Positions 1-61,267 of a DNA stretch of 61,267 nucleotides are shown piece after piece. The stretch is from a virus: positions 1-61,267 of the IMG/VR virus record IMGVR_UViG_3300018080_000191; one strand, given 5' to 3'. Position numbers and translations under genes: made by a program. How positions within the stretch are numbered: position 1 is the stretch's first letter; each line of letters opens with the position of its first letter. A model generated the notes under the pieces. It searched no databases. It saw nothing but the letters and a program-made list of their open reading frames with translations, and was not told the DNA's origin.

Positions 1-1218
1 ACAGAGATAAAACGAGTGCTGAAAAAAGACGGTACGTGCTGGGTGAATATAGGGGATAGTTATAGCAATTATAAAGATTGTAAATCTATTGGACAAACCA
101 TAGCAAAAAATACTTCCAGAGAAAATGCACATTATATTGAAAAGGGTAAATCTGTAACACGCAATTCAAGAATGTTAAAAAAAATGGGATTGCCTGATAA
201 ATCTCTCTGTTGCATCCCTTTCCGCTTCGCTATCCGCATGATAGACTCTGGCTGGATACTCCGTAATACAATAATATGGCACAAGCCGAATTGTATGCCG
301 TCAAGCGTTGGGGATCGATTTACGGTGGATTTTGAATATCTTTTCTTTTTCAGTAAATCAAACACAGCATTATATTGGACAAATGAAAAGACAATGAAGT
401 TGGTGGATAAACAGCCATTGGGAATACATGGTAAAGAAGGGGAAGATTGGGAGTGGATAGAATGTCCTAATTGTGAGAGTAAAGGGATGACAGCAAATGG
501 GAAAATGTGTAAACGGTGCAAAGGAAAAGGCGGAATAAGGCGTAGTTTTTGGACGGGGCATGATTATTATTTTGAGCAGCAATTCGATCAATACAATAAG
601 CCTTTAAATCGATGGGGTGGGGACAGGACAAGGGATACCGATTATTCGAAAGGTGATGATTTTGCAGTTAAAGAAAGAGCTGGCAGGGAAAGAAGGCCCG
701 ACGGGAGGGGAAGAAATAAAAGGACCGTATGGAGTATTAACGTTTCTAGATATCCTGGAACTCATTTTGCTGTTTTCCCTGAAGAACTCCTTGTAGCGCC
801 TATAAACGCTGGATGCCCTGAGTATATTTGCAAGAAATGTGGAAAGCCGAGAGAAAAAGTATATGAGTATGCGGAAGATGAAAATTGGGGGGGCAATAGT
901 GCTAGGGCCGGCAAGACCGTTGAGGAAATGGGTGGTTCCGGTAAGTGGCGTGGCGATAGGACTGTCGGCAGGGTTAAGATGGGACCGATGCCAAGGGAAA
1001 GAGGGACGATTGGTTATACTGATTGTGGCTGTGGGACTGGATTTAGGCCCGGGGTAGTTTTGGACCCGTTCATGGGCAGTGGAACGACAGCTTTAACAGC
1101 CTTAAAGATGGGGAGGCGGTTTGTGGGGATTGAGCTTAATTCTGAGTATATAGAGATGGCAAACAAGCGCATAGAGCCGTATTTGGAACAGTCAAACTTA
1201 TTTTTGGAGGTAATATGA
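1..1218 (+). CDS. DNA methyltransferase (beta-type N4-C/N6-A), 5' end outside window
   Basis: The reading frame is open from base 1, so the true start lies upstream; GTG at 16 is an internal codon. The protein should transfer a methyl group from SAM to a cytosine-N4 or adenine-N6 in DNA. The order is permuted as in the beta group: the catalytic (S/D)PPY motif is expected just upstream of the window, followed by the visible VNIGDSY, LPDKSLCCIPFRF and ILRNTIIWHKPN blocks. The SAM-binding motif DPFMGSGTTALTAL and the FVGIELNSEYIEMA block sit at the C-terminus. Two zinc-binding insertions are visible (CPNC..CKRC near residue 155 and CKKC near residue 275). Phages commonly use such enzymes to evade restriction. 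The stop overlaps the next start (ATGA). The family is sure; the target base is not. Confidence 0.93.
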   Translation, partial: TEIKRVLKKDGTCWVNIGDSYSNYKDCKSIGQTIAKNTSRENAHYIEKGKSVTRNSRMLKKMGLPDKSLCCIPFRFAIRMIDSGWILRNTIIWHKPNCMPSSVGDRFTVDFEYLFFFSKSNTALYWTNEKTMKLVDKQPLGIHGKEGEDWEWIECPNCESKGMTANGKMCKRCKGKGGIRRSFWTGHDYYFEQQFDQYNKPLNRWGGDRTRDTDYSKGDDFAVKERAGRERRPDGRGRNKRTVWSINVSRYPGTHFAVFPEELLVAPINAGCPEYICKKCGKPREKVYEYAEDENWGGNSARAGKTVEEMGGSGKWRGDRTVGRVKMGPMPRERGTIGYTDCGCGTGFRPGVVLDPFMGSGTTALTALKMGRRFVGIELNSEYIEMANKRIEPYLEQSNLFLEVI

Positions 1219-1565
1219 AGATAGAAGATTATTTCGGAAAAAAAATTGATCTTGACGAAACGTATTTTCTGTTTTTCCCGGAAAAGCCGAGAGAGATGAG
1301 CAGGCAACAGAGGGAGGAGTATGATCGAATCTGTAAGCTGCCGGAACGATTTAAGCGCGAGCTGCTAGCGAAGCTTTCCCCGAAAGACAATCCTAATGTT
1401 GTTGAGGTCACGGGCAAGCAACTTATTGAGATTACCGAAAAATCGAAGAGTATACCGTATTTTTGTATGAATTTCGAAAAGAATAAACGGTTAATGTTGG
1501 CCCCTGCCGAGCATATTGACTTTTACGTCCGACACTCAAAAGTATTAGCTGGAGGAGAAAAATGA
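1215..1565 (+). CDS. hypothetical protein (116 aa)
   Basis: I do not recognise this protein. It starts with ATG overlapping the methyltransferase stop, preceded by a GGAGG ribosome site, and ends in an ATGA overlap with the next gene, so it is translated as part of a tight operon. It is charged and soluble, with no signal peptide or membrane segment. The middle (about residues 25-60) is rich in Arg and Glu and probably helical. Its place between a DNA methyltransferase and an Nmad1-like protein allows a role in DNA modification or host takeover, but nothing in the sequence proves it. Confidence 0.8.
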   Translation: MKIEDYFGKKIDLDETYFLFFPEKPREMSRQQREEYDRICKLPERFKRELLAKLSPKDNPNVVEVTGKQLIEITEKSKSIPYFCMNFEKNKRLMLAPAEHIDFYVRHSKVLAGGEK

Positions 1566-1879
1566 AGATAGAGATAGAAGGGGAACTAAAAGAGGAATTA
1601 AGTGATAGCCAAAAGGATATCTGGACCGTATGTACAAGGTTGGGGCATTTTCTATCAGAGAAGAATAAAAATTATGGTAATAGCGCACTGAACCCGATGA
1701 GGGTATTCAGCGATCTGAATCCCGAAGAACAGCTCCGGGTCCGGATAGATGACAAGCTTTCTCGAATACGGAATAATCCAGGTGAACCCAGGAAAAACGA
1801 TATCGTTGACCTGATGGGATACTTGGTTCTGTTTTGTGTTCGCCGGGATTGGAAGGATTTTAAGGACTTACTGGATTGA
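1562..1879 (+). CDS. Nmad1/DUF1599-like protein (nucleotide modification associated)
   Basis: The 105-aa protein resembles the DUF1599 family, known from memory as nucleotide modification associated domain 1. The family pattern can be followed: an early K-N-YG segment (NKNYGNSALNPMRVFS), a central RVRIDDKLSRI helix, and a late acidic DIVDLMGYLVLF helix. These conserved Lys and Asp positions recall MazG-like all-alpha nucleotide-binding folds. Family members are frequent in phages and are thought to act on free nucleotides or modified bases; the exact reaction is not known to me. It overlaps its upstream neighbour by ATGA, after AGGAG. Adjacency to a DNA methyltransferase fits a DNA-modification setting. 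Confidence 0.7.
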   Translation: MKIEIEGELKEELSDSQKDIWTVCTRLGHFLSEKNKNYGNSALNPMRVFSDLNPEEQLRVRIDDKLSRIRNNPGEPRKNDIVDLMGYLVLFCVRRDWKDFKDLLD

Positions 1880-1888
1880 GGGGGCGTT

Positions 1889-2146
1889 ATGGAGATTGTT
1901 AAAGTATTTCATGTAGAGGGATATCAAATAATAAACGGTAATATCAAAGTTAGCCTTGAGGTTGATGTTGTCAGAGATCGGATATCTATAAAATCGAAAA
2001 TGCCTGATGGTAAATTTTTGTTTGAGAAGTCAGATCCTACTCTTGCTGAGCAAGTTGGTGAAACGATTATGCGTGCAGCAAATAAGGGTCGGAGGATATT
2101 GACGGTAAGAAGAGGGCAAGACCATTTTGGAGAGGGGCTTGAGTAG
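1889..2146 (+). CDS. hypothetical protein (85 aa)
   Basis: This small soluble protein is not recognised. It has a strong ribosome site (GAGGGGG) before its ATG and ends right at the start of the next gene. The N-terminal half reads as alternating beta strands (VKVFHVEGYQI, KVSLEVDVV) and the C-terminus is basic (KGRRILTVRRGQ), so a small beta-rich fold with nucleic-acid contact is possible. No catalytic motif is visible. Confidence 0.75.
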   Translation: MEIVKVFHVEGYQIINGNIKVSLEVDVVRDRISIKSKMPDGKFLFEKSDPTLAEQVGETIMRAANKGRRILTVRRGQDHFGEGLE

Positions 2147-2148
2147 TG

Positions 2149-2346
2149 ATGGTGGTGCGGTTATTGTGTAAGTCAATCATGTTTTATGCCAGGTTGCATC
2201 TTTTGGAGCGGAAACTCAAAAAAAAGGAAAAACGCTCGCTATTGTTGCTGCAGAAGTGTGACGGGAATAAGTGTTTTTATTATAAGGGATATCTCAAGGG
2301 TGTTGACGAGTGTAGAAGTGAGCTCAGAAAAATATGGAGAAAATAG
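2149..2346 (+). CDS. small basic protein (65 aa)
   Basis: ATG at 2149 is chosen over the GTG at 2146 because of the GAGAGGGG sequence upstream. The protein is strongly basic (HLLERKLKKKEKRS) with a short hydrophobic N-terminus (VVRLLCKSIMFYARL), so it may be membrane-peripheral or bind nucleic acid. Three Cys residues lie in the C-terminal half but do not make a clear zinc site. It overlaps the next gene by 13 bases. Function unknown. Confidence 0.6.
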   Translation: MVVRLLCKSIMFYARLHLLERKLKKKEKRSLLLLQKCDGNKCFYYKGYLKGVDECRSELRKIWRK

Positions 2347-2579
2347 TTGTATTCCCGGAAGTTACAGACCCGCGAGTGAGAAAATCACTTGATAGGCTTG
2401 ATAAGAATATGAAGAAACCGAAATCATATAATTGTTTTATTTGTCAGAGAGAGGTTGATTTTGAGGATCTGTGGTTTCTGAAAAAGAGTGGGAGAGGGGA
2501 AATGGGCCTTTGTTTAAAATGTTTTCTGGCTGAAAGTAGTAGTGCGAAAAAGAACAGCTTAATAATAGAAAATTCATAG
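2334..2579 (+). CDS. small zinc-finger-like protein (81 aa)
   Basis: Two CxxC pairs (CFIC near residue 34 and CLKC near residue 62) separated by about 25 residues suggest a single zinc ribbon or treble-clef-like fold. The N-terminal 30 residues are basic and helical. Such small zinc proteins are common phage host-interaction or regulatory factors, but the partner cannot be predicted. The start overlaps the preceding gene. Confidence 0.7.
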   Translation: MEKIVVFPEVTDPRVRKSLDRLDKNMKKPKSYNCFICQREVDFEDLWFLKKSGRGEMGLCLKCFLAESSSAKKNSLIIENS

Positions 2580-2587
2580 GGGGAAGC

Positions 2588-3079
2588 ATGAAGAAGCGTA
2601 TTAGAAAGTTCAGAGAGTATTATCATAATGCTGTAGATGAATACTTTCCGGTATCTGATGTTTTACGGCTTGAGCACAAGGGACTATATAATAAGGATTT
2701 TCTAATGTTAATCGTTCTTTGGAATCATGAAGCCATGATGAATCCGGAGAATTGTGACGACTATGTGATAATAAAAAATGATGAGGAAATTGAAATTATA
2801 CCAAACCCCCATCGGGAGCCCGAAAACGTTCAGAAGGTTAAAGAACGAAAGGGAGAGCGTAAAAGCAAAAAGCAACAAGAGAAGCTCCAAGAGCCCGATG
2901 TAGATGACGGGGAAAATCTCCAGGGCGGAAGGGTGGAAGATGGGAAAGGACGGGAAAGAAAAGTCGACAACAATGAAAACGGAAACGGGAGCACTGATGG
3001 TAACGGAAAAGCCAGTAACGCTTCAGGCACGAGTAAAGTCGAAGTTGAGTCAGGAGCAAACTCCGGATACGAGGCATGA
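2588..3079 (+). CDS. hypothetical protein with disordered C-terminus (163 aa)
   Basis: A strong GGGGGAAG ribosome site precedes the ATG. Residues 1-75 look folded (VSDVLRLEHKGLYNKDFL, MLIVLWNHEAMMN). From about residue 80 the chain becomes Lys/Glu-rich and then Gly/Ser/Asn-rich, typical of disorder. The last part is read in a different frame from the N-terminal extension of the small terminase gene, so this stretch may be coding in two frames. No family recognised. Confidence 0.7.
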   Translation: MKKRIRKFREYYHNAVDEYFPVSDVLRLEHKGLYNKDFLMLIVLWNHEAMMNPENCDDYVIIKNDEEIEIIPNPHREPENVQKVKERKGERKSKKQQEKLQEPDVDDGENLQGGRVEDGKGRERKVDNNENGNGSTDGNGKASNASGTSKVEVESGANSGYEA

Positions 3080-3608
3080 GGTAAGGTTGAGTCCCAGGCA
3101 GCGGCTTTTTGTCTTAGAGTATTTAAAAGACTTTAATGCTACCCAGGCCTATATGCGAGCTGGCTATAAATCGAAGGGAGAGGCAGCGTGGACAAATGCA
3201 TCAAGGTTGCTTAATAGTGATAAGATTCAGTCAGTTCTGAGGGGGATTTTAAAGGAAATTATCGATTCAAAGCAAATAGAGGCCGAATATCGGGTGCGAA
3301 ATGAGGTTATGGAAATTGCTCTTGCTGATATTTCAGAGTTTGTGGATGTTTCCGGAAACAGGCTGTATGTTAAGAATTTTGACGAGATTGGTAGTACCAG
3401 GCCGATTAAGTCGGTAAGGGAGAAGAGGACCACCAGGACAACAAAAAATGGGGATGTTGTTGAACATGTTGATCTTGAATTTACAATGCACGATAAACTA
3501 CGGGCACTTGAGAGCGCGATAAAGATACTGGAAATAGTAAAAGAGGGGGATCCTGGCGAGCCGAAAAAAATGATCATAAAGCTGGTTAAGGGAACAGAGG
3601 ATTGGTAG
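2940..3608 (+). CDS. terS: terminase small subunit
   Basis: This is the DNA-recognition subunit of the packaging motor (Terminase_2-type). The helix-turn-helix core is clear: LSPRQRLFVLEYLKD, NATQAYMRAGYKS and ASRLLNSDKIQSVLRGIL, the usual small-terminase order. A helical and beta-strand oligomerisation region follows (IALADISEFVDV, LRALESAIKILEIV). The start is uncertain: the frame is open from 2904, but ATG 2940 has a good GGAAGGGTGGAAG site, and ATG 2973 or 2997 would also retain the DNA-binding core. It overlaps the large subunit start by 7 bases. Confidence 0.9.
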   Translation: MGKDGKEKSTTMKTETGALMVTEKPVTLQARVKSKLSQEQTPDTRHEVRLSPRQRLFVLEYLKDFNATQAYMRAGYKSKGEAAWTNASRLLNSDKIQSVLRGILKEIIDSKQIEAEYRVRNEVMEIALADISEFVDVSGNRLYVKNFDEIGSTRPIKSVREKRTTRTTKNGDVVEHVDLEFTMHDKLRALESAIKILEIVKEGDPGEPKKMIIKLVKGTEDW

Positions 3609-5032
3609 TAATTGATGATAAAATAAGGCTGACTGAAAAACAGCTATGTGGCGCGGAGTTGCTTGCTGACGTGACCAAAAAGTATATTCTTTTTTATGGT
3701 GGCTCTCGGTCCGGGAAAACCTTTTTGGCGTGCCATTTTATTCGGCATCGGGCTAGGAAGTATGCTGGCAGCAAGCATCTTATCGCTAGATACTCATTTG
3801 CAAATGCGAAAAAAACGGTTTGGATACAAACCCTTCGACCGCTTCTTCGTGAAGATGAACGCAGGGGGCTTTGCTCAATAAATGAAACGACGGGAATCAC
3901 CACATATAAAAACGGTTCTATTGTTGTTCTAGGGGGCCTTGAACCTTCTAGAATAGATAGCGTATTGGCTGCGGAATATGCAACGATATTTATTACCGAG
4001 GCAAATGAAAATAAATTTTCTGACGTTGAACAGCTCTTTTCACGGCTGAATGATACGGCTATGGATGAGGATGGGAATATTATCCCGTTAAGGTTTATTT
4101 GTGACCTGAACCCTACAGTCAATAGTCACTGGACAAATATATTATTTAGAGCTGGCCTGGACCCGCAGACCAAGGAGCCGAGAGCAAACTATCACGAATT
4201 TGGATTTTTGCATTTTCGTCCCGAGGACAATGAGGAGAATCTGGCAGGGGGATATATTGAGTCATTACGATCATTGTCGCCGGCTATGAAGAAAAGATTT
4301 TACGAGGGGGAATACGGGGCTTACGAGGGACTGGTGTATCAGCTCGACGAGCCAGTTCATATAGTTGATGATTTTGGAATACCAAGACAGTGGGCTAGGG
4401 GAATGGCGATTGATTTTGGGTATACGCATGCGTTCGGGTGCTTATGGGGTGCTCTTGATGAATCGAATGAGACATTATATATTTATAAGGAATATAAACA
4501 GAAAAGAATTACTGTTCGACAGCACTCAATTGTTCTCAAAGAGATGATGGGCTGGAATGGTGAAGGCCATTTCAGGCAAGAAGATTATGTATCGTGGATT
4601 GTTACAGATCATGATGCTGAAGATCGAGCTACCCTAAAGGAAAATGAAATTATTACATTACCGGCGAACAAAGAAGTTTTGGTGGGTATTGACAATGTTG
4701 TGGATTTGCTGTATCATGATGAAGATAAAAAGACGAATATAAAGATTTTTCGCTCCTGTACGGAGCTTATTTCGGAAATGTATTCATATCGGTGGAAAGA
4801 GCAAACAACTGTTAGGCTTCCGAAGGACAGGGAGGTCGTTAAAGAGGATGATGATTTATGTGATTGCCTGCGGTATCTAGTAATGAAGTTTTTTCCTGAT
4901 AACAAGCTTCCGGGGTATATTCTGGGAAGTGGATATAAGGAAAAAAAGAGGGAGTTGGAGAAGCAGGGTCAGTCACCAGGCTTTATTTTTGGGGGGAACC
5001 CGTATGACTACCTAATAAGGAGCAAGAGATGA
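3602..5032 (+). CDS. terL: terminase large subunit (ATPase and nuclease)
   Basis: This is the packaging motor that pumps DNA into the prohead and cuts the concatemer. The N-terminal ATPase shows Walker A GGSRSGKT (residues 33-40), a Walker B strand ending in the catalytic Glu (TIFITEANE, Glu about 133), and the coupling-type motif ICDLNP. The RNase H-like nuclease has its first Asp in MAIDFGYTHAF (about 271), a second acidic cluster TDHDAED (about 336) and a late DDDLCD cluster. It is PBSX/Terminase_3-like and the 476-aa length is normal. The start codon is TTG, with AAGGGA eight bases upstream; no later in-frame ATG would keep the Walker A region. The stop overlaps the next small gene. Confidence 0.97.
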   Translation: MVVIDDKIRLTEKQLCGAELLADVTKKYILFYGGSRSGKTFLACHFIRHRARKYAGSKHLIARYSFANAKKTVWIQTLRPLLREDERRGLCSINETTGITTYKNGSIVVLGGLEPSRIDSVLAAEYATIFITEANENKFSDVEQLFSRLNDTAMDEDGNIIPLRFICDLNPTVNSHWTNILFRAGLDPQTKEPRANYHEFGFLHFRPEDNEENLAGGYIESLRSLSPAMKKRFYEGEYGAYEGLVYQLDEPVHIVDDFGIPRQWARGMAIDFGYTHAFGCLWGALDESNETLYIYKEYKQKRITVRQHSIVLKEMMGWNGEGHFRQEDYVSWIVTDHDAEDRATLKENEIITLPANKEVLVGIDNVVDLLYHDEDKKTNIKIFRSCTELISEMYSYRWKEQTTVRLPKDREVVKEDDDLCDCLRYLVMKFFPDNKLPGYILGSGYKEKKRELEKQGQSPGFIFGGNPYDYLIRSKR

Positions 5033-5202
5033 AGCAAAAAACTTATAACAGGATAATGGTGGCATGTTGTATATTGCTGCTGGTTGTTGCGTATATGTTT
5101 GGTCGTAGATCGAAAGTAAAAGAAATCGAACAGCCGTGTAAAAAGATTGGCGAGATTCAGGCTGAACTTGATCAAATTAAAAATTTGTTAAAATGCAAAT
5201 AG
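5029..5202 (+). CDS. single-pass membrane micro-protein (57 aa)
   Basis: ATG overlaps the terL stop (ATGA) and AAGGAG lies upstream. Residues about 9-25 form one hydrophobic segment (IMVACCILLLVVAYMF), followed by a basic stop-transfer and a short heptad-like helix (IGEIQAELDQIKNLL). The layout, a short N-terminus, one membrane helix and a coiled-coil tail, resembles small phage inner-membrane or spanin-like proteins, but no family is recognised. Confidence 0.75.
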   Translation: MKQKTYNRIMVACCILLLVVAYMFGRRSKVKEIEQPCKKIGEIQAELDQIKNLLKCK

Positions 5203-5250
5203 AAACGGGCAGAGCGCAGGTGAGGGGAGATAACCGAACAGGGTAAGATT

Positions 5251-6912
5251 ATGAATGATGAAATTGAACAATATGCGTCATTTCTCGGGGTTTCCCCAGA
5301 AGAATTGATAGATAATTTTGGCTTAATAAAGGCAGACAAGCAGGGTTCTACCAAGAGGCCCGGGTATGTAGTTCCTCTCCGAGGAGCACTTGAGAGCCAA
5401 ATGGGAATGTATAGTCCTACGGGAGTGAAGCAGGGATTTTTTTATATCCAAGACAATATCCTGCGCGAGGTGGAAAGGAAAAATGCGATTGTTGGAATAG
5501 TAACTAATACAAGGTGTATGCAGATGGTAGAGTTTGCACGGCCCCAGAGCGATCCCGATAAACCCGGGTTTAGGATTAAGCTGAGGGATGAAGAGAAAAA
5601 CCCGAATAATGCAGAAAAGAAAGAGATGGCAGAGCTCGAGGAGTGGTTTTGTATGACGGGGCGTACCGATTTTGAAGGCAGCGAAGAAAGAGAGGACAAT
5701 ATTCTCGATATGATGAAACAGGCCGTAAGGGATTATCTGACGATTGATAAGATCGCGGTTGAGCTCAGGCGGGACCGTGGAGGTAGGATTGTTGATTTCT
5801 GGATGTTGGATCCCGCAACGATCAAGAGGGTTATCCAGGGGGGGTATCGCGGACAGAAAACGGATTTTGATCCGAGAGTGTATATGTTTAATGATGAATT
5901 TATGGAAAAGCTAACGGAGGCAAAGCTTAAAATCATTCCCCCGCTGGAGAAAATAGCATTTGTGCAGGAGATAGATGGTCGCCTGGTTGCTGCATTTTCG
6001 CGGGAGGACCTTATTTTTGATGTTATGAGTAGAAGAACAGATGTTAGATATAAGGGTTGGGGTTACGCTCCAGCGGAACAGGCCATGAATATGATTACCG
6101 GGTTTTTGTATGCGATAGCCTTCAACAATGAGGCTTTCAATGGGGCTGCTATTCCAAAGCTAGCCATTGCGTTTGAGCAGGGCGATTATACGCAGGCACA
6201 GCTCCAGGAATTGTCGGACGAATGGTTGGCAAATTTTCAGGGGGTTATGGGACAGTGGAGGATGCCGTTTTTTACGGGGAAGGTCCAGGCCATTGATTTA
6301 ATGAAATCAAATCGGGAAATGGAGTATCAGAAATACCTGGAGTTTACGGCTTCCCTGATAGGAGCAATATATGGGTTTGACCTGATGGAGTCGGGTCTAA
6401 AGTTTTTCTCGACAACGAACGCATTGAGCGAGAACGCGGATGCCAGGCAACAATTCTCGAAGGATCGGGGGCTAAAAAGCTTGCTCGGGCAATTAGCCAA
6501 GGTTAATAACATGATTTTGAAGAAAATGGGCCTGTCCGACAGATACGTGTTTGATTATACTGGCCTTGAGCCAAAAGATCGAGAATTTGAACAGAAGTTG
6601 CGACAGGAGAGGGTGAAGTCATACATGACGGTTGACGAGATTCGAGCTGAGGCGGATCTTGAACCCCTGCCGGACGGGAAAGGCGATTTAATCCTGGACA
6701 GTATATATATGCAGAATATTCAGGCCCAGCAGATGGCCGAGCAGGGTGGTGGTTTTGGTGACGAAGGGGAAGAGGGCTTTGGCGAAGAAGAGGGTGCTGG
6801 AGAAGAGGAGTTTGGGGCTGAACACGTAGATGAGGCCATGGACGAGGTTATGGATGAGGCCGGCCTGGAAAAAGCAGCAAAACATATAAAGGCACGAACA
6901 CTTTTGATGTGA
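5251..6912 (+). CDS. portal protein
   Basis: The 553-aa protein follows terL and has the features of a portal, the dodecameric ring at one capsid vertex through which DNA passes. Visible portal-type segments include an early strand-helix region (FFYIQDNILREVERKNAIVG), the clip/stem region DFWMLDPATIKRVI, DVMSRRTDVRYKGWGYAP (a block widely conserved in portals) and LKFFSTTNALSENADARQQFS. The C-terminal 50 residues are very acidic and Gly-rich (GEEGFGEEEGAGEEEF) before a last helix; these likely face the capsid interior. The family is assigned from memory of motif patterns and genome position. Confidence 0.88.
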   Translation: MNDEIEQYASFLGVSPEELIDNFGLIKADKQGSTKRPGYVVPLRGALESQMGMYSPTGVKQGFFYIQDNILREVERKNAIVGIVTNTRCMQMVEFARPQSDPDKPGFRIKLRDEEKNPNNAEKKEMAELEEWFCMTGRTDFEGSEEREDNILDMMKQAVRDYLTIDKIAVELRRDRGGRIVDFWMLDPATIKRVIQGGYRGQKTDFDPRVYMFNDEFMEKLTEAKLKIIPPLEKIAFVQEIDGRLVAAFSREDLIFDVMSRRTDVRYKGWGYAPAEQAMNMITGFLYAIAFNNEAFNGAAIPKLAIAFEQGDYTQAQLQELSDEWLANFQGVMGQWRMPFFTGKVQAIDLMKSNREMEYQKYLEFTASLIGAIYGFDLMESGLKFFSTTNALSENADARQQFSKDRGLKSLLGQLAKVNNMILKKMGLSDRYVFDYTGLEPKDREFEQKLRQERVKSYMTVDEIRAEADLEPLPDGKGDLILDSIYMQNIQAQQMAEQGGGFGDEGEEGFGEEEGAGEEEFGAEHVDEAMDEVMDEAGLEKAAKHIKARTLLM

Positions 6913-6926
6913 GGGGGTGTAGTGTT

Positions 6927-7805
6927 ATGAGTATCCTTAAAAGTCGCATTTCGCTTTGGAAGGTTCTTTATGAGCGATTTTACGATCCAATTAGGCTCTT
7001 AATGTGCTTTGCCCTTTTTATGGTGATTTTCGGCATATTAAGTTGCGTTAGTTATAAAATCAGGGAGGCGAGCCTGAATAAGGGCGGTGGACGAGAAAAA
7101 TATTACGACTATCATGAATACCGGGCATACAAGGTCCAGTATAAATGGCTTACAGAGGAAATATTTCGGATTGTGTGGGATGAGGCTGTAGAACGTGGTT
7201 TGGAAAGGAGAGCGATATTTGCTATCATTCAGGCAGAATCCGGAGGGCGTAATGTGGTATCCAGGAGAAATCGTAATGGAACCCGGGATTATGGATTGAT
7301 GCAGATTAACTCTGTTCACTCTCCCAAGAACCCTTGGGTCTTGTTAAATGTTAGAGTTAATGTTCGAACGGGTTGTTGGTATTTTTCGCGATGTATTAAA
7401 AAGTCTGGCGGAGTGTTGAGCGAGGCTGTTCGTTATTATAACGCCGGACTGGGTAGTAAAAGGAAAAGCTACAAAAACTGGAGACACGTATACCGGGTGG
7501 TCGCGCATTACAAAAGGAGTGCGAATTATCTCGGGCGTATCGCAATAGGAGTAGAGCGTGAAAAAACCTATCATTTTAGCTTTGTTTCTAGTGGCAGTTT
7601 TAAGGCCAGTGTATGCCGAATCCGAAACACCCAAGAGTTACGGAGTACGATGGGACAGAACCCTGCATTGGCAGTTTGGCACCCTGTCATCGATGTGCAC
7701 AACGCAGTGGTCGATGAGATATCTGAACGTGAAAGAGGATTACAAGCTTTGGGGTATAGGACTAGGGACGGCAACATTTTTGGGTATTACGAAAGAGTAT
7801 CTTGA
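6927..7805 (+). CDS. membrane-anchored lytic transglycosylase (SLT family)
   Basis: The enzyme should cleave the MurNAc-GlcNAc bond of peptidoglycan. A membrane helix lies at residues about 20-43. The SLT fold follows: RAIFAIIQAESGGR with catalytic Glu104, then DYGLMQINSVHS (the G-L-M-Q-I-N motif), and AVRYYNAG. ATG 6927 is chosen because GAGGGGG precedes it; a GTG at 6909 overlapping the portal stop is possible. The catalytic domain ends near residue 205. The remaining 80 residues share DNA with the start of the next gene in another frame and have no family look, so they may be chance read-through. It could serve in DNA entry or lysis. Confidence 0.9.
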   Translation: MSILKSRISLWKVLYERFYDPIRLLMCFALFMVIFGILSCVSYKIREASLNKGGGREKYYDYHEYRAYKVQYKWLTEEIFRIVWDEAVERGLERRAIFAIIQAESGGRNVVSRRNRNGTRDYGLMQINSVHSPKNPWVLLNVRVNVRTGCWYFSRCIKKSGGVLSEAVRYYNAGLGSKRKSYKNWRHVYRVVAHYKRSANYLGRIAIGVEREKTYHFSFVSSGSFKASVCRIRNTQELRSTMGQNPALAVWHPVIDVHNAVVDEISERERGLQALGYRTRDGNIFGYYERVS

Positions 7806-7911
7806 CCACAGGACCCTGGATATTAGGGATTGGCCAAAAGATGCGAGATACGATCTCCTGAGTTTCGTTATAGGCGGTATATGCGGTAGGTTTTTGACGT
7901 ATACCTTTTAG
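7558..7911 (+). CDS. exported YfiM/DUF2279-like protein (117 aa)
   Basis: GTG start with AGGAG at good spacing. Residues 1-20 form a clear signal peptide (KKPIILALFLVAVLRPVYA, cleavage after Ala). The mature part has a His in a D-x-x-x-H-W-like start (DRTLHWQFGT), a hydrophobic LWGIGLGTATFLGITKEYLD segment and an acidic DLLSFVIGGICG ending; this K-E-x-x-D plus D...G pattern resembles the YfiM/DUF2279 family of small envelope proteins. The first 248 bases overlap the lytic transglycosylase frame. A periplasmic partner role in cell-wall degradation is plausible but not shown. Confidence 0.7.
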   Translation: MKKPIILALFLVAVLRPVYAESETPKSYGVRWDRTLHWQFGTLSSMCTTQWSMRYLNVKEDYKLWGIGLGTATFLGITKEYLDHRTLDIRDWPKDARYDLLSFVIGGICGRFLTYTF

Positions 7912-7935
7912 GTCGGATAAGGGGAGGACGTTTCG

Positions 7936-8826
7936 ATGATTAAAACACTTTGGCTACAGTGCTTATTGCTGGAGAAAGAATTAAGAAGGAGGGGTGAGGA
8001 GATAAGCCGAATAAAAATACAGGAAGCCTTTAGCGTTCCCCAGGCGTTAGCACAGAATATTGTGTTTGCCTTAAAAAATAGGGATTTAATTCAAATTAAA
8101 CCGGAAGCATTTGAGGGTGTTGGCAAAAGGGTTCTCGTTATTGCCGATTTGCACATACCGTTTTCTGATAAGCTATGCGTGGAAACCGTACTGGAATATG
8201 CTGACGAGTATAAGCCAGATATTATTGTGATTTTGGGAGATCTTGTGGATTTTTACAAGATTTCGAAATATGTTAAGAATCCATTGAAAAAGTCGGTTTC
8301 CGGCGAACTTCAAGAGGGCGGAGGGTTCCTTGTAGATTTGCGGAATAGATATAGGAATAGTGAAATTATTTACAAACAAGGGAATCATGAGGATCGGATG
8401 ACAAGATATATAATGGAAAACGCGAAAGAGATATACGATTTGGTTTCTGACTTGTTACCGCAAAAACTCAGATTGAATGAATTAAATATTAAATATATAG
8501 TGGAGCCCTTCAGGATTGGTCGCTTGTGGTTGCTGCATGGCCATGAAAAGGTTGGGGGATCTTATAATCCGGAATATATCACAAACGTGATGTGGAAATA
8601 TATTCACGATCATTTTCTGGTTGGCCATTATCACAGGAACCAGGAAAAGATTTTCAAGAATATTGAGGGCAAACAGTTTTGGGGAGCTGCAGTGGGATAT
8701 CTAGCGGGAGAGCTTGATTGGGCAATTCTCCATAATTGGACCCATGGGTTTGCGACAATTGATTTTGATAATAGAGGAAATTTCAGGGGACGGGTGCGAA
8801 CGGTACAGGGTGGTGAAATATTCTGA
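7936..8826 (+). CDS. calcineurin-like metallophosphoesterase with N-terminal winged-helix-like part
   Basis: The 296-aa protein carries all metal-binding motifs of the calcineurin-like superfamily: VIADLHIPF (Asp71, His73), VILGDLVDF, KQGNHEDR, LLHGHE and VGHYHRN. It should hydrolyse phosphomonoester or phosphodiester bonds with two metal ions. Residues 1-60 are a small helical domain with a helix-turn-helix look (IKIQEAFSVPQALAQNIVFALKNRD), which may bind nucleic acid. A ribosome site GGGGAGG precedes the ATG. The substrate is unknown. An RNA ligase and nucleotidyltransferase lie 4 kb downstream, so RNA end processing is one option; protein or nucleotide dephosphorylation is another. Confidence 0.9.
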   Translation: MIKTLWLQCLLLEKELRRRGEEISRIKIQEAFSVPQALAQNIVFALKNRDLIQIKPEAFEGVGKRVLVIADLHIPFSDKLCVETVLEYADEYKPDIIVILGDLVDFYKISKYVKNPLKKSVSGELQEGGGFLVDLRNRYRNSEIIYKQGNHEDRMTRYIMENAKEIYDLVSDLLPQKLRLNELNIKYIVEPFRIGRLWLLHGHEKVGGSYNPEYITNVMWKYIHDHFLVGHYHRNQEKIFKNIEGKQFWGAAVGYLAGELDWAILHNWTHGFATIDFDNRGNFRGRVRTVQGGEIF

Positions 8827-8969
8827 TGGCAGGTAAAAGAAGAAGGAAGCAAAGGGAGAAGAGGTCGCCAACGCAAAAAACGGGGAAGCGGTTAGATACA
8901 CCAGCCCCTAGGGTGATTACTCCCAAAAATGTATATAACAGGAAAAAGAAGCACAAGGGGGAGGTATGA
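8826..8969 (+). CDS. very basic micro-protein (47 aa)
   Basis: ATG overlaps the phosphoesterase stop (TGATG) and the stop overlaps the next ATG, so it is translationally coupled on both sides. About 40 percent of residues are Lys or Arg (start MAGKRRRKQREKRS, end KKKHKG), with a Pro-containing middle. It likely binds nucleic acid or another acidic partner. No family recognised. Confidence 0.72.
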   Translation: MAGKRRRKQREKRSPTQKTGKRLDTPAPRVITPKNVYNRKKKHKGEV

Positions 8970-9796
8970 TTTTCAAAAAACTCTTGAAAGCTTTGTATGC
9001 GATCCAAAGAGCGAAGGGCCTGGTTTGTGATTATTTGAAAAAGAGAGAAAAACTAGTTAGGCTTATTGCTTTGGGGTTGATAGCATGGGTTATGTCAACC
9101 CTCTTTACAACGTTTGTAATTTATAAGACGTTGAATAGCGGTGAGTATGATAATGGCAGGCGGAATAGGATAAAGGCAAGCAGGGCGGTACGCCATGGGT
9201 CTGTGCGAGAGCAACTTAAAGAATTAAGAAGATCTCATGATGCGTATAGAAAGGCAACACCCGGACAACTCCTTGATGTTTGGACAAACAGGTTCATTGA
9301 TGCTGAGTATAGACGAAATGGAAATGTAAAATTTAGGCAGTATGATTGCATTTCTGCTGTTTATCATTTTCTTGTTGATGACTGGGGAGCAAACCTGGTC
9401 ATGGAGAATGTGGAGGGCCTTAATGGAAGGGCTGAAAAGCTAAACAAGGATGGTCGATTGAAAATCAGAAAGTCATATAACGATATTTGTCCCGGAGATT
9501 TGATTATATTTACGCCAATTAGCGGTCGATGGCATGTTGGGGTGGTATATGATAAGAAATCGACCAGGGGCGGGAGAAGGATTTATTATGTGGACGTGAA
9601 CGCTTATGATCGCGGGATGGGTGTGTATAGCCTTGAACACAATTCCTCCCGTATTCATAAGATTATCGAGGTTTCCTATGCACTCTGGATTGGGGATCTC
9701 TATGACGAGTGGGTTGAAGAGGAGAAGGGAATAAGAGAAAAAATTGAGACTCTCGAGGAGATTCTTCAGGTATACAAAAAGGAGCTGGGGACATGA
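8966..9796 (+). CDS. membrane-anchored NlpC/P60-like peptidase
   Basis: One membrane helix at about residues 31-54 (LIALGLIAWVMSTLFTTFVIY) anchors a C-terminal papain-like domain. The catalytic Cys fits FRQYDCISAVYHF (Cys128), followed by the family GD block (ICPGDLIIFTP) and the catalytic His in RWHVGVVYD (His190), with an Asn/Asp-bearing strand YYVDVNAYD after it. NlpC/P60 enzymes cut peptide bonds in peptidoglycan stems or act as amidases. The C-terminal 40 residues form a coiled coil. Together with the lytic transglycosylase 2 kb upstream it gives the phage two anchored cell-wall enzymes. Confidence 0.78.
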   Translation: MIFKKLLKALYAIQRAKGLVCDYLKKREKLVRLIALGLIAWVMSTLFTTFVIYKTLNSGEYDNGRRNRIKASRAVRHGSVREQLKELRRSHDAYRKATPGQLLDVWTNRFIDAEYRRNGNVKFRQYDCISAVYHFLVDDWGANLVMENVEGLNGRAEKLNKDGRLKIRKSYNDICPGDLIIFTPISGRWHVGVVYDKKSTRGGRRIYYVDVNAYDRGMGVYSLEHNSSRIHKIIEVSYALWIGDLYDEWVEEEKGIREKIETLEEILQVYKKELGT

Positions 9797-10005
9797 TAGC
9801 AATATTGGAGAGGTTGGTTTTTCTGGTGTTGGGGGAAGAAAAGTTTGTTACCTGGAAAACCAGGAAGGCGTTGAAAAGGATGTATTCTGCAATGAGGCAC
9901 TTGGAGGCGGTTGATGCGAAAGAGGCGTGGTTAATTAAAAACATATTATCACAAAGTATTCACGATTTGAAAAAGTCATGCAAAACAAAAAAAGCGCAAC
10001 GATAG
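9793..10005 (+). CDS. hypothetical helical protein (70 aa)
   Basis: The start overlaps the peptidase stop (ATGA). The N-terminus is mildly hydrophobic (MIAILERLVFLVLGEEKF), the rest a basic helix (KTRKALKRMYSAMRHLEAV). No family recognised; it could be an amphipathic membrane-associated partner of the preceding anchored peptidase. Confidence 0.65.
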   Translation: MIAILERLVFLVLGEEKFVTWKTRKALKRMYSAMRHLEAVDAKEAWLIKNILSQSIHDLKKSCKTKKAQR

Positions 10006-10259
10006 TAGCAATAAACGCGTACGTGCTCCCGAATGGTCGCTGGTATGCCGAAACAGCCCTGGGGTATATTGACAATATGGTATTTTACTCTGATGTAATT
10101 AAGGTTGGCGGAAGGGTGGAGTTTATGGGCTCGGTTTCGATGGAGGTTAATGCGGTTAGGACCATCGGGAATACCATGATCTGTACCATTCCAACGGAGT
10201 CAGAGGCCATAAAATATGTAGTTGGGGATATAAAACGTGAGGAGGGGCGAGATGGATAG
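9978..10259 (+). CDS. hypothetical beta-rich protein (93 aa)
   Basis: Starts 28 bases inside its upstream neighbour and has only a weak ribosome site (AAAAAG). The chain is mainly beta strands (ATIVAINAYVLPNG, KVGGRVEFMGSVSMEVNAV, NTMICTIPTE). No catalytic motif, signal or membrane segment is visible. Function unknown. Confidence 0.65.
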   Translation: MQNKKSATIVAINAYVLPNGRWYAETALGYIDNMVFYSDVIKVGGRVEFMGSVSMEVNAVRTIGNTMICTIPTESEAIKYVVGDIKREEGRDG

Positions 10260-10665
10260 GTTAAGAAAGGATGATTTTATATACATGTACTGGGTAATAT
10301 TGCCTGCAAACAGAGATATTAGGCCAGCCAGCACATTTTGGCTTGTAAGACGGCAAGATGAGCTGATTTTTCAGGGGATATACAACAACACGGATTATTT
10401 TTGGACGCATTTTCCCTACAGGAGTGTAGACCAGGTTGAGGCTATACAGCGAGCCATCGGTGCTATGGGGTTGAGGGAGATTCCCGTATATACGGACTAT
10501 AATCGCATGTCGGTTGAGTATCGCACGTTTCTCAAGGGGCAATTTGATATATTTGATGAAATGAGCGCGAAAAGGGAAGAGGAGTTGGCAAGGTTAAAAG
10601 AGAAAAAGGCACAATTGCAAGATAAACCAGTTAAGGAAGGAAAAGATGAGAGTATTGCAAACTAG
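10252..10665 (+). CDS. hypothetical protein (137 aa)
   Basis: ATG 10252 is chosen because GAGGAGGGG lies just upstream; a GTG at 10237 is less likely. The N-terminal 100 residues look folded and rich in aromatic residues (FIYMYWVILPAN, YNNTDYFWTHFPYR). The last 35 residues are a Lys/Glu-rich helix likely forming a coiled coil (REEELARLKEKKAQLQ). No family recognised. Confidence 0.7.
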   Translation: MDRLRKDDFIYMYWVILPANRDIRPASTFWLVRRQDELIFQGIYNNTDYFWTHFPYRSVDQVEAIQRAIGAMGLREIPVYTDYNRMSVEYRTFLKGQFDIFDEMSAKREEELARLKEKKAQLQDKPVKEGKDESIAN

Positions 10666-11158
10666 AAAAATTTTTGCACTAACGGCCGTGTTTTTGCTGG
10701 TTGGCATAGTGGGGCTTGAGCCAAAGTGTAGCAGCATGAAGGAAAAAGAAGCGTTAAAAATTGTTGCTGGTATCAGGTCGCAAGCAAATTGGGAAGCAAA
10801 ACAGCAGTTTGACAGGTTTGACAAGGTTTTGATGCCATATATGAAGGGCCAAGAGGCAAGCGACTTAAAAACGGTTTTGGTGGTTATTGTTGACAATTTC
10901 GGGTTACCATCGCTCTCGGGACATCAGAAATATTATACCGGATATAAAGGTGTTAGGAGCGATATTGGATATCCGCTAGAAGTGAAAGACTTGGTTGTGT
11001 GTGTATATTTGTTTTATTGGAATAAGGGTGGGGATGAAACTGGTAATTTAGATCCGTATTTTGGGATAATACGGTTAAGCACAAAATATGATTTATTGCT
11101 CTTGGTGTTTATCAATGATGAGATTTTGATAGTTCGTGATATTCAATGCATGAGATAG
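10646..11158 (+). CDS. probable exported protein (170 aa)
   Basis: A ribosome site (AAGGAAAAG) precedes the ATG. Residues 6-24 are a hydrophobic signal-like or anchor segment (KIFALTAVFLLVGIVGL) followed by Cys28, though the context is not a good lipobox. The rest alternates helix (residues 30-75) and strands, with two further hydrophobic stretches (TVLVVIVDNFG and YDLLLLVFINDEILIV). Function unknown; position near the anchored hydrolases suggests the envelope. Confidence 0.65.
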   Translation: MRVLQTRKIFALTAVFLLVGIVGLEPKCSSMKEKEALKIVAGIRSQANWEAKQQFDRFDKVLMPYMKGQEASDLKTVLVVIVDNFGLPSLSGHQKYYTGYKGVRSDIGYPLEVKDLVVCVYLFYWNKGGDETGNLDPYFGIIRLSTKYDLLLLVFINDEILIVRDIQCMR

Positions 11159-11589
11159 CTATGATGTATTTTGATAACATAATAAGAGAGCTCGAGGAAA
11201 AGGAGTCAAAACTGCTCGAAATTAAAAATCCCCAGGACATACTAGCTGCAACGGTTGATGTTGATATGGAAATGCACAAACTGGCTTACAATATAAAGAT
11301 ATTGAGCCAGCTCAAGAGATTGGCGGGTGAAGAGGCGGTCCGGCTCGAGAGAGAGTATAACAAGAGAACCATGGAGAAGGCCAAGGAGCTGACAGAGGAG
11401 CAGCTCAAGGCAATGGGAATTGTTAGGTCGGACAGGTTTAAACTCATAAAGACGATGTTGTATGATGAATATGCGGATCTTGAGAATATGAGGGTTAAGG
11501 CAAAGTATTTTGGTGATATGCGTGATACCTACATTGAGTGGATTATGGTTTATAAAAAAACAAGGGGTATTGAAAACGATAGATGGTGA
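11146..11589 (+). CDS. hypothetical coiled-coil protein (147 aa)
   Basis: Almost wholly helical with long charged heptads (IIRELEEKESKLLEI, LKRLAGEEAVRLEREYNKRTMEKAKEL). ATG 11146 overlaps the preceding stop; ATG 11161 or 11164 are alternatives. No family recognised. A structural or assembly role is possible because long coiled coils are frequent in scaffolding and tail-chaperone proteins, but its place outside the main head-tail blocks argues against naming it. Confidence 0.65.
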   Translation: MHEIAMMYFDNIIRELEEKESKLLEIKNPQDILAATVDVDMEMHKLAYNIKILSQLKRLAGEEAVRLEREYNKRTMEKAKELTEEQLKAMGIVRSDRFKLIKTMLYDEYADLENMRVKAKYFGDMRDTYIEWIMVYKKTRGIENDRW

Positions 11590-11861
11590 GAATCGTAAAG
11601 ATAGAAAAAACGAGTAATTGCTATCCTGCGAGGTGGGAGGGGTATACTGACGATAATAGGCCGGTATATATTAGCTACAGACGCGGATATTTGCATGTTG
11701 TCGTTGGAAATCCCGGAGAAAGCTCTAAGTTTATGAGTATGCACAAGGTTTTTCGGCAAAAGATTGGCGAGATTTGTAATGGCTTTCTGAATTATGATCA
11801 GCTCAGGGAGCGTTGTTTTGGTTTTGCGATTTTTCCGGATCGAGAAATAAAAAAGGTTTGA
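11583..11861 (+). CDS. hypothetical protein (92 aa)
   Basis: The gene overlaps its neighbour by 7 bases. The N-terminal half has a strand pattern with aromatic residues (CYPARWEGYTDDNRPVYIS, YRRGYLHVVVGN) and the C-terminal half is helical and basic. No known motif. Function unknown. Confidence 0.65.
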   Translation: MVRIVKIEKTSNCYPARWEGYTDDNRPVYISYRRGYLHVVVGNPGESSKFMSMHKVFRQKIGEICNGFLNYDQLRERCFGFAIFPDREIKKV

Positions 11862-11892
11862 AAAAACCATAGAGGGGGAATAAAAAACAGGT

Positions 11893-12573
11893 ATGATTAT
11901 TGACAGGAAACATGTTGATCCTACCTGGAGATTTATAACACACAATGGTGTTCCGATTAAAGAATATGATGCCTACGGATTTTTTGAGGGATTGCGATAT
12001 TATTGGGGAAAATCGGCCAGCATCAATCTTGATTATTATGTTGAGAGAAATGGTCGCCGTTATCGGGAGGACGAGGACCAGGGGCATAGGTGTTTTTTCT
12101 ATAGATTTGAAAATGAGAAACGGGACGGCTTTAACAAATGCTTTTATCATTCTTACGGCAGGTTGACGTTTGGTTGCAAGAGGATACCGGTTTTTGATAC
12201 ATATTTGAGCTGGAGAAGGGAACACGTACTGCAATTTATTATAGAAAGGGGAGAGGTGTTTTGGTTCCAGTGTGGGGTTGCAATAAAGGGGAAGTGGTAT
12301 ATCGATAAGGAGATACTGAAGGATATCGCCAGGGAGACATCGGGGGATTGTCGGAGCTGTCCCATATTTTACGAGAGCGAGGTACTTGATATCATAGATG
12401 AATTACCGCAGGTGACGCAGATCGAGAACAATCCCTTTTTCGAGTTCGTAAGAATTAACCAGATAGCAGATAGGCCGTTGCTGCAGTATTTTGAGGATAG
12501 GAAGATCAGCCCCACATATATGGTATTGAGGAGATTTAAAAATAGATATCGGATGTGTGATATTGGATTATAA
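11893..12573 (+). CDS. hypothetical protein (226 aa)
   Basis: Soluble protein rich in Tyr, Phe, Arg and acidic residues; no signal or membrane segment. A His/Cys-containing block (GHRCFFYRF, KCFYHSYGR, FGCKRI) and a later CRSC pair (GDCRSCPIF) could bind a metal, but spacing does not match a family I know. The gene ends one base before the RNA ligase start, so the two are likely co-expressed. Function unknown. Confidence 0.7.
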   Translation: MIIDRKHVDPTWRFITHNGVPIKEYDAYGFFEGLRYYWGKSASINLDYYVERNGRRYREDEDQGHRCFFYRFENEKRDGFNKCFYHSYGRLTFGCKRIPVFDTYLSWRREHVLQFIIERGEVFWFQCGVAIKGKWYIDKEILKDIARETSGDCRSCPIFYESEVLDIIDELPQVTQIENNPFFEFVRINQIADRPLLQYFEDRKISPTYMVLRRFKNRYRMCDIGL

Positions 12574-12574
12574 A

Positions 12575-13468
12575 ATGGGATTTAAAAAATATCAACATAT
12601 TGAACGATTCGGAACCGACGAGGTTGAGGGAATAGAATTAGGCGAATGTTATGTATTCCCAAAAATTGACGGTTCAAATGGTAGTGTGTGGCAAAACGAT
12701 TATGGTTCGGTTTGTGCTGGTTCCAGAAATAGGGAATTATCTCTCGATAACGATAATGCTGGATTTATGGAATACGCCATTAAACATGAAGGCATTAAGC
12801 AATATCTACGGCGTCACCCAAACCGTAGACTTTATGGCGAATGGCTTGTGCCTCACAGTTTAAAAACATATCGAGAAGATGCATGGCGAAAATTTTATGT
12901 ATTCGACATTCAGGATGAGGAAGATAACTATATCCCATACGATGTCTATAAAGAAGAGCTTGATAAATGCGGGGTTGACTACATTGTCTTACTTGCGAAA
13001 ATCAAAAATGGTTCTTATGAGCAGTTTATTCACCAACTGCAAAATAATGTGTTTCTCGTCGAGGACGGCAAAGGAGTGGGCGAGGGTATAGTAATTAAAA
13101 ACTATGGTTTTTATAATCGTTTTAACCGCCAGACATGGGCAAAGATAGTCACTTCTGAATTTAAGGAAAAAGCCCATAAAGAGATGGGAGCACCGGAAAT
13201 CGCTGGGAAGAGGATGGTAGAGGAGGAATTTATTGAGGAATATTGCACACATGCATTGATAGAAAAAGTTTATCAAGGAATTGTTTCTGAATGTAACGGA
13301 TGGAGGAGCCAATACATACCTAGGCTTTTAAGTACCGTGTTTCACGATATGGTGACTGAGGAAACCTGGCACTTTATTAAAAAGAATAAGAATCCTGTTA
13401 TTAACTTTAAAACGCTTAATCATCTTCTTGTAAGCAAAGTTAAAAATGTGAAGTGCGAACTGTTTTGA
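12575..13468 (+). CDS. RNA ligase (Rnl2-like, ATP-dependent)
   Basis: The protein has the ordered motifs of the covalent nucleotidyltransferase ligases: motif I KIDGS with nucleotidyl Lys30, motif Ia SRNREL, a YGEW block, motif III FYVFDI, motif IV EGIVIKNY and motif V WAKIV. It should join 5'-phosphate and 3'-OH RNA ends through enzyme-AMP and RNA-adenylate intermediates. A helical C-terminal region (residues 200-297) is typical of small phage RNA ligases. ATG 12575 follows one base after the preceding stop; a GTG at 12557 is an alternative. It lies upstream of an RlaP-like nucleotidyltransferase, which supports an RNA-repair role. Confidence 0.92.
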   Translation: MGFKKYQHIERFGTDEVEGIELGECYVFPKIDGSNGSVWQNDYGSVCAGSRNRELSLDNDNAGFMEYAIKHEGIKQYLRRHPNRRLYGEWLVPHSLKTYREDAWRKFYVFDIQDEEDNYIPYDVYKEELDKCGVDYIVLLAKIKNGSYEQFIHQLQNNVFLVEDGKGVGEGIVIKNYGFYNRFNRQTWAKIVTSEFKEKAHKEMGAPEIAGKRMVEEEFIEEYCTHALIEKVYQGIVSECNGWRSQYIPRLLSTVFHDMVTEETWHFIKKNKNPVINFKTLNHLLVSKVKNVKCELF

Positions 13469-13491
13469 TTTGTAAAAATGTTGGAGGCTTT

Positions 13492-13663
13492 ATGAAGTAT
13501 GCACAGAATACAAGCGTTTCAGCAGATCGCTCTCGGGACGAAAGCGAGAGGATCTTGATGCGGTATGGGGCCACGCGGAGATGTATAGCACGGGGAAAAG
13601 CATACCCTTATTGCCTATGTCATAAGAGATGGGAATACCAAAAGATATATTGAGAGAGCATAG
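13492..13663 (+). pseudogene. truncated, frameshifted remnant of a common small phage protein
   Basis: After a strong GGAGG site the frame begins MKYAQNTSVSADRSRDE and reaches RYGAT. I recall many phage proteins that begin with this pattern (MKYA..TSV...RSR.EIE..L.RYGA) and continue with a short strand pair and a G-R-x-x-R-F end. Here the expected continuation is lost in frame after RYGAT, and a related segment (LIAYVIRDGNTKRYIER) appears in the +1 frame up to a stop at 13661. The in-frame product would stop at 13653 (53 aa). At least one frameshift and a 3' truncation are needed. It overlaps the start of the next gene. Confidence 0.6.
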
Positions 13664-14420
13664 TTATTTGGATAAGCACTCCATTCTGATTGGATATCGA
13701 GGATCGGTGGCTCATGGCATGTATATTCCTAACTCCGATCCGGATTCTATTGACGATATTGACGTTATGGCCGTGGTCGTGATGCCGATAGATTATTATT
13801 TCGGCTTGAAACAGTTTGGCTCTCGGGGTACGAAAGAACATTTTATCCGGGAGTGGGATATTGTTGCGTATGAGCTGAAAAAATATATCAGCCTCCTGGT
13901 AAAGGCGAATCCAAACGTATTAAGCTTGTTGTGGTTGGAAGATTGTCACTATTTGAAAAGGACTGCAGAAGGCCAGTATTTGATTGATAACAGGAGTATT
14001 TTTGCTACAAAACAGGCGTATCATTCATTTACGGGGTATGCGTATGGCCAGCTCAAAAGGATGACCAATTTCAGTTTTGAGGGCTATATGGGGGAGAAGA
14101 GAAGGGCCCTGGTTGAGAAGTATGGCTATGATGTGAAAAATGCAGCTCACCTGATCCGGCTGCTCCGGATGGGGATTGAGTTTCTGAATGAGGGGGAGTT
14201 GTATGTATTGAGAAAAGATGCCCCACTATTGCTAGGAATTAAGACAGGGGGGCGGTCTCTCGATGAGGGAAAGAGGGAGGCAGAAAGACTCGTTAAGAGG
14301 ACCGAGGATGCTTACGATAGGTCTAAGCTGCCTAATCGGCCTGACATGAAAAAAGTAAACGATTTATGTGTGAATCTTTTGTCTGAAGGATTGGGGGTAA
14401 AACATGGGCAATGTATTTGA
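13629..14420 (+). CDS. RlaP-like nucleotidyltransferase (DNA polymerase beta superfamily)
   Basis: The 263-aa protein starts with the pol-beta nucleotidyltransferase core: ILIGYRGSVAHG (Gly25-Ser26) and a metal-binding SIDDIDVMAV block (Asp43 and Asp45), followed by a third-acid strand (EWDIVAYELKKY). A long helical C-terminus contains KNAAHLIRLLRMGIEFL, typical of the YcgL/PF10127 family. Aravind and colleagues named this family RlaP because it is often coded next to RNA ligases, and proposed that it adds nucleotides or caps during RNA repair. The RNA ligase just upstream, separated only by a gene remnant, matches that pairing. Confidence 0.87.
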   Translation: MGIPKDILREHSYLDKHSILIGYRGSVAHGMYIPNSDPDSIDDIDVMAVVVMPIDYYFGLKQFGSRGTKEHFIREWDIVAYELKKYISLLVKANPNVLSLLWLEDCHYLKRTAEGQYLIDNRSIFATKQAYHSFTGYAYGQLKRMTNFSFEGYMGEKRRALVEKYGYDVKNAAHLIRLLRMGIEFLNEGELYVLRKDAPLLLGIKTGGRSLDEGKREAERLVKRTEDAYDRSKLPNRPDMKKVNDLCVNLLSEGLGVKHGQCI

Positions 14421-14474
14421 TAATGTGACTGAGGAAGAGCTAACCTGAGCTCTGATCTAAGGACATAAGGACAG

Positions 14475-15371
14475 TTGAAGATCTTAATAATAAACATCGA
14501 CAGTAAAATCCCGAATTATGCTTTAAAGAAAATTGAGGCATATCACCGGGATCGGAAAGATGAAGTTATCTGGGACTTTCCGCTTGCGAAATACAGCGTG
14601 GACAGGATCTACGTTTCTTGTATTTTCGCCAAGAATAAAGCTTTGTGTAATGAATATGAGATTATGGATAACGCCTTTATTGGTGGAAGTGGCTATGATT
14701 TGGATACCAACCTCCCGGATGATATTGAATCTGTGAAACCCAGGATAAACCTTGGGTTTACGACTCGTGGCTGTATAAGAAAATGCGGATTTTGCGTTGT
14801 CCCCCGAAAAGAGGGTAATATAAGAGTTGTTGGTGACTTATTGGATTTATGGGATGGTCTGGCAAAAAAGATTGTGTTGTTGGATAACAACATACTTGCT
14901 ATGCCAGAGCATTTTCGTTTGATATGTAAGCAGGCTCGGGATAATAAGATAGCTTTGGATTTTAACCAGGGCCTGGATCACCGCCTGATTGACGATGGTG
15001 TTGCAAAGGAGCTGAAATCGGTATCGCACGAGTTTTATCGACTAGCCTTTGATCACCCATCTTATTTTAAGAATGTAGAGAAAGCTATCGATATTCTTCA
15101 TGCCCATGGACTGATATATAATATCTGGTATGTTTTGGTTGGTTATGATGCCACCATTGAAGAAGATTTATTCAGATTGAACTATTTGAGAAATAGGAGG
15201 GAGAGAGTATTTCTTCAGAGATATAGGCATGATCCTATTTACGTTCCTATGGCACAGTGGGCTAATAACCGGAGCTGGTTTTCGAAAATGACATTTGATT
15301 ATTTTATCAGGAATCATTCGAAAGGCGTGAGATATAAGGAACTCTATCGAGATATTTTGAAAATTGCGTGA
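14475..15371 (+). CDS. radical SAM protein
   Basis: A TTG start (TTGAAGATCTTAATAATA) follows AGGACAG; the sequence MKILIINIDSKIPN is the usual start of this phage family. The 4Fe-4S cluster motif is TTRGCIRKCGFCVVPR (CxxxCxxC), followed by the barrel strands (KIVLLDNNILA, ALDFNQGLDHRLID, RLAFDHPS, YNIWYVLVGYD). The N-terminal 80 residues resemble a degenerate B12-binding-like domain of the MiaB/BchE type. Substrate unknown. It is co-oriented with the RNA-repair pair, so RNA or tRNA modification is conceivable, but other targets are equally possible. Confidence 0.9.
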   Translation: MKILIINIDSKIPNYALKKIEAYHRDRKDEVIWDFPLAKYSVDRIYVSCIFAKNKALCNEYEIMDNAFIGGSGYDLDTNLPDDIESVKPRINLGFTTRGCIRKCGFCVVPRKEGNIRVVGDLLDLWDGLAKKIVLLDNNILAMPEHFRLICKQARDNKIALDFNQGLDHRLIDDGVAKELKSVSHEFYRLAFDHPSYFKNVEKAIDILHAHGLIYNIWYVLVGYDATIEEDLFRLNYLRNRRERVFLQRYRHDPIYVPMAQWANNRSWFSKMTFDYFIRNHSKGVRYKELYRDILKIA

Positions 15372-17398
15372 TGAATCCATATATCGACATAAAAGAAGAG
15401 AACGATATTAAGTATCTGGATGATTTGGCGACAGATATCACTCATTACGTGTCGCAGCTCATTTTGAATGTTTATAACGGTGTTGCCGAGAATGTCGGTG
15501 TTCCGGATCCGGATAAACTTGCGGTTCAACCTCCCAGAAAACTTAAAAAGGCTACCAGCCCGGATATACGGATATATTGCGACATGGATGGTGTACTGAC
15601 CGATTGCGAAGGGCATTTTTATGCCCATACGAGAGTGCGGATGCGTGAGTACGAGCTGGAGTTTGGCGAAGATGCGATGTGGGAGAGGGTAAACAAGATA
15701 GGTCATTTTTGGCTTGATATGCCGTGGACGCCAGAGGGTAAAAAACTATGGGGCCATATCAAAGATTATAATCCGATTTTATTGACCGCTCCAGCGAAGG
15801 GGGTAGATGACTGCCGGCAGGATAAGATTGAGTGGGCAAGGAGAGAGCTTGGACCAGATGTTAAAGTGATTTTCTCGCATAATAAATACAGGTATGCTGA
15901 CGGGAAATCGATCTTGATTGATGATTTTAACTCTAATATTAAGAACTGGCAAATGGCCGATGGGATAGGTATTAGACATAATTCTGCTGCCGAAACCATA
16001 TCGATGCTTGAGGAAAAACTGAACGATATGGTAACGGTTTCGAACCATTCGGGAACGGTTCCGAATGATTCGGGAATGATTCTAAAGGGTTTCCTCTCGG
16101 GTCTGAAAGATGTGGCGAAAAAGATTATCAGGTTTGTTGGGCGTAGGCGGAAAATGGAACCGTTCAAGATTAAGGACATGGTATTATATAAACGTGGAAA
16201 ACCGCTTACACAGGCTCAGTGGGATCGGTTTGAAAAGCGTGTAATAGATTATTTGAAGCCGTATTTACTTGATATCAATGAAGAGATGGCCGTGAAGGGG
16301 GTGCTCCTGGCGATGGTATCGGCAGAGGCCGAGGAGCAGCAAAAGCAGGTAAAGGAATATGGCAAAAAGAGCCTTGAACAGGTAGAAAATGAGCAGTTCA
16401 GGGGGTATATTCCGGATGACATCAGGACAGCCAGGGAAAGGCTGAAGATAGGCCGAGATACAGAAAAATCGATGGTTATGGCGTATGATAGGGCTGCAGC
16501 GTATGTGCAAAAGGTTAGCGATGATGTGAGGACGGCGATAAAGCAGCAGGTTATAAATGCTCACAGGCTCGGGAAAACACCGCAGCAGCTCGCATCGGAT
16601 CTGTATTGGATGAAGGATGAAGTTCCGGAGATGAAACAGTATACGGCTCAACACCTCCTCAGGGATTGGCACAGGGTAGCGGTAACGGAACTGCAGCATA
16701 TTCACAACATGGGGAAATTCGGGAAAACAGAGCACCAGGCCCGGGAGAGCCTGGAGAAACCCGAGCTTGCTGTTTATTTCGTTTTTTCCAGGGGAACCTG
16801 CGAATGGTGTCGAGCTCACCATGGTACGATAGTGCGACAGATACCCATGGATGCAGTGGGGAGCGAGGTCGATGATAGCTTATCGAGCCGGGGCATAAGG
16901 GATCCGTATACCGATATCGCGGTTTGGCAGGGAAAGAATAATGTAGGATACAGGAAGGCAAGCTGGCGGGTGTGTGTACCAGCTCACCCCTGGAATACCG
17001 CGAACTTGGTGAGAATACATCCTGATGCCCAGGAGTACGATAAAAGGACGCATCAGATTAAATTTAAGGATGAACAGGGTCTTGAGAAGTATTTACCTGA
17101 GGGATTCAGGGGGGATCTGGAAGCTGCAAGGAAAAGAAACCTGGAGCGAAAAGAGAGGGCTGTAGCGGACACCAGAGAGGGGGTTCACAAGAAGTGGAGT
17201 AAATATTTTGACGAGAAGGGCGAGCTCAAAGGTACTGACGAAAAGGGTCGTCCTCTGGCGGAGCGCGAGGGTAGGGTATATGTTGGTGTTCCCCAGGAAG
17301 AGGTGGGGAAAGAGCTCGAGGCCTGGAGGGCTGACAGCTCGAGGCCGATTCCGATAGGGACCGGGCAGAAAAACTATACTAGACTGTTTGGGGGGTAA
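15371..17398 (+). CDS. minor head protein (MuF/SPP1 gp7-like) with fused HAD phosphatase domain
   Basis: ATG 15371 overlaps the radical SAM stop. Residues about 65-220 are a haloacid dehalogenase domain: motif I YCDMDGVLTD (Asp71, Asp73), motif II region ILLTAP, and motif IV SILIDDF (Asp184, Asp185), looking like the 5'-deoxynucleotidase group. From about residue 260 to 545 runs the phage head morphogenesis domain, with long helices (QQKQVKEYGKKSLEQVENEQ), AVTELQHIHNMGKF, and the zinc-type GTCEWCRAHHGTIV block followed by HPWNTANLVRI. A charged tail completes 675 aa. MuF-like proteins bind the portal and are packaged, so a packaged nucleotidase is suggested. Between the domains the DNA holds short palindromic repeats (about 16036-16080). 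Confidence 0.85.
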   Translation: MNPYIDIKEENDIKYLDDLATDITHYVSQLILNVYNGVAENVGVPDPDKLAVQPPRKLKKATSPDIRIYCDMDGVLTDCEGHFYAHTRVRMREYELEFGEDAMWERVNKIGHFWLDMPWTPEGKKLWGHIKDYNPILLTAPAKGVDDCRQDKIEWARRELGPDVKVIFSHNKYRYADGKSILIDDFNSNIKNWQMADGIGIRHNSAAETISMLEEKLNDMVTVSNHSGTVPNDSGMILKGFLSGLKDVAKKIIRFVGRRRKMEPFKIKDMVLYKRGKPLTQAQWDRFEKRVIDYLKPYLLDINEEMAVKGVLLAMVSAEAEEQQKQVKEYGKKSLEQVENEQFRGYIPDDIRTARERLKIGRDTEKSMVMAYDRAAAYVQKVSDDVRTAIKQQVINAHRLGKTPQQLASDLYWMKDEVPEMKQYTAQHLLRDWHRVAVTELQHIHNMGKFGKTEHQARESLEKPELAVYFVFSRGTCEWCRAHHGTIVRQIPMDAVGSEVDDSLSSRGIRDPYTDIAVWQGKNNVGYRKASWRVCVPAHPWNTANLVRIHPDAQEYDKRTHQIKFKDEQGLEKYLPEGFRGDLEAARKRNLERKERAVADTREGVHKKWSKYFDEKGELKGTDEKGRPLAEREGRVYVGVPQEEVGKELEAWRADSSRPIPIGTGQKNYTRLFGG

Positions 17399-17400
17399 AA

Positions 17401-17574
17401 ATGTTTTATTTAGGGATAGCTTTATTGATGTTGTTTTCAACTGCCACCCTCTATAACCTAAAGATGGCGTTAAGCGAGGATGAGGTAGAGGATAGGGTTT
17501 TGCGTTTTCTGGGGGTAATTGTTACGGGGCTTGTGTCGTTTTATGTAGCCCATACATTAGGGTTTTTGGGGTGA
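17401..17574 (+). CDS. two-helix membrane micro-protein (57 aa)
   Basis: ATG three bases after the preceding stop, with GGGGGG upstream. Two hydrophobic helices (residues 2-20, LGIALLMLFSTATLY; residues 36-56, LGVIVTGLVSFYVAHTLGFL) flank an acidic loop (SEDEVED), a hairpin-type topology similar to small holins. No family match. A holin role is possible but unsupported by any neighbouring endolysin; the anchored hydrolases are 8 kb away. Confidence 0.7.
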   Translation: MFYLGIALLMLFSTATLYNLKMALSEDEVEDRVLRFLGVIVTGLVSFYVAHTLGFLG

Positions 17575-17595
17575 TAAGATAGGGGGGGTATTCGG

Positions 17596-17919
17596 ATGAA
17601 AATAGCAATAATCGGGACAACGGCATACCAGAACAGGATGACCGAACATGCCCAGAACTTGCTGAAAGAGGGGCACGAGGTCAAGATGCCTGCGTTTGAT
17701 AGTATAGAGGGAGATGAGTATGCCATCTGCAAATACAACAGGAGCGCGATAGAATGGAGCGATAGGGTCCATGTTCTCTGGGATGCGCGGAGTGTGGGTA
17801 CTATATTTGACCTGGGGATGTGTTTTGCGATGAGGAAGCCGATAGACGTAATATTTATGCAGCCGAAAAGGTTTCCTAATTTTGTGGAGCAATATGAAGA
17901 GCGGGGGAGTGATGGATAA
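17596..17919 (+). CDS. nucleoside 2-deoxyribosyltransferase-like protein
   Basis: The 107-aa Rossmann-like protein starts with strand MKIAIIGTTAYQ and contains the family hallmarks: a central DRVHVLWDARSVGTIFDLG segment in which a D-x-x-x-x-x-x-x-S-x-G-T-x-x-x-x-G pattern matches the 2-deoxyribosyltransferase superfamily, then AMRKPIDVIFM. Members exchange bases on deoxynucleosides or cleave N-glycosidic bonds of nucleotides. The usual catalytic Glu position is replaced by Asp (FDLG), so activity is uncertain. RBS GGGGGG precedes ATG. Confidence 0.72.
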   Translation: MKIAIIGTTAYQNRMTEHAQNLLKEGHEVKMPAFDSIEGDEYAICKYNRSAIEWSDRVHVLWDARSVGTIFDLGMCFAMRKPIDVIFMQPKRFPNFVEQYEERGSDG

Positions 17920-18011
17920 CGGGGAACTGTTAGGTGAGGCAATTATAAATTAAGGGGGTCGTAAAGTGAAAACAATTTCAGGGAACACCAAGATGGTGGA
18001 GTAAGGCAGTG

Positions 18012-18674
18012 ATGAGTAAGATTGAATGGTGTGACATGACCTGGAACCCGGTTTGGGGTTGTAAAAACAATTGCCCGTATTGCTATGCCAGGAAGATAGC
18101 GAAGCGGTTTGGCACAACGCCAGAGATGAGAAATTTTGAGCTGACGTGGATGGAGAAAAACTATACCAAGAGGTTTCCTGCGAAGCCGAAGCGCATTTTT
18201 GTCAATTCGATGTCGGATATTTATTTCTGGGAACATGGCTGGGTCGAGCGGGTTTTTGAGAGAATAGTTGATTACCCGCAACACGTATTTATGTTTCTTA
18301 CGAAGTTTCCGGAGTCTTATGGAATATGGAGTCAGCTTATATTTCCCGAGAACTGCTGGCTCGGGATAACGTGTACAACGTTTGAGAGGCTTGTCGAGGT
18401 GGTGCTGGATATGAATCATATCGCCAGGGGGAACACTTTTTTTATTTCAGCGGAACCATTACAGAATGACATCGGAAATGAGATAGGTCGTGTTGGTATC
18501 AGAGAAAACTTTGATTGGCTTATTGTTGGTGCCGAAACAGGCAACAGGAAAGGGAAAACAATCCCGCAGCGGGAGTGGATCGAGGAACTGGTGGACATTG
18601 ATATTCCCCTATTTATGAAGGATAATCTTCGCCCGTATTGGGATGGGAAATTTCGCCAGGAGTGGCCGGGATAA
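18012..18674 (+). CDS. phage Gp37/Gp68-like (DUF5131) radical SAM-type protein
   Basis: The start MSKIEWCDMTWNPVWGC and the motif CKNNCPYCYARK (CxxxCxxC, cluster-binding) are diagnostic for the DUF5131 group. The C-terminus shows the typical WLIVGAETG and DIPLFMKDNL blocks. These proteins are widespread in phages and are built like radical SAM enzymes; their reaction is unknown. ATG 18012 is preferred over a GTG at 18009. Two tiny open frames (17912-17953, 17966-18004) lie upstream and are not annotated. Confidence 0.93.
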   Translation: MSKIEWCDMTWNPVWGCKNNCPYCYARKIAKRFGTTPEMRNFELTWMEKNYTKRFPAKPKRIFVNSMSDIYFWEHGWVERVFERIVDYPQHVFMFLTKFPESYGIWSQLIFPENCWLGITCTTFERLVEVVLDMNHIARGNTFFISAEPLQNDIGNEIGRVGIRENFDWLIVGAETGNRKGKTIPQREWIEELVDIDIPLFMKDNLRPYWDGKFRQEWPG

Positions 18675-18694
18675 GTAAGTCGATAGGGGGTGAT

Positions 18695-18940
18695 ATGAGT
18701 AAATGGATAAGTGTTAAAGATAGGTTGCCGGAATTTGAAGAGGATGTATTGATACATTATATACTTCAGGGTGGCGATCGAGTATTACATTGTTATGATG
18801 TAGGTTATTTGCAAGCAATAACTGAACGGAAATCCACTGATGGGAGTACCTATATAACGGAGTGGTGGAGTCAGTCCCGCTCGGCACACGAGCCTACCCA
18901 CTGGATGCCATTGCCCGATCCACCGAAGGAGGGGATATGA
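18695..18940 (+). CDS. DUF551 family protein (81 aa)
   Basis: ATG follows GGGGGTGAT. The family signature is plain at both ends: KWISVKDRLPEFEEDVL and THWMPLPDPP. DUF551 proteins are small, frequent in phages and prophages, and have no known activity; the conserved Trp, His and Pro residues suggest a compact beta fold. It overlaps the next gene by ATGA. Confidence 0.93.
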   Translation: MSKWISVKDRLPEFEEDVLIHYILQGGDRVLHCYDVGYLQAITERKSTDGSTYITEWWSQSRSAHEPTHWMPLPDPPKEGI

Positions 18941-19245
18941 CGAATAAACAAGCACAAAAAAGGGCGTTAAAAAATTATGAGGGATTGATTCGCTGTTTGG
19001 AGACGTTTCCAAAACGAGCAAAAATACATTCCGAGTCAGATATGTTAATGGAGTTATGGAGTGTTTTTATTTATCCCTGCTCATATTGTAAAAAATACAA
19101 ACACTACTGTGTAGAGTGTGTGTTGAAGGTTGATGGTGGTTGTTGTGGTGGTTTGTTTGAATCCATGACAAGTGCTGAAACTTATGGACAGGCATTAAAA
19201 TATGCCAAAGCAATCCATAAGTTCATTCAGGAGAAAGGGATATGA
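18937..19245 (+). CDS. Cys-rich small protein (102 aa)
   Basis: ATG overlaps the DUF551 stop with GGAGGGG upstream. The first 50 residues are helical; the centre holds a Cys cluster (YPCSYCKKYKHYCVEC, then GGCCGG), likely a zinc or iron-sulfur site. The C-terminal helix is charged. No family recognised, although phage proteins of this size next to DUF551 are common. Confidence 0.75.
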   Translation: MTNKQAQKRALKNYEGLIRCLETFPKRAKIHSESDMLMELWSVFIYPCSYCKKYKHYCVECVLKVDGGCCGGLFESMTSAETYGQALKYAKAIHKFIQEKGI

Positions 19246-19279
19246 GACGGACAATATAGTATTTATTGGGTAAGGGGAT

Positions 19280-19597
19280 ATGGGAACATCACCACAGAAC
19301 GACCGAATGGAGATACAAGAGAAGTATAAGATAGCTGGCTTATGGGTTCCCGTTTTAGTTGTTGATGCAACAATACTGGGGGATGACCGAGGGAGATTGC
19401 AAACGATAAATGGAGAATTAACCATATTGTTGGCTGATAACATGGGAGGCCAGATGCGCGAAACAACGCTGATACACGAGATTTTTGAGGCTATTAACTT
19501 CTTGTTTGAAATAGATCTTGAGCATAATAAAATAAGTACGCTCGAGGCAGCGTGGTATCAGGTTTTGAAAGATAATTTTCTCTTAAAGAGTAGATAA
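19280..19597 (+). CDS. small phage protein with HEIFEAI helix (105 aa)
   Basis: The protein resembles a small family of phage proteins related to zincin peptidases: a strand (GLWVPVLVVDATILGDDRGR), an ILLAD strand, a helix TLIHEIFEAINFLFE and a C-terminal LEHNKISTLEAAWYQVL. In active zincins the helix carries HExxH; here the second His is Ala (HEIFEA), but a later His-containing segment could still bind metal. It may be a structural, non-catalytic relative. Function unknown. Confidence 0.72.
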   Translation: MGTSPQNDRMEIQEKYKIAGLWVPVLVVDATILGDDRGRLQTINGELTILLADNMGGQMRETTLIHEIFEAINFLFEIDLEHNKISTLEAAWYQVLKDNFLLKSR

Positions 19598-19694
19598 AGG
19601 GTGGAGTAGGGATTATGGGATAGAGAAGAGAGGGTAAACCGCCAGCGGAATTGAATATGGAATTGAAAGCGAGAATTGCGGAATTAGAAAGTGG

Positions 19695-19765
19695 AGCGGG
19701 GTAGAGTAGTGGTTACTCGGGGGTCTCATACGCCCTCCAGGCTGGTTCAATTCCAGCCCCCGCCA
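19695..19765 (+). tRNA. tRNA-Met (CAT anticodon)
   Basis: A 71-base cloverleaf can be folded by eye: acceptor AGCGGGG with CCCCGCC, D stem GAG/CTC, anticodon stem GGGGT/GCCCT with loop CTCATAC (anticodon CAT), and T arm GCTGG-TTCAATT-CCAGC. The first acceptor pair is A-C, a mismatch, while all others pair; G-T pairs close the anticodon stem. A CAT anticodon may also mean Ile (lysidine type). It ends at the discriminator A; the 3' CCA is not encoded as such. It is the only tRNA I found in the window. Confidence 0.85.
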
Positions 19766-19789
19766 ATGAAAGAAACAATAGGGGGATGG

Positions 19790-19845
19790 TTCGGAACGAT
19801 ACCTGAACGATTCGGAATCGTTAGGGAACGATAAGGAATGATAAG
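19790..19845 (+). repeat. cluster of GAACGAT-type short repeats with a 17-bp palindrome
   Basis: Just after the tRNA, variants of GGAACGAT and GAATGAT recur about every 10-13 bases. The middle copy forms a perfect palindrome, AACGATTCGGAATCGTT at 19806-19822 (8-base arms around one G). The arrangement suggests binding sites for a dimeric protein, or a remnant of a mobile short repeat. A related set lies inside the HAD-MuF gene near 16036-16080. Confidence 0.55.
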
Positions 19846-19863
19846 GGTTTTATGGCTCATCTG

Positions 19864-19889
19864 TGAGACGATAACCATTAAACGTCTCA
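19864..19889 (+). repeat. 7-bp inverted repeat, TGAGACG/CGTCTCA
   Basis: Perfect 7-base arms at 19864-19870 and 19883-19889 with a 12-base spacer. There is no T run after it, so it is not a terminator. It sits directly before a small open frame and could be an operator or an RNA hairpin masking its start region. Confidence 0.45.
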
Positions 19890-19892
19890 TAT

Positions 19893-20000
19893 ATGACAAT
19901 GCTAACCATCAGAGAACAATGGGTAGAAAATCGAGCATATATATTATGTCCTGAATGTACGAAAGCGGTTGAGGAATTTATAAAACATGGGCGGAGTTGA
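19893..20000 (+). CDS. possible CxxC micro-protein (35 aa)
   Basis: Short open frame beginning MTMLTIREQWVEN with a CPEC pair and a basic end. There is no clear ribosome site, and the inverted repeat lies immediately upstream. The compact CxxC helix fragment resembles pieces of zinc proteins, so it may be a real micro-protein or a remnant. Low confidence. Confidence 0.35.
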   Translation: MTMLTIREQWVENRAYILCPECTKAVEEFIKHGRS

Positions 20001-20024
20001 AACCTATGAATGGGGGTAGATAGG

Positions 20025-20378
20025 ATGAAAGCATTATCCGTTAAACAGCCCTGGGCCACTATGATTGCCGAGGGGGAAAAGACGATTGAGACGCGGACCT
20101 GGGATACCGATTATCGAGGTGACCTGATTATCTGTTCATCAAAGCAGCCTAAAGTTACCGGTCATCTCGCGGGGTTTGCACTTTGTGTTGTCGAGCTTTA
20201 TGACGTAAGGCCCCTGAAGCCGGCAGATGAGGACCGAGCCCGATGCAGGTATTTCCCTGGTGGTTATGCTTGGTGTTTAAGAAATCTCCGCGATATTATC
20301 CCGAAGGTTCCGGTCCGGGGGCAGCTCGGGATATTTGAACTGGAGTTTAAAGATTCAATAAGGATGGTGAGGAAATGA
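20025..20378 (+). CDS. ASCH domain protein
   Basis: ATG 20025 is chosen over 20010 because MKALSVKQPWA is the normal ASCH start and GGGGGTAGATAGG precedes it. The fold signature is clear: KQPWATMIAEGEKTIETRTW, then RGDLIICSSKQP and ALCVVELYDV, ending in GQLGIFEL. ASCH domains are PUA-like beta barrels that bind RNA or modified nucleosides; some relatives hydrolyse N4-acetylcytidine. The exact role in phages is not known. The stop overlaps the next ATG. Confidence 0.92.
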   Translation: MKALSVKQPWATMIAEGEKTIETRTWDTDYRGDLIICSSKQPKVTGHLAGFALCVVELYDVRPLKPADEDRARCRYFPGGYAWCLRNLRDIIPKVPVRGQLGIFELEFKDSIRMVRK

Positions 20379-20659
20379 AGATAGTAATAAGAATTAGCGA
20401 GGAACAGGCTCGGGCCATGCTGAAGGTGGTGGGGATGCAGGATAATAATGACTGTAACCTGGAGAAGCTTAAAAAGCATGGTTTTGTTGAGAAGTCTGCA
20501 CTCGACAAAGCGAGGGAGGAAAAAGAGAAAATAGCGCAACATGATGACTCTGTTATTGGTGTTAGCTGGGCCATAAAAATAGCCAACATGTATGAGCGGG
20601 CCATTAAAGAGATCCAGGAAATGGGGGATGAGAGAAATGAACTATCTTGCGATAGGTAA
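20375..20659 (+). CDS. hypothetical helical protein (94 aa)
   Basis: ATGA overlap with the ASCH gene. The start MKIVIRISEEQARAMLKVVG is a strand-helix unit, followed by a charged helix that likely forms a coiled coil (KSALDKAREEKEKIA). No catalytic motif or family recognised. It overlaps the next gene by 23 bases. Confidence 0.68.
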   Translation: MKIVIRISEEQARAMLKVVGMQDNNDCNLEKLKKHGFVEKSALDKAREEKEKIAQHDDSVIGVSWAIKIANMYERAIKEIQEMGDERNELSCDR

Positions 20660-20864
20660 TGACGAATTGAAAAACCGCCCCGAAGTGCATGATGGCGACA
20701 TGATTACATGTCCCCGGTGTGGTCGTACCCATGCACTCTACGCAGCAAAAGATGATAAAGGCGAAAAAGATGAGACAATTCTTGCCTATAAGTGCGGAGG
20801 GGTTGTGTGTTTAGCTGCAGTAAATTGTAAGCTATTACCTAAAATAGAGAGGGCGATACAATGA
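20637..20864 (+). CDS. zinc-ribbon protein (75 aa)
   Basis: ATG 20637 is chosen since the segment MNYLAIGNDELKNRPEVHDGD looks like a natural start. A zinc site is formed by TCPRCGRTH and YKCGG with a further Cys pair in VVCLAAVNC. Similar small zinc-ribbon proteins occur in many phages. Partner and role unknown. Confidence 0.7.
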   Translation: MNYLAIGNDELKNRPEVHDGDMITCPRCGRTHALYAAKDDKGEKDETILAYKCGGVVCLAAVNCKLLPKIERAIQ

Positions 20865-20953
20865 CTTTTATTGCTGGTTTTATCTGCGGTGCTATTGCCG
20901 TGGCGGTTGTTGTTCTTTATTGCATCGTCCGCCTGGTAATCGGGAGCTGGTAA
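20861..20953 (+). CDS. membrane micro-protein (30 aa)
   Basis: ATGA overlap with the zinc-ribbon gene. Nearly the whole 30-residue chain is one hydrophobic helix (IAGFICGAIAVAVVVLYCIV) with a short polar end. Too short for family assignment, but the tight coupling on both sides (next ATG right after the stop) favours real translation. Confidence 0.55.
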   Translation: MTFIAGFICGAIAVAVVVLYCIVRLVIGSW

Positions 20954-21064
20954 ATGTTCCGTAAATATCGCAAAATAGGAAGGCTATTGATCGCCCTGGT
21001 TGTTGTGGTGATTTACGGGGTGATGGTCTTGGTTTATATGAAGGTGTTTGATGAAAGAACTTGA
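20954..21064 (+). CDS. membrane micro-protein (36 aa)
   Basis: ATG directly follows the previous stop. A basic N-terminus (FRKYRKIGR) precedes one hydrophobic helix (LLIALVVVVIYGVMVLVYM) and a short charged end, an N-in/C-out topology by the positive-inside rule. It overlaps the next gene by 14 bases. Function unknown. Confidence 0.55.
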   Translation: MFRKYRKIGRLLIALVVVVIYGVMVLVYMKVFDERT

Positions 21065-21239
21065 GCAACAATACGGTATTGAGAAGGCCGAGGAGATCCA
21101 GGAATCCGTTAAGGACTTCATGAGTCGAATTAAGATATTTTATCGAGGCGAGGCCAAGATCAAGAGGATCGGGTTCGAGATTGAGGTTGAGGGGGTCCAG
21201 GTCGTTGTTTTCTCGGATGATATCACGAAGCCGTATTAA
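21051..21239 (+). CDS. hypothetical protein (62 aa)
   Basis: ATG 21051 with AAGGTG upstream. The first 30 residues form an acidic helix (KELEQQYGIEKAEEIQE), followed by two to three strands (KIKRIGFEIEVEGVQVVVFSDD). This alpha-beta layout is compact, but no family is recognised. It is the last gene before the palindrome and promoter at 21248-21326. Confidence 0.65.
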   Translation: MKELEQQYGIEKAEEIQESVKDFMSRIKIFYRGEAKIKRIGFEIEVEGVQVVVFSDDITKPY

Positions 21240-21247
21240 ATGGAGCG

Positions 21248-21275
21248 ATTTTTTAAGGAAAGTTCCTTAAAAAAT
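21248..21275 (+). repeat. 28-bp perfect palindrome upstream of a promoter
   Basis: Arms ATTTTTTAAGGAA and TTCCTTAAAAAAT (13 bases each) flank AG. The T run is on the 5' side and the A run on the 3' side, the reverse of an intrinsic terminator, so termination on the + strand is not expected from this element. It ends 22 bases before the -35 box, so it fits an activator or repressor operator, or an AT-rich UP-like element. Confidence 0.6.
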
Positions 21276-21297
21276 ACTTTGTTGTGACTGGCAACTA

Positions 21298-21326
21298 TTG
21301 ACAAGTGGTGAAGAATGTAATATAAT
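21298..21326 (+). promoter_or_regulatory. consensus sigma70-type promoter
   Basis: TTGACA at 21298-21303 and TATAAT at 21321-21326 with exactly 17 bases between them: a full match to the bacterial housekeeping consensus. The expected start is near 21333, giving a very short leader before the ATG at 21352 (GAGG in between). It should drive the 21.3-40 kb block of giant polyvalent proteins. Confidence 0.85.
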
Positions 21327-21351
21327 GTCTTGAACTGAGGCTCATAAATTG

Positions 21352-21633
21352 ATGGAAAATGAAGCTTCCAGCCCCAATCATATCAGTAGGGAATTGTATG
21401 AGCAATATATATTCCTGATGGGGTGGAACGTACTAAGATATAAGACAAAGCATAATCTGTCAGTTCATGATTTAAAAGATAATTTTCGATGTACCGCGAG
21501 AAGTCGCGGTGAGGGTAGAGGCTATAAACACAGGGAAAGCTTTTACTACAAAAAAAAGTTAATAATCACAATCCAGCTTGAATATTGTGATAGTAGGTGG
21601 GAGTGGAAAATACTTGCAAGTAGCATTGTTTAG
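21352..21633 (+). CDS. hypothetical basic protein (93 aa), first gene after the promoter
   Basis: ATG 21352 with GAGG upstream. The protein is basic, with an N-terminal helix (ELYEQYIFLMGWNVLRYKT), an Arg-rich middle (CTARSRGEGRGYKHRE) and C-terminal strands (LIITIQLEYCDSRWEWKIL). It is the first gene transcribed from the consensus promoter and lies 14 bases ahead of the 1919-aa polyvalent gene. It may be a regulator or partner, but no family is recognised. Confidence 0.65.
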   Translation: MENEASSPNHISRELYEQYIFLMGWNVLRYKTKHNLSVHDLKDNFRCTARSRGEGRGYKHRESFYYKKKLIITIQLEYCDSRWEWKILASSIV

Positions 21634-21647
21634 CCCGGGAGAGCTTT

Positions 21648-24600
21648 TTGAAAAGCGATTTAGCGGAATTTAAGTCTTTTATTGGTCGGGACTTCTCAGA
21701 AATAAAATATCATCTGCACACTCAGGGATATGAGTTCGCCTGGGGTAGCACATATTCAATCAATGATGTGCGTAAGGCAATTATGGATCGCCAGCCCGTT
21801 TTTGTTCAGTTGTCTGGACACACGGGCCTGGTTGTTGGTGAGAATCCCGATAGCCTTGTAGTCCATGATGGGAGAAAGATCCTTGAAATTCCCGATTCCA
21901 GGCTTATGAAGTCGTGGACTGGAAATGCTATTATTGTTCAGGAATCCGTAAATGAAACAGAGAACAACGGTAACCCCCTGGTCCTGTTTACCCCGGAGCG
22001 GGATAACTGGCCGGCAGAATGGGAATTGCAGAAACTGGCAACAAACAGGATTTTGAGAACGCTGCAGCTCGATGAGCCCTTTCTCCCGCCACATCCGATT
22101 ATTGTATCATACATAAAACCAACCCAAAACGAGATATCAAAAGGGATTAAGGCTATGCTCCTGGGGGCCGAAGTCAACATTTACGATCCCTCAGATCCCC
22201 TGACCGAGTTCTTGCATGAGCTGGGGCATCTGTATTGGTATACCAGGCTCACGAAAGAAGAAAAACAGGAATGGATTGATTATCACAATACCCTATCGAA
22301 AAAGAACGCTTCTGCAATATTTGCGGGAAAGGCGGGGATGCAGACCGTTGAAGAGGCTTTTGCGACTATCTATATGTGGTATCTGAAGAGCAAGGTTATC
22401 CATGAGGGTTATGGTCGCATTTTGCGATTTCAAGAGCCGAAGGGTCTTGGGCTCCTTGAGAACGTTGTCGAGAGAGTCCGGTACGAGAACCAGGCCGTGG
22501 ATAAGTACAGGGAAAACGAGCAGCTTCTTGCCGAGTGGGTAGAAGCAGAACCGCGCGTGATGAGGCTCGCGGGGGGTTCCAGGATTATCAAGGCTAGGTT
22601 TGGCAGTAAGCCGGCGGAAAAGATACCATTCCCCAGGGTAATAAAACACACAATTAACGAGAGAGAGGATGGCAGAGTATTTATAACCGTAAATGAGGGC
22701 TTGCTGAAGGGTAAGGAACTGGTTGTCAAGGACGGCTTTATCGAGCTGGGTTATGAACCGCTGCTGAAGGCCGGTCCGGGGAAGAAAGATACAACGAAGC
22801 TTGTCAGGAAGGTTATTACCAACAAGAAGGGGCATCGGCAGACAGTTTGGGTCCGTCCTGGGGAGAAAGAGAAAAAGAGAAAGCCTAGTAGTGGTGGGGG
22901 GTTGAAGGAAAAACTACTGGCGAGTACCATCAATGAGGATTACAAAAAGGAGTGGGAGGAGAATAATCGTTTAACTCTACTCGGCCAAAAGGTTACGAAC
23001 GCGAACGATCTCGCGTACTTGGCTAGGATATACAGGAACCCTCAGTATGAAACGTTCCGGATATTTATGCTTAACGACAAGGATGAGGTTGTTGCACAAA
23101 CAGGTATATCGCTGAGGTTGCCTGGGGCTGCGACACCTTTTGTAGAGCCCGAATGTCCGCCAAGGTCGTGGATGTATTACAAATCGATGATGAAAAACTC
23201 GGGAGCAACAAAGTATTACCTGCTGCATAACCACCCAAGCGGACGAACAACACCGTCTATGGCGGACGAGGTTGCAACGCGAGCATTTATCAACCAGATT
23301 CCCGGATTTAAGGCCCATATCGTTATCAATCATGACGAGTATACGAAAATCCAAGCTTTTCCGGACAGCAGTCAGCTTGATATTGAAAAGTCACATTACA
23401 GTCCCCAGGGAGACGACAAATATCATCAAAAAGGCGAAGTTCATCCCCTGGTGGGGGTCAAAATTCTTGATCCCGATCAGTTGGTAGACTTGGCAAAACA
23501 TGCAGAATTTAACAGTAAACGTTATATTTCGCTAATTTCTACTGATGTATACGGAAAGGTAAGCGGGATCATGCAGGTGCCGAAAAACTATTTTCGTGGT
23601 TTTGCCGATAAGGGTTATGATTCCATTCGCGATTTTGCCAGGACAGTCGGGAGTATGAGAATATTTATGATTGGTGGTGGTGAATATGGTAAGTGGGAGA
23701 AAAATTATGATTGGTCTACAGTATATAGAAATGCGATAAAAAGGGGTTATCTTACGGATGCCGTTACCGGTGACGGGAAAAGCTTGTCAGAGCGAGTAGC
23801 ATATATTCGCGACATCAGGCCGGACCCTGGTTATCTTATGGGGGTAAAATTCAGCGAGGCGAAGCCCACGGTCCACGAGGCTGTAAGGAAAGCCAGGGAC
23901 TTTATTTTAAAAGCCAAGGATATTTCGAAGCTCGTTAAAAAGGTTATTATAAATAAAAAAGGAAAGCAGCAGACGGTCTATGTAAAGCCGAGTTCAGGAG
24001 AATATAAAAAGAAGCCGTGGGAATTAACGAAAGAGGAATTTATAAAGAATACGCCAGAGGGATTCAATTATAGTAATTTAATTAAACATGAAGCTGATCG
24101 TCATACAAAACCACCATTGATCACTGTTGGTGATAAATTTTTTAAACTTACACCAATTGAAAGAGAACATGTAATAATCCATGAAAGAGGTCATGAGCTT
24201 TCAGACAAAATGCTTAAAGATGGAAGTGCATTTAAGCTTGCTGACTCTGGGGCATTTGGGCCAAAATATAAAGATGGCACAATAAATGGTATAAATGGGC
24301 AATTCACCCCCGGAGAGAATGTTGCTGAGGCTTATGCGATGTTAATCAGCAATTATAGATGGTTAAAAGAAAAATATCCAATAGTATATAAAAAAATAGG
24401 GGAAAAGGCAATGAGTTATGGCCTGGATATTCCCTTTGCCGTTCAAAAGGAACTTGGGATTATTAAAGTAGATAAAAATCAAAGCAAAAAAAAGAAGAAA
24501 GTGAAAATACTTCCCCAAAAAGTTCGCGAGAATATTGTTGAAAAAGCAGAATTTAAGAAGTGGTTCGGGAACAGCAAGGTTGTTGACGATAAAGGGAAGC

Positions 24601-27407
24601 CACTGGTCGTATATCACGGGACAACAGCAGAGGGCTTTACCGAGTTCGCAGCCGGTAGCGATGTTTCAGGGGAGAGCGATGAATATTATCGTACTGGTAG
24701 TGGTGGCGATCCTACAACTTTTCTCGGAAGCCATTTTGCAGACAGCTCCCTGGTCGCGGGGAAGTTTGCACGGGGCCTGTACGGAGAGCGGGAGTTTTCT
24801 GATAAGGGTGGCAGGATTATGCCGGTTTATCTGAAGATGGAGAACCCGCTGAGGGTTGACGAATCAGAGATGTTTGATATGATGTATCGAGAGTCATATA
24901 ATGCGCCCATTATCGAGAGTATCCTAGAGGGGGAAGCGTATGACGAAGATGTTGAGCCAGAGGAGATTTACGAGCGGTATGATACAGATGAGAAATACAG
25001 GAAAGATATAAATAAGCGAGCTCTCGAGGAGGAGAATCGGGCAGAGGAGCCCATATTTGAGCTCGCACAGGAAATGGCAGATACACTCAGGTCGAAACTG
25101 ATAGATGATGGCCATGACGGTATTATCTATGATAATGAAGTTGAGGGTGGGGTGTCGTATGTCGTATTCGAGTCAACACAGGTGAAATCAGCGACAGGGA
25201 ATCGGGGGACGTTTGATCCGAAGAATCCGGATATAACAAAGGCGTTTCGGGAGATCCTGAAGGCCCCGAAAGACGTTGCGAAGCTAGTTAAGAAAGTTAT
25301 TATCAATAAGAGAGGGAAAAAACAGACCGTTTACGTGAAGCCAGTCGGAGCTAAATCGGAGCCCAAAACGAGGCCTGTTAAGACGGAGTTCAAAAAGAAG
25401 TCCAAGAAGGGGAAAGCAATACACTCTCCTGCGTTCAAGGCCTGGTTCGGGGATTGGGAAAAGGGAGAAGGGAGCCGGGTGGTTAAGAAGGACGGAAGCC
25501 CGCAGGAAACCCATCACCTGGAGAGTTATCCGGACGAAAAGGGAGAGCCGATTAAGGTGTATCACGGGACGGAGAAGGGTGGTTTTACTGAATTTGATGA
25601 AAATGCGATAGATCCCGATGCCCTCTATGGAGCCGGATTTTATTTTACTGAGGATGAAAAAATTGCAGAAGAGTATGCTGGGGGTGGCTTGTATGATGGC
25701 GAGTATACGGTTGTAAAAAGCGATGGCATGAATCATGTGCTATCGTTTGAAGATGAGGACGATCTCGACGATTATACTTCGCAGATGCCAGATGACGAGT
25801 ATAATGCTGCAAAGCAGTACGAGAAAGACGGAAAGTATTTTCTGGAATATAGTGCTGGTCCCGAGAGCGAGGTTTACGAGGTTTATCTTAATATCAGAAA
25901 GCCATTTGATATTGATAATGGTATCATACCGTTTGAGAAATTGAGAGATTTTGTTGAAAAGACAGGTTTGCTGAAGCAGGAAAAGAAAAAGAGTGCCATG
26001 GGGCAGTTGGATGATCCCGATAAACAGGTTGACTATAAATACGAGCATGCGAGTTGGTTGCTCGGTGGTGATGTAGACATAGTAAATGCATTGCTGAAGT
26101 CTATTGGTCATGATGGTCTTACCCATATGGGTGGCAGGAGAGTGGGTACTCGCGATCATCGCGTCTGGATAGCCTTTAAGCCAAACCAGATAAAAGCCAC
26201 AACCGCAGAAGAGTTTGATCCCGGCAGCAATAACATCTATAAGGCAGTGGAGCAGCTCAGGAGCCTTCTGGAAATTGACCTCTCTGGGCTGGGGGAGCGA
26301 TATAGTCATGACTTTAAGAGGTTAGGGACTGAGTTCGGGGACGTGCTCAGGAAGGGGATAAGCTATGCTGATTTGAGGAAGCGCGTTAAAGCCACTGAAA
26401 CCAGCCCAACCGAGGCCCAAAAGCGGGCCGGAAACTATAAAAAGGCGAAGATCCCCTGGAATGGTCTGACTATTTCAATCGAAAACCCGAAGGGTTCCTA
26501 TCGCTCGGGTGTTGATAGGAGCGGGCAGGAGTGGAAATCAAAACTGCATCATGATTATGGCTATATAAACCGGACCGAGGGAGGGGACGGAGATCATGTT
26601 GATGTATTCATCGGCAAGGATGTTGATAGCGATAAAGTTTTCGTCATTAACCAGGTGGATCCGGAGACTGGCCGATTCGATGAGCACAAGGTCATGATCG
26701 GGTTTATGAGTGAGGACGATGCGAGATCTGGATATTTGGCAAACTATGAGGATGGCTGGAATGGAATCCGTGATATTGTTACCCTCTCTTTGGACCAGTT
26801 TAAGAAGTGGTTGAATTTTGGAAATACAAAGGAGTCGTTGATAAGAGAGGCCATTGCAAAGCTTAATACTGTTATTAAGGCAGCAAAAGATAAATCGCAT
26901 CTTACGCCGACCAAAGTTACCAGGAAAGATGGGGTAATTACTACGGTTTACAAGAATCTCAACAAAAAGGTAGAGATAGCAAATTTTGTACGTGATGCAA
27001 TAAAAAATCCACACGGGTATCCTCATACTTTTGAATATGGAGAGGTTGACAAAAAGGAGAATGAGAGGTATAAGAAAATCGGCTTTGACCTGGAGGGGTA
27101 TATACACGTATTAGATAGGTCGGGTATCAGGCATATACATAAAAGGCATGGTGTTGGAAATGAAACGGACCAGAAACTTTCTCCGGTTAAAACCAAACAT
27201 ATCAGGATGATTCCCGATATAGTGAAAAATCCGGACCGCGTTGAATATGCTGGTACTGATGATACTATGGGGCATGATGTTTTACGATATATTCGTAGAA
27301 TAAACGGGGACGTAGTTTATGTTGAAGAAATAAGGATTGGGAAGAAAAGGGTGTTGGCAACGAAGAGTATGAGAATAGAAAAGAGGAGACGCTCTGATGT
27401 CAAATGA
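21648..27407 (+). CDS. giant polyvalent protein: zincin, JAB/RadC, zincin, two ART-like domains, InPase, PBECR RNase-like
   Basis: A 1919-aa multidomain protein with TTG start and GGGAGAG upstream. Order by eye: residues 1-110 possible papain/C39-like remnant (HTGLVVGENPDSLVVHDG); zincin HELGH (190-194); recurrent linker (381-404); RadC-like JAB domain with LLHNHPSG (His527, His529) and Asp540 in exact HxHx10D spacing; linker (757-783); second zincin-like HERGH (845-849); ADP-ribosyltransferase-like VVYHGTT (His990); linker (1207-1234); second ART-like VYHGTEKG (His1306); InPase-like domain about 1583-1725 (GDGDHVDVFIG); a degenerate linker; and a C-terminal PBECR-type RNase-like domain (RHIHKRHG, about 1825). 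Such polyvalent proteins are thought to be packaged and injected to counter host defences. Domain identities are from motifs and memory; the N-terminal domain is the least certain. Confidence 0.88.
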   Translation: MKSDLAEFKSFIGRDFSEIKYHLHTQGYEFAWGSTYSINDVRKAIMDRQPVFVQLSGHTGLVVGENPDSLVVHDGRKILEIPDSRLMKSWTGNAIIVQESVNETENNGNPLVLFTPERDNWPAEWELQKLATNRILRTLQLDEPFLPPHPIIVSYIKPTQNEISKGIKAMLLGAEVNIYDPSDPLTEFLHELGHLYWYTRLTKEEKQEWIDYHNTLSKKNASAIFAGKAGMQTVEEAFATIYMWYLKSKVIHEGYGRILRFQEPKGLGLLENVVERVRYENQAVDKYRENEQLLAEWVEAEPRVMRLAGGSRIIKARFGSKPAEKIPFPRVIKHTINEREDGRVFITVNEGLLKGKELVVKDGFIELGYEPLLKAGPGKKDTTKLVRKVITNKKGHRQTVWVRPGEKEKKRKPSSGGGLKEKLLASTINEDYKKEWEENNRLTLLGQKVTNANDLAYLARIYRNPQYETFRIFMLNDKDEVVAQTGISLRLPGAATPFVEPECPPRSWMYYKSMMKNSGATKYYLLHNHPSGRTTPSMADEVATRAFINQIPGFKAHIVINHDEYTKIQAFPDSSQLDIEKSHYSPQGDDKYHQKGEVHPLVGVKILDPDQLVDLAKHAEFNSKRYISLISTDVYGKVSGIMQVPKNYFRGFADKGYDSIRDFARTVGSMRIFMIGGGEYGKWEKNYDWSTVYRNAIKRGYLTDAVTGDGKSLSERVAYIRDIRPDPGYLMGVKFSEAKPTVHEAVRKARDFILKAKDISKLVKKVIINKKGKQQTVYVKPSSGEYKKKPWELTKEEFIKNTPEGFNYSNLIKHEADRHTKPPLITVGDKFFKLTPIEREHVIIHERGHELSDKMLKDGSAFKLADSGAFGPKYKDGTINGINGQFTPGENVAEAYAMLISNYRWLKEKYPIVYKKIGEKAMSYGLDIPFAVQKELGIIKVDKNQSKKKKKVKILPQKVRENIVEKAEFKKWFGNSKVVDDKGKPLVVYHGTTAEGFTEFAAGSDVSGESDEYYRTGSGGDPTTFLGSHFADSSLVAGKFARGLYGEREFSDKGGRIMPVYLKMENPLRVDESEMFDMMYRESYNAPIIESILEGEAYDEDVEPEEIYERYDTDEKYRKDINKRALEEENRAEEPIFELAQEMADTLRSKLIDDGHDGIIYDNEVEGGVSYVVFESTQVKSATGNRGTFDPKNPDITKAFREILKAPKDVAKLVKKVIINKRGKKQTVYVKPVGAKSEPKTRPVKTEFKKKSKKGKAIHSPAFKAWFGDWEKGEGSRVVKKDGSPQETHHLESYPDEKGEPIKVYHGTEKGGFTEFDENAIDPDALYGAGFYFTEDEKIAEEYAGGGLYDGEYTVVKSDGMNHVLSFEDEDDLDDYTSQMPDDEYNAAKQYEKDGKYFLEYSAGPESEVYEVYLNIRKPFDIDNGIIPFEKLRDFVEKTGLLKQEKKKSAMGQLDDPDKQVDYKYEHASWLLGGDVDIVNALLKSIGHDGLTHMGGRRVGTRDHRVWIAFKPNQIKATTAEEFDPGSNNIYKAVEQLRSLLEIDLSGLGERYSHDFKRLGTEFGDVLRKGISYADLRKRVKATETSPTEAQKRAGNYKKAKIPWNGLTISIENPKGSYRSGVDRSGQEWKSKLHHDYGYINRTEGGDGDHVDVFIGKDVDSDKVFVINQVDPETGRFDEHKVMIGFMSEDDARSGYLANYEDGWNGIRDIVTLSLDQFKKWLNFGNTKESLIREAIAKLNTVIKAAKDKSHLTPTKVTRKDGVITTVYKNLNKKVEIANFVRDAIKNPHGYPHTFEYGEVDKKENERYKKIGFDLEGYIHVLDRSGIRHIHKRHGVGNETDQKLSPVKTKHIRMIPDIVKNPDRVEYAGTDDTMGHDVLRYIRRINGDVVYVEEIRIGKKRVLATKSMRIEKRRRSDVK

Positions 27408-27495
27408 CGACCTCCAGCTCTACGGCCCCAACCCGCTTTCCCCTCTTTCCCGTAAAGATAATTTACTATTACTTAGCGTGAATGTCAATACCTAA
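27397..27495 (+). CDS. possible micro-protein (32 aa)
   Basis: Open frame overlapping the end of the giant gene, beginning MSNDDLQLYGPNPLSPLS. The start sits after GAGGAGACGCTCTG, so a ribosome site is present. A second small frame (27496-27594) begins right after its stop. Neither has a recognised family; the short Pro-rich sequence may also be a non-coding spacer. Confidence 0.35.
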   Translation: MSNDDLQLYGPNPLSPLSRKDNLLLLSVNVNT

Positions 27496-27544
27496 ATGGG
27501 AAAAAATAAGCCTTTTGGCATAAATCTTGTTAAGGGAGCTATCG

Positions 27545-27757
27545 ATGGAGTTTATGAAGAAAAGAGAACTCAAAGACATCAGGCGGGATATTAAGGTAAT
27601 GTACCTGCTACTGATCGTGAGCAACATAGTGGTTGGTGTTTTTGGTTATTACCTATATCAGGCAATGAGTGCGTATGGCTATTACCTGGCTGTTGCTTTT
27701 AAGCAGATCGGCAAGCTAAAGCAAGCATTGGGCATACTGTTTATGCTTATGAAATAG
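27545..27757 (+). CDS. single-pass membrane protein (70 aa)
   Basis: ATG 27545 with AAGGGAG upstream. A charged N-terminal helix (MKKRELKDIRRDIK) leads into a membrane helix (YLLLIVSNIVVGVFGYYLY), then an amphipathic helix (FKQIGKLKQALGILFML). It lies between two giant polyvalent genes and may be a membrane partner in protein entry or in lysis, though no family supports this. Confidence 0.68.
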   Translation: MEFMKKRELKDIRRDIKVMYLLLIVSNIVVGVFGYYLYQAMSAYGYYLAVAFKQIGKLKQALGILFMLMK

Positions 27758-27790
27758 CGTAATATCGACACGTATATTTTATGTGTAGAT

Positions 27791-27809
27791 AATCGCTTTA
27801 AAAGCGATT
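27791..27809 (+). repeat. 19-bp palindrome AATCGCTTT-A-AAAGCGATT
   Basis: Perfect 9-base arms around one A, 36 bases ahead of the next giant gene start at 27845. It is followed only by GTTT, so it would be a weak terminator at best. A similar half (GCTTT...AAAAGCGATT) surrounds the TTG start of the first giant gene at 21643-21660, pointing to a shared regulatory site. Confidence 0.5.
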
Positions 27810-27844
27810 GTTTCGAAATGGGTATTTATATAGGGGATAAAATC

Positions 27845-30800
27845 ATGAAATTAGCGGAACTACTCAATAAAGCTCGAAAAAATACGTTACGCAAAGGGAA
27901 ACCTCCCGGGAAGCTTGATACGTCTAAACTGGTCAGGAAACAGATCATTGACAAAACAGGGCGTAGAACGACCAAGTGGGTCCGTGTCGTAAAAGAGGAA
28001 AAGAAGTCTATCTGGGATATTATTTCCGGTTTTTTTAAGAATCGGGATCCAATACGTGTAGTGCATGAAGAATATGACAAGCACAGAATAAAAGATAGGT
28101 TTGGGATAAACATGAAGTCCTGGACAGAACATTTTGTCGAATATTTCAAGAATAAGGCGAAGTGGGATAAGCTGTTCGGTAAAACCAAAACTACTACCGG
28201 TGGTGGTGGCGGAAAAACCGGTGGTGGCGGTGGCAAAACTGGCGGTGGTGGGGAGAAGGCAACCCCAACGCTTAATCGCAATGTTATGAAGTTTCTCTAT
28301 GAAACTTATGGAAATTTAAGGGAGGCAAAAGATGGAAAAGATCAACCTGGTGCTGGACGAGAGGTACTTTCCGAGGCTGGCGAGGATGAACGCGGAAAGG
28401 CTCAGGCAAAAGTTAGTGTCGCTGTGCCAGATGCACAACCTTCCGATCACGGAAGCCAATCTACGGTCAGTGGCAGCGGATCTGGAATCGGATCTGGCAA
28501 CAAGTCTTGGAAGCAAGGATTGAAAGAAATTAAGGATATTCGGGCCCAATGCCTGGAGATTCTTAAAAAGTCTGATGAGGAAATAACTTACGATGATTTA
28601 CAGATTTTGCGACAATATGAGGGCATTGGCGGAGTTGAGAGCGAGGGTCGTGGGATATTAGATCAGTATTACACTCCCCACAAAGTTATTAGCAAGATGT
28701 GGGATTTGGTAGCCAAGTATCCCCAACGCAGGCAATCTGGGAAGTGGAACTCTCGCGTCCTGGAGCCTGCAGCAGGAACAGGGCGGTTCGCGGATGGTAT
28801 AAGCGGGGATGTAAATTTTGACATGATAGAGCCGGATCCGATTGCAGCTCGGATCAACAAGTTGTTGCATCCGGATGCAAACGTTATTGAGGGTGAATTT
28901 CAATCACTGTTTTTTAAAGAGGGCCGTCTCCATCAGAAAAAATATACGGGCAAAAAGTATGATGTCGTTATCGGTAATCCGCCGTATAGGCCCTATGAGG
29001 GTAAATGGAAAGGTATGGGTGAGGGTAAAGGCCATACCCAGATGCACGAATATTTCATTGATCGGGGCCTGGATACCCTGATAGCAGGTGGTATCCTGGC
29101 CATGATAGTGCCATCAGGTTTCCTCAGAAGTGCGAACAGTAAAGTAAAAGAGGAGATCGCCAAGAAGGGTCGGTTGCTTGAGGCGTATAGGCTCCCGAAC
29201 GGTACATTTAACACAACGGCGGTGGGGACCGATATCCTGATTATCCGAAAAGAAGAAGGCGGGAGCACCGAGCACTTTTTTGATGACAATTACTTTAATG
29301 ACAATCCCACACATATCCTGGGAGAGGAGTCTACGAGGACGGGCAAGTTTGGTCCCGAAAGGTTTGTATCTCTGAGGACCGGCCAAACGTTTGATAGCAC
29401 TATTGACATGATTAACGTAAATGCTGTTGAGCGTGTTGGCATGGGTGAGAAAACGCTATCTGAAGAGGCAAAGGAAAAAATATCTCTGGCATTGATGGGG
29501 AATAAAAACGCCGAAAAGGAGATACATGAAGAGCACAAGGACAACTTCAAAGAAGCCCACAAGGGTGAGAGCGTGGAACTCTTGGAGTCGCTCCTGGGAG
29601 CCGAGAAGGCGAACGAGGCCAAGGACCAGGCCAGGGTAGAAGCCCTCCAAGAGATGGTTGATCAAAGGAAAAAGACAAAATATAATGATGTTGGCACCTG
29701 GAATCTGAAGAAGTTTCACAGGGAATTGAGCGAAAGTATAAAAACTGGTGGTGTTCACGAAAGCGACCTGGAGCAGGCCAAAAAGAACCTGACCGAGATG
29801 GAAGTGGAACTGCAAAAAAGGCAGGAGTGGACGAAAGAGGATGAGAAAAAGGCGAAGCAGCGCGAGAAGATTAAAAAGCAGGAAGCAACGGCACCGGAAG
29901 CCACAGAGAAGAAGAAAAAGGAGTTCTATACTCTAGATGAGTTTATAAAACAATATGGCGGAAAGTTTGACGAGCTTGACCTGAAGATATGGCGACATAC
30001 CAAAAATGATGGCTCGATAGATATATCGCAGACCCCCTGGAACAAGGACAGTAAGGGCCGTATCTGCTATTTGGGTGGAAAGTATTATCACAATACGAAC
30101 TATGCCAGCGGGAATGTAATTGAAAAGCTTAAAAAACTTGAAGAGGAAAAAGACGAGATCATAAAGAAGTTTGGCAAGGAGCAATATACGAGACAGAAGG
30201 AACTTCTGGAGAGCGTCAAACCCGAATATAAAACCACGAAAGAAATTGTGATGTCCCCATTGTCCAGTTTTGTGAGGGATTTTAGATTCGAATGGGATAA
30301 AGACGAAAACGATAGTCAAAAGTCCCTGATTCAGTTATTCTGGGATTGGTGTGGTGTCGAAAGTAATTGGAGGGGAACCAACTTTAACGGTGGTGCCACT
30401 CCTCACGATCTTACTGGCGGGATAGATTGGGATGATATTGTTGAATATGTCAACAGGGTACCCAGGAAAAAGTCGCAGCATGAAACGAAGGAATTTGTTG
30501 GACAAATTAAAGCCAAAAGGCGTGAAAATGCGGAGAGGCTGTTTAATCGCTTTATCCAGGAGGGGCTCTCGGGTAAGTATAAAGAGGATTTTGAGAATAG
30601 ATTCAACGAGCGTTTCAACAGCAATGTAAATGCCGATTTTGCGAATATCCCGGTATTTGTGGATGGGTTATCAAAAACCTTTAAGGGAGACAAGCTACAG
30701 GTAAAGGACGTTCAGCTCGAGGGTGCAGCGTATTTGACCAATAAGGGGGCCGGACTATTGGCGTATGAGGTTGGGGTTGGAAAGACTTTAACGGGTATTC

Positions 30801-33238
30801 TGGCCACTGTGCAGCAGTTACAGTTGGGGCGTGCTAAAAAACCGGTTATTGTCGTTCCAAAGGCAACTTATAAGGGATGGTTAAGCGAAATCCGGGACCT
30901 GTTCCCAAACCTGAAGATTAACGAGCTAGACAATTTACGTGGGTACAATAAAGATAATATGCCGGATATTAAAGATGGAACGCTATCGATATGTACCTAC
31001 CAGGCTCTTGACAACCTGACATTTAAAGATGATACGCTTTTTGAGTTGTCAGAGGATCTTGAGGATACTATGGCCAATCCGTTTGGTGTTGACATAAAGG
31101 CCGGTAGTGCAGAAGAGAAGCGCAGAGAAAAGGAACGGGAGCGTATAAAGACAAAATTAGGCGAGGGAGCGAGCGTTGTAAGTGACGTTATTCATGTTGA
31201 GGATCTGGGATTTGACCATATTACGGTTGATGAAGCTCATAACTTTAAGAACGTGTTCTCGAAAGCTGAGGCCGAAAAGAATCAGGATGGCTCGAAGGCT
31301 GCAAACGAATATTCTACAGTAACGGGATCGTCCAGTGTGCGCGGGTCTAAGATGTTTATGTTATCGCAGTATATACAGCGCAAGAATGAGGGGCGAAATG
31401 TGTTTATGTTGACAGCAACACCGTTTACGAACTCCCCCTTGGAGATTTATAACATGCTATCATTCATGGCGCGGGATAAGCTGAAAGAGATGGGAATTTA
31501 CAACATCAATCAGTTTCTCAGTGCTTATGCCAAGGTCCAGGACGAATGGGCAGTGTCTCATACGGGACAAATTACGAAAAAGGGCGTAATCAAGGAGTTC
31601 CATAATGTTGGTGCTCTTCAAAAGCTGATAAAGCAGTATATCGATTTTAAGGGAATCGATGACATTAACGAAAGAGCTGGTTACGAAGCCATAAAGAGAC
31701 CGAAGAAATTTCAGCATCTTGTCGAGCTCCCGAATAATCCCGAGTTGGAAAGCATACTAGAGGGTGAACAGAGAAGAATGACGGATATCGAAGAAATACG
31801 AAAGGGCGGGGTGCTGAAGGGGATTAACACGTCTAGGACGGCAACGCTCTCTCCGGCCCTAGTGGCAAGCAAGCTCGATGATTTTCATAGTGCTGATGTT
31901 CGGACAAAAAAATGGGATTTGGTTGAGGACAGCCCAAAGCTGAAATTTAGTTTTGGCCTCACCGCCGAAATGTACAAAAAGAGGCCGGATTTGGGGCATG
32001 TAATATACATTCCCCAGGGGGTGGAGAAATTCAAGGAGATGACCGAGCACCTGGTTAAGCAGGGCGTTCCCAAGGATGCAATTGCAACTATTCATGGCGG
32101 TATGAGTGGCGATAAGGGAGCTGAGCGAATTGAGGCGATTAAGAAAGAATTTAACGATCCTGACGGGAAAATTAAGGTTTTAATCGGCAGCTCCACTATT
32201 CTGGAGGGTATCAATCTGAACGGCAATACGGCATTTTTGCATAATACAATGTTGGGGTGGAACGCCAGCGAAACGGTGCAGCTCGAGGGCCGGTCATGGA
32301 GACAGGGAAATAGACAGGAGAATGTTCACATAATTACTCCCGTTATTCATGATTCGATTGATTCTGTGATGTATCAAAAACATGATGAAAAAAAATCGCG
32401 GTTTGCGGAAATCCATAACTTCAAGGGCGATAAAATGGATGCTGGTGAGATTGACTACAAGGACGTAAAGTTTGATCTTATTAAGGATCCGGAGAAAAAA
32501 GCTCAATTTAGGATCGAGCTCGAAACCGAGAGGTTGAACGATCAAAAGCTGGAGAAGAGAATTTTGAAAGACGGGATTGGCAATATTGCCAAGCAGCGTG
32601 ATGAAAGTATAAATGAGATACCGAGACTGGAAGAGGATATAAAAGAGCATGATCAGAAGATGGAGGAGCTCAAAGGGGCTATTGATAAGGCGCGAGCTGA
32701 AATTAAGGAGATGCCAAACGAAACTGATGAGCAGCTTAGTGCGATTGAGCGAAAAAAGAGGTTTGAGGTTGACTATGTAAAGGATGACTACGATCACGAG
32801 AAGCGATATCGGGATAATAAAAAGAAAAAGATTGAAACCCTGAAGGTGCAGATTGAGGTTTTTAATAAAAAAATGAACGAGTTGGGTGGCGAGGATATCA
32901 ATGCCACCATTGCGAATCTTGACCAGGAGATAGACGAGATCAATAATACGATTAAGGGATTCCAGGAGAAAAAGAGCCAATATGTCGAGGAGGCAAAAAG
33001 GGATATAGAGCGCAAGAAAAAAGTGGTCCCTGGCGTAAATGAACAAATAACCAAATATGCTGAAATGCTATTGGAAAACGTGGAGTACAGCAAGGAGTAT
33101 CAGGAATTACTCGAGGAGTCTAAGAAAAAGTATAAGGTTGGCAAAAAGGTTGTAAAGGCACATGTTCTGCCAAAAGCCAGAAAAGAGCCCCGGACGTATA
33201 TTTTTGGGGGTGTAACATATAGAATGATAGGAGAGTAA
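27845..33238 (+). CDS. giant polyvalent protein: adenine-N6 DNA methylase fused to SNF2-type helicase
   Basis: ATG 27845 is chosen since AGGGGAT precedes it (27818 also possible); 1797 aa. Order: recurrent linker (residues 25-48), shared N-terminal module with Gly-rich repeats (about 55-155), then a SAM-dependent methylase with DQYYTPHKVI, LEPAAGTGRFADG and catalytic NPPY (378-381). A charged helical middle follows. A SNF2-like ATPase has Walker A YEVGVGKT (Lys980), VVPKATYKGW, DEAH (1129-1132), LTATPFTNSP and a C-terminal lobe with STILEGINL and QLEGRSWRQGN. The end (about 1570-1770) is a long coiled coil. Methylase plus helicase fusions occur in phages and plasmids and are thought to protect incoming DNA. 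Its neighbours carry the same N-terminal module. Confidence 0.93.
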   Translation: MKLAELLNKARKNTLRKGKPPGKLDTSKLVRKQIIDKTGRRTTKWVRVVKEEKKSIWDIISGFFKNRDPIRVVHEEYDKHRIKDRFGINMKSWTEHFVEYFKNKAKWDKLFGKTKTTTGGGGGKTGGGGGKTGGGGEKATPTLNRNVMKFLYETYGNLREAKDGKDQPGAGREVLSEAGEDERGKAQAKVSVAVPDAQPSDHGSQSTVSGSGSGIGSGNKSWKQGLKEIKDIRAQCLEILKKSDEEITYDDLQILRQYEGIGGVESEGRGILDQYYTPHKVISKMWDLVAKYPQRRQSGKWNSRVLEPAAGTGRFADGISGDVNFDMIEPDPIAARINKLLHPDANVIEGEFQSLFFKEGRLHQKKYTGKKYDVVIGNPPYRPYEGKWKGMGEGKGHTQMHEYFIDRGLDTLIAGGILAMIVPSGFLRSANSKVKEEIAKKGRLLEAYRLPNGTFNTTAVGTDILIIRKEEGGSTEHFFDDNYFNDNPTHILGEESTRTGKFGPERFVSLRTGQTFDSTIDMINVNAVERVGMGEKTLSEEAKEKISLALMGNKNAEKEIHEEHKDNFKEAHKGESVELLESLLGAEKANEAKDQARVEALQEMVDQRKKTKYNDVGTWNLKKFHRELSESIKTGGVHESDLEQAKKNLTEMEVELQKRQEWTKEDEKKAKQREKIKKQEATAPEATEKKKKEFYTLDEFIKQYGGKFDELDLKIWRHTKNDGSIDISQTPWNKDSKGRICYLGGKYYHNTNYASGNVIEKLKKLEEEKDEIIKKFGKEQYTRQKELLESVKPEYKTTKEIVMSPLSSFVRDFRFEWDKDENDSQKSLIQLFWDWCGVESNWRGTNFNGGATPHDLTGGIDWDDIVEYVNRVPRKKSQHETKEFVGQIKAKRRENAERLFNRFIQEGLSGKYKEDFENRFNERFNSNVNADFANIPVFVDGLSKTFKGDKLQVKDVQLEGAAYLTNKGAGLLAYEVGVGKTLTGILATVQQLQLGRAKKPVIVVPKATYKGWLSEIRDLFPNLKINELDNLRGYNKDNMPDIKDGTLSICTYQALDNLTFKDDTLFELSEDLEDTMANPFGVDIKAGSAEEKRREKERERIKTKLGEGASVVSDVIHVEDLGFDHITVDEAHNFKNVFSKAEAEKNQDGSKAANEYSTVTGSSSVRGSKMFMLSQYIQRKNEGRNVFMLTATPFTNSPLEIYNMLSFMARDKLKEMGIYNINQFLSAYAKVQDEWAVSHTGQITKKGVIKEFHNVGALQKLIKQYIDFKGIDDINERAGYEAIKRPKKFQHLVELPNNPELESILEGEQRRMTDIEEIRKGGVLKGINTSRTATLSPALVASKLDDFHSADVRTKKWDLVEDSPKLKFSFGLTAEMYKKRPDLGHVIYIPQGVEKFKEMTEHLVKQGVPKDAIATIHGGMSGDKGAERIEAIKKEFNDPDGKIKVLIGSSTILEGINLNGNTAFLHNTMLGWNASETVQLEGRSWRQGNRQENVHIITPVIHDSIDSVMYQKHDEKKSRFAEIHNFKGDKMDAGEIDYKDVKFDLIKDPEKKAQFRIELETERLNDQKLEKRILKDGIGNIAKQRDESINEIPRLEEDIKEHDQKMEELKGAIDKARAEIKEMPNETDEQLSAIERKKRFEVDYVKDDYDHEKRYRDNKKKKIETLKVQIEVFNKKMNELGGEDINATIANLDQEIDEINNTIKGFQEKKSQYVEEAKRDIERKKKVVPGVNEQITKYAEMLLENVEYSKEYQELLEESKKKYKVGKKVVKAHVLPKARKEPRTYIFGGVTYRMIGE

Positions 33239-33243
33239 TAGCG

Positions 33244-35379
33244 ATGAAGGCTGAAACTGAGAATCTGAAGGCTTTATTGAAAGCCGGCGGGCATAAGTAT
33301 ATCAAGAGATTACCGCACCCGAGCCCGAAGCCTGGAAGGAAGTACATCTATTTCTACAACCAGGAGCAGATTAAGAAGTATAAGGAAACAGGCGAGATCC
33401 CGGGAGACGAAAAGGGTGAAAAAAAGAGCAGCGTACTTGGTACGATAATGAAATTTTTTGGGTTCAAGCGCGAGACTGAAGCGGATGCAAAGGTAAGGGC
33501 GGTAAATGCAGAGTTGAGTGATGCTGGCCTTCATGTTGGATATACTACAACGCTGGAGCACATGGCCGAGTATTTTTCCAATAAGGCCAAGTGGGATGCC
33601 AGGTTCTCGAAAAAAAGCGGTGGTGCTAAGTCCGGAGCAGGATCGGGTGAGAAAAAGACTGGTGGCGGAGCCAAACCCGAGAAGAAATGGAATACTAACG
33701 TTATGAGGTTCCTGTACCAAAAATACGGCAGTGGCGGAGGGGCTAGCGATGACCAGGCCAAGAAAGAAAAGGAGTTGCGCGAGCTTGGTATAGCAGAAGA
33801 TGTAATTGAGCAACGAAAAGAAGAGGATGGCGATCTGGATACCCTTTACGATGAGTCAATGGGGGTGGGAGAGGAAAATGCTGATAAAATGAGGGAAGAT
33901 CTGAAAAAGGATATCAATGGCCTGCTCGACAAATATGAATCTGCAGAGGGCAAGGAAAAGGAAAAACTTGCCGGCCAGGTAAAGGAGAAGTTTGGGCAGC
34001 TCTCGAAGGAAGACAAGGAGAAACTGCTCGATGAGCGGAAAAGGAGTGGTGAAAAGGGTAAACCAGAAGAGAAGAAGGGAGATGTTGACGATTCCAATGA
34101 TTTTGGTGTGGATAGACTGAAAGAAAATGAGAAAAAGTTATTGCTTGAGATAACTGGCGATAAGGATGTGAAAAAGGTTCTTGAAAAATGGAAGGCAATT
34201 GACGATGGCATTTTCAATGATAAAGAGTTAGTCGTTTTAAATGGGATAGTTTATCACAAGCTAGACTCAAATAAAAGGCCATTAGCAGGTGCAGTTAATT
34301 ATAAAAAGTTTAAGGAAGAATATCCTCATTTTGTTTCGAATGATATGCTGCATAAAGATTCTTTAATTCACGGTGGGGTATTTGTACTGACCCCAAAAGG
34401 TGAAGATGTGCTAAAAGGCAGAGTCCGGAGATTATTGACTAAGTTTGGCAAGGGGAAAGAGAAGGGCATACCTCAAGACGAGAAGCTTTCCAAGCGTGAA
34501 GAGCAACTCTCCAGGATGGTTGAGAAGCATGAAAAAGGAGTTGATAAGGAGACCCAGAAAAAGACCGAGGAGATCGCCGAAGGGGCGGGAGTTGATACGG
34601 GTAAGGTACCTGATGAGCCAGGCACAGAATACGGTCATCCGTCCATCGAGGGTACCCTGGTCCACGGCGATGCCGATACTGTTTTAAAGAAACGGTCCAA
34701 CCCGAAGAAAGCCCTTGAGCCTGGAGTTGCAGATTTATCAGACCATTTTGGCATACACATGATGAACGAAGCTCTCGAAAAAGATGGAATCTATACCAAC
34801 ACCAAATTTATGATTATTGATGATCCTAAAAACGTTAAAGACATATACGAGAAGAACAGGGAAAAATTTATTGATAGCCGGGTCAAGGATATTAAAAAAT
34901 CCGTAAGTAAGGGAGATGGTGAACCCTTGTCTGATGAAGAGGCCCGAGAATTGGCGATAAAGAATCTTGAAGATGAAATGAATAATGCCAAAAAACTGCC
35001 CTGGCAAAGTGCTGTGCCGAAGGAGAAGGATATCCCCAAGAAGGAGGCGCAGATTATTGGCGGATACAAGACTGCTCAGGCAAAAATGTGGTGCTCTCTC
35101 CTCTCTGATGGGGAAAATCATGCTTTTGTCCAGAATGACTACATTGCAATGTTCAGGAAGCGGTATCCTGGTGCAAGATTTAAAGTAACAAGCAGCAAGG
35201 GGGCCGGGAAAAGTCCTGTTGTTGTCGAGAAAGATGGCAAAATGGTAGGTGTTGTTATGCCTATACTGATGGGATCGAATGCTGGCGAGGCTCGGGATCA
35301 CCTGCTGGAGCAGCAAAAGAAGCGGGGCCTGAAAAAAGCACTTGGCGAACCAATTGAAATATTTGGGATAAGGGTATAG
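33244..35379 (+). CDS. polyvalent-type protein with shared N-terminal module (711 aa)
   Basis: ATG after GGAGAG. Residues 8-30 are a variant linker (LLKAGGHKYIKR..GRKYIYFYN) and about 65-163 are the shared module (TIMKFFGFK, MAEYFSNKAKWDARF, a Gly/Lys tract, TNVMRFLYQKYG). A coiled region follows, then a segment unlike its surroundings (GIVYHKLDSNKRPLAGAVNY) and a C-terminal domain of about 230 residues (NTKFMIIDDPKNVKDI, KMWCSLLSDGENHAF, GKSPVVVEKDGKMVGVVMPI). No catalytic family is recognised. The tail PIEIFGIRV nearly matches that of the next protein. Likely co-packaged with its neighbours, by inference. Confidence 0.85.
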   Translation: MKAETENLKALLKAGGHKYIKRLPHPSPKPGRKYIYFYNQEQIKKYKETGEIPGDEKGEKKSSVLGTIMKFFGFKRETEADAKVRAVNAELSDAGLHVGYTTTLEHMAEYFSNKAKWDARFSKKSGGAKSGAGSGEKKTGGGAKPEKKWNTNVMRFLYQKYGSGGGASDDQAKKEKELRELGIAEDVIEQRKEEDGDLDTLYDESMGVGEENADKMREDLKKDINGLLDKYESAEGKEKEKLAGQVKEKFGQLSKEDKEKLLDERKRSGEKGKPEEKKGDVDDSNDFGVDRLKENEKKLLLEITGDKDVKKVLEKWKAIDDGIFNDKELVVLNGIVYHKLDSNKRPLAGAVNYKKFKEEYPHFVSNDMLHKDSLIHGGVFVLTPKGEDVLKGRVRRLLTKFGKGKEKGIPQDEKLSKREEQLSRMVEKHEKGVDKETQKKTEEIAEGAGVDTGKVPDEPGTEYGHPSIEGTLVHGDADTVLKKRSNPKKALEPGVADLSDHFGIHMMNEALEKDGIYTNTKFMIIDDPKNVKDIYEKNREKFIDSRVKDIKKSVSKGDGEPLSDEEARELAIKNLEDEMNNAKKLPWQSAVPKEKDIPKKEAQIIGGYKTAQAKMWCSLLSDGENHAFVQNDYIAMFRKRYPGARFKVTSSKGAGKSPVVVEKDGKMVGVVMPILMGSNAGEARDHLLEQQKKRGLKKALGEPIEIFGIRV

Positions 35380-35381
35380 AA

Positions 35382-38300
35382 ATGCAACCGATACTATTTG
35401 AGATCGCAGATTGTGATGACCATATCGGTAAATTAAAAGAACTTCTTAAAGCTGGCGGTAAGAAGGACATCAGCAAGCTCCGGAAGGAAGTCATTACCAA
35501 TAAGCGCGGGAAGAGGCAGACCGTATATAAGAAAATCCATGAAGATGAGAAAAAAAACGTTTTTGACATCATCATGGAATTTTTCGGATTTAAAAAGAAA
35601 AACGAGGTGCTGCAGCAGCTTGATAGCGATTACAAGAAACATGATATCGCAACAAAATTCAATCTGTCACACGATCAGTGGACCAGTCACTATCTGGAGT
35701 ATTTTAAGCACAAAAAGAGATGGGATGCTGCATTTGCCAAAAAAAAGACTACCGAAGGTGGTGGAGAACGCAAAAAGGGTGGTGAAAAGAAAACAGGGGG
35801 TGGCGATGAGAAAAAGAAAGGCATTACCTGGAACAGGGACGTGATGAAGTTTTTGCACGAACTCTACGGGAAAGGGAAGCCGGAGACAGAAAAAGAGGTG
35901 GGGAAATACAAGGACCTGGTTGGTAAGAAATTTAAAATATCTACTACCATGGTCAGCGGTTCGAGCATGAAGCCCGAGAAGATAGATAGCGAGATAGTTG
36001 TTGAAAAGATAGATGACTCAGGGATACATTACCGGGATGCCAAGGATGTTGGAAAACCCGCCCACGAGGGTGGTAGTGGATTTATGACTTTTAATGGTTT
36101 TAACAGGATGGTTGCTGCAGGCGAGATGATGGAGATAAAGCCTGATGTCACCGAAAAAGTTAAGGAGTTGCTAACCACAAAAAAAGAGCGGAAAAGAAAA
36201 CCACTCAGCAGCGGGGAAGGGGAGAAAGAAGAGAGCAAGCCCCGGGGCCCTACCGAGGAAAAGAAGAAATATCTTGATGTTGGCGAAAAGATAGGCGGAG
36301 CCAGGAAAGATATCGCAGCACTGATGAACATGTATAAAACCGAAAAAGATAAGGCTGTATCCATGACAGATCTGGAAGCCATTGAAGAGTCTGGCGAAGC
36401 CGGCTTGCTGATAAATAGAGAACGCCAGTTCGGAGGCAAGAAAGCCATTGTTGATATGATGCGCTCTGTGGGAGCTGATTCTGGGGCTACATATATTGTT
36501 TGGAGACTGGCATCGAGCATCGAAAAAATGCCTGCCGATAACCCAGAGTCCCGGAAAAAATATGTATTGGGAATTGAGCGATTGCTAAAAACAGTTGTGA
36601 ACTGGACTGATGTAAGTGCAGCAAGAGAGGGGTTGAGTATTATACAATCCGAACTTAACGGATATTATTATACAGATAGTGAGCTTGCAACATCGAAGGC
36701 AATAGACGAAAGGACATCAAAAATCAAGTCTGAGATAAATAAGATATGGAATCAAATATATATTCCCAAATATAAAGGTACAGGCGGGGACTGGAGAAGA
36801 AAAGCATCAGATATTTTCTGGAAGGACCCGGATGTTGTTAAGCTAGAAAAGCAAAAAGATGAGCTAAGGAAGGAATTTTTAAAAATAAGAAAAGTGGCGC
36901 AAGAGAGATCGGATAATGACCCCATGTCTCCGGCAAACCTGTATAAGGCACTCGGGAAAAGCTTTACCGAACTTATTGCCCCTCCATGGAGATCGAAGAG
37001 GAGAGATACGCTTATAAATAATGCCTACAAAAATGATGACTGGAAGTGGGCGGGAGGGGCGAAGGAAACCGGCGAAGAGGAAAAGGAGCGCAAAAAGAAG
37101 AGTCGAGAAAGGTTGAAGTGGAGACGTGAGGTTCCCGAGGAAGTTGAACGCGTGTCTCAGGCTGGGACCAAGGATTACGAATCAAAAACGCTTATGAATG
37201 ATTTCGGGCTCAGGGCTGTTGAATACGGCAACTGGATGGATATAGAATCGAGCAAGATCCATACACAGCGAGCTGGCGAAGCCCTGGCGGACCTGGCCTA
37301 CCTTTTTGGTGTGGATAAGAAGCTGATATCCCTGAACGGCAGGCTCGCAATAGCGTTTGGAGCTCGAGGGAAAGGTAAAGCCTCAGCTCATTATGAACCC
37401 GGGAGAAAGGTTATCAACATCACAAAAGAGAGGGGTGGCGGGTCCCTGGCGCACGAATGGGGGCATGCCCTAGACAATATCCTGTCCATAGTGGCTTATA
37501 AAGAAGCCGGCCAGGAGGGGGGCAATATTTCTTTTATGTCCGATTCGGACTATAAGAATAAGTATTCTCATACACTGGGAACGGTTCAAACTGCGTTAGA
37601 CAAGGTTAATGATGCCATACATAAGGGCAGTTTTGTGATGCGGAAAACCATCAATCTGAAGGGAAGCGAAAGATATCAACATAGTACTTTCTGGAAGTAC
37701 GAGGAAAGAACCGCAATAGGGCTTTATGGGGAGCCAAATGAGAAGGGCAGGTTACAAGAAATATGGAAAGAGGTTAAAACCACCAACGATAAATATAAAG
37801 GTGATAACGAAGCCCACAAAAAGCCGGAGTTTTATGATGATCTATTTGCTCATAAAGACCTACAGCATCCAGTAGACAGAGCAAGGATGCGTGAGTTCAT
37901 TGAGGGTGATATTTTATACCGTAGCGATTTTGCAATGAAACACGTTTGGGAACTTGTGCCAGGTGAAGGCATTATTGACTGGAAAACCGTTGATGTCGGT
38001 AAACTCGGGGAATACTTGCAGAAAAAGGCTGATGAATATGTTGATACAAGGAAAAGTCAATATGATGACGATTATTTTAAAAGAAAATATTTAGAAAAGG
38101 ACTGGGATCGTCTTGACAAAAGGGTGGCTTATGAATTCAGGAAAGAGAGTGATGCTGACTATATAATGTCAAAACTTTATCATGATGGAGACAAAAAAGA
38201 GCCGATCACCATTAACATGAAAAGCGTTCGTCCTGTTGGGGGCAAGTCCAACTACTTTTCCACTGCAAGCAAAATGGGGGGGTATTGGAAAAGGCCTCAT

Positions 38301-38612
38301 GAGTTATTTGCCCGCGCATTTGAAAGCTACGTTTACGATAAGCTCAGGGAAAAGAACATGAAGAACAGCTATCTTGTTTCTGGTGTGTCGAAAGAGGCTG
38401 CTGCGAATTGGGGGAAAAAGGCCAAGGAGCTCGAGGGCGAGGGTGGGGTGACAAGCATATACCCCCTGGGAGACGAGAGAGAGCGTATTAACGCTGCTAT
38501 GGATGAACTGGTGGAGGCAATCAAGGAACACGAAGTTTTGGCAAAAGCAATTCAGATCCTGGATGCTCAGCTCCTAAAAGCTCCTATCGAAATTTTTGGG
38601 ATTAAGGTGTAA
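35382..38612 (+). CDS. polyvalent-type protein with LPD1-like zincin domain (1076 aa)
   Basis: ATG after AGGGTATAGAA. Linker (residues 29-51) and shared module (IIMEFFGFKKK, YLEYFKHKKRWDAAF, Gly/Lys tract, RDVMKFLHELYG) come first. A helical middle follows. From about residue 580 runs an LPD1-like (large polyvalent-protein-associated) zincin domain: LMNDFGLRAVEYGNW, AFGARGKGKASAHYEP, catalytic HEWGHALDN (His691, His695) and a late YWKRPHELFARAFESYV block. It probably cleaves proteins, perhaps processing polyvalent partners or host targets. The tail PIEIFGIKV matches that of the preceding gene product. Confidence 0.9.
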   Translation: MQPILFEIADCDDHIGKLKELLKAGGKKDISKLRKEVITNKRGKRQTVYKKIHEDEKKNVFDIIMEFFGFKKKNEVLQQLDSDYKKHDIATKFNLSHDQWTSHYLEYFKHKKRWDAAFAKKKTTEGGGERKKGGEKKTGGGDEKKKGITWNRDVMKFLHELYGKGKPETEKEVGKYKDLVGKKFKISTTMVSGSSMKPEKIDSEIVVEKIDDSGIHYRDAKDVGKPAHEGGSGFMTFNGFNRMVAAGEMMEIKPDVTEKVKELLTTKKERKRKPLSSGEGEKEESKPRGPTEEKKKYLDVGEKIGGARKDIAALMNMYKTEKDKAVSMTDLEAIEESGEAGLLINRERQFGGKKAIVDMMRSVGADSGATYIVWRLASSIEKMPADNPESRKKYVLGIERLLKTVVNWTDVSAAREGLSIIQSELNGYYYTDSELATSKAIDERTSKIKSEINKIWNQIYIPKYKGTGGDWRRKASDIFWKDPDVVKLEKQKDELRKEFLKIRKVAQERSDNDPMSPANLYKALGKSFTELIAPPWRSKRRDTLINNAYKNDDWKWAGGAKETGEEEKERKKKSRERLKWRREVPEEVERVSQAGTKDYESKTLMNDFGLRAVEYGNWMDIESSKIHTQRAGEALADLAYLFGVDKKLISLNGRLAIAFGARGKGKASAHYEPGRKVINITKERGGGSLAHEWGHALDNILSIVAYKEAGQEGGNISFMSDSDYKNKYSHTLGTVQTALDKVNDAIHKGSFVMRKTINLKGSERYQHSTFWKYEERTAIGLYGEPNEKGRLQEIWKEVKTTNDKYKGDNEAHKKPEFYDDLFAHKDLQHPVDRARMREFIEGDILYRSDFAMKHVWELVPGEGIIDWKTVDVGKLGEYLQKKADEYVDTRKSQYDDDYFKRKYLEKDWDRLDKRVAYEFRKESDADYIMSKLYHDGDKKEPITINMKSVRPVGGKSNYFSTASKMGGYWKRPHELFARAFESYVYDKLREKNMKNSYLVSGVSKEAAANWGKKAKELEGEGGVTSIYPLGDERERINAAMDELVEAIKEHEVLAKAIQILDAQLLKAPIEIFGIKV

Positions 38613-38615
38613 GTT

Positions 38616-39758
38616 ATGGATGGAATATCAATGCTTAAATCAAAACTTGAGGAAACTGCTCACAAATCCCCGCCGAAGGAATATCGAGAAGAGGGGGCAG
38701 CAGATCGGGGGGATTATGCAGACCCAAAACGATATAAATACCCTCTCCATACGGAAAAGAATGTTCGGGCTGCAATCAGCTATTTTGCTCAACCCGATAA
38801 TCACGGGATGTATTCTCCAGAAGAGCGAAAAAGTATAGCCAGGAAAATTTTTAACGCAGCCCGGAAGTACAATATTGAAGTAAGTGATGACTGGAAGGAA
38901 AAGTTTAACCTATCCAAGGCGATGGGCCAGGATGGGGAACGAGAGCAAACAGGTGGTACAGGTTTTTGTGTATGCCCGAAGTGTGGACATAGAGCAAAGC
39001 ATGACAGGGGAAAGCCCTGCAATACATTAACCTGCCCCGAGTGTGGTGTTGCACTGACGGGGGAGGGGACCGCTGGAAGTAAACTCAAAAAGAGTAAGGT
39101 AATTAAGACGCGTGTAATTCTTACCCGAGATGGTAAAATGCTTATGAAAAGCCGGACCGGAAAAAAGGAAAATCCTGCAATAACAGTAATAACAAAAATG
39201 GTAAATGAATATGAGATAAACGGTGGAGACCCGGCTGTAGCAATTGAAAGTATTCGGAACGTCGTGAATAGCCATAAGGATCGGCTCCCGAACCTATCAA
39301 AAGTCCTGGAGGATGAATTTGGAAGTAGAACGCTGAAGGCGAAAGATACGTCCAGGTTAATTAAAAAGCAGATTATCAACAAGCAGGGCAAGAAGCAAAC
39401 AGTATACGTGAGGCCCGGGGAAGATCCCCAAAAACAGGTCCAAGGGCAGCAACAACCCGGGGTGCAGCAGGCCAGAAAAGATTCTGATACCGCGAAAGAG
39501 GAGAAGAAAAAGTCAAAACGGGACATGTTTAAAAACGCTATTAAAAATTTGATTGAGACGATGACGCAGGTATTTTCGGGCCAAGGTGGGACAGAGCAGG
39601 CAACGGGCACGGCACAGCAAGCTGGCGAGGATGCGTCAAGGGTTGGCATTGCACAGAGGAAGGAAAAAACTGCGAAAAAACGAGAGAAGCAAGCAGAAAA
39701 GAAAACAGAGAAAAAGTCTGGAAAAGATTATTATACAGGAACCCTGTTTGAATTATGA
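38616..39758 (+). CDS. DUF6582-like and zinc-ribbon protein with recurrent linker (380 aa)
   Basis: ATG after AAGGTGTAAGTT. Residues about 30-95 resemble the DUF6582 family (YPLHTEKNVRAAISYF, EERKSIARKIFNAARKYNIEV). A zinc ribbon follows (CVCPKCGHRA, LTCPECGVAL). The recurrent linker appears at about 245-268 (DTSRLIKKQIINKQG), then a Gln-rich and Lys-rich tail likely disordered or coiled. The linker ties it to the giant polyvalent proteins; DUF6582 segments are often found in phage structural or protease-linked proteins. Function unknown. Confidence 0.78.
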   Translation: MDGISMLKSKLEETAHKSPPKEYREEGAADRGDYADPKRYKYPLHTEKNVRAAISYFAQPDNHGMYSPEERKSIARKIFNAARKYNIEVSDDWKEKFNLSKAMGQDGEREQTGGTGFCVCPKCGHRAKHDRGKPCNTLTCPECGVALTGEGTAGSKLKKSKVIKTRVILTRDGKMLMKSRTGKKENPAITVITKMVNEYEINGGDPAVAIESIRNVVNSHKDRLPNLSKVLEDEFGSRTLKAKDTSRLIKKQIINKQGKKQTVYVRPGEDPQKQVQGQQQPGVQQARKDSDTAKEEKKKSKRDMFKNAIKNLIETMTQVFSGQGGTEQATGTAQQAGEDASRVGIAQRKEKTAKKREKQAEKKTEKKSGKDYYTGTLFEL

Positions 39759-39979
39759 AAAACGGAATTGAAATAGTAAACGGTAAAATCGTTCTCGATA
39801 AAGTCGAGAAAAAGATAATGTGTCGGCAGTGTCGAAAGATTATTGCACTTAAAAATAGAAACACCCTTTTATATAAGGGGATGGTGGCCCATGTTCAGGA
39901 TTCGGCACTTGTCCGATGTGACAGATGTAAAACATATAATGTGATTCGCTTAAATGACAAAAAAGAGGAAAAAAAGTAG
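39755..39979 (+). CDS. zinc-ribbon protein (74 aa)
   Basis: ATGA overlap with the preceding stop. CRQC (near residue 23) and CDRC (near residue 55) form a two-CxxC zinc ribbon like those of Com-type phage translation regulators, with a basic tail. Com activates translation of a modification gene in Mu; whether this relative does something similar is unknown. Its end overlaps a terminator. Confidence 0.72.
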   Translation: MKNGIEIVNGKIVLDKVEKKIMCRQCRKIIALKNRNTLLYKGMVAHVQDSALVRCDRCKTYNVIRLNDKKEEKK

Positions 39980-40003
39980 AAAATCTGCATTTTTTTTATT
40001 TTT
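39968..40003 (+). terminator. Rho-independent terminator
   Basis: Stem GTAGA/TCTGC (39976-39980 and 39984-39988) around AAA, flanked by an A run before and eight T bases after (T run 39990-39997, then more T). It overlaps the stop of the zinc-ribbon gene and closes the 21.3-40 kb transcription unit. Confidence 0.65.
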
Positions 40004-40028
40004 GGCACGGGATATCCATTCTCGGGGA

Positions 40029-40057
40029 TTGACAAAAGAGGAACTTTGTGGTAAGAT
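40029..40057 (+). promoter_or_regulatory. sigma70-type promoter ahead of the capsid operon
   Basis: TTGACA at 40029-40034, 17-base spacer, TAAGAT at 40052-40057. The start is expected near 40064. It lies between a terminator and a structured leader before the prohead protease gene. Confidence 0.75.
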
Positions 40058-40063
40058 GTCCTC

Positions 40064-40185
40064 AAAATAGGGGTAATTGTTAAAAACGCCCCATCTCGCT
40101 GCTTATAGTAAGTGGCATAAGAAATTAAAAAGCCACCATAGATATCATGCGTTAGCGTGTGCTCTATCTCTCGGTGGCTTTTTTT
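40064..40185 (+). ncRNA. structured leader or small RNA with terminator hairpin
   Basis: The predicted transcript (about 122 bases) folds from 5': GGGG/CCCC (40070-40073 with 40089-40092); CTTAT/ATAAG (40102-40106 with 40117-40121) whose loop shows GTGGC (40112-40116); then the terminator. The loop GTGGC is complementary to GCCAC (40132-40136) in the terminator's 5' arm, so two exclusive folds are possible. It may be an attenuator controlling capsid genes, or a free-standing RNA. No known RNA family is recognised. Confidence 0.5.
40127..40185 (+). terminator. long three-tier terminator hairpin
   Basis: Outer stem AAAAAGCCACC/GGTGGCTTTTT (40127-40137 with 40173-40183), middle ATAGA/TCTAT, and inner CATGC-GTTA-GCGTG (40146-40159). 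The stem runs into seven T bases (40179-40185). It stands 31 bases before the prohead protease start, so it should stop most transcripts from the promoter at 40029 unless antitermination occurs. Confidence 0.8.
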
Positions 40186-40216
40186 ATGAAATCAATTTAG
40201 CGGAATATTTACCTCA

Positions 40217-41083
40217 ATGAGAATCGTAATCGGTAATTTTCAACTTCAAAAGGCTGATAGGCCTGAGGATGATAAATATGTATACGTCCGGATGATTGCC
40301 AATCGGCTTGATATTGATAAAGAAAACCAGCAGATTTTACCCCAGGCATTTAGTAAGGCAACCATTGAGAATTTTCTGAAAAACGGGATTATCGACTGGC
40401 ATCATCAGAGTGTCCTAGGGAAAACCAGCGAGGAAAGAGCTAAGGCTATCCTGGGGGAACCTTACGATTTCAAGTGGGAAGATGGTTTGCCGGTTGTATA
40501 TGCCAGGTTAACCAAGGGCCATCCTATAGTACGAGACTCTATTCTTCCCCATCTTGATGCTGAGCAGCGGGTATTCAGCGCGAGTGTTGGTGGGTCTATC
40601 AAAAAGATCAAAAAGTTTTTTGATAAGGCGATCAATACGGCGAAAGAGGAAATTTTGGCTATCGATTGGAACCATTTGGCGATAGCTGCCACACCGTATG
40701 TTATTTCTGCTGGGTCCGCGGTGAGTATGGTTAAGGCCCAAAACGATCTGTGCGTTGAGTTTAGCGATGTGTCTGCATTTGAGAGCGAAATAGATATTAT
40801 CACGAAAGAGGGGGAATTGCGTAAGGCCCTCCAGATGGGAGCTGGAACAGATGTATCGAGTTTAGCCGGGGCTGACGCTCTCAGGATGCAAAGCCTGGAG
40901 GGGGATCGGCAATATAACCGATTACGAGATGATGTTATGTTTGCCATTATGGATGGAACAATTACGCCATCTCGGGACAGCGTAATGATGTTTTTAAAGG
41001 CCAAAGGTGTTCCCGAGAGAGAATCAAGGGATTTCCTGTCTCAATTTTTAAAAAGCATACGAAACGCCATTCAAACCATTTAA
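40217..41083 (+). CDS. prohead maturation protease (XkdF/S78-like)
   Basis: The 288-aa enzyme should process scaffold and head proteins inside the prohead. The N-terminal protease fold shows IVIGNFQLQKADR, a His pair in IIDWHHQSVLG (His62-His63), and the Ser region RVFSASVGGSIKK (Ser121 or Ser123 as nucleophile), followed by IDWNHLAIAATP, the usual S78-type pattern. The C-terminal 80 residues are helical. The ribosome site is weak (AGCGGAAT), and a leader hairpin precedes it. Position before scaffold and capsid genes agrees with the role. Confidence 0.87.
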   Translation: MRIVIGNFQLQKADRPEDDKYVYVRMIANRLDIDKENQQILPQAFSKATIENFLKNGIIDWHHQSVLGKTSEERAKAILGEPYDFKWEDGLPVVYARLTKGHPIVRDSILPHLDAEQRVFSASVGGSIKKIKKFFDKAINTAKEEILAIDWNHLAIAATPYVISAGSAVSMVKAQNDLCVEFSDVSAFESEIDIITKEGELRKALQMGAGTDVSSLAGADALRMQSLEGDRQYNRLRDDVMFAIMDGTITPSRDSVMMFLKAKGVPERESRDFLSQFLKSIRNAIQTI

Positions 41084-41097
41084 GGAGGAAATATATA

Positions 41098-41790
41098 ATG
41101 AAAGGCGATGAAATTAAAGTTCTCTCGGATTTACTTAATCTCGAAAAGCTGTCAAAGGCTGAAGAGGTTAATGATGACGAAGAAAGAGATGATGAGGACG
41201 AGTATAACGAGGAATACATGAAGAAATACATGAAGAAGTTCATGAAGAGCAACCGGGACTATGTTGCCAAGTGTTCTGAGGATCTCGGATTCGTCAAAAA
41301 GGCTATCGATACCGAAGTGGAAAATATCGAAGGTATTGAAGAGGCCGATGCAACACTGGTCGATGGGACAAGTTTTATCAATGCCCTGTCTGACGGTATG
41401 GGTGTACTCGCTAAGGCTGTGGCCGGGATTATCGAAGAGATGGCAGAACTGAGAAGTGAGCTTGAGTATCAAACCGAACTGTCAAAGGCTTCTGGCGGTG
41501 TTCTTGTGAAAGCTGCTGAGGCACTGGATGAGCTCTCATCTGCACCTCTCGAAAGGCGTGGTCACGATTTTGCACCGCAAGACAGGAGTGCTGATGGCGG
41601 TGGTAACGGGTCTGCACTTCGAAAAGCAAAAAACCTTAGCGTAGATGAAATCAAGAGAATGGCCTTAAGGGCTGCCCAGGAAGGTGACAACAGAGCTGCT
41701 TCGCTGGTTACAGATCTGGACTGCTGCAATGGCAATCTCGGGATGTTGAGAAAGGCCTCAATAAATCTGATTGAAGAATTAGCAAGCTAA
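41098..41790 (+). CDS. probable scaffold or capsid assembly protein (230 aa)
   Basis: AAGGAGG precedes the ATG. A highly acidic stretch (VNDDEERDDEDEYNEE) followed by Lys-rich helices and a coiled-coil region (IIEEMAELRSELEYQTELSK) matches the usual look of scaffolding proteins. It sits between the prohead protease and the major capsid gene, the standard place. The C-terminal 50 residues look folded (DEIKRMALRAAQEGDN). Assigned by position and composition; no strong family motif. Confidence 0.75.
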   Translation: MKGDEIKVLSDLLNLEKLSKAEEVNDDEERDDEDEYNEEYMKKYMKKFMKSNRDYVAKCSEDLGFVKKAIDTEVENIEGIEEADATLVDGTSFINALSDGMGVLAKAVAGIIEEMAELRSELEYQTELSKASGGVLVKAAEALDELSSAPLERRGHDFAPQDRSADGGGNGSALRKAKNLSVDEIKRMALRAAQEGDNRAASLVTDLDCCNGNLGMLRKASINLIEELAS

Positions 41791-41812
41791 GAGATAAAGG
41801 GGGAATATTAGG

Positions 41813-43306
41813 ATGGAAATTACAAATCAAAAAGAGTATTGGGAAGGTTTCGGGCAATCGAGCGCAGAAGATGTCCAGAACCTTTTAAAGGCTCTTCAGG
41901 CCCAGGAAGGGATTACGGACGTTGCGAACCTGATTGGCGTAGGAGCCCTCCAGCCTCAAAGCCTGGAAGGAACTCTCGCTCTTCTCACATTTCAGGAAAA
42001 GCACCTTGCCCTGTGGCGAGATATCCCGAAGGGGATGGCTGAAAGCACACTCGAAGAATACTCCGTGCAGCTCGGGTATGGCCAGGATTCGAGTGGCTGG
42101 GTCCAGCAAATGGAATCGGCTCTTGAGTCTGATGCTGAGCTTGCTCGCGAATATGCGATCATGAAGTATCAGCGACAGATGTGGAAATTTTCGGATGTTG
42201 CCGGAATCGTTAAGACCATTAGCCCTGTTGAACGTGTTCAAAAACAGGCTGCTGCTCTCAGGTGTTTGCGAAACATGAACAGAACGCTGTATTCTGGCGA
42301 CTCCAATATGATTTCTGAATCGATTGACGGTTTTGAAAAGACCATTCTGAACAATGGCTCTTCTGATCACGTAATCGATTTGCGTGGTGCTTCGCCTGCT
42401 CAAAAGAATTTTCGAGAAGCTGCAGAGCTGATAACGGCGAATTTTGGTAATGTCGAAGGTGCTGGACTGTATATGTCTCCTGGGGCCCTGACGACTATTA
42501 GCCAGATCATCGAGACTAATCAGCGGTATGCACAGAACCAATTGGGGGCCGATGGAAACCTGAGCCTGGGGCACAGAATCAATGTGATTCATACCGATTT
42601 TGGCTCCATCACGCCTAAGGTCGATATCTTTCTTGCGGGTGAATATGACGGAAGAACCGTTCCCAAGATAGCAAGCCCTTCGAACCCGAAGGTCCTTGTT
42701 GAGGGTGCTACTTCTGAGCGAGCTCCCGGGATGCCGTCAATAGCGGTTACTGCCCAGGGTGCAACGGTATCGGGTTCCTTGTGGAGTGACACCGGTACTC
42801 GTCCGTCTGCCAAGACATACAACTTTCGAGTGGCTGCTGGAAACAGGTTTGGTTTAAGCAAGGCTTGTGCTTCTGCAAATGCGGGTGAGAACGTGGTTGC
42901 AAATGGTTCTCTTACCATCACCATTACCCCGTCTGGGGCAAGCAACTATCCTGCAACCTACTACGAAATTTATTCCGAGCAGGTCGCTGGATCGGGCGTT
43001 TTCCGCTTTCTTGCACGAGTTAAGGATAGTGGTGCCGGAACTACCAGCTATGTGGATCTGAATAAATACATTCCTGGGACTTCGCGGATGTTCTTGCTTG
43101 ACCTTACCTCTCTCGGGGATCTGAGAACCTTCATGCTGAAGAGGCTGGCCCCGATGCACTCGAAAGAGTATGCAAGAATTGGTGAGTTTCGCTGGGGAAG
43201 CGTGAACCTCTATGCTACTCCTCAGTATTACGCACCGTTGCGTTTCGTACTTTTTATCAACGTTCCGGTTGGCGTACAGAGCAAGTCCTCAAGAATTGAC
43301 CTGTAA
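41813..43306 (+). CDS. major capsid protein with inserted Ig/FN3-like domain
   Basis: The 497-aa protein has the shape of a HK97-fold capsid protein of large myoviruses: early helices (DVQNLLKALQAQ), EKHLALWRDIPKG, a spine-helix region (SPVERVQKQAAALRCLRNMN), FREAAELITANFG, LYMSPGALTTISQI, and a final beta region (EYARIGEFRWGSVNLY, FVLFINVPVG). Residues about 304-424 are a beta-sandwich insertion with Ig/fibronectin-III character (KTYNFRVAAGNRFGLSKA, TYYEIYSEQ, AGTTSYVDLNKYIPG). The insertion probably projects from the capsid surface. The ribosome site GGGGGAA is strong, as expected for an abundant protein. Confidence 0.9.
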   Translation: MEITNQKEYWEGFGQSSAEDVQNLLKALQAQEGITDVANLIGVGALQPQSLEGTLALLTFQEKHLALWRDIPKGMAESTLEEYSVQLGYGQDSSGWVQQMESALESDAELAREYAIMKYQRQMWKFSDVAGIVKTISPVERVQKQAAALRCLRNMNRTLYSGDSNMISESIDGFEKTILNNGSSDHVIDLRGASPAQKNFREAAELITANFGNVEGAGLYMSPGALTTISQIIETNQRYAQNQLGADGNLSLGHRINVIHTDFGSITPKVDIFLAGEYDGRTVPKIASPSNPKVLVEGATSERAPGMPSIAVTAQGATVSGSLWSDTGTRPSAKTYNFRVAAGNRFGLSKACASANAGENVVANGSLTITITPSGASNYPATYYEIYSEQVAGSGVFRFLARVKDSGAGTTSYVDLNKYIPGTSRMFLLDLTSLGDLRTFMLKRLAPMHSKEYARIGEFRWGSVNLYATPQYYAPLRFVLFINVPVGVQSKSSRIDL

Positions 43307-43316
43307 GAGGTAGAAA

Positions 43317-43631
43317 ATGGATTTCCAGAACGGATTACCGAGATCGCAAAATAGAATTATTCTTTCTCCCCAGGACATAGCTTCCGCGAGACTGAATAAC
43401 CAATTTGCGGTATATGGCACGGATCCATCGTTTACGGGTGACAATAAAATTGTGTTTTTGGAATATGTGGCGCACGGTGGGAGCCTTGTCATTAAAGACA
43501 AGGACTCCAACGCCGTGTCCGGCACAATAACGGGAACGCTTGATCTGTCGTGTGCTCCCATGAGGCTGGATGGGGGTGTTGTATTGACAGGTTCAGTATT
43601 GATCGCAAAAGGGTTCTTTATTGAAAAGTAA
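43317..43631 (+). CDS. probable virion protein (104 aa)
   Basis: Directly behind the capsid gene with AGAGG upstream. Mostly beta strands (NNQFAVYGTDPSFT, GGSLVIKDKDSNAVSG, GGVVLTGSVLIAKG), consistent with a small head decoration or capsid-stabilising protein. No family recognised; role inferred from position and fold type. Confidence 0.62.
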   Translation: MDFQNGLPRSQNRIILSPQDIASARLNNQFAVYGTDPSFTGDNKIVFLEYVAHGGSLVIKDKDSNAVSGTITGTLDLSCAPMRLDGGVVLTGSVLIAKGFFIEK

Positions 43632-43651
43632 TATAAGGGGGAAAGGGATAG

Positions 43652-44080
43652 ATGAATAATCCTAATTTGAATAAAATCATCGAACTGGCTTCTCAACTTG
43701 AGAGCGGGAATGTTCTCAGGGAAAAGATTGTCAAGGGCGTGTACGATTTTTCAGTGCAGGGAGGCGCACAGGGGACATATAGCCTGGGCGTAGAATTGCC
43801 TATACATGCTGTTGTAACACGCAGTTATGTTGACGTTCTTGCAACCGTACTTCCCGATTCTGCTGTTCTTGGGGTCGGCTCTGCTTCTGATGCTGATATA
43901 GTTGCTGCTTCTGCTGCTGGCAGTGTTTTTGAGATTGGGCAATCTGAAGGAGTTCAAACCGGAACTGCTGCAAGCATGCTCAAGATGACGGCCAAAAAAA
44001 CCGTATACGTGAAAATTGCTACGGATGACGTGACGGCTGGAAAGTTTAACGTGTTCATTGAATATCTTAATTCCGAGTAG
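43652..44080 (+). CDS. probable head decoration protein (142 aa)
   Basis: GGGGGAAAGGG precedes the ATG. The pattern KGVYDFSVQGGAQGTYSLGVELP followed by Ala/Ser/Asp-rich beta loops and KKTVYVKIATDDVTAGKFNVFIEY is common in small phage structural proteins near capsid genes. It likely coats or stabilises the head. Assigned by position and beta-rich composition. Confidence 0.65.
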   Translation: MNNPNLNKIIELASQLESGNVLREKIVKGVYDFSVQGGAQGTYSLGVELPIHAVVTRSYVDVLATVLPDSAVLGVGSASDADIVAASAAGSVFEIGQSEGVQTGTAASMLKMTAKKTVYVKIATDDVTAGKFNVFIEYLNSE

Positions 44081-44086
44081 CAGACA

Positions 44087-44224
44087 ATGGCTAGTTGGGA
44101 TGCGTTAATTCTTATTCATGATGTGGCAGCCAGCAAGATCGCTACAAAGTTTATCTACCAAGCAATTTTCGTAGTGGCTGCCTTTATATTCGGCTTTTTG
44201 GCCGGTAAATGGTATAAGAGATAA
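44087..44224 (+). CDS. membrane micro-protein (45 aa)
   Basis: The ATG lies six bases after the preceding stop, with a weak ribosome site. One membrane helix (IYQAIFVVAAFIFGFLAGKW) ends in a basic tail (KWYKR). It sits oddly among capsid genes. Function unknown; holin-like small proteins can lie anywhere in phage genomes. Confidence 0.6.
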   Translation: MASWDALILIHDVAASKIATKFIYQAIFVVAAFIFGFLAGKWYKR

Positions 44225-44230
44225 AGGGGG

Positions 44231-44298
44231 GTCTCCCCAATCGAACAGTCTCCGGACGGTGGCGTGCCTTACAACAGTAAGGAGTAGAGCGGGGAGAC
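44231..44298 (+). ncRNA. candidate structured RNA between capsid genes
   Basis: Outer stem GTCTCCCC/GGGGAGAC (44231-44238 with 44291-44298) encloses a second perfect hairpin CCTTAC-AACA-GTAAGG (44267-44282) and a possible short GTC-TCCG-GAC hairpin near 44249. No T tract follows, so it is not a terminator. It stands directly before the 121-aa gene and could control its translation, mark an RNA processing site or be a stand-alone RNA. No known class recognised. Confidence 0.5.
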
Positions 44299-44313
44299 AA
44301 AACAAAATAAGAT

Positions 44314-44679
44314 ATGTCACTGAAAGCAACAATTTCCGGCGAGTTCACAATTGTCAATGAAAGCTCAAATGAAAAGCTTTTAAACCTTTCATTATCGAGC
44401 ATATTTGGCAATGTATCAAGCATAAAAGAACACGTATTTGTAGAGAGGCAAATCAGTAGTGGTGACGGAGCGGTTTCTGTCCATACCGGGGGTATTGGCA
44501 CTATTAAGGGGTTTCTCCTTGTTGTTGAGAGTGGAACCGTAACAGTCAAGCACGACTCAAACAGTACCGGTATCGATATTACCAGCAGTGCCCTGGTCTT
44601 GTTTGGGAAGCTTGCCAGCATAACTATTGAAACCTTATCTGCAACAGACATTAGCGTGAAGTATGTACTTTTCGGATAA
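44314..44679 (+). CDS. probable virion protein (121 aa)
   Basis: Beta-rich protein (KATISGEFTIVNESSNEKL, GTIKGFLLVVESGTVTVK, LASITIETLSATDISVKY) ahead of the connector genes; a decoration or neck-like role is possible. No clear ribosome site lies immediately before the ATG, and a structured RNA precedes it, hinting at translational control. No family recognised. Confidence 0.62.
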   Translation: MSLKATISGEFTIVNESSNEKLLNLSLSSIFGNVSSIKEHVFVERQISSGDGAVSVHTGGIGTIKGFLLVVESGTVTVKHDSNSTGIDITSSALVLFGKLASITIETLSATDISVKYVLFG

Positions 44680-44686
44680 TGACAGA

Positions 44687-44716
44687 ACGGGCGTGCTGGT
44701 TTTTCAGCACGCCCGT
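44687..44716 (+). repeat. 12-bp perfect GC-rich hairpin
   Basis: ACGGGCGTGCTG and CAGCACGCCCGT (12 bases each) with loop GTTTTT, immediately after the head gene at 44679. No T run follows the stem (AAATCT), so it is not a standard terminator; it may protect the 3' end of the abundant capsid message or mark an RNA processing point before the connector genes. Confidence 0.7.
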
Positions 44717-44739
44717 AAATCTATGAAAGAGATGTTTCA

Positions 44740-45627
44740 ATGGATGAAAGAAAGGGCTTTGCATTTGACAATCCCGATCTGGAAAATGATAAATATTATA
44801 CCGATTGGGGGTTAGTAGTAACACCTGATGAATTACGATACATTGTGGCGTGGGGGACGAAGCTTGTAGCAACTGATGCAAGCCAAACATTTACTGATAA
44901 TAACTTACAATACTATATTGATAATGCAATTGATATTGTCGAAGCTGATTTACAAATTGATCTTTACCCCCGCGTAGTTCGGTATGAAGATCCAATCGAT
45001 CCGGAAACGGGAGCGAGAACTCCCAGGAGCGGTATTTCAGATGACGTTAACCAGATACGGGAGCTCGGGTATCCTTTTAGGGAAAGGTTGGCCGACCATT
45101 ATTTGTATGTTAAACTAAAAAGAAGGCCTCTCCAAGAAGTCATATCTGCCAAGCTTGTAGATCCAGTACGAAATACGTTGATTGACATTTATCCCTGGAG
45201 GAGGGAGCTTTCTGGGTTAGAAGCTACTGTTCGATTTTTCCCGCAGGTCGGTTCCGGTCTTGTCGGGATACCCTTCATGAGCCAGAACCTGTTACGGTTG
45301 TACTATCCTTTTAAAGATTTCCCAAACGCAATTATGATTGATTATAAAACCGGTTACGAGCGGGCCGATAAAGTTCCGCGTGATCTGGTGGAAGTTGTCA
45401 GAAAGCTGGCAGGTATTATGCTGCTTAATGATTTTGGTGATGGTCGGTCCGCAGCTCTGGCAAGTGCAAGCGCATCATTAAACAGTATATCTGAAAGCTT
45501 TAACACCACCATGAGTGCGACCAATGCAATGTACGGGGCCAGGATATTGCAGTGGCAGAAGGAGTTGAAGCAGTGGTGGCAACGAAATCATAATCGTTAT
45601 CGGCGGTCTATATTTGGTGTGTTATGA
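44740..45627 (+). CDS. head-tail connector/adaptor protein (295 aa)
   Basis: First gene of the neck block. The middle contains an adaptor-type helical bundle (DNNLQYYIDNAIDIVEADL, LVEVVRKLAGIMLLNDFG) and strands (HYLYVKLKRRPLQEVISAKL, AIMIDYKTGYE) in the order seen in proteins that bind below the portal. No enzyme motif. Assignment by position and pattern; I cannot name the family exactly. Confidence 0.7.
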   Translation: MDERKGFAFDNPDLENDKYYTDWGLVVTPDELRYIVAWGTKLVATDASQTFTDNNLQYYIDNAIDIVEADLQIDLYPRVVRYEDPIDPETGARTPRSGISDDVNQIRELGYPFRERLADHYLYVKLKRRPLQEVISAKLVDPVRNTLIDIYPWRRELSGLEATVRFFPQVGSGLVGIPFMSQNLLRLYYPFKDFPNAIMIDYKTGYERADKVPRDLVEVVRKLAGIMLLNDFGDGRSAALASASASLNSISESFNTTMSATNAMYGARILQWQKELKQWWQRNHNRYRRSIFGVL

Positions 45628-46121
45628 TAAAACGTGAAATCGGAGAATTAGGTGGTGATAAATTAACGTATTGCCAGGCCGAATCAATCGACGAGGCCCA
45701 GAGGGAAGGGTTTCCCCAGGGGCTGTATTTTTGCTGGGAGTATAAAGGAGAGCGCATATTTAGTCCCGGTAAGATTATTTCCATGGTTCAAGACAGTGTA
45801 CGCAATGGTGTGTTTGAACCACAAAAACTGATTAACAAGAATGATATTCAGAAAGTCTACAACGAACTGGTGAGCAACCAGAAAAAAAATATCGTTGAGC
45901 AATTAACAAAAATTCTGAAGAGATACGAAAACGAAAATGCCCCTAAAGAGGTTATAGAAGCCATTAAGAACACGATAGAAAGCTACAAAAACCAGGTCTT
46001 TCCCGATCGGGATGGAATTGTGAGGCCAAACAGGAAACAGGCTGAAAGCCTGGCGGGCAGTGAAGAGCAGCTCAAAAGCATTTTTGATTCAAGTATAATA
46101 GAAAGGGAGTTTGGCCGATAA
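45624..46121 (+). CDS. hypothetical neck-region protein (165 aa)
   Basis: ATGA overlap with the connector gene and direct TAATG link to the next. The N-terminal half is mixed (YCQAESIDEAQREGFPQGLYFCWEY), the C-terminal half is a long charged coiled coil (NIVEQLTKILKRYENENAPKEVIEAI). Probably part of head-tail joining; unrecognised family. Confidence 0.65.
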   Translation: MIKREIGELGGDKLTYCQAESIDEAQREGFPQGLYFCWEYKGERIFSPGKIISMVQDSVRNGVFEPQKLINKNDIQKVYNELVSNQKKNIVEQLTKILKRYENENAPKEVIEAIKNTIESYKNQVFPDRDGIVRPNRKQAESLAGSEEQLKSIFDSSIIEREFGR

Positions 46122-47335
46122 TGCAGGATCGCCATGTAGGAAGAGAAACCCCGGTTTTCGTTATTGAGGGACATCCGGATAAGTTTATAGGGCTGATTCA
46201 GCGACATGGTGTTTTATCCAGGATTATGCGAGCTCGCAGGTGTCCTTGTGCTACTTCCACGGGATCGCCGGATATTTACTGCGATTTATGTATGGGTGAC
46301 GGGATGATATACGATTTTCAACGAAAGATGTTGCAGGCTGATGAGGACAGCGATATTGGCGTTGATTCATCTGTTGTATATCCATTTCGAATACCTGTTA
46401 TTGAGCCGGTTCGGGTGGAGCGTTTACTGGCTCCCGAGCAGGGTGGCATTAAAGAATATACCATTGACGAGTATACCGCTAGTGAGATCAGGATATCAGG
46501 CAACCCTCTCCCGCGCAAGTATGAAAAGATGAGGGTTACATATTATTTTGACAGATTTGAATATGTGCAAGACGAACTGGTTACTGTCGATGCTGCAACT
46601 AGAATATTAACAACGAAAGGGACTGCATTTGATGGTGGTCATAGGTCAAGTAATTTTTTTAATGTTCATGGTGACATAGCGGTTGTTGAAAAGGTGTATG
46701 ATACTGAAAAATCGCATACTTATACAAATTATACGTTCAGAAAAAATAAGATATATGTTGATCCTGGCGAGCCGGCACCTACTCCCGATAAAGTGCAGGT
46801 GTCATATTATTATGTGCCACCTGCACGCGTTCTCACTTCAGATATTGAGGTCAGGCAATTAAAGCAGGAAAAGTGGACATCGGAACTGCCAGAGGGGGAG
46901 TGTAGAATGGCCATGGAGCCCTGGTTTGAACTCGGAGAGGGAGATATTATAACGTTATTAACCCCAACCCTGTATAAGAATGAAATTATTAAGCATAGTG
47001 GTGTTATTGACAAACTAATAGAGTTTGATGTTGCACGAATTGATGAAATAATTTTTGATGAGGACGGAAAGCGGTATGAAGTTAATATCGATTTTGTTCT
47101 CAAAGGCTTCAGGGATATATCCTGGATAGGAAACCAGCCCGTTCCCGGGAAAAGGATATCAGTCAGGTACGGATATCATCCGACATACGTTGTTTTCCAG
47201 GATCACCCGATGCCCAATACTCTAGAGAACAAGCAGTATCCCCAGGTTGTGCGTGCAAAGATTTGGGCGAAAACCCTGAGTAAAGATATCGAGACAATGA
47301 AACCCCTGGATAGCGATTTTGGATATGCCAGTTAG
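46121..47335 (+). CDS. probable head-closure/neck protein with zinc site (404 aa)
   Basis: The N-terminal part has a zinc-binding block typical of some phage neck proteins: RARRCPCATSTGSPDIYCDLCMGDGMIY (cited by its key residues Cys-x-Cys and Cys-x-x-Cys). The rest is beta-rich (IPVIEPVRVERLL, KMRVTYYFDRFEYV, KVQVSYYYVPPAR) and could form an OB-like or sandwich ring below the connector. Order in the genome (adaptor, this gene, tail completion) agrees. Family not named with certainty. Confidence 0.68.
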   Translation: MQDRHVGRETPVFVIEGHPDKFIGLIQRHGVLSRIMRARRCPCATSTGSPDIYCDLCMGDGMIYDFQRKMLQADEDSDIGVDSSVVYPFRIPVIEPVRVERLLAPEQGGIKEYTIDEYTASEIRISGNPLPRKYEKMRVTYYFDRFEYVQDELVTVDAATRILTTKGTAFDGGHRSSNFFNVHGDIAVVEKVYDTEKSHTYTNYTFRKNKIYVDPGEPAPTPDKVQVSYYYVPPARVLTSDIEVRQLKQEKWTSELPEGECRMAMEPWFELGEGDIITLLTPTLYKNEIIKHSGVIDKLIEFDVARIDEIIFDEDGKRYEVNIDFVLKGFRDISWIGNQPVPGKRISVRYGYHPTYVVFQDHPMPNTLENKQYPQVVRAKIWAKTLSKDIETMKPLDSDFGYAS

Positions 47336-48059
47336 AGAATTTAACATACTACGTGGGCCGAGTGCCAGAGCTGTTATGGGAATATTCCAAGCAGCAGGAA
47401 AGGATCTTCCATCTCAGGCGATGGGACTCGCAAACCTGATTGCATCCAAGGCGAGCGAGTTCTGGCAGAATAAAGCTGAAGGTGCCTCTCCCTGGGGTAT
47501 AAAGTATGCGCGAGCAATAACATGGGAGCCGATGACTAGGCTTAGCGAGAGCGCAAGTGTTTTTGTTGATGATGAAATGGTAGATTCTCGCAGCGGGAAA
47601 CCCTCAATTCTATTCGTACACATGACAGAAAGCGGGGTAAAACCTTTCTCAATTAAAGAGGGGCTTCTGAGCAGTAAGCGGGTTAAAACTAGCAGCAAGG
47701 GTGTTAAGTATATAGTTGTACCGTTTCGATGGCGAACGCCGAAAAAGGGGCAGGTCCCGTCTGATGCGTTCTCGGGCGTGCAGCCAGGGGATGTTTACAA
47801 AATCGTGAAGAGCGGGATTCCCCTGAAGGGTGAAGAATATGGTCACATGGCGGGCCTCCAAAAGATTGAGAAGCCCAGGCATAGCCAGTATTTTACTTTT
47901 CGAGCTGTAAGTGAAAAATCAACAGGGTGGCAACATCCAGGCAAGGAGGCTACTCCGGTTTTTGAGGATGTACTTGATAAAGTTGAAAAAATGATTGAAG
48001 GAACTATCGAAAATTATTTGCAGGCCTATATCAAAAAATTGGAGTCAACATCCAAGTGA
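47325..48059 (+). CDS. tail completion/neck protein (244 aa)
   Basis: ATG 47325 is inside the preceding gene, with a TTG at 47319 as an alternative. The N-terminal helix region (AGKDLPSQAMGLANLIASKASEFWQNK), VTESGV-like turn sequences and strands (KYIVVPFRWRTPKKG) recall HK97 gp10-type tail completion proteins, which finish the tail top. The C-terminal helix is amphipathic (VLDKVEKMIEGTIENYLQ). Assignment moderate. Confidence 0.62.
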   Translation: MPVREFNILRGPSARAVMGIFQAAGKDLPSQAMGLANLIASKASEFWQNKAEGASPWGIKYARAITWEPMTRLSESASVFVDDEMVDSRSGKPSILFVHMTESGVKPFSIKEGLLSSKRVKTSSKGVKYIVVPFRWRTPKKGQVPSDAFSGVQPGDVYKIVKSGIPLKGEEYGHMAGLQKIEKPRHSQYFTFRAVSEKSTGWQHPGKEATPVFEDVLDKVEKMIEGTIENYLQAYIKKLESTSK

Positions 48060-48823
48060 ATGTGATAGCGAAATATACTGATTATCTGATATTTTCGCCA
48101 GATTTTTTTATCGACTATATCAGTACCGAGATACATGACAGAGATATCAGTGGTCTCACCAATGGCAGGGTAAGCGCGATCAATGTAACCGGGGAGCACC
48201 CTATGGTACAGCTCGTGGGTTCAATCATGAGCACTGGAGATCCGAATTTTGCGGGACTGCTACCATCAATCAGTGTTACCGAGAGCGATGAAAATGAGGA
48301 AAACACGACAATAGGGCATGGTTTGAGAGAATATGAATCGGTTGATCAAACCTGGGTTGACAATATTAAGAATAATTATCCGAAGCTACGGGATAGGACC
48401 AGGGAAGGGATAATAACCGATAAGCAAATCCAAGCAATCGAAACAGCTCTCACGAACAGCACAGAGGGAAAACTCATTACCGAAGTACGTCAGTTTTACG
48501 AGAGGCAATCTGTTTTTATATCGCTTTGGACTCACAATATTCACGAACGTCAAATTATCGGAGGCCTTCTGCGTTCAATATTATATGATTTGCGGTTGGA
48601 AATGATTGAGAAGAAATTACGGGATATTAGCATCAAAACCTCAAAGGGGCTGGTGAATTTTAATTTTGGTCGAGTACTGTATGGTCAGGAGTCCGAAATC
48701 AGTTATATGAGCTCATTCAGGAATTTTACAGTGTATGACGAAGAAGAGATCGATCACGATCTTGCAGTTAAGGGCGAATTTACGACCATCAACAGTCTTG
48801 ATGAAACTTATAAATTCAGCTAA
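48056..48823 (+). CDS. structural protein before the sheath, possible tail terminator (255 aa)
   Basis: GTG start overlaps the preceding stop. A beta-helix mixture: IAKYTDYLIFSPDFFIDY, VSAINVTGEHPMVQLVGS, a helical middle (DKQIQAIETALTNSTEGK), LWTHNIHERQIIGGLLR and RVLYGQESEISYM. The WTHN...LL block followed by strands is seen in tail terminator or neck proteins, but I cannot assign a family with confidence. Confidence 0.6.
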   Translation: MNVIAKYTDYLIFSPDFFIDYISTEIHDRDISGLTNGRVSAINVTGEHPMVQLVGSIMSTGDPNFAGLLPSISVTESDENEENTTIGHGLREYESVDQTWVDNIKNNYPKLRDRTREGIITDKQIQAIETALTNSTEGKLITEVRQFYERQSVFISLWTHNIHERQIIGGLLRSILYDLRLEMIEKKLRDISIKTSKGLVNFNFGRVLYGQESEISYMSSFRNFTVYDEEEIDHDLAVKGEFTTINSLDETYKFS

Positions 48824-48833
48824 AGGGATGGTT

Positions 48834-49022
48834 ATGGAAATGAGACAATCAAAAAGTGAGAAAATTCCGGTAGGAGCATTTTTAGCCAACTCAAAGCTGG
48901 TGAGGAAACATAGTAACTATCTCATTGCCGGCTTTCAGGCATATATCAAAAAAGAAGGTATCCCATATCATCAGACATTTGGGGAGTGGGAAAAGTTGTA
49001 TAAGAAATTTATTACATCGTAA
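48834..49022 (+). CDS. small protein before tail sheath (62 aa)
   Basis: AAGGGATGG precedes ATG 48834. A compact basic protein (MEMRQSKSEKIPVGAFLANSK, YQTFGEWEKLYKKF-like end). Its last motif, TFGEWEKLYKKF, looks like a helix-turn segment of small tail-assembly proteins. Function unknown. Confidence 0.6.
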   Translation: MEMRQSKSEKIPVGAFLANSKLVRKHSNYLIAGFQAYIKKEGIPYHQTFGEWEKLYKKFITS

Positions 49023-49031
49023 AGGAGAAGA

Positions 49032-50792
49032 ATGATGGGAATAGATCAGGAATTTGAAGGCATCAAAACTAATATACCAGGCGTGTATTCAAAAAGCGAG
49101 TACCCGCCTTCGCTGGGCGCAATAGGTGCAGCAAGTAATGTTGTTGCCATTATTGGCGAAGCAAAGGGCGGAGTTCCACATAATGCGTCTGTTGACGATG
49201 CCCAAAAAATTAACGTAATTACATCTCTCGGGCAGGCTGTGGATCTTTTGGTTGGCGGTCCCGGTTTCTATATGACCGAATTTTATCTTACACCAACAAA
49301 AGAGGAGAATCTCGCAAAGCCGAGCCAGTGTTATTTTGTGCGTGTTAATCCCGCAACTCAGGCCATAGCAACACTGGTTGACGCATCAAGTGACGAGATT
49401 ATTAAATTATCGTCTACCCGATACGGGGTTCTCGCAAACCAGATATCGAGAAAGATAGAAGCTGGCACCAACAAGGGGAAAAAGGTCACGGTTAAGTTTA
49501 AGGGCTCAACACTGGTTGCAAAAGATGATATTGCTCAGGAATATATGGAATTGCTATACAGTGGAGGCGGAAGTCCCGCAACGGTGTCAATCAATAGTGT
49601 TGGCTTAACAACGAGTTGTACTGGGGCAACTACCGATGATTTGTCGTTGGCCTTTGCCGATTACCCAAAATTGGGCGATCTCGTTAATTATATTCATCAG
49701 CAAGCAAATTATACCTGCACCTTGACGGGAAAGGAAGACGCAGCAACAGCGAATTTTGACGCAGTTGCCGATGTTGACATGACAACCACTGCTGCGTTAG
49801 ATGCAAACGTGCAGGCCCTCATCGACTTTTTTAATGATGAAAGTGGTGGGGAAATTAAAGCCGAGCTCGTAACTGGAGCTGATCGGGATCCAATTACCAA
49901 TGACTCAAATTTCGTATTTCTCACTGGGGGTTCGGAAGGCACGACATCCAACAATCACTGGGCAGCAACCCTGGAATTGCTGGAGAAGTTTAAGATAAAT
50001 CATATTCTCGTTGCGAGCGGTGATTCTGCCATACATGCGATGGTTGACACACACATTATCGAACAGTCAAGTATCGAGAACAGGAATAATCGCTCCGCCG
50101 GGGCTGGAGCTGGTTCGTCTACCAGCACCAAGGCTGCGAGAATCGCCGAGATGAAGGCTCTCAATTCTCCAAGACTTGAATATTGGTGTACCCCGTTTTA
50201 CCGATACGATATCGTGAACGGGAACGTAAAAAAGGAGTTTGAACCTTTTTATCTATCTGCGTTGGGAGCTGGTATCAGGTTTGGGAACCATCAGACAACA
50301 ACTGCTACGTTCAGGGCGTTAAATATTCTCGGCATAAAAGAGGAATACACGAGGCAAGACAAAAAAGATTATATTGCTGCTGGTGGTTCTATACTTGAAA
50401 GAAATGAACGCGGGATTTGCGTTGTTCATAACGTGAGCACATACCAGGGCTCAAACCTGATATTGAACCTCCCGCCTGCGCTCAGGACGGCAGATTATAT
50501 TACTCTCGATATCCAAGCAAAGCTGACGGCAATGTTGAATAGTCTGACCAAGGCCCCAAACAGCCTGGTTATAAAGTCGATTCAAAACTATATCATAACA
50601 AATCTGCTGCCTGGATACGTGAACGATGGACTGTTGATGTCGGATCCGAACACCGGGGCTCCGGCGTTCTCCGATGTCGAGTTTTCGCTTTCGGGTGATA
50701 GGTTCGATGTGAGCTTTACGGGTATTGTTGCTGTACCGCTCCATTTCATATTCATAAAACAAAAATTTATTGTTGTTGGATTTAACTCATAA
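49032..50792 (+). CDS. tail sheath protein
   Basis: The 586-aa protein forms the contractile sheath around the tail tube. Family blocks: an N-terminal IPGVYSKSEYPP start, VVAIIGEAKGGVP, FVRVNPATQAIATL, FVFLTGGSEG, then the conserved C-terminal domain (RLEYWCTPFYRYD, GIRFGNHQTTTATF, GICVVHNVSTYQG, YIITNLLPGYVNDG, FTGIVAVPLHFIFIKQKF). Residues about 178-300 contain an inserted domain beginning ATVSINSVGLTTSCTGATTD and including ANYTCTLTG; a related segment occurs in the baseplate J protein. AGGAG precedes the double ATG start. Confidence 0.95.
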   Translation: MMGIDQEFEGIKTNIPGVYSKSEYPPSLGAIGAASNVVAIIGEAKGGVPHNASVDDAQKINVITSLGQAVDLLVGGPGFYMTEFYLTPTKEENLAKPSQCYFVRVNPATQAIATLVDASSDEIIKLSSTRYGVLANQISRKIEAGTNKGKKVTVKFKGSTLVAKDDIAQEYMELLYSGGGSPATVSINSVGLTTSCTGATTDDLSLAFADYPKLGDLVNYIHQQANYTCTLTGKEDAATANFDAVADVDMTTTAALDANVQALIDFFNDESGGEIKAELVTGADRDPITNDSNFVFLTGGSEGTTSNNHWAATLELLEKFKINHILVASGDSAIHAMVDTHIIEQSSIENRNNRSAGAGAGSSTSTKAARIAEMKALNSPRLEYWCTPFYRYDIVNGNVKKEFEPFYLSALGAGIRFGNHQTTTATFRALNILGIKEEYTRQDKKDYIAAGGSILERNERGICVVHNVSTYQGSNLILNLPPALRTADYITLDIQAKLTAMLNSLTKAPNSLVIKSIQNYIITNLLPGYVNDGLLMSDPNTGAPAFSDVEFSLSGDRFDVSFTGIVAVPLHFIFIKQKFIVVGFNS

Positions 50793-50803
50793 GGGGGAAT
50801 ATT

Positions 50804-51262
50804 ATGTTTGAAGGAACTGCAAGCAATCCCGAAGGTCCTGTCGGTGCTGGTCTTGACAGTATATTGATACAGGATGGGAAAATAGTTGTCTACGCATCTG
50901 GAGTCAACTATAGCGTTGACTGGGAAATAGAAGGGATTCGAACGCTTGGATTTCATGGAGATAGAAGCTTTAAATCGTTGGGGATGACCGGAAATCTGAC
51001 GATAGACACTTATCTCTTGCGTGGCAAAAATGTTGATGGCGCCCTACAGACACCGGGGTATCAGAGTGATGGGTCATGTAATATAAATTCGGCTGGGGAG
51101 TTTGATTTTGCTATTCTCGATCTTCACAGTCTCGAGGTTCTGGTCACTCTTCTCGGGGTTAAGCTTGGAAGCGAGGATGTTCAGTTTCCGGCCAGGGGCC
51201 TGAACACAAAGTCAACATCGTGGCGATTTTCACGTTATGCGCCAGGTTTAAATTCGAGCTAA
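50804..51262 (+). CDS. tail tube protein
   Basis: Located directly behind the sheath, as usual, with a strong GGGGGAATATT site. The 152-aa size and beta-barrel pattern (ILIQDGKIVVYASGVNYSVDWEIEGIR in its key strands, SFKSLGMTGNLTIDTYLL, FDFAILDLHSLEVLVTLL) match tube proteins that stack in hexameric rings inside the sheath. Assignment from order, length and strand pattern. Confidence 0.85.
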   Translation: MFEGTASNPEGPVGAGLDSILIQDGKIVVYASGVNYSVDWEIEGIRTLGFHGDRSFKSLGMTGNLTIDTYLLRGKNVDGALQTPGYQSDGSCNINSAGEFDFAILDLHSLEVLVTLLGVKLGSEDVQFPARGLNTKSTSWRFSRYAPGLNSS

Positions 51263-51289
51263 AAAACGTCTTTAACGTTGGAGGGGGAA

Positions 51290-51676
51290 ATGAGCGAGAA
51301 ATATGAAGTGCGAAACATGCTGTTCCTGGATGATGACAGGAAAAAGAACATATCAATAGGTAAAGATAAATTTATCATCAGGGCATTGTTTCCAAAAGAC
51401 AGGAAGGAAATAGCAAGACGAATGAGTGTCGAGCAGAACGGTCTGCCGGCAAATTCTTTCAGTATTGATGATCGGTATATGTTTGAACGAAGTGCTATAA
51501 TCGATCAGGGAATGGTCGAGAGTCCGGATTGGTGGAGCAATGCCGACGAATGTCCCGATGAGGATGTACTGGAATTTCTTTATGTCGAAATAATGAAGTG
51601 GACAGCAGAATTTCAGGAAAAATTAAAAAAAAATAGACTTAATAAAAGAAAGCCTGAAGAACAAGTATCTGGTTGA
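51290..51676 (+). CDS. tail assembly chaperone, upstream frame (128 aa)
   Basis: ATG 51290 has GAGGGGG upstream; a TTG at 51278 is less likely. The protein is XkdN-like in position and layout: strand start (FIIRALFPKDRKEIAR), an acidic middle (ADECPDEDVLEFLYVEIMKW) and a Lys-rich end. It binds the tape measure in related phages. Near its 3' end the DNA has nine A bases where a share of ribosomes likely shift into the downstream frame (see 51625-51633). The normal stop is at 51676. Confidence 0.82.
   Translation: MSEKYEVRNMLFLDDDRKKNISIGKDKFIIRALFPKDRKEIARRMSVEQNGLPANSFSIDDRYMFERSAIIDQGMVESPDWWSNADECPDEDVLEFLYVEIMKWTAEFQEKLKKNRLNKRKPEEQVSG
51625..51633 (+). promoter_or_regulatory. A9 frameshift site linking two tail chaperone frames
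   Basis: The run AAAAAAAAA at 51625-51633 is read as part of TTA AAA AAA AAT in the first frame. The second frame is open from 51627 (stop TAA at 51624-51626) through the downstream gene, so a shift of +1 (or -2) in the A run joins the two. A -1 shift would reach TAG at 51634 at once. The joined reading gives IDLIKESLKNKYLVDGFF before the second ORF's first Met. Confidence 0.75.
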
Positions 51677-52169
51677 TGGCTTCTTTATGCGAACGTTCAA
51701 GCAGTTTCCAGATGGCTGCGATCCCCACAATCTCCTTGAAATCCAGAGAGAATTTATCATGTACCTGGTTGCTGCAACACCATCGGTTGACGCATTAAGC
51801 GTCTGGTTGCAATACATGGAAGAAAAACATAAGATCGATAGCGAGGACTTCCTGGGTAAGATTGGTCAGAGCGAACTTACCTTGAAGATGGCTGCAGACA
51901 AAAAGGGAATGTCGGTCGAGCGGTATAAAAAAGAAGTCATCAAAACAATGAAAGAAGAAAAAATTAAACAGCTAAACAAGAAGTATGGCTATGGGGATAG
52001 CGAAGAGAAAGAAAACCAGGTTGAAAGTGCGGTGGACAGGATCCGGAGGTTCTCAGAGCAACTCTCCCAAAGGGAAAATGACGGCCAGCAGCTAAGAAAA
52101 CTGATATTCGAGAAACCAGAAGGCCTAAGAGAAGGCCTAAGAGAAGGCCTAAGGGTAGAAGATGGCTAA
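51627..52169 (+). CDS. tail assembly chaperone, downstream frame, made by frameshift
   Basis: The frame from 51627 runs to 52169. It has an internal ATG at 51687 but no ribosome site there (GGCTTCTTT lies before it), whereas the 20 codons between the A9 run and this Met read as natural protein (LKNKYLVDGFF). It is therefore best seen as the C-terminal part of a frameshift fusion, as in lambda G-T or Mu. The folded core is QFPDGCDPHNLLEIQREFIMYL; the end holds three EGLR repeats coded by a 12-base tandem repeat. It overlaps the tape measure gene by 8 bases. Confidence 0.8.
   Translation, partial: KKIDLIKESLKNKYLVDGFFMRTFKQFPDGCDPHNLLEIQREFIMYLVAATPSVDALSVWLQYMEEKHKIDSEDFLGKIGQSELTLKMAADKKGMSVERYKKEVIKTMKEEKIKQLNKKYGYGDSEEKENQVESAVDRIRRFSEQLSQRENDGQQLRKLIFEKPEGLREGLREGLRVEDG
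52119..52154 (+). repeat. three tandem copies of a 12-base repeat
   Basis: GAAGGCCTAAGA repeats three times (the last copy ends in G), coding EGLR-EGLR-EGLR at the C-terminus of the frameshifted chaperone. Each copy contains the AGGCCT palindrome. The last copy supplies the AAGGGTAGAAG sequence ahead of the tape measure ATG, so the repeat number could affect spacing or expression. Confidence 0.85.
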
Positions 52170-53727
52170 GGAATACAAAATAGACATTGGTGTCGGTGTT
52201 AAAGAAGATCGAAAAGGGGTGTCCGATTTACGCGAGCGCATCAGCCAGGCCAGGGAGATCAGAAAACAAGCGGGAAAGGGCACTGGGTGGGGTATTGAAA
52301 CCTCTAATTTTCAGCTTAATAAAAACATCCAGAAAATAGTAAAATCCAATGAGGATTTGATTCGTGCCTTGAAGGAAAATACAAGGACCGCTAGAAGAGG
52401 AGATGGTGGGCGTAGGGGTGGTCCTAGTGGACGGGGTATTGATGGAGCTTCAGGCGTGGGTATATCTCGGATAGGCGCATCGACCATTATCCCAGGGCTT
52501 GGTCTTGCTCTTGGTATAGCTGGATTCGCAATACATCAAATGATGCGAGTGGGGAAAGCGCATCTTGCCAAGGCACAAGAACAGATTATGACTGCCGGTA
52601 TAGCGGGAACGCGAACCGGAATGGAGAGTTATTTTAGCGCAGCTCAGGCTGGCGAGTTTGTAAAAGCCCGACGAATGGCTGCAGGAACTTATAAGTCACC
52701 CGGGGGCGATCAAAGAATGACTGCCCTCTATGCAAAAAGATTCGGACTGAGCGGAGCCGATGTCGGGAAACAGCTCGGGATAATGGATCTGATGACGGGG
52801 GGATATGGTGGTAAGAATTTTGCTCGAATAATTGAGACAGCTCACCAGAAAGGGATACAGACCGAAATGCCTCTCATGATCAACATGATTACGGATTCCC
52901 TGGAGCAAGCCGTGGAGGCGGGTGTTAATGCCTCAAATCTCGCAACTGATTTGGCTGGTGAGATATCGAGAAATGCAGCATATTCTCCCAATGCCTCTAT
53001 TCGACCCATTATCGCAATGACCAGAAATTTGATGCAGTTACAACAGCAGGTTTCCAGGGGACAATACAGCGGAGTGTCCAACTGGAGAATGTTTGAAGCT
53101 GGTCGTGAAAAAGTTACCAAAGCCGTACTGGGTAGGGGCGGTAAAACCGGAGATAGAATTGTTCAGTCTCTTATCGCTGGTGGAACAATAACTCAGAGAG
53201 AGGTTGAGCAAATCAGAAAAGCTGGCAATATATCGCCTATTGTAATGGAATACCTAACCCGAAGTTATTTACAAAAAACACCAGAAGAGGCTAGAACAGC
53301 ATACATGAAAGATATTGTTGGTACGCTCGGGAAAGGGAAAACGGGACTGCAGCGAAGGGCAATGCTGGCAAATAGGGCAAGACAGTTCGGGATAACCGAA
53401 AATGTTGCGGAAACTGATTATTATTATCGTGTTGCCACGGGCCAAAAAATTAGCGATAGGTTTACAGATGTGAAACGCCCAGCATTTGACGAAGGCAAAT
53501 GGCAACAGACGACTGCATTTGCAGCCCAGGGATTACAAAACGCAAGAGAGGCATTTTTACTAACCAGTAAGGCTGCACAGTATTCCGCACGCCAGGTCAT
53601 AAAGTTTGAAAAAATATTGATACAGCTCGCAACAACGCTAGAGGGAACGGTTTCAAAATCCTTGAATGATTTATTGAAGCGTACAAATAAGAAATCATCG
53701 TCATTTCTTGATATCATTACAAATTAA
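52162..53727 (+). CDS. probable tape measure protein (521 aa)
   Basis: It directly follows the tail chaperones, the usual place of the tape measure. The chain is helix-rich with a hydrophobic Gly/Ala segment (ASTIIPGLGLALGIAGFAIHQMM, residues about 110-132) that could insert in membranes. The N-terminus is charged; a Gly/Arg stretch precedes the hydrophobic region. At 521 aa it would set a fairly short tail by the usual 0.15 nm per residue rule. No lysozyme or peptidase domain is visible. Assignment by position and composition. Confidence 0.72.
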   Translation: MAKEYKIDIGVGVKEDRKGVSDLRERISQAREIRKQAGKGTGWGIETSNFQLNKNIQKIVKSNEDLIRALKENTRTARRGDGGRRGGPSGRGIDGASGVGISRIGASTIIPGLGLALGIAGFAIHQMMRVGKAHLAKAQEQIMTAGIAGTRTGMESYFSAAQAGEFVKARRMAAGTYKSPGGDQRMTALYAKRFGLSGADVGKQLGIMDLMTGGYGGKNFARIIETAHQKGIQTEMPLMINMITDSLEQAVEAGVNASNLATDLAGEISRNAAYSPNASIRPIIAMTRNLMQLQQQVSRGQYSGVSNWRMFEAGREKVTKAVLGRGGKTGDRIVQSLIAGGTITQREVEQIRKAGNISPIVMEYLTRSYLQKTPEEARTAYMKDIVGTLGKGKTGLQRRAMLANRARQFGITENVAETDYYYRVATGQKISDRFTDVKRPAFDEGKWQQTTAFAAQGLQNAREAFLLTSKAAQYSARQVIKFEKILIQLATTLEGTVSKSLNDLLKRTNKKSSSFLDIITN

Positions 53728-53729
53728 CT

Positions 53730-55463
53730 ATGCCAAATATAACCGACATAAAGAATAAGAAAATAGTCTATAATGCAGGCTATGAGGCGGTTAATGAGTA
53801 CATGGACCGGGGTAAGGTCAAAAAACGATCCCCAAAAATTATGTTGCTCGTTGCCCCCTTTGGTATCCCCTTTGTTCCGATAGAGTTGGTTAGCGAGGAC
53901 ATGGGTGGTATTATACAATCGTGTGAGTGGATGAAGTCGAGATCGGTTCCGGGCGGTTCGGTATCGATTACCATGGCCGGGGACGAGAAGGCGTTAAGGG
54001 GTCTCGGTTTTGTTTTAAGTAAGCCTCTTGAAGCTCTCTGGAAGCACCTGGGGCCTGACTTGCGAGACCTTCTCAAGCCGAGAACGTTATGCCAATTATG
54101 GTTAGACGGATATCACGTCATGACCGGGTATGTTCGATATTGCAGGAGGCAGGCAACCCCTGGCAGGGCCATTTATACGGTGCAAATTGATGAGCTTGGC
54201 ACCATTTATCAGCAGAACATCTTGAGTCTAAAGTCAATCTGGTATGGCGAATATCAAAGCATTTTCAGTGATATCAATAGTATGTTGGGAGGTATCTATG
54301 TTGGAGCTCCCCTTTGGCTGGTTATAAATCTTTTCATAAATTCATTTATTATTTCTACTCTCAATTTTGGGTTTGGTGGTTACGTTCGGGCAAGTGACGG
54401 TCTACCGTTAGCGTTCAGGTTAATTGCTTTACCCCCACCTATCGGTGGTATTTCTATGAACTCACTGATATCTCAGGTTGTAACGGATGCGTCTATTTTG
54501 CAAATCAGCGAAGGCGGGAGTATCTGGGATTTTATCAGGAACTTATGTCCGGACCCATTTATGGAATTATTTACTGAGAGCGGAGGTAGAACAATCTGTA
54601 CGGGCAGAGTTTTGCCAGCATCAATGAGTGCTGGAATTTTGCAAGCTGCGACAACAGCAGTCCCTGCCATATCCGGGCTAAACCTTTCCGTGCTCCTTCC
54701 CGGGTTTAATTATATCATAGCACGGACAAGCCCTTACGATATTCCCTGGACGGGGCTATCGTCATGGCTTCAATTATATTCGCTTACCCTGGGAGTGCTT
54801 GATCTCATAATGGCGGGCGATTTTGTTATTATCACAGACGATGACGTAATATCGAAGGATCTTGGTGTTTCTGATGCACAGCAATATACATTATATCATG
54901 TCAGCTACGGCTCAAAATCGGCATCGGGGACACCCGGACAGATCCAAAACAGGCCCTCTGTATCTAGGGGACCGCTTATCCCATTGTTCCCAGGCGGTGT
55001 TAGAACCTATGGCGGGATAGAGCTCAATACGTCAATCGACCCTACAGGCCTAAAATGGGGAGGAGTTGTCGGCCAGGCAATTGAACGTATCAACAACTAT
55101 ACAGGAATACCAACAAATATACCGGCCTTATCTACGCTTCTCAATGTCTGGTTCCGAAATGCTGGAAAATTTAATGAGGGTACAATTGTTACGAGGGCTA
55201 TTCCCTATGCGAGGCCCGGTATGGTTTTGCTTTATTTACCAAGTCTCTCGGGATCGGGGGTTGACAATAGCAGGGATATCGGGTTATACTATATAGATAA
55301 TATTGACTATAGATACGAAATTGGCAAGGTGGATACTACGACATTTAGCGTTATACGGGGTGTGCCAATCCCTATGAACGCATCTGCGCTAGCCATGCTT
55401 ATGATGGACTGGGAGGTTTTACCACCAGGTCTGAATTTAACTGATATTGATAACATTCTCTAA
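53730..55463 (+). CDS. baseplate hub-like protein (577 aa)
   Basis: Begins two bases after the tape measure stop without a clear ribosome site, so translation is probably coupled. Beta-rich with hub-type blocks: IQSCEWMKSRSVPGGSVSI, TLCQLWLDGYHVMTGYVRY, several strands, then a long hydrophobic Gly/Ser/Leu-rich middle and RPGMVLLYLPS with LYYIDNIDYRYEIGKVDTTTFSVIRG near the end. The first two blocks, and the D-x-x-x-Y strand near the C-terminus, are typical for gpD/gp27-like hubs that bind the tail spike. The hydrophobic middle (about residues 190-240) is unusual. Confidence 0.65.
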   Translation: MPNITDIKNKKIVYNAGYEAVNEYMDRGKVKKRSPKIMLLVAPFGIPFVPIELVSEDMGGIIQSCEWMKSRSVPGGSVSITMAGDEKALRGLGFVLSKPLEALWKHLGPDLRDLLKPRTLCQLWLDGYHVMTGYVRYCRRQATPGRAIYTVQIDELGTIYQQNILSLKSIWYGEYQSIFSDINSMLGGIYVGAPLWLVINLFINSFIISTLNFGFGGYVRASDGLPLAFRLIALPPPIGGISMNSLISQVVTDASILQISEGGSIWDFIRNLCPDPFMELFTESGGRTICTGRVLPASMSAGILQAATTAVPAISGLNLSVLLPGFNYIIARTSPYDIPWTGLSSWLQLYSLTLGVLDLIMAGDFVIITDDDVISKDLGVSDAQQYTLYHVSYGSKSASGTPGQIQNRPSVSRGPLIPLFPGGVRTYGGIELNTSIDPTGLKWGGVVGQAIERINNYTGIPTNIPALSTLLNVWFRNAGKFNEGTIVTRAIPYARPGMVLLYLPSLSGSGVDNSRDIGLYYIDNIDYRYEIGKVDTTTFSVIRGVPIPMNASALAMLMMDWEVLPPGLNLTDIDNIL

Positions 55464-55469
55464 GGCATT

Positions 55470-56249
55470 ATGTATAACGAAGGACAATGGAAAAAGCAGT
55501 TTTGGCGAAGAGGTGGTGACAGTAATCTCTGCTCAATTGAGTATAATGAGAACCGTAAATATAATCACGTTTACCAGCTCAGCCTTGGCGAAGTAGCATT
55601 ACCTCAACCAGAACCGCTTTTCAAGCAGGACATGGTAACAGTCAATCTTGTTAAGGGCGGGATGTTGACAAGTGTGGCATGGCCCGGGCCTAACGTGGTT
55701 TTCCCTGGAGCTGGTATTCATGGGCTCTGGGAGCCCCCTCTACCAGGACAGCAGGTTCTTGTCGGGTTTGTTGATGGGCGGGCATCAGATCCTGTTGTTG
55801 TGCAGAAATATCCCTATAACCCATCGCAGGACCCAGCTCTCGAGGCTGCATACTTTATGCCGATGACGCAGCAAGCACATGGAATTTTTGATATAGTTTT
55901 GGGGCATATTACGGGTTCATATATGGCCTTCAGGACCACGCTCCCGCTGCCCGGTGCCGTAGAAATTAACTCCCCAACTATACTCGATGTAAATTCAACA
56001 ATACAGATGAATCTGAAAACAATTGGAACAATGAGCATTTCGGCTACGATATCAACAATCATAGAGAGCGCATTGGTTACGCTGCAGGATCTCCTGGGAG
56101 TGATGAAAATAGAACTGGGGCCAACGGGAATAAAGCTGACTACCGGTGATGCTGCAGCATGGCAGCCAAACATTATTGCCACCTGCCCGTATACCGGCCT
56201 TCCCCACGGGGGAACTTCCGCTGGAATTGTGTTATTAAAGGGTGGATAA
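55470..56249 (+). CDS. baseplate spike protein with OB-fold (gpV/gp5-like, 259 aa)
   Basis: The block VTVNLVKGGMLTSVAWPGPNVVFPG (key strands), GLWEPPLPGQQVLVGFVDGRASDPVVV is the OB-fold signature of spike proteins, with Pro/Gly-rich loops. After it come repetitive Ile/Thr strands (NSTIQMNLKTIGTMSISATI) that can wind as a trimeric beta helix, and an end with CPYTGLPHGG, which may bind metal at the tip. It should sit on the hub and puncture the cell envelope. AAGG precedes the ATG. Confidence 0.8.
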   Translation: MYNEGQWKKQFWRRGGDSNLCSIEYNENRKYNHVYQLSLGEVALPQPEPLFKQDMVTVNLVKGGMLTSVAWPGPNVVFPGAGIHGLWEPPLPGQQVLVGFVDGRASDPVVVQKYPYNPSQDPALEAAYFMPMTQQAHGIFDIVLGHITGSYMAFRTTLPLPGAVEINSPTILDVNSTIQMNLKTIGTMSISATISTIIESALVTLQDLLGVMKIELGPTGIKLTTGDAAAWQPNIIATCPYTGLPHGGTSAGIVLLKGG

Positions 56250-56253
56250 GTAA

Positions 56254-57171
56254 ATGTCTGTTCAATCCATACTGAAAGCAATTTACGGTACTTATGTGCC
56301 GACCGGGGTTTACTCCTTTGAGTTTAAGGGGGTAGCGGAGATATTTTTTCTGTTACCACCTGAATCAATAACGGTAAGCGAGGGACAGCGAGCCGAACTG
56401 CTCCCCACCCTGGGGGATGGCGCAGGATATTTGTGTGATTACGGTCAGGAATTTAAAGATATTGCGATATCGGGTTCCTTGAATTTCTTCTACGGTGGTT
56501 CGACCAGAAACCCGATCGATCGCGTTCCGGACAGTGCCGTGGACTTGGTTGATGGGTACTCTGAGTTTATCAAGCTCAGGTTCATGTTGTCCAGATATCG
56601 TGATTACACGATGACAAAAAAGGGAAAGCTAATTGCTCCCGATTTTTCGCTTCCCGGCCTGGCATCGGTTAAGAAGTTGAAGGGCTGGGTAAATAAGCAG
56701 GTACGTGATAAGTCTGGGGCACTGGCCGATCAGGTTGATCTGATATGGCATGATTATGATTATGATGATCATTTCAAGGTAAAGGTCGATACCTTTTCAT
56801 TGACTCGGAGCAAGGACGATCCCTGGACGGTTAATTACGATATATCTCTCAAGGCGTATGCGGTTGACGATAGAACAGGCAAAATCGAACTGAAATCTCC
56901 TGAAACAAAGGAAAACACAGCTCAACAAATAGACACTGCTACTTTACTCATGGAAAGCGTAGATGTAGAATTGCCAGATAGCCTTAAAAAGGATATTGGC
57001 AGATATCTCCTGGACCAAAAACTCAGCACTGCAAAGTCTTATTTAACCTGGGCCAACGGGATGATAAAAGCTGGTGTAATGACACCCGAAAGGGCATTGA
57101 GAACATTGAGCGATGTATTCGGTGATACATTAACCGTTGAAGATAACATTATTACGTTAAAGAAATTCTAA
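56254..57171 (+). CDS. baseplate protein (305 aa)
   Basis: A beta-rich N-terminal half (PTGVYSFEFKGVAEIFFLLPPESITVSEGQRAE in its strands, DIAISGSLNFFYGGS), a middle FKVKVDTFSLTRSKDDPWTVNYDISLKAY block and a helical C-terminus. The central VxVxxFxxxRxxxxPWxxxYxIxxxAY pattern recurs in baseplate/hub-linked proteins that precede a LysM protein. Role assigned by order; exact T4 counterpart unknown. Confidence 0.68.
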   Translation: MSVQSILKAIYGTYVPTGVYSFEFKGVAEIFFLLPPESITVSEGQRAELLPTLGDGAGYLCDYGQEFKDIAISGSLNFFYGGSTRNPIDRVPDSAVDLVDGYSEFIKLRFMLSRYRDYTMTKKGKLIAPDFSLPGLASVKKLKGWVNKQVRDKSGALADQVDLIWHDYDYDDHFKVKVDTFSLTRSKDDPWTVNYDISLKAYAVDDRTGKIELKSPETKENTAQQIDTATLLMESVDVELPDSLKKDIGRYLLDQKLSTAKSYLTWANGMIKAGVMTPERALRTLSDVFGDTLTVEDNIITLKKF

Positions 57172-57172
57172 G

Positions 57173-58144
57173 ATGATAGACCAGGTAATAATTAACACAA
57201 TTGATGAATTGCTGAAATCGGTGGAGGCATCGATAGTACCGAAAGGAAGTGCGACCTCTTTTAGTGATGGTGATGAAGCCCTCATTGACTATGTTGAGCA
57301 CGGAGAGCTCGACAAACTTAACTATTACAATTCGCTGATAAAGCAAAAGCTTTATGTATATGGGGTAACGGCAGCAATAATTTCTTCACCAACGAAAAAG
57401 GAGATGCCCATTCAACCGCCAAACAGCAATTTAACTGGCAATGTACTGGATGTGCTTGATATAGACGAGTTTGTGGACCAGGGATATGAAAATCCGGTTG
57501 TAGGGCTTGACCAGGAATACACCTATTATTGCATCGAGCAGGGCGATACACTTCAATCCATTGCTCAGGATTTTTATGAAGATTATCGTCAGTGGACCAG
57601 GATTGCACAGGCAAACCAATTACAAGAAAACGATCTCATTGATGCCGATATGGTTGGCTCATATATTAAAATACCCGTGAGCCAGGCCGGGTCCCTTGTT
57701 CGATCAAACCAAAATTTGGTATATGAAAGCATGTATGATCCCGAGAATGTCAGCTCTATTGAAAGATATCTTTTTGGCACCGATTTTGATGTTGGCAATG
57801 AGAAAATTGAGTCGAGCAGTAAGGGCGATCTGAAGAAAATATCTGGCATTAAAAACGTTTCCCAAAACATTAAAAACCGGTTTAGAGCAGGGAAAGGAAG
57901 TTTAAATCCACTTCACCCGGATTGGGGAATAAGCTTGATGAATGATATGGCTCAAACACCGTGGGTTATTGGCCTGGAACGGCAGATTGCCGACATGGAG
58001 ATTCAGGCTATGCACGATCCGCGGGTTGTGTCATCGACTATTGACAGGGGCAAGCTGGAGCTTGCAGGTGACAGAATTGATATAGAAATTGAGATTGAAC
58101 TACATGGTGGATTTTTAACTACTTGGAAAACGGAGATAACATAA
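57173..58144 (+). CDS. baseplate protein: LysM-like domain fused to gp25-like wedge domain (323 aa)
   Basis: Residues about 118-165 are a LysM-like domain (YYCIEQGDTLQSIAQDFY, WTRIAQANQL, IKIPV); the C-terminal 110 residues resemble GPW/gp25 (HPDWGISLMNDMAQTP, RQIADMEIQAMHDPRVV, GDRIDIEIEIELHGG). gp25-like proteins join the baseplate wedge to the sheath; LysM domains in hub proteins usually hold the tube end. Combining both in one chain is unusual and may replace two separate proteins. Confidence 0.82.
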   Translation: MIDQVIINTIDELLKSVEASIVPKGSATSFSDGDEALIDYVEHGELDKLNYYNSLIKQKLYVYGVTAAIISSPTKKEMPIQPPNSNLTGNVLDVLDIDEFVDQGYENPVVGLDQEYTYYCIEQGDTLQSIAQDFYEDYRQWTRIAQANQLQENDLIDADMVGSYIKIPVSQAGSLVRSNQNLVYESMYDPENVSSIERYLFGTDFDVGNEKIESSSKGDLKKISGIKNVSQNIKNRFRAGKGSLNPLHPDWGISLMNDMAQTPWVIGLERQIADMEIQAMHDPRVVSSTIDRGKLELAGDRIDIEIEIELHGGFLTTWKTEIT

Positions 58145-58145
58145 A

Positions 58146-59555
58146 ATGGCCGAAATATTAAAGGTATTTACGCCGGAACAGCTATATACACTCTTAAAAG
58201 CGAAAATCATTGCCGATAATGTCGGGATTACCGATTTTAACGAGGGATCGGTGATCCGGAGCATGCTGGAGGCTATTGCTCTTATTGAGTCAACAACTGG
58301 TTTTGATTACCTGGAAGCCTTGAGAAACGCGATTCCTGTTGCCCTGTATGATGGGTTGGGATTCACCAGGAAGGGCGCAACCAGGGCAACCGGCTATCTC
58401 AGGTTTTTTCGATTACCAGAATTTACAATTGAGTATACCGGATCCGGATCTGATTGTTTATTGACAATCACCGACACGCATCTTACAACATCATGTACGG
58501 GGGCCAGCGGGGATAACCTGAATATAGCATTTTCGGTTTATGATACGACCCAGAAGGTTAGAGACGAAATCAATGGAACGTCAAACTATACCTGCACAAT
58601 GGTTGGTAGGGGAAATGATGATCCGAAAGATCTCTATCATTATTCCGGTAAGGACATCAAGGGTGCAAAAAACTATCTTGATGGGAATGGTTTTGATGTG
58701 ATGCTGGGGAGCGCATCCCTGGTTTCGATTACATCTGGTGCGCAAGCATCAGTGGATGAGATTTATTTCAAAACAACAGCAAGTGGCTCTATCCCCCTGG
58801 GTGAGTCAACAAGTGATGATATCGCAGTTCAGGCAATTACGGAAGGGTCTAGCGGAAATATTTCAGCGGGAGCAATTGATACCCTGAACGGAAAGGGTGT
58901 TTTGAACACGCCGATTACCGGCGTTGAGTATGTCAAGAATGATTCGGCTTTTACCGGAGGAGAGAACGCGGAAAGCGAGCAAGAAAGGGCAAGGCGGTTC
59001 CAGGTATTCGTACAAGGCCTGGCCGGGGCCACGGTAAAGGGGATTGAGTCTGCAGTGCTGGGCATAACTGGAATAAAATCGGTAACGATACGGGAGCGAT
59101 ATCCGCAACCAGGATATATTACTATCATTGCAGATGATGGGACCGGAAGCCTCAGCAGTTCCCAGATAAGCGAAATAATTAAGGTTGCTAGTGGCGACCC
59201 CAATGATTTTGAGAACTATCCCGGTTATCGAGCTGCAGGAATCCTGCTAAACGTATCGGCCCCATCGGTAGTGGCCGTGGACGTGACGATGACAGTTACC
59301 AGGCTGTCACAGTTTTCAGATGAGAATGAGATTAAAAATGATGTTAAAACAGCCATAGAGAACTACATCAACACCCTGAAACTGGGAGATGATGTAATTT
59401 GTAATAAAATCCGCGAACTGGCCATGGGGGCTCACCCTGCAGTATATGATATTTCGATGTCGGTTCCATCGAGTAATGTGTCAATATCTGATTCGCAAAT
59501 TGCACGGACGGGCTCCGGCACGGGGGGGAGCGTAACAATAACGGTAACAACATAA
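58146..59555 (+). CDS. baseplate J-like wedge protein (469 aa)
   Basis: Baseplate J (gp6/gp47-type) signature: early EGSVIRSMLEAIALI and FDYLEALRNAIPVALYDGLGF, then VQAITEGSSGNISAGAI, and TGGENAESEQERARRFQVFVQGLAGATVKGIESAV in its key residues, finishing with VDVTMTVTRL and LGDDVICNKIRELAM. Residues about 95-160 hold an inserted small domain (LLTITDTHLTTSCTGASGD to SNYTCTMVG) that resembles the insertion in the tail sheath. Follows the preceding stop by one base. Confidence 0.93.
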   Translation: MAEILKVFTPEQLYTLLKAKIIADNVGITDFNEGSVIRSMLEAIALIESTTGFDYLEALRNAIPVALYDGLGFTRKGATRATGYLRFFRLPEFTIEYTGSGSDCLLTITDTHLTTSCTGASGDNLNIAFSVYDTTQKVRDEINGTSNYTCTMVGRGNDDPKDLYHYSGKDIKGAKNYLDGNGFDVMLGSASLVSITSGAQASVDEIYFKTTASGSIPLGESTSDDIAVQAITEGSSGNISAGAIDTLNGKGVLNTPITGVEYVKNDSAFTGGENAESEQERARRFQVFVQGLAGATVKGIESAVLGITGIKSVTIRERYPQPGYITIIADDGTGSLSSSQISEIIKVASGDPNDFENYPGYRAAGILLNVSAPSVVAVDVTMTVTRLSQFSDENEIKNDVKTAIENYINTLKLGDDVICNKIRELAMGAHPAVYDISMSVPSSNVSISDSQIARTGSGTGGSVTITVTT

Positions 59556-59556
59556 T

Positions 59557-60216
59557 ATGAGCACAAATGCTGATAAACTAAATAAATACCTGAAAGCGTT
59601 AATTGATGTTACTGACGATTTGTATAAGTCCATAGTATCGGATCCAGACGGCACTCCCGAGTCAACGATTGTTAACCCTGTTGACTTGAATTATGGTTGT
59701 GTTGCGGATCTCCTGGAATGGAATAGGATGCTTACAAAGTCTCTAGTCAGGCAACTCTATTTTGACCAAGCGGAAGGAAAGTTTTTGGACCTGATTTCCC
59801 ATACTCATTTTGGTCTTATTAGAGCCAGCGGAGAAACCGATAGTCAGTATAAGTCGAGAGTAAAAGATATTATCCTGGGACATAAAATAAGTCCCGCATC
59901 TATAATATATCTCACCCGTGGGTATTCCAGCCCCGGGGAACCGCAGCTTATCGAAGGGGAACAAGATTCAGCATTTGCAGATTGCAGCTTTACGGAATGT
60001 TATACCAGTTTTCAGGTGGCAAGTTCCAGCAGCAACAGTTATCAGGTGGGTTGGTGGGTATTCCCGGCAATTGCACTAGCCTCAACGACCTCATTATATT
60101 TCTTTATTTTAATTCTAGAAAATACGCCGTCAAGTCAGGCATTAACGGTGTTGGATATAGTAAACCGCAGCATAGCAGCCGGTATTGATTTCGAGATTTG
60201 GATTAAGAAGGTATAA
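59557..60216 (+). CDS. baseplate wedge/tail protein I-like (219 aa)
   Basis: The gene lies just after the J protein, where the tail protein I/gp48-like subunit is normally found. A helical N-terminus (KLNKYLKALIDVTDDLYKSIV) is followed by QLYFDQAEGKFLDLISHTHFGL and ETDSQYKSRVKDIILG, a block typical for such wedge proteins, then a beta-rich C-terminus with a hydrophobic strand pair (LASTTSLYFFILILEN). Assignment by order plus pattern. Confidence 0.78.
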   Translation: MSTNADKLNKYLKALIDVTDDLYKSIVSDPDGTPESTIVNPVDLNYGCVADLLEWNRMLTKSLVRQLYFDQAEGKFLDLISHTHFGLIRASGETDSQYKSRVKDIILGHKISPASIIYLTRGYSSPGEPQLIEGEQDSAFADCSFTECYTSFQVASSSSNSYQVGWWVFPAIALASTTSLYFFILILENTPSSQALTVLDIVNRSIAAGIDFEIWIKKV

Positions 60217-60219
60217 GTT

Positions 60220-61267
60220 ATGGGAAAGAATTTGAGATATTTGCAACACGCAAACCGAGCAAAAATTGAATCGGATCTTGTGTTGACGAGGATAGGAGAG
60301 TTATCTATTCGAGATATAGATGCTCTTGCTAGGGGTGCTCTTTACGAAGGAACAGGTAAAGATGCTGTAATTCTCGAGGGCCTTATGGCTACGGCAGCCG
60401 GTGGCATGGATGTGTCTGTAAGTGTTCCTGCAGCAGCGATGCAGATTATTGACGGGAATGATGTGCGATATTGTCTCGATTTTAACGATGGCAGCAATTT
60501 CAGTATTACATTATCGAACTCAGATCCTTCGAATGACAGAATTGATATAATCGAGGCCAGGGTAACGAAGAGTTCGGCTCTCCAGGATGCGCTGGTTGAT
60601 ATTATAGACCCCGTAACGAAATCCGTAACGCCCACATCAAAATATAGAGATTACGAAATTCATTTCGAGCTCCAGAAAAAAGATGGCACACCGGCGGGAT
60701 CGCCCGCTCCCCCGAGTACTACTGCTGCAACAGCGGGTTCTATCACGGGAACGGTTACGATATCGGGTACAATAGACCTCTCCAGCCAGTATCTTTTAAA
60801 TCTCACAATCGGTACTGATGGTGAGTTCACAGAAATAGATTGTAGGGGCAGTACGCCTTCAGCAACAACCTTAACCGAAATAATCAATGCCATAAATGCA
60901 GCAGGTTTTGGCAGTATCGCAAGCAATGACGGAAGCGATCACTTGAAAATCACAGCCCCGGGAACCGGCGAAAATTCAATTATCAAGATACGACCCCCCG
61001 CTGACACGTCAAAGGATGCGTATGCCGAAATCCTGGGCGGAACTGAATCGACTGCTTATTACGATATTTTCCAGGGAGAAAACAAATGGTTTAAGATTGC
61101 AGAAATTGCTGTTGGAGCTGCCGTGAGCTCGGTTACTGATACCGACATCCTGGACAGGACCGAATGTGCACAATGGGCTGCGGAATCGACCAGTATAGTA
61201 GACGGCAAAACGCTTGAAGGACACAGGGATGCTGCCATTCTTGACCATCCCGATGGAAGTATATACT
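60220..61267 (+). CDS. tail-tip or fibre-like protein, 3' end outside window
   Basis: ATG 60220 opens a frame that stays open to the window end (349 codons seen). The N-terminal 140 residues look like a baseplate-binding domain (RIGELSIRDIDALARGALYEG, FNDGSNFSITLSNSDP). A Pro/Ala/Thr hinge follows (PAGSPAPPSTTAATAG) and then a small beta domain (TISGTIDLSSQYLLNLTIG to DGSDHLKITAPG) that resembles repeat units of tail fibres. Position after the wedge genes supports a receptor-binding or fibre-attachment protein. Ribosome site is weak (AAGG seven bases upstream). Confidence 0.72.
   Translation, partial: MGKNLRYLQHANRAKIESDLVLTRIGELSIRDIDALARGALYEGTGKDAVILEGLMATAAGGMDVSVSVPAAAMQIIDGNDVRYCLDFNDGSNFSITLSNSDPSNDRIDIIEARVTKSSALQDALVDIIDPVTKSVTPTSKYRDYEIHFELQKKDGTPAGSPAPPSTTAATAGSITGTVTISGTIDLSSQYLLNLTIGTDGEFTEIDCRGSTPSATTLTEIINAINAAGFGSIASNDGSDHLKITAPGTGENSIIKIRPPADTSKDAYAEILGGTESTAYYDIFQGENKWFKIAEIAVGAAVSSVTDTDILDRTECAQWAAESTSIVDGKTLEGHRDAAILDHPDGSIY

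Follow-up and report, generated by a model that had tools for sequence, protein, structure and literature searches.

Protease-type motifs at the domain joints of a 1919-residue phage polyvalent protein suggest a packaged effector polyprotein

Giant multi-enzyme proteins of phages and conjugative elements, known as polyvalent proteins, combine zincin, ART, RadC, InPase and PBECR domains, are encoded in a late head-gene context and have been linked to early injection into the host (PMC5512222). How such proteins are packaged and deployed is a general question, and the main prior proposal for their deployment is self-cutting by embedded zincins. The parts of that study consulted here assign processing to these zincins, propose MPTase-mediated release with an analogy to polyproteins, and report that N4 vRNAP is packaged whole and unprocessed; those parts contain no site motif and no general role for a trans-acting prohead protease, and the word "linker" is absent from the main text (PMC5512222). 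Beyond that analogy, a literature search covering few subscription journals found no earlier description of a polyprotein of the kind proposed below.

Three other systems bear on the question. The T4 prohead protease gp21 cuts after L/I-x-E, reduces the scaffold to fragments, removes N-terminal propeptides of 7-65 residues and trims both termini of Alt (PMC9026906). In SPN3US and phiKZ, a gp21-like protease (gp245/gp175) processes head, ejection and vRNAP proteins at a short motif (PMC10052503, PMC5694885); 13 of the 14 cuts mapped in SPN3US remove N-terminal propeptides, the remaining one being a self-cut of the protease at its C-terminus, and published prohead-protease cuts are mostly N-terminal trimming (PMC10052503). 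In P1, DarA undergoes trimming, and an N-terminal targeting sequence directs the packaging of DarB (PMC9024508, PMC12810830).

Here we describe a 1919-aa ORF encoded in a viral DNA stretch of 61,267 nucleotides from IMG/VR (the window, analysed at its full length). The ORF shares the domain repertoire and the gene context of the polyvalent proteins, and we propose that its product is probably a packaged effector polyprotein cut between its domains by a prohead protease acting in trans. The proposal builds on the domains, on the copies of a linker between them, on the excess of a short motif, on the presence of that motif in scaffold, major capsid protein (MCP), protease and portal, and on its change of dialect in Leptospira phage LE1 and its relatives; from these we infer cleavage, packaging, injection and each enzyme activity of the protein. 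The locus resembles the T4 internal proteins and Alt in its three-residue site with a hydrophobic P3 and, by prediction, in N-terminal targeting propeptides, in a shredded scaffold and in the cutting of an injected ART, whereas P1 is Glu in T4 and Lys here, and accounts of T4 describe the trimming of ends, not the division of one chain into a number of enzymes. Likewise, the short-motif processing in SPN3US and phiKZ is similar, but the site there is AxE and domains are not released one by one. P1 offers a parallel through a DarB-like neighbour of our ORF, although its site is E|S (MCP E120|S121) and the Dar proteins are separate genes.

Domains of the 1919-aa protein

The features of the ORF, all on the + strand, are as follows.

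21648-27407, +: polyvalent ORF, proposed effector polyprotein; 1919 aa, TTG start, one open frame
21648-21977, +: N-terminal module, aa 1-110; no profile match, start site uncertain (TTG)
22035-22577, +: zincin-like segment 1; HELGH at aa 190 and a downstream Glu, assigned by motif
23016-23294, +: RadC-type JAB domain, aa 457-549 (Pfam); first half of a module of about 300 aa also found in L007
24045-24467, +: zincin-like segment 2; HERGH at aa 845 and a downstream Glu, assigned by motif
24585-25214, +: ART-PolyVal domain 1, aa 980-1189 (Pfam)
25533-26222, +: ART-PolyVal domain 2, about aa 1296-1525; profile E 4.3e-22 when searched alone
26412-26816, +: InPase domain, aa 1589-1723 (Pfam)
27048-27392, +: PBECR3 RNase-like domain, aa 1801-1915 (Pfam)

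The first in-frame ATG lies only at aa 46, and the extreme N-terminus is therefore uncertain. The first-pass annotation, made from the DNA letters, had described one frame at these coordinates with these domains in this order, and Pfam bore it out for RadC/JAB (aa 457-549, E 2.2e-6, above the cut-off), ART-PolyVal (PF18760; three stretches, E 2.9e-44, the best at 980-1189, above the cut-off), InPase (E 9.5e-58) and PBECR3 (PF18812; E 1.3e-18, above the cut-off), the last being a predicted RNase-like domain. The Pfam search, followed by a search with the second ART alone, gave two ART-PolyVal units. Every motif listed in that annotation is present: HELGH at 190, HERGH at 845, HxHx10D at 527, and YHGT at 989 and 1305. 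The RadC-type JAB domain it named, with exact HxHx10D spacing, was recovered by Pfam match, by motif and by an AlphaFold model of the JAB module, which matched RadC (2qlc) with an E-value of 1e-9 and a TM-score of 0.73 on the target, at an overall pLDDT of only 45. Its two zincins stand at the level of the motif: both HExxH segments have a downstream Glu consistent with a zincin, and neither these segments nor residues 1-110 were matched by any Pfam profile.

With RadC, two ARTs, InPase and PBECR3 in one chain, the protein combines domains of disparate activity, as the earlier link to the polyvalent proteins of Iyer, Aravind and colleagues had it. Because proteins with such domains are already known (PMC5512222), the domain list alone is ordinary and the recurrent linker is the informative part. 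The order of domains, which had been called unusual, is by itself unremarkable in so mosaic a class.

Residues of about 590-750, downstream of the RadC JAB domain (within 23016-23914), are conserved with the 3637-aa L007 polyvalent protein (31% over 299 aa). This region may be a second, degenerate JAB; no sequence match was found between the two halves of the module, for which the model was too weak, and a search of genome contigs for the JAB module found no relatives. A papain-like reading of residues 1-110, suggested by a C39-like look around His58, was dropped, as the preceding small ORF has only an unconvincing Cys and no profile matched.

Joints and the recurrent linker

The linker is a 30-residue element, (L/I)KA..KDxSKLVKKVIxNKxGKxQTVYVKP. 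In this ORF a short helix-like stretch that ends in hxK comes ahead of it, followed by Ala and a hairpin that is strongly basic in the window phage; written out, a copy reads [helix]-(L/I)xK|A-[basic hairpin]. That it recurs had been noted in the first-pass annotation, and we found three strong copies, following aa 374, 755 and 1205, and a divergent one following aa 1744, together with strong copies in three neighbouring ORFs: the DarB-like and LPD1 proteins, where the copy is close to the N-terminus, and the DUF6582 protein, where it is internal. At first pass, a search with a linker HMM gave no match beyond the window, other phages placing other hairpins after the same site, and a degenerate DNA pattern for the linker found no relatives. 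The seven modules of the 1919-aa protein are separated by six joints, each with at least one [LIVM]xKA site.

22761-22877, +: joint 1, LLK|A (P1 aa 374) and basic hairpin linker
23883-24017, +: joint 2, VRK|A (748) and ILK|A (755) with hairpin linker
24537-24548, +: joint 3, VEK|A (P1 aa 966), just before ART1
25233-25367, +: joint 4, ITK|A (1198) and ILK|A (1205) with hairpin linker
26235-26246, +: joint 5, IYK|A (P1 aa 1532)
26871-26972, +: joint 6, VIK|A (P1 aa 1744) and divergent hairpin linker

The protein contains ten [LIVM]xKA sites against 2.4 expected, with P1 at 43, 315, 374, 748, 755, 966, 1198, 1205, 1532 and 1744, and it has the highest enrichment among the 65 large ORFs scanned; a comparable excess was absent from most large ORFs of unrelated phages in the scan. 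FxK|S is not enriched. None of the ten sites falls in a Pfam domain (Fisher p 0.029 against other Lys). When all drawn domains are considered, one in ten lies inside compared with 113 of 192 other Lys (Fisher p 0.003), the limits of the zincins, the JAB module and the N-module having been drawn by hand with the sites already known, so that the Pfam-only value is the conservative figure. Not all ten need be real: site 43 falls within the N-module, and the edge at which site 315 is placed is undefined.

Such motifs could arise as a functionless by-product of amphipathic linker helices rich in Lys and Ala, and the linkers are indeed Lys-rich, with a hydrophobic P2 also in 8 of 19 KA dipeptides. 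We regard this as very improbable. Shuffling in blocks of 30, 60 or 120 residues, which keeps local composition, did not reproduce the excess (p 2e-4 to 4e-4), nor did the mirror motif AKx[LIVM], which occurs only twice, and other hxK tetrads lie inside domains about half the time.

A reading in which the whole protein is packaged and injected intact, the linker being a packaging tag whose basic hairpin binds DNA or scaffold, is also unlikely in our view, though it accounts for the basic character of the hairpin and for its recurrence near the N-termini of large neighbouring ORFs and in the DUF6582 protein. It has a precedent in the N4 vRNAP, and this precedent and the N-terminal bias of published prohead-protease cuts count against the polyprotein reading. 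What intact packaging leaves unexplained is the exact protease site ahead of each hairpin, the sites without a hairpin at joints 966 and 1532, and the switch to FxK|S in LE1-like phages described below.

The motif in head proteins and the maturation protease

In the window, TerS, terL and portal genes lie upstream of the 1919-aa ORF, which is followed by genes for DarB-like, 711-aa, LPD1 and DUF6582 proteins, the maturation protease, a scaffold-like ORF and MCP, and then by tail genes including a sheath; the ORF is thus encoded among virion genes. The relevant neighbours are:

5251-6912, +: portal protein; LIK|A (aa 27) near one end and LEK|A (aa 541) near the other
27818-33238, +: DarB-like methylase-helicase; N-terminal LLNK|A and linker, KA sites at the C-terminus
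33244-35379, +: 711-aa protein; N-terminal LLK|AGG, C-terminal LKK|ALGEPIEIFGIRV
35382-38612, +: LPD1 protein; N-terminal LLK|AGG and linker, C-terminal LLK|APIEIFGIKV
38616-39758, +: DUF6582 protein; TLK|A and linker at aa 241
40217-41083, +: T4 gp21-like prohead (maturation) protease; LQK|A at residue 12
41098-41790, +: scaffold-like ORF lying between the protease and MCP genes; [LV]xK|A occurs seven times
41813-43306, +: major capsid protein, SPO1/Twort-like; LLK|ALQAQ at aa 26

The scaffold-like ORF has seven [LIVM]xKA sites against 0.5 expected, and in portal, protease, MCP and head proteins encoded nearby the N-terminal extension likewise stops at hxK|A. Tail and early proteins of the window mostly have zero or one site, and ORF 52162-53727 has four. 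We then counted, with no motif chosen beforehand, all dipeptides following [LIVM]x in the scaffolds of eight phages, namely the window phage and seven with homologous proteases and MCPs. KS ranked first of all combinations (34 against 2.9, z 18) and KA second (15 against 3.9, z 6.1). The P1 Lys is invariant across eight aligned MCPs, and the same type of site occurs in more distant phages: the SPO1-type CampHawk, a Staphylococcus Silviavirus and a Thermus phage. Pattern scans using the window MCP and the LPD1 protein found no relatives, and an MCP alignment proved too diverse for such a scan. The 1919-aa protein thus carries the motif of its own phage's head proteins, as deduced from enrichment and not from sequenced cuts. 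That the capsids of phages A511 and K are cut after Lys is only a lead; our search, covering few subscription journals, found no published N-terminal sequencing of SPO1, K or A511 capsid proteins.

ORF 40217-41083 has homologues annotated as capsid maturation proteases, and its His63 and Ser123 are invariant in nine homologues. The best PDB match of its model, which is of modest quality (pLDDT 61), was T4 gp21 (5jbl; E 8e-4, probability 1.0), with herpesvirus assemblins lower at insignificant E-values and prohead proteases matched in BFVD; conserved His and Ser in an assemblin-like fold are what a caudovirus prohead protease has. The protein itself had no match in PHROGs or Pfam, including Peptidase_S78, and its CampHawk homologue, tied to it by a family HMM (9.6e-16), matches Peptidase_S78 above the cut-off.

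The DarB-like, 711-aa and LPD1 proteins show no internal site enrichment, their sites being mostly at the termini. Their N-terminal 170 aa or so form a common module around and after the linker position (31-42% identical). The 711-aa and LPD1 proteins also end in a near-identical peptide after a KA site, ALGEPIEIFGIRV and APIEIFGIKV, a possible C-terminal propeptide.

LE1-like Leptospira phages and the polyprotein model

The phages L006, L072 (LE1 itself, with gp25 100% identical) and L073-L077 have a related protease and MCP and form a set we call LE1-like. Their protease, scaffold and MCP N-terminus carry FxK|S, with FAK|T in the MCP of L075-L077. LE1 gp25 (YP_009860164, annotated as a tail protein) is an InPase/HAD polyvalent protein encoded next to the protease, scaffold and MCP genes, and it has four FxK|S sites against 0.5-0.8 expected (p 0.001-0.007): one before the HAD-like domain, one before InPase, and two that precede a hairpin (GETRTWADGKRHRKTDKGW and GEIRTWSDGNKYRK). 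The residues after the Lys are Ser50, Ser194, Ser367 and Ser522, in FQK, FQK, FLK and FAK sites, respectively. Its joints are enriched in FxK[SA], and [LIVM]xKA is not enriched in the LE1-like InPase polyvalent protein. LE1 gp25 is similar to the 1919-aa protein in having a protease-type site at each joint, with hairpins after two of them, and differs in the FxK|S site, in the hairpin sequence (GETRTWADGKRHRK), in its HAD-like domain, in lacking HExxH and in showing no JAB, ART or PBECR match. No internal enrichment was found in LE1 gp15, LE1 gp26 or a Thermus phage helicase. Sites flank InPase on either side, no more than 60 residues away, in six of seven phages with the SPO1-like capsid type, compared with 4 of 48 control InPase proteins from other phages (Fisher p 5e-5), a contrast that overstates independence because the LE1-like members are close kin, the effective number being about four lineages.

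These phages bear on who does the cutting. The chain could be cut by its own embedded zincin metallopeptidases, with the hxK|A motifs incidental or the zincins' own sites; the two HExxH motifs of the 1919-aa protein agree with this, as does the published MPTase proposal. However, the polyvalent proteins of LE1, L006 and L060/L065/L066 all have inter-domain sites and contain neither HExxH nor HExxxH, so that their joints cannot be put down to an embedded zincin of this type. The joint motif is moreover that of scaffold, MCP and protease and shifts with it between phages, and we consider self-cutting improbable.

A further link to the capsid lies in an MCP N-arm segment, KALQ...TDVxxLxGxxALxxQSLE (aa 24-54 of the window MCP). 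It is copied in the C-terminal tail of the window protease (aa about 200-230), in the same tail of four relatives (L061-L064), and, in the LE1-type phages L072, L073 and L074, where the InPase polyvalent protein begins. In LE1 that protein opens with MLTANSEGNTDVGNLTGGAALQ, a repeat of the stretch of the MCP located after the putative MCP cleavage site, FNANSDGITDVTALTNGAAT. The similarity suggests that the copies are a common prohead-docking element, or prohead-targeting mimic.

Since the joints of the 1919-aa protein carry the maturation-protease site of its own phage, the chain is probably split up into individual proteins inside the prohead. In the polyprotein model, one chain would be made and recruited into the prohead core with other head-cluster proteins, where the T4 gp21-like protease would cleave the inter-domain joints on the C-terminal side of the Lys of (L/I/V)xK|A. 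About seven products would result: the N-module with zincin 1, the JAB module, zincin 2, ART1, ART2, InPase and PBECR3, with predicted masses of 43.0, 43.3, 24.1, 27.0, 37.0, 24.0 and 20.4 kDa, respectively. In four of these, Ala and the short basic hairpin would come first (one copy divergent), giving new N-termini at Ala375, Ala756, Ala1206 and Ala1745, and the hairpin would remain at the N-terminus of the domains set free, where it might contact DNA inside the head. Once freed, the enzymes would be ejected together with the DNA and would work on host targets independently of one another, the ARTs on proteins, PBECR3 on RNA, and InPase on pyrophosphate or signalling nucleotides. Injection, suggested in the first-pass annotation, is plausible because the ORF lies in a late head cluster and linker-bearing relatives adjoin protease, scaffold and MCP; its further suggestion of delivery in one package is probably wrong, given the protease site at the joints.

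We lean, with less assurance, towards a wider statement: in phages with an SPO1-like capsid and a maturation protease cutting at K|(S/A), injected multi-enzyme proteins would be true polyproteins whose joints carry the protease site, often followed by a hairpin tag, with a site dialect that co-evolves with the protease and, in some, an MCP N-arm copy that can serve as the prohead ticket. A site readable from the scaffold of the same phage would then predict where the chain is cut, a simple rule for the real protein boundaries of injected effectors. If so, tailed phages have a polyprotein strategy that relies on a capsid protease acting in trans and recalls the polyproteins of RNA viruses.

Some further observations concern other genes of these phages. 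In LE1 (L078), gp22 looks like a maturation protease and gp23 like a scaffold, and gp15 and gp26 have a common N-terminal basic module, NVKYYKRExKAKGGYRYWY. In the window, 7936-19765 holds an RNA-repair-like set comprising a metallophosphatase (7936), an RNA ligase (12557), an RlaP nucleotidyltransferase (13629), a radical SAM protein (14475), a deoxyribonucleotidase-like protein (15368), DUF5131 (18009) and a tRNA-Met (19695), which may serve to repair tRNAs after cleavage by anticodon nucleases of the host.
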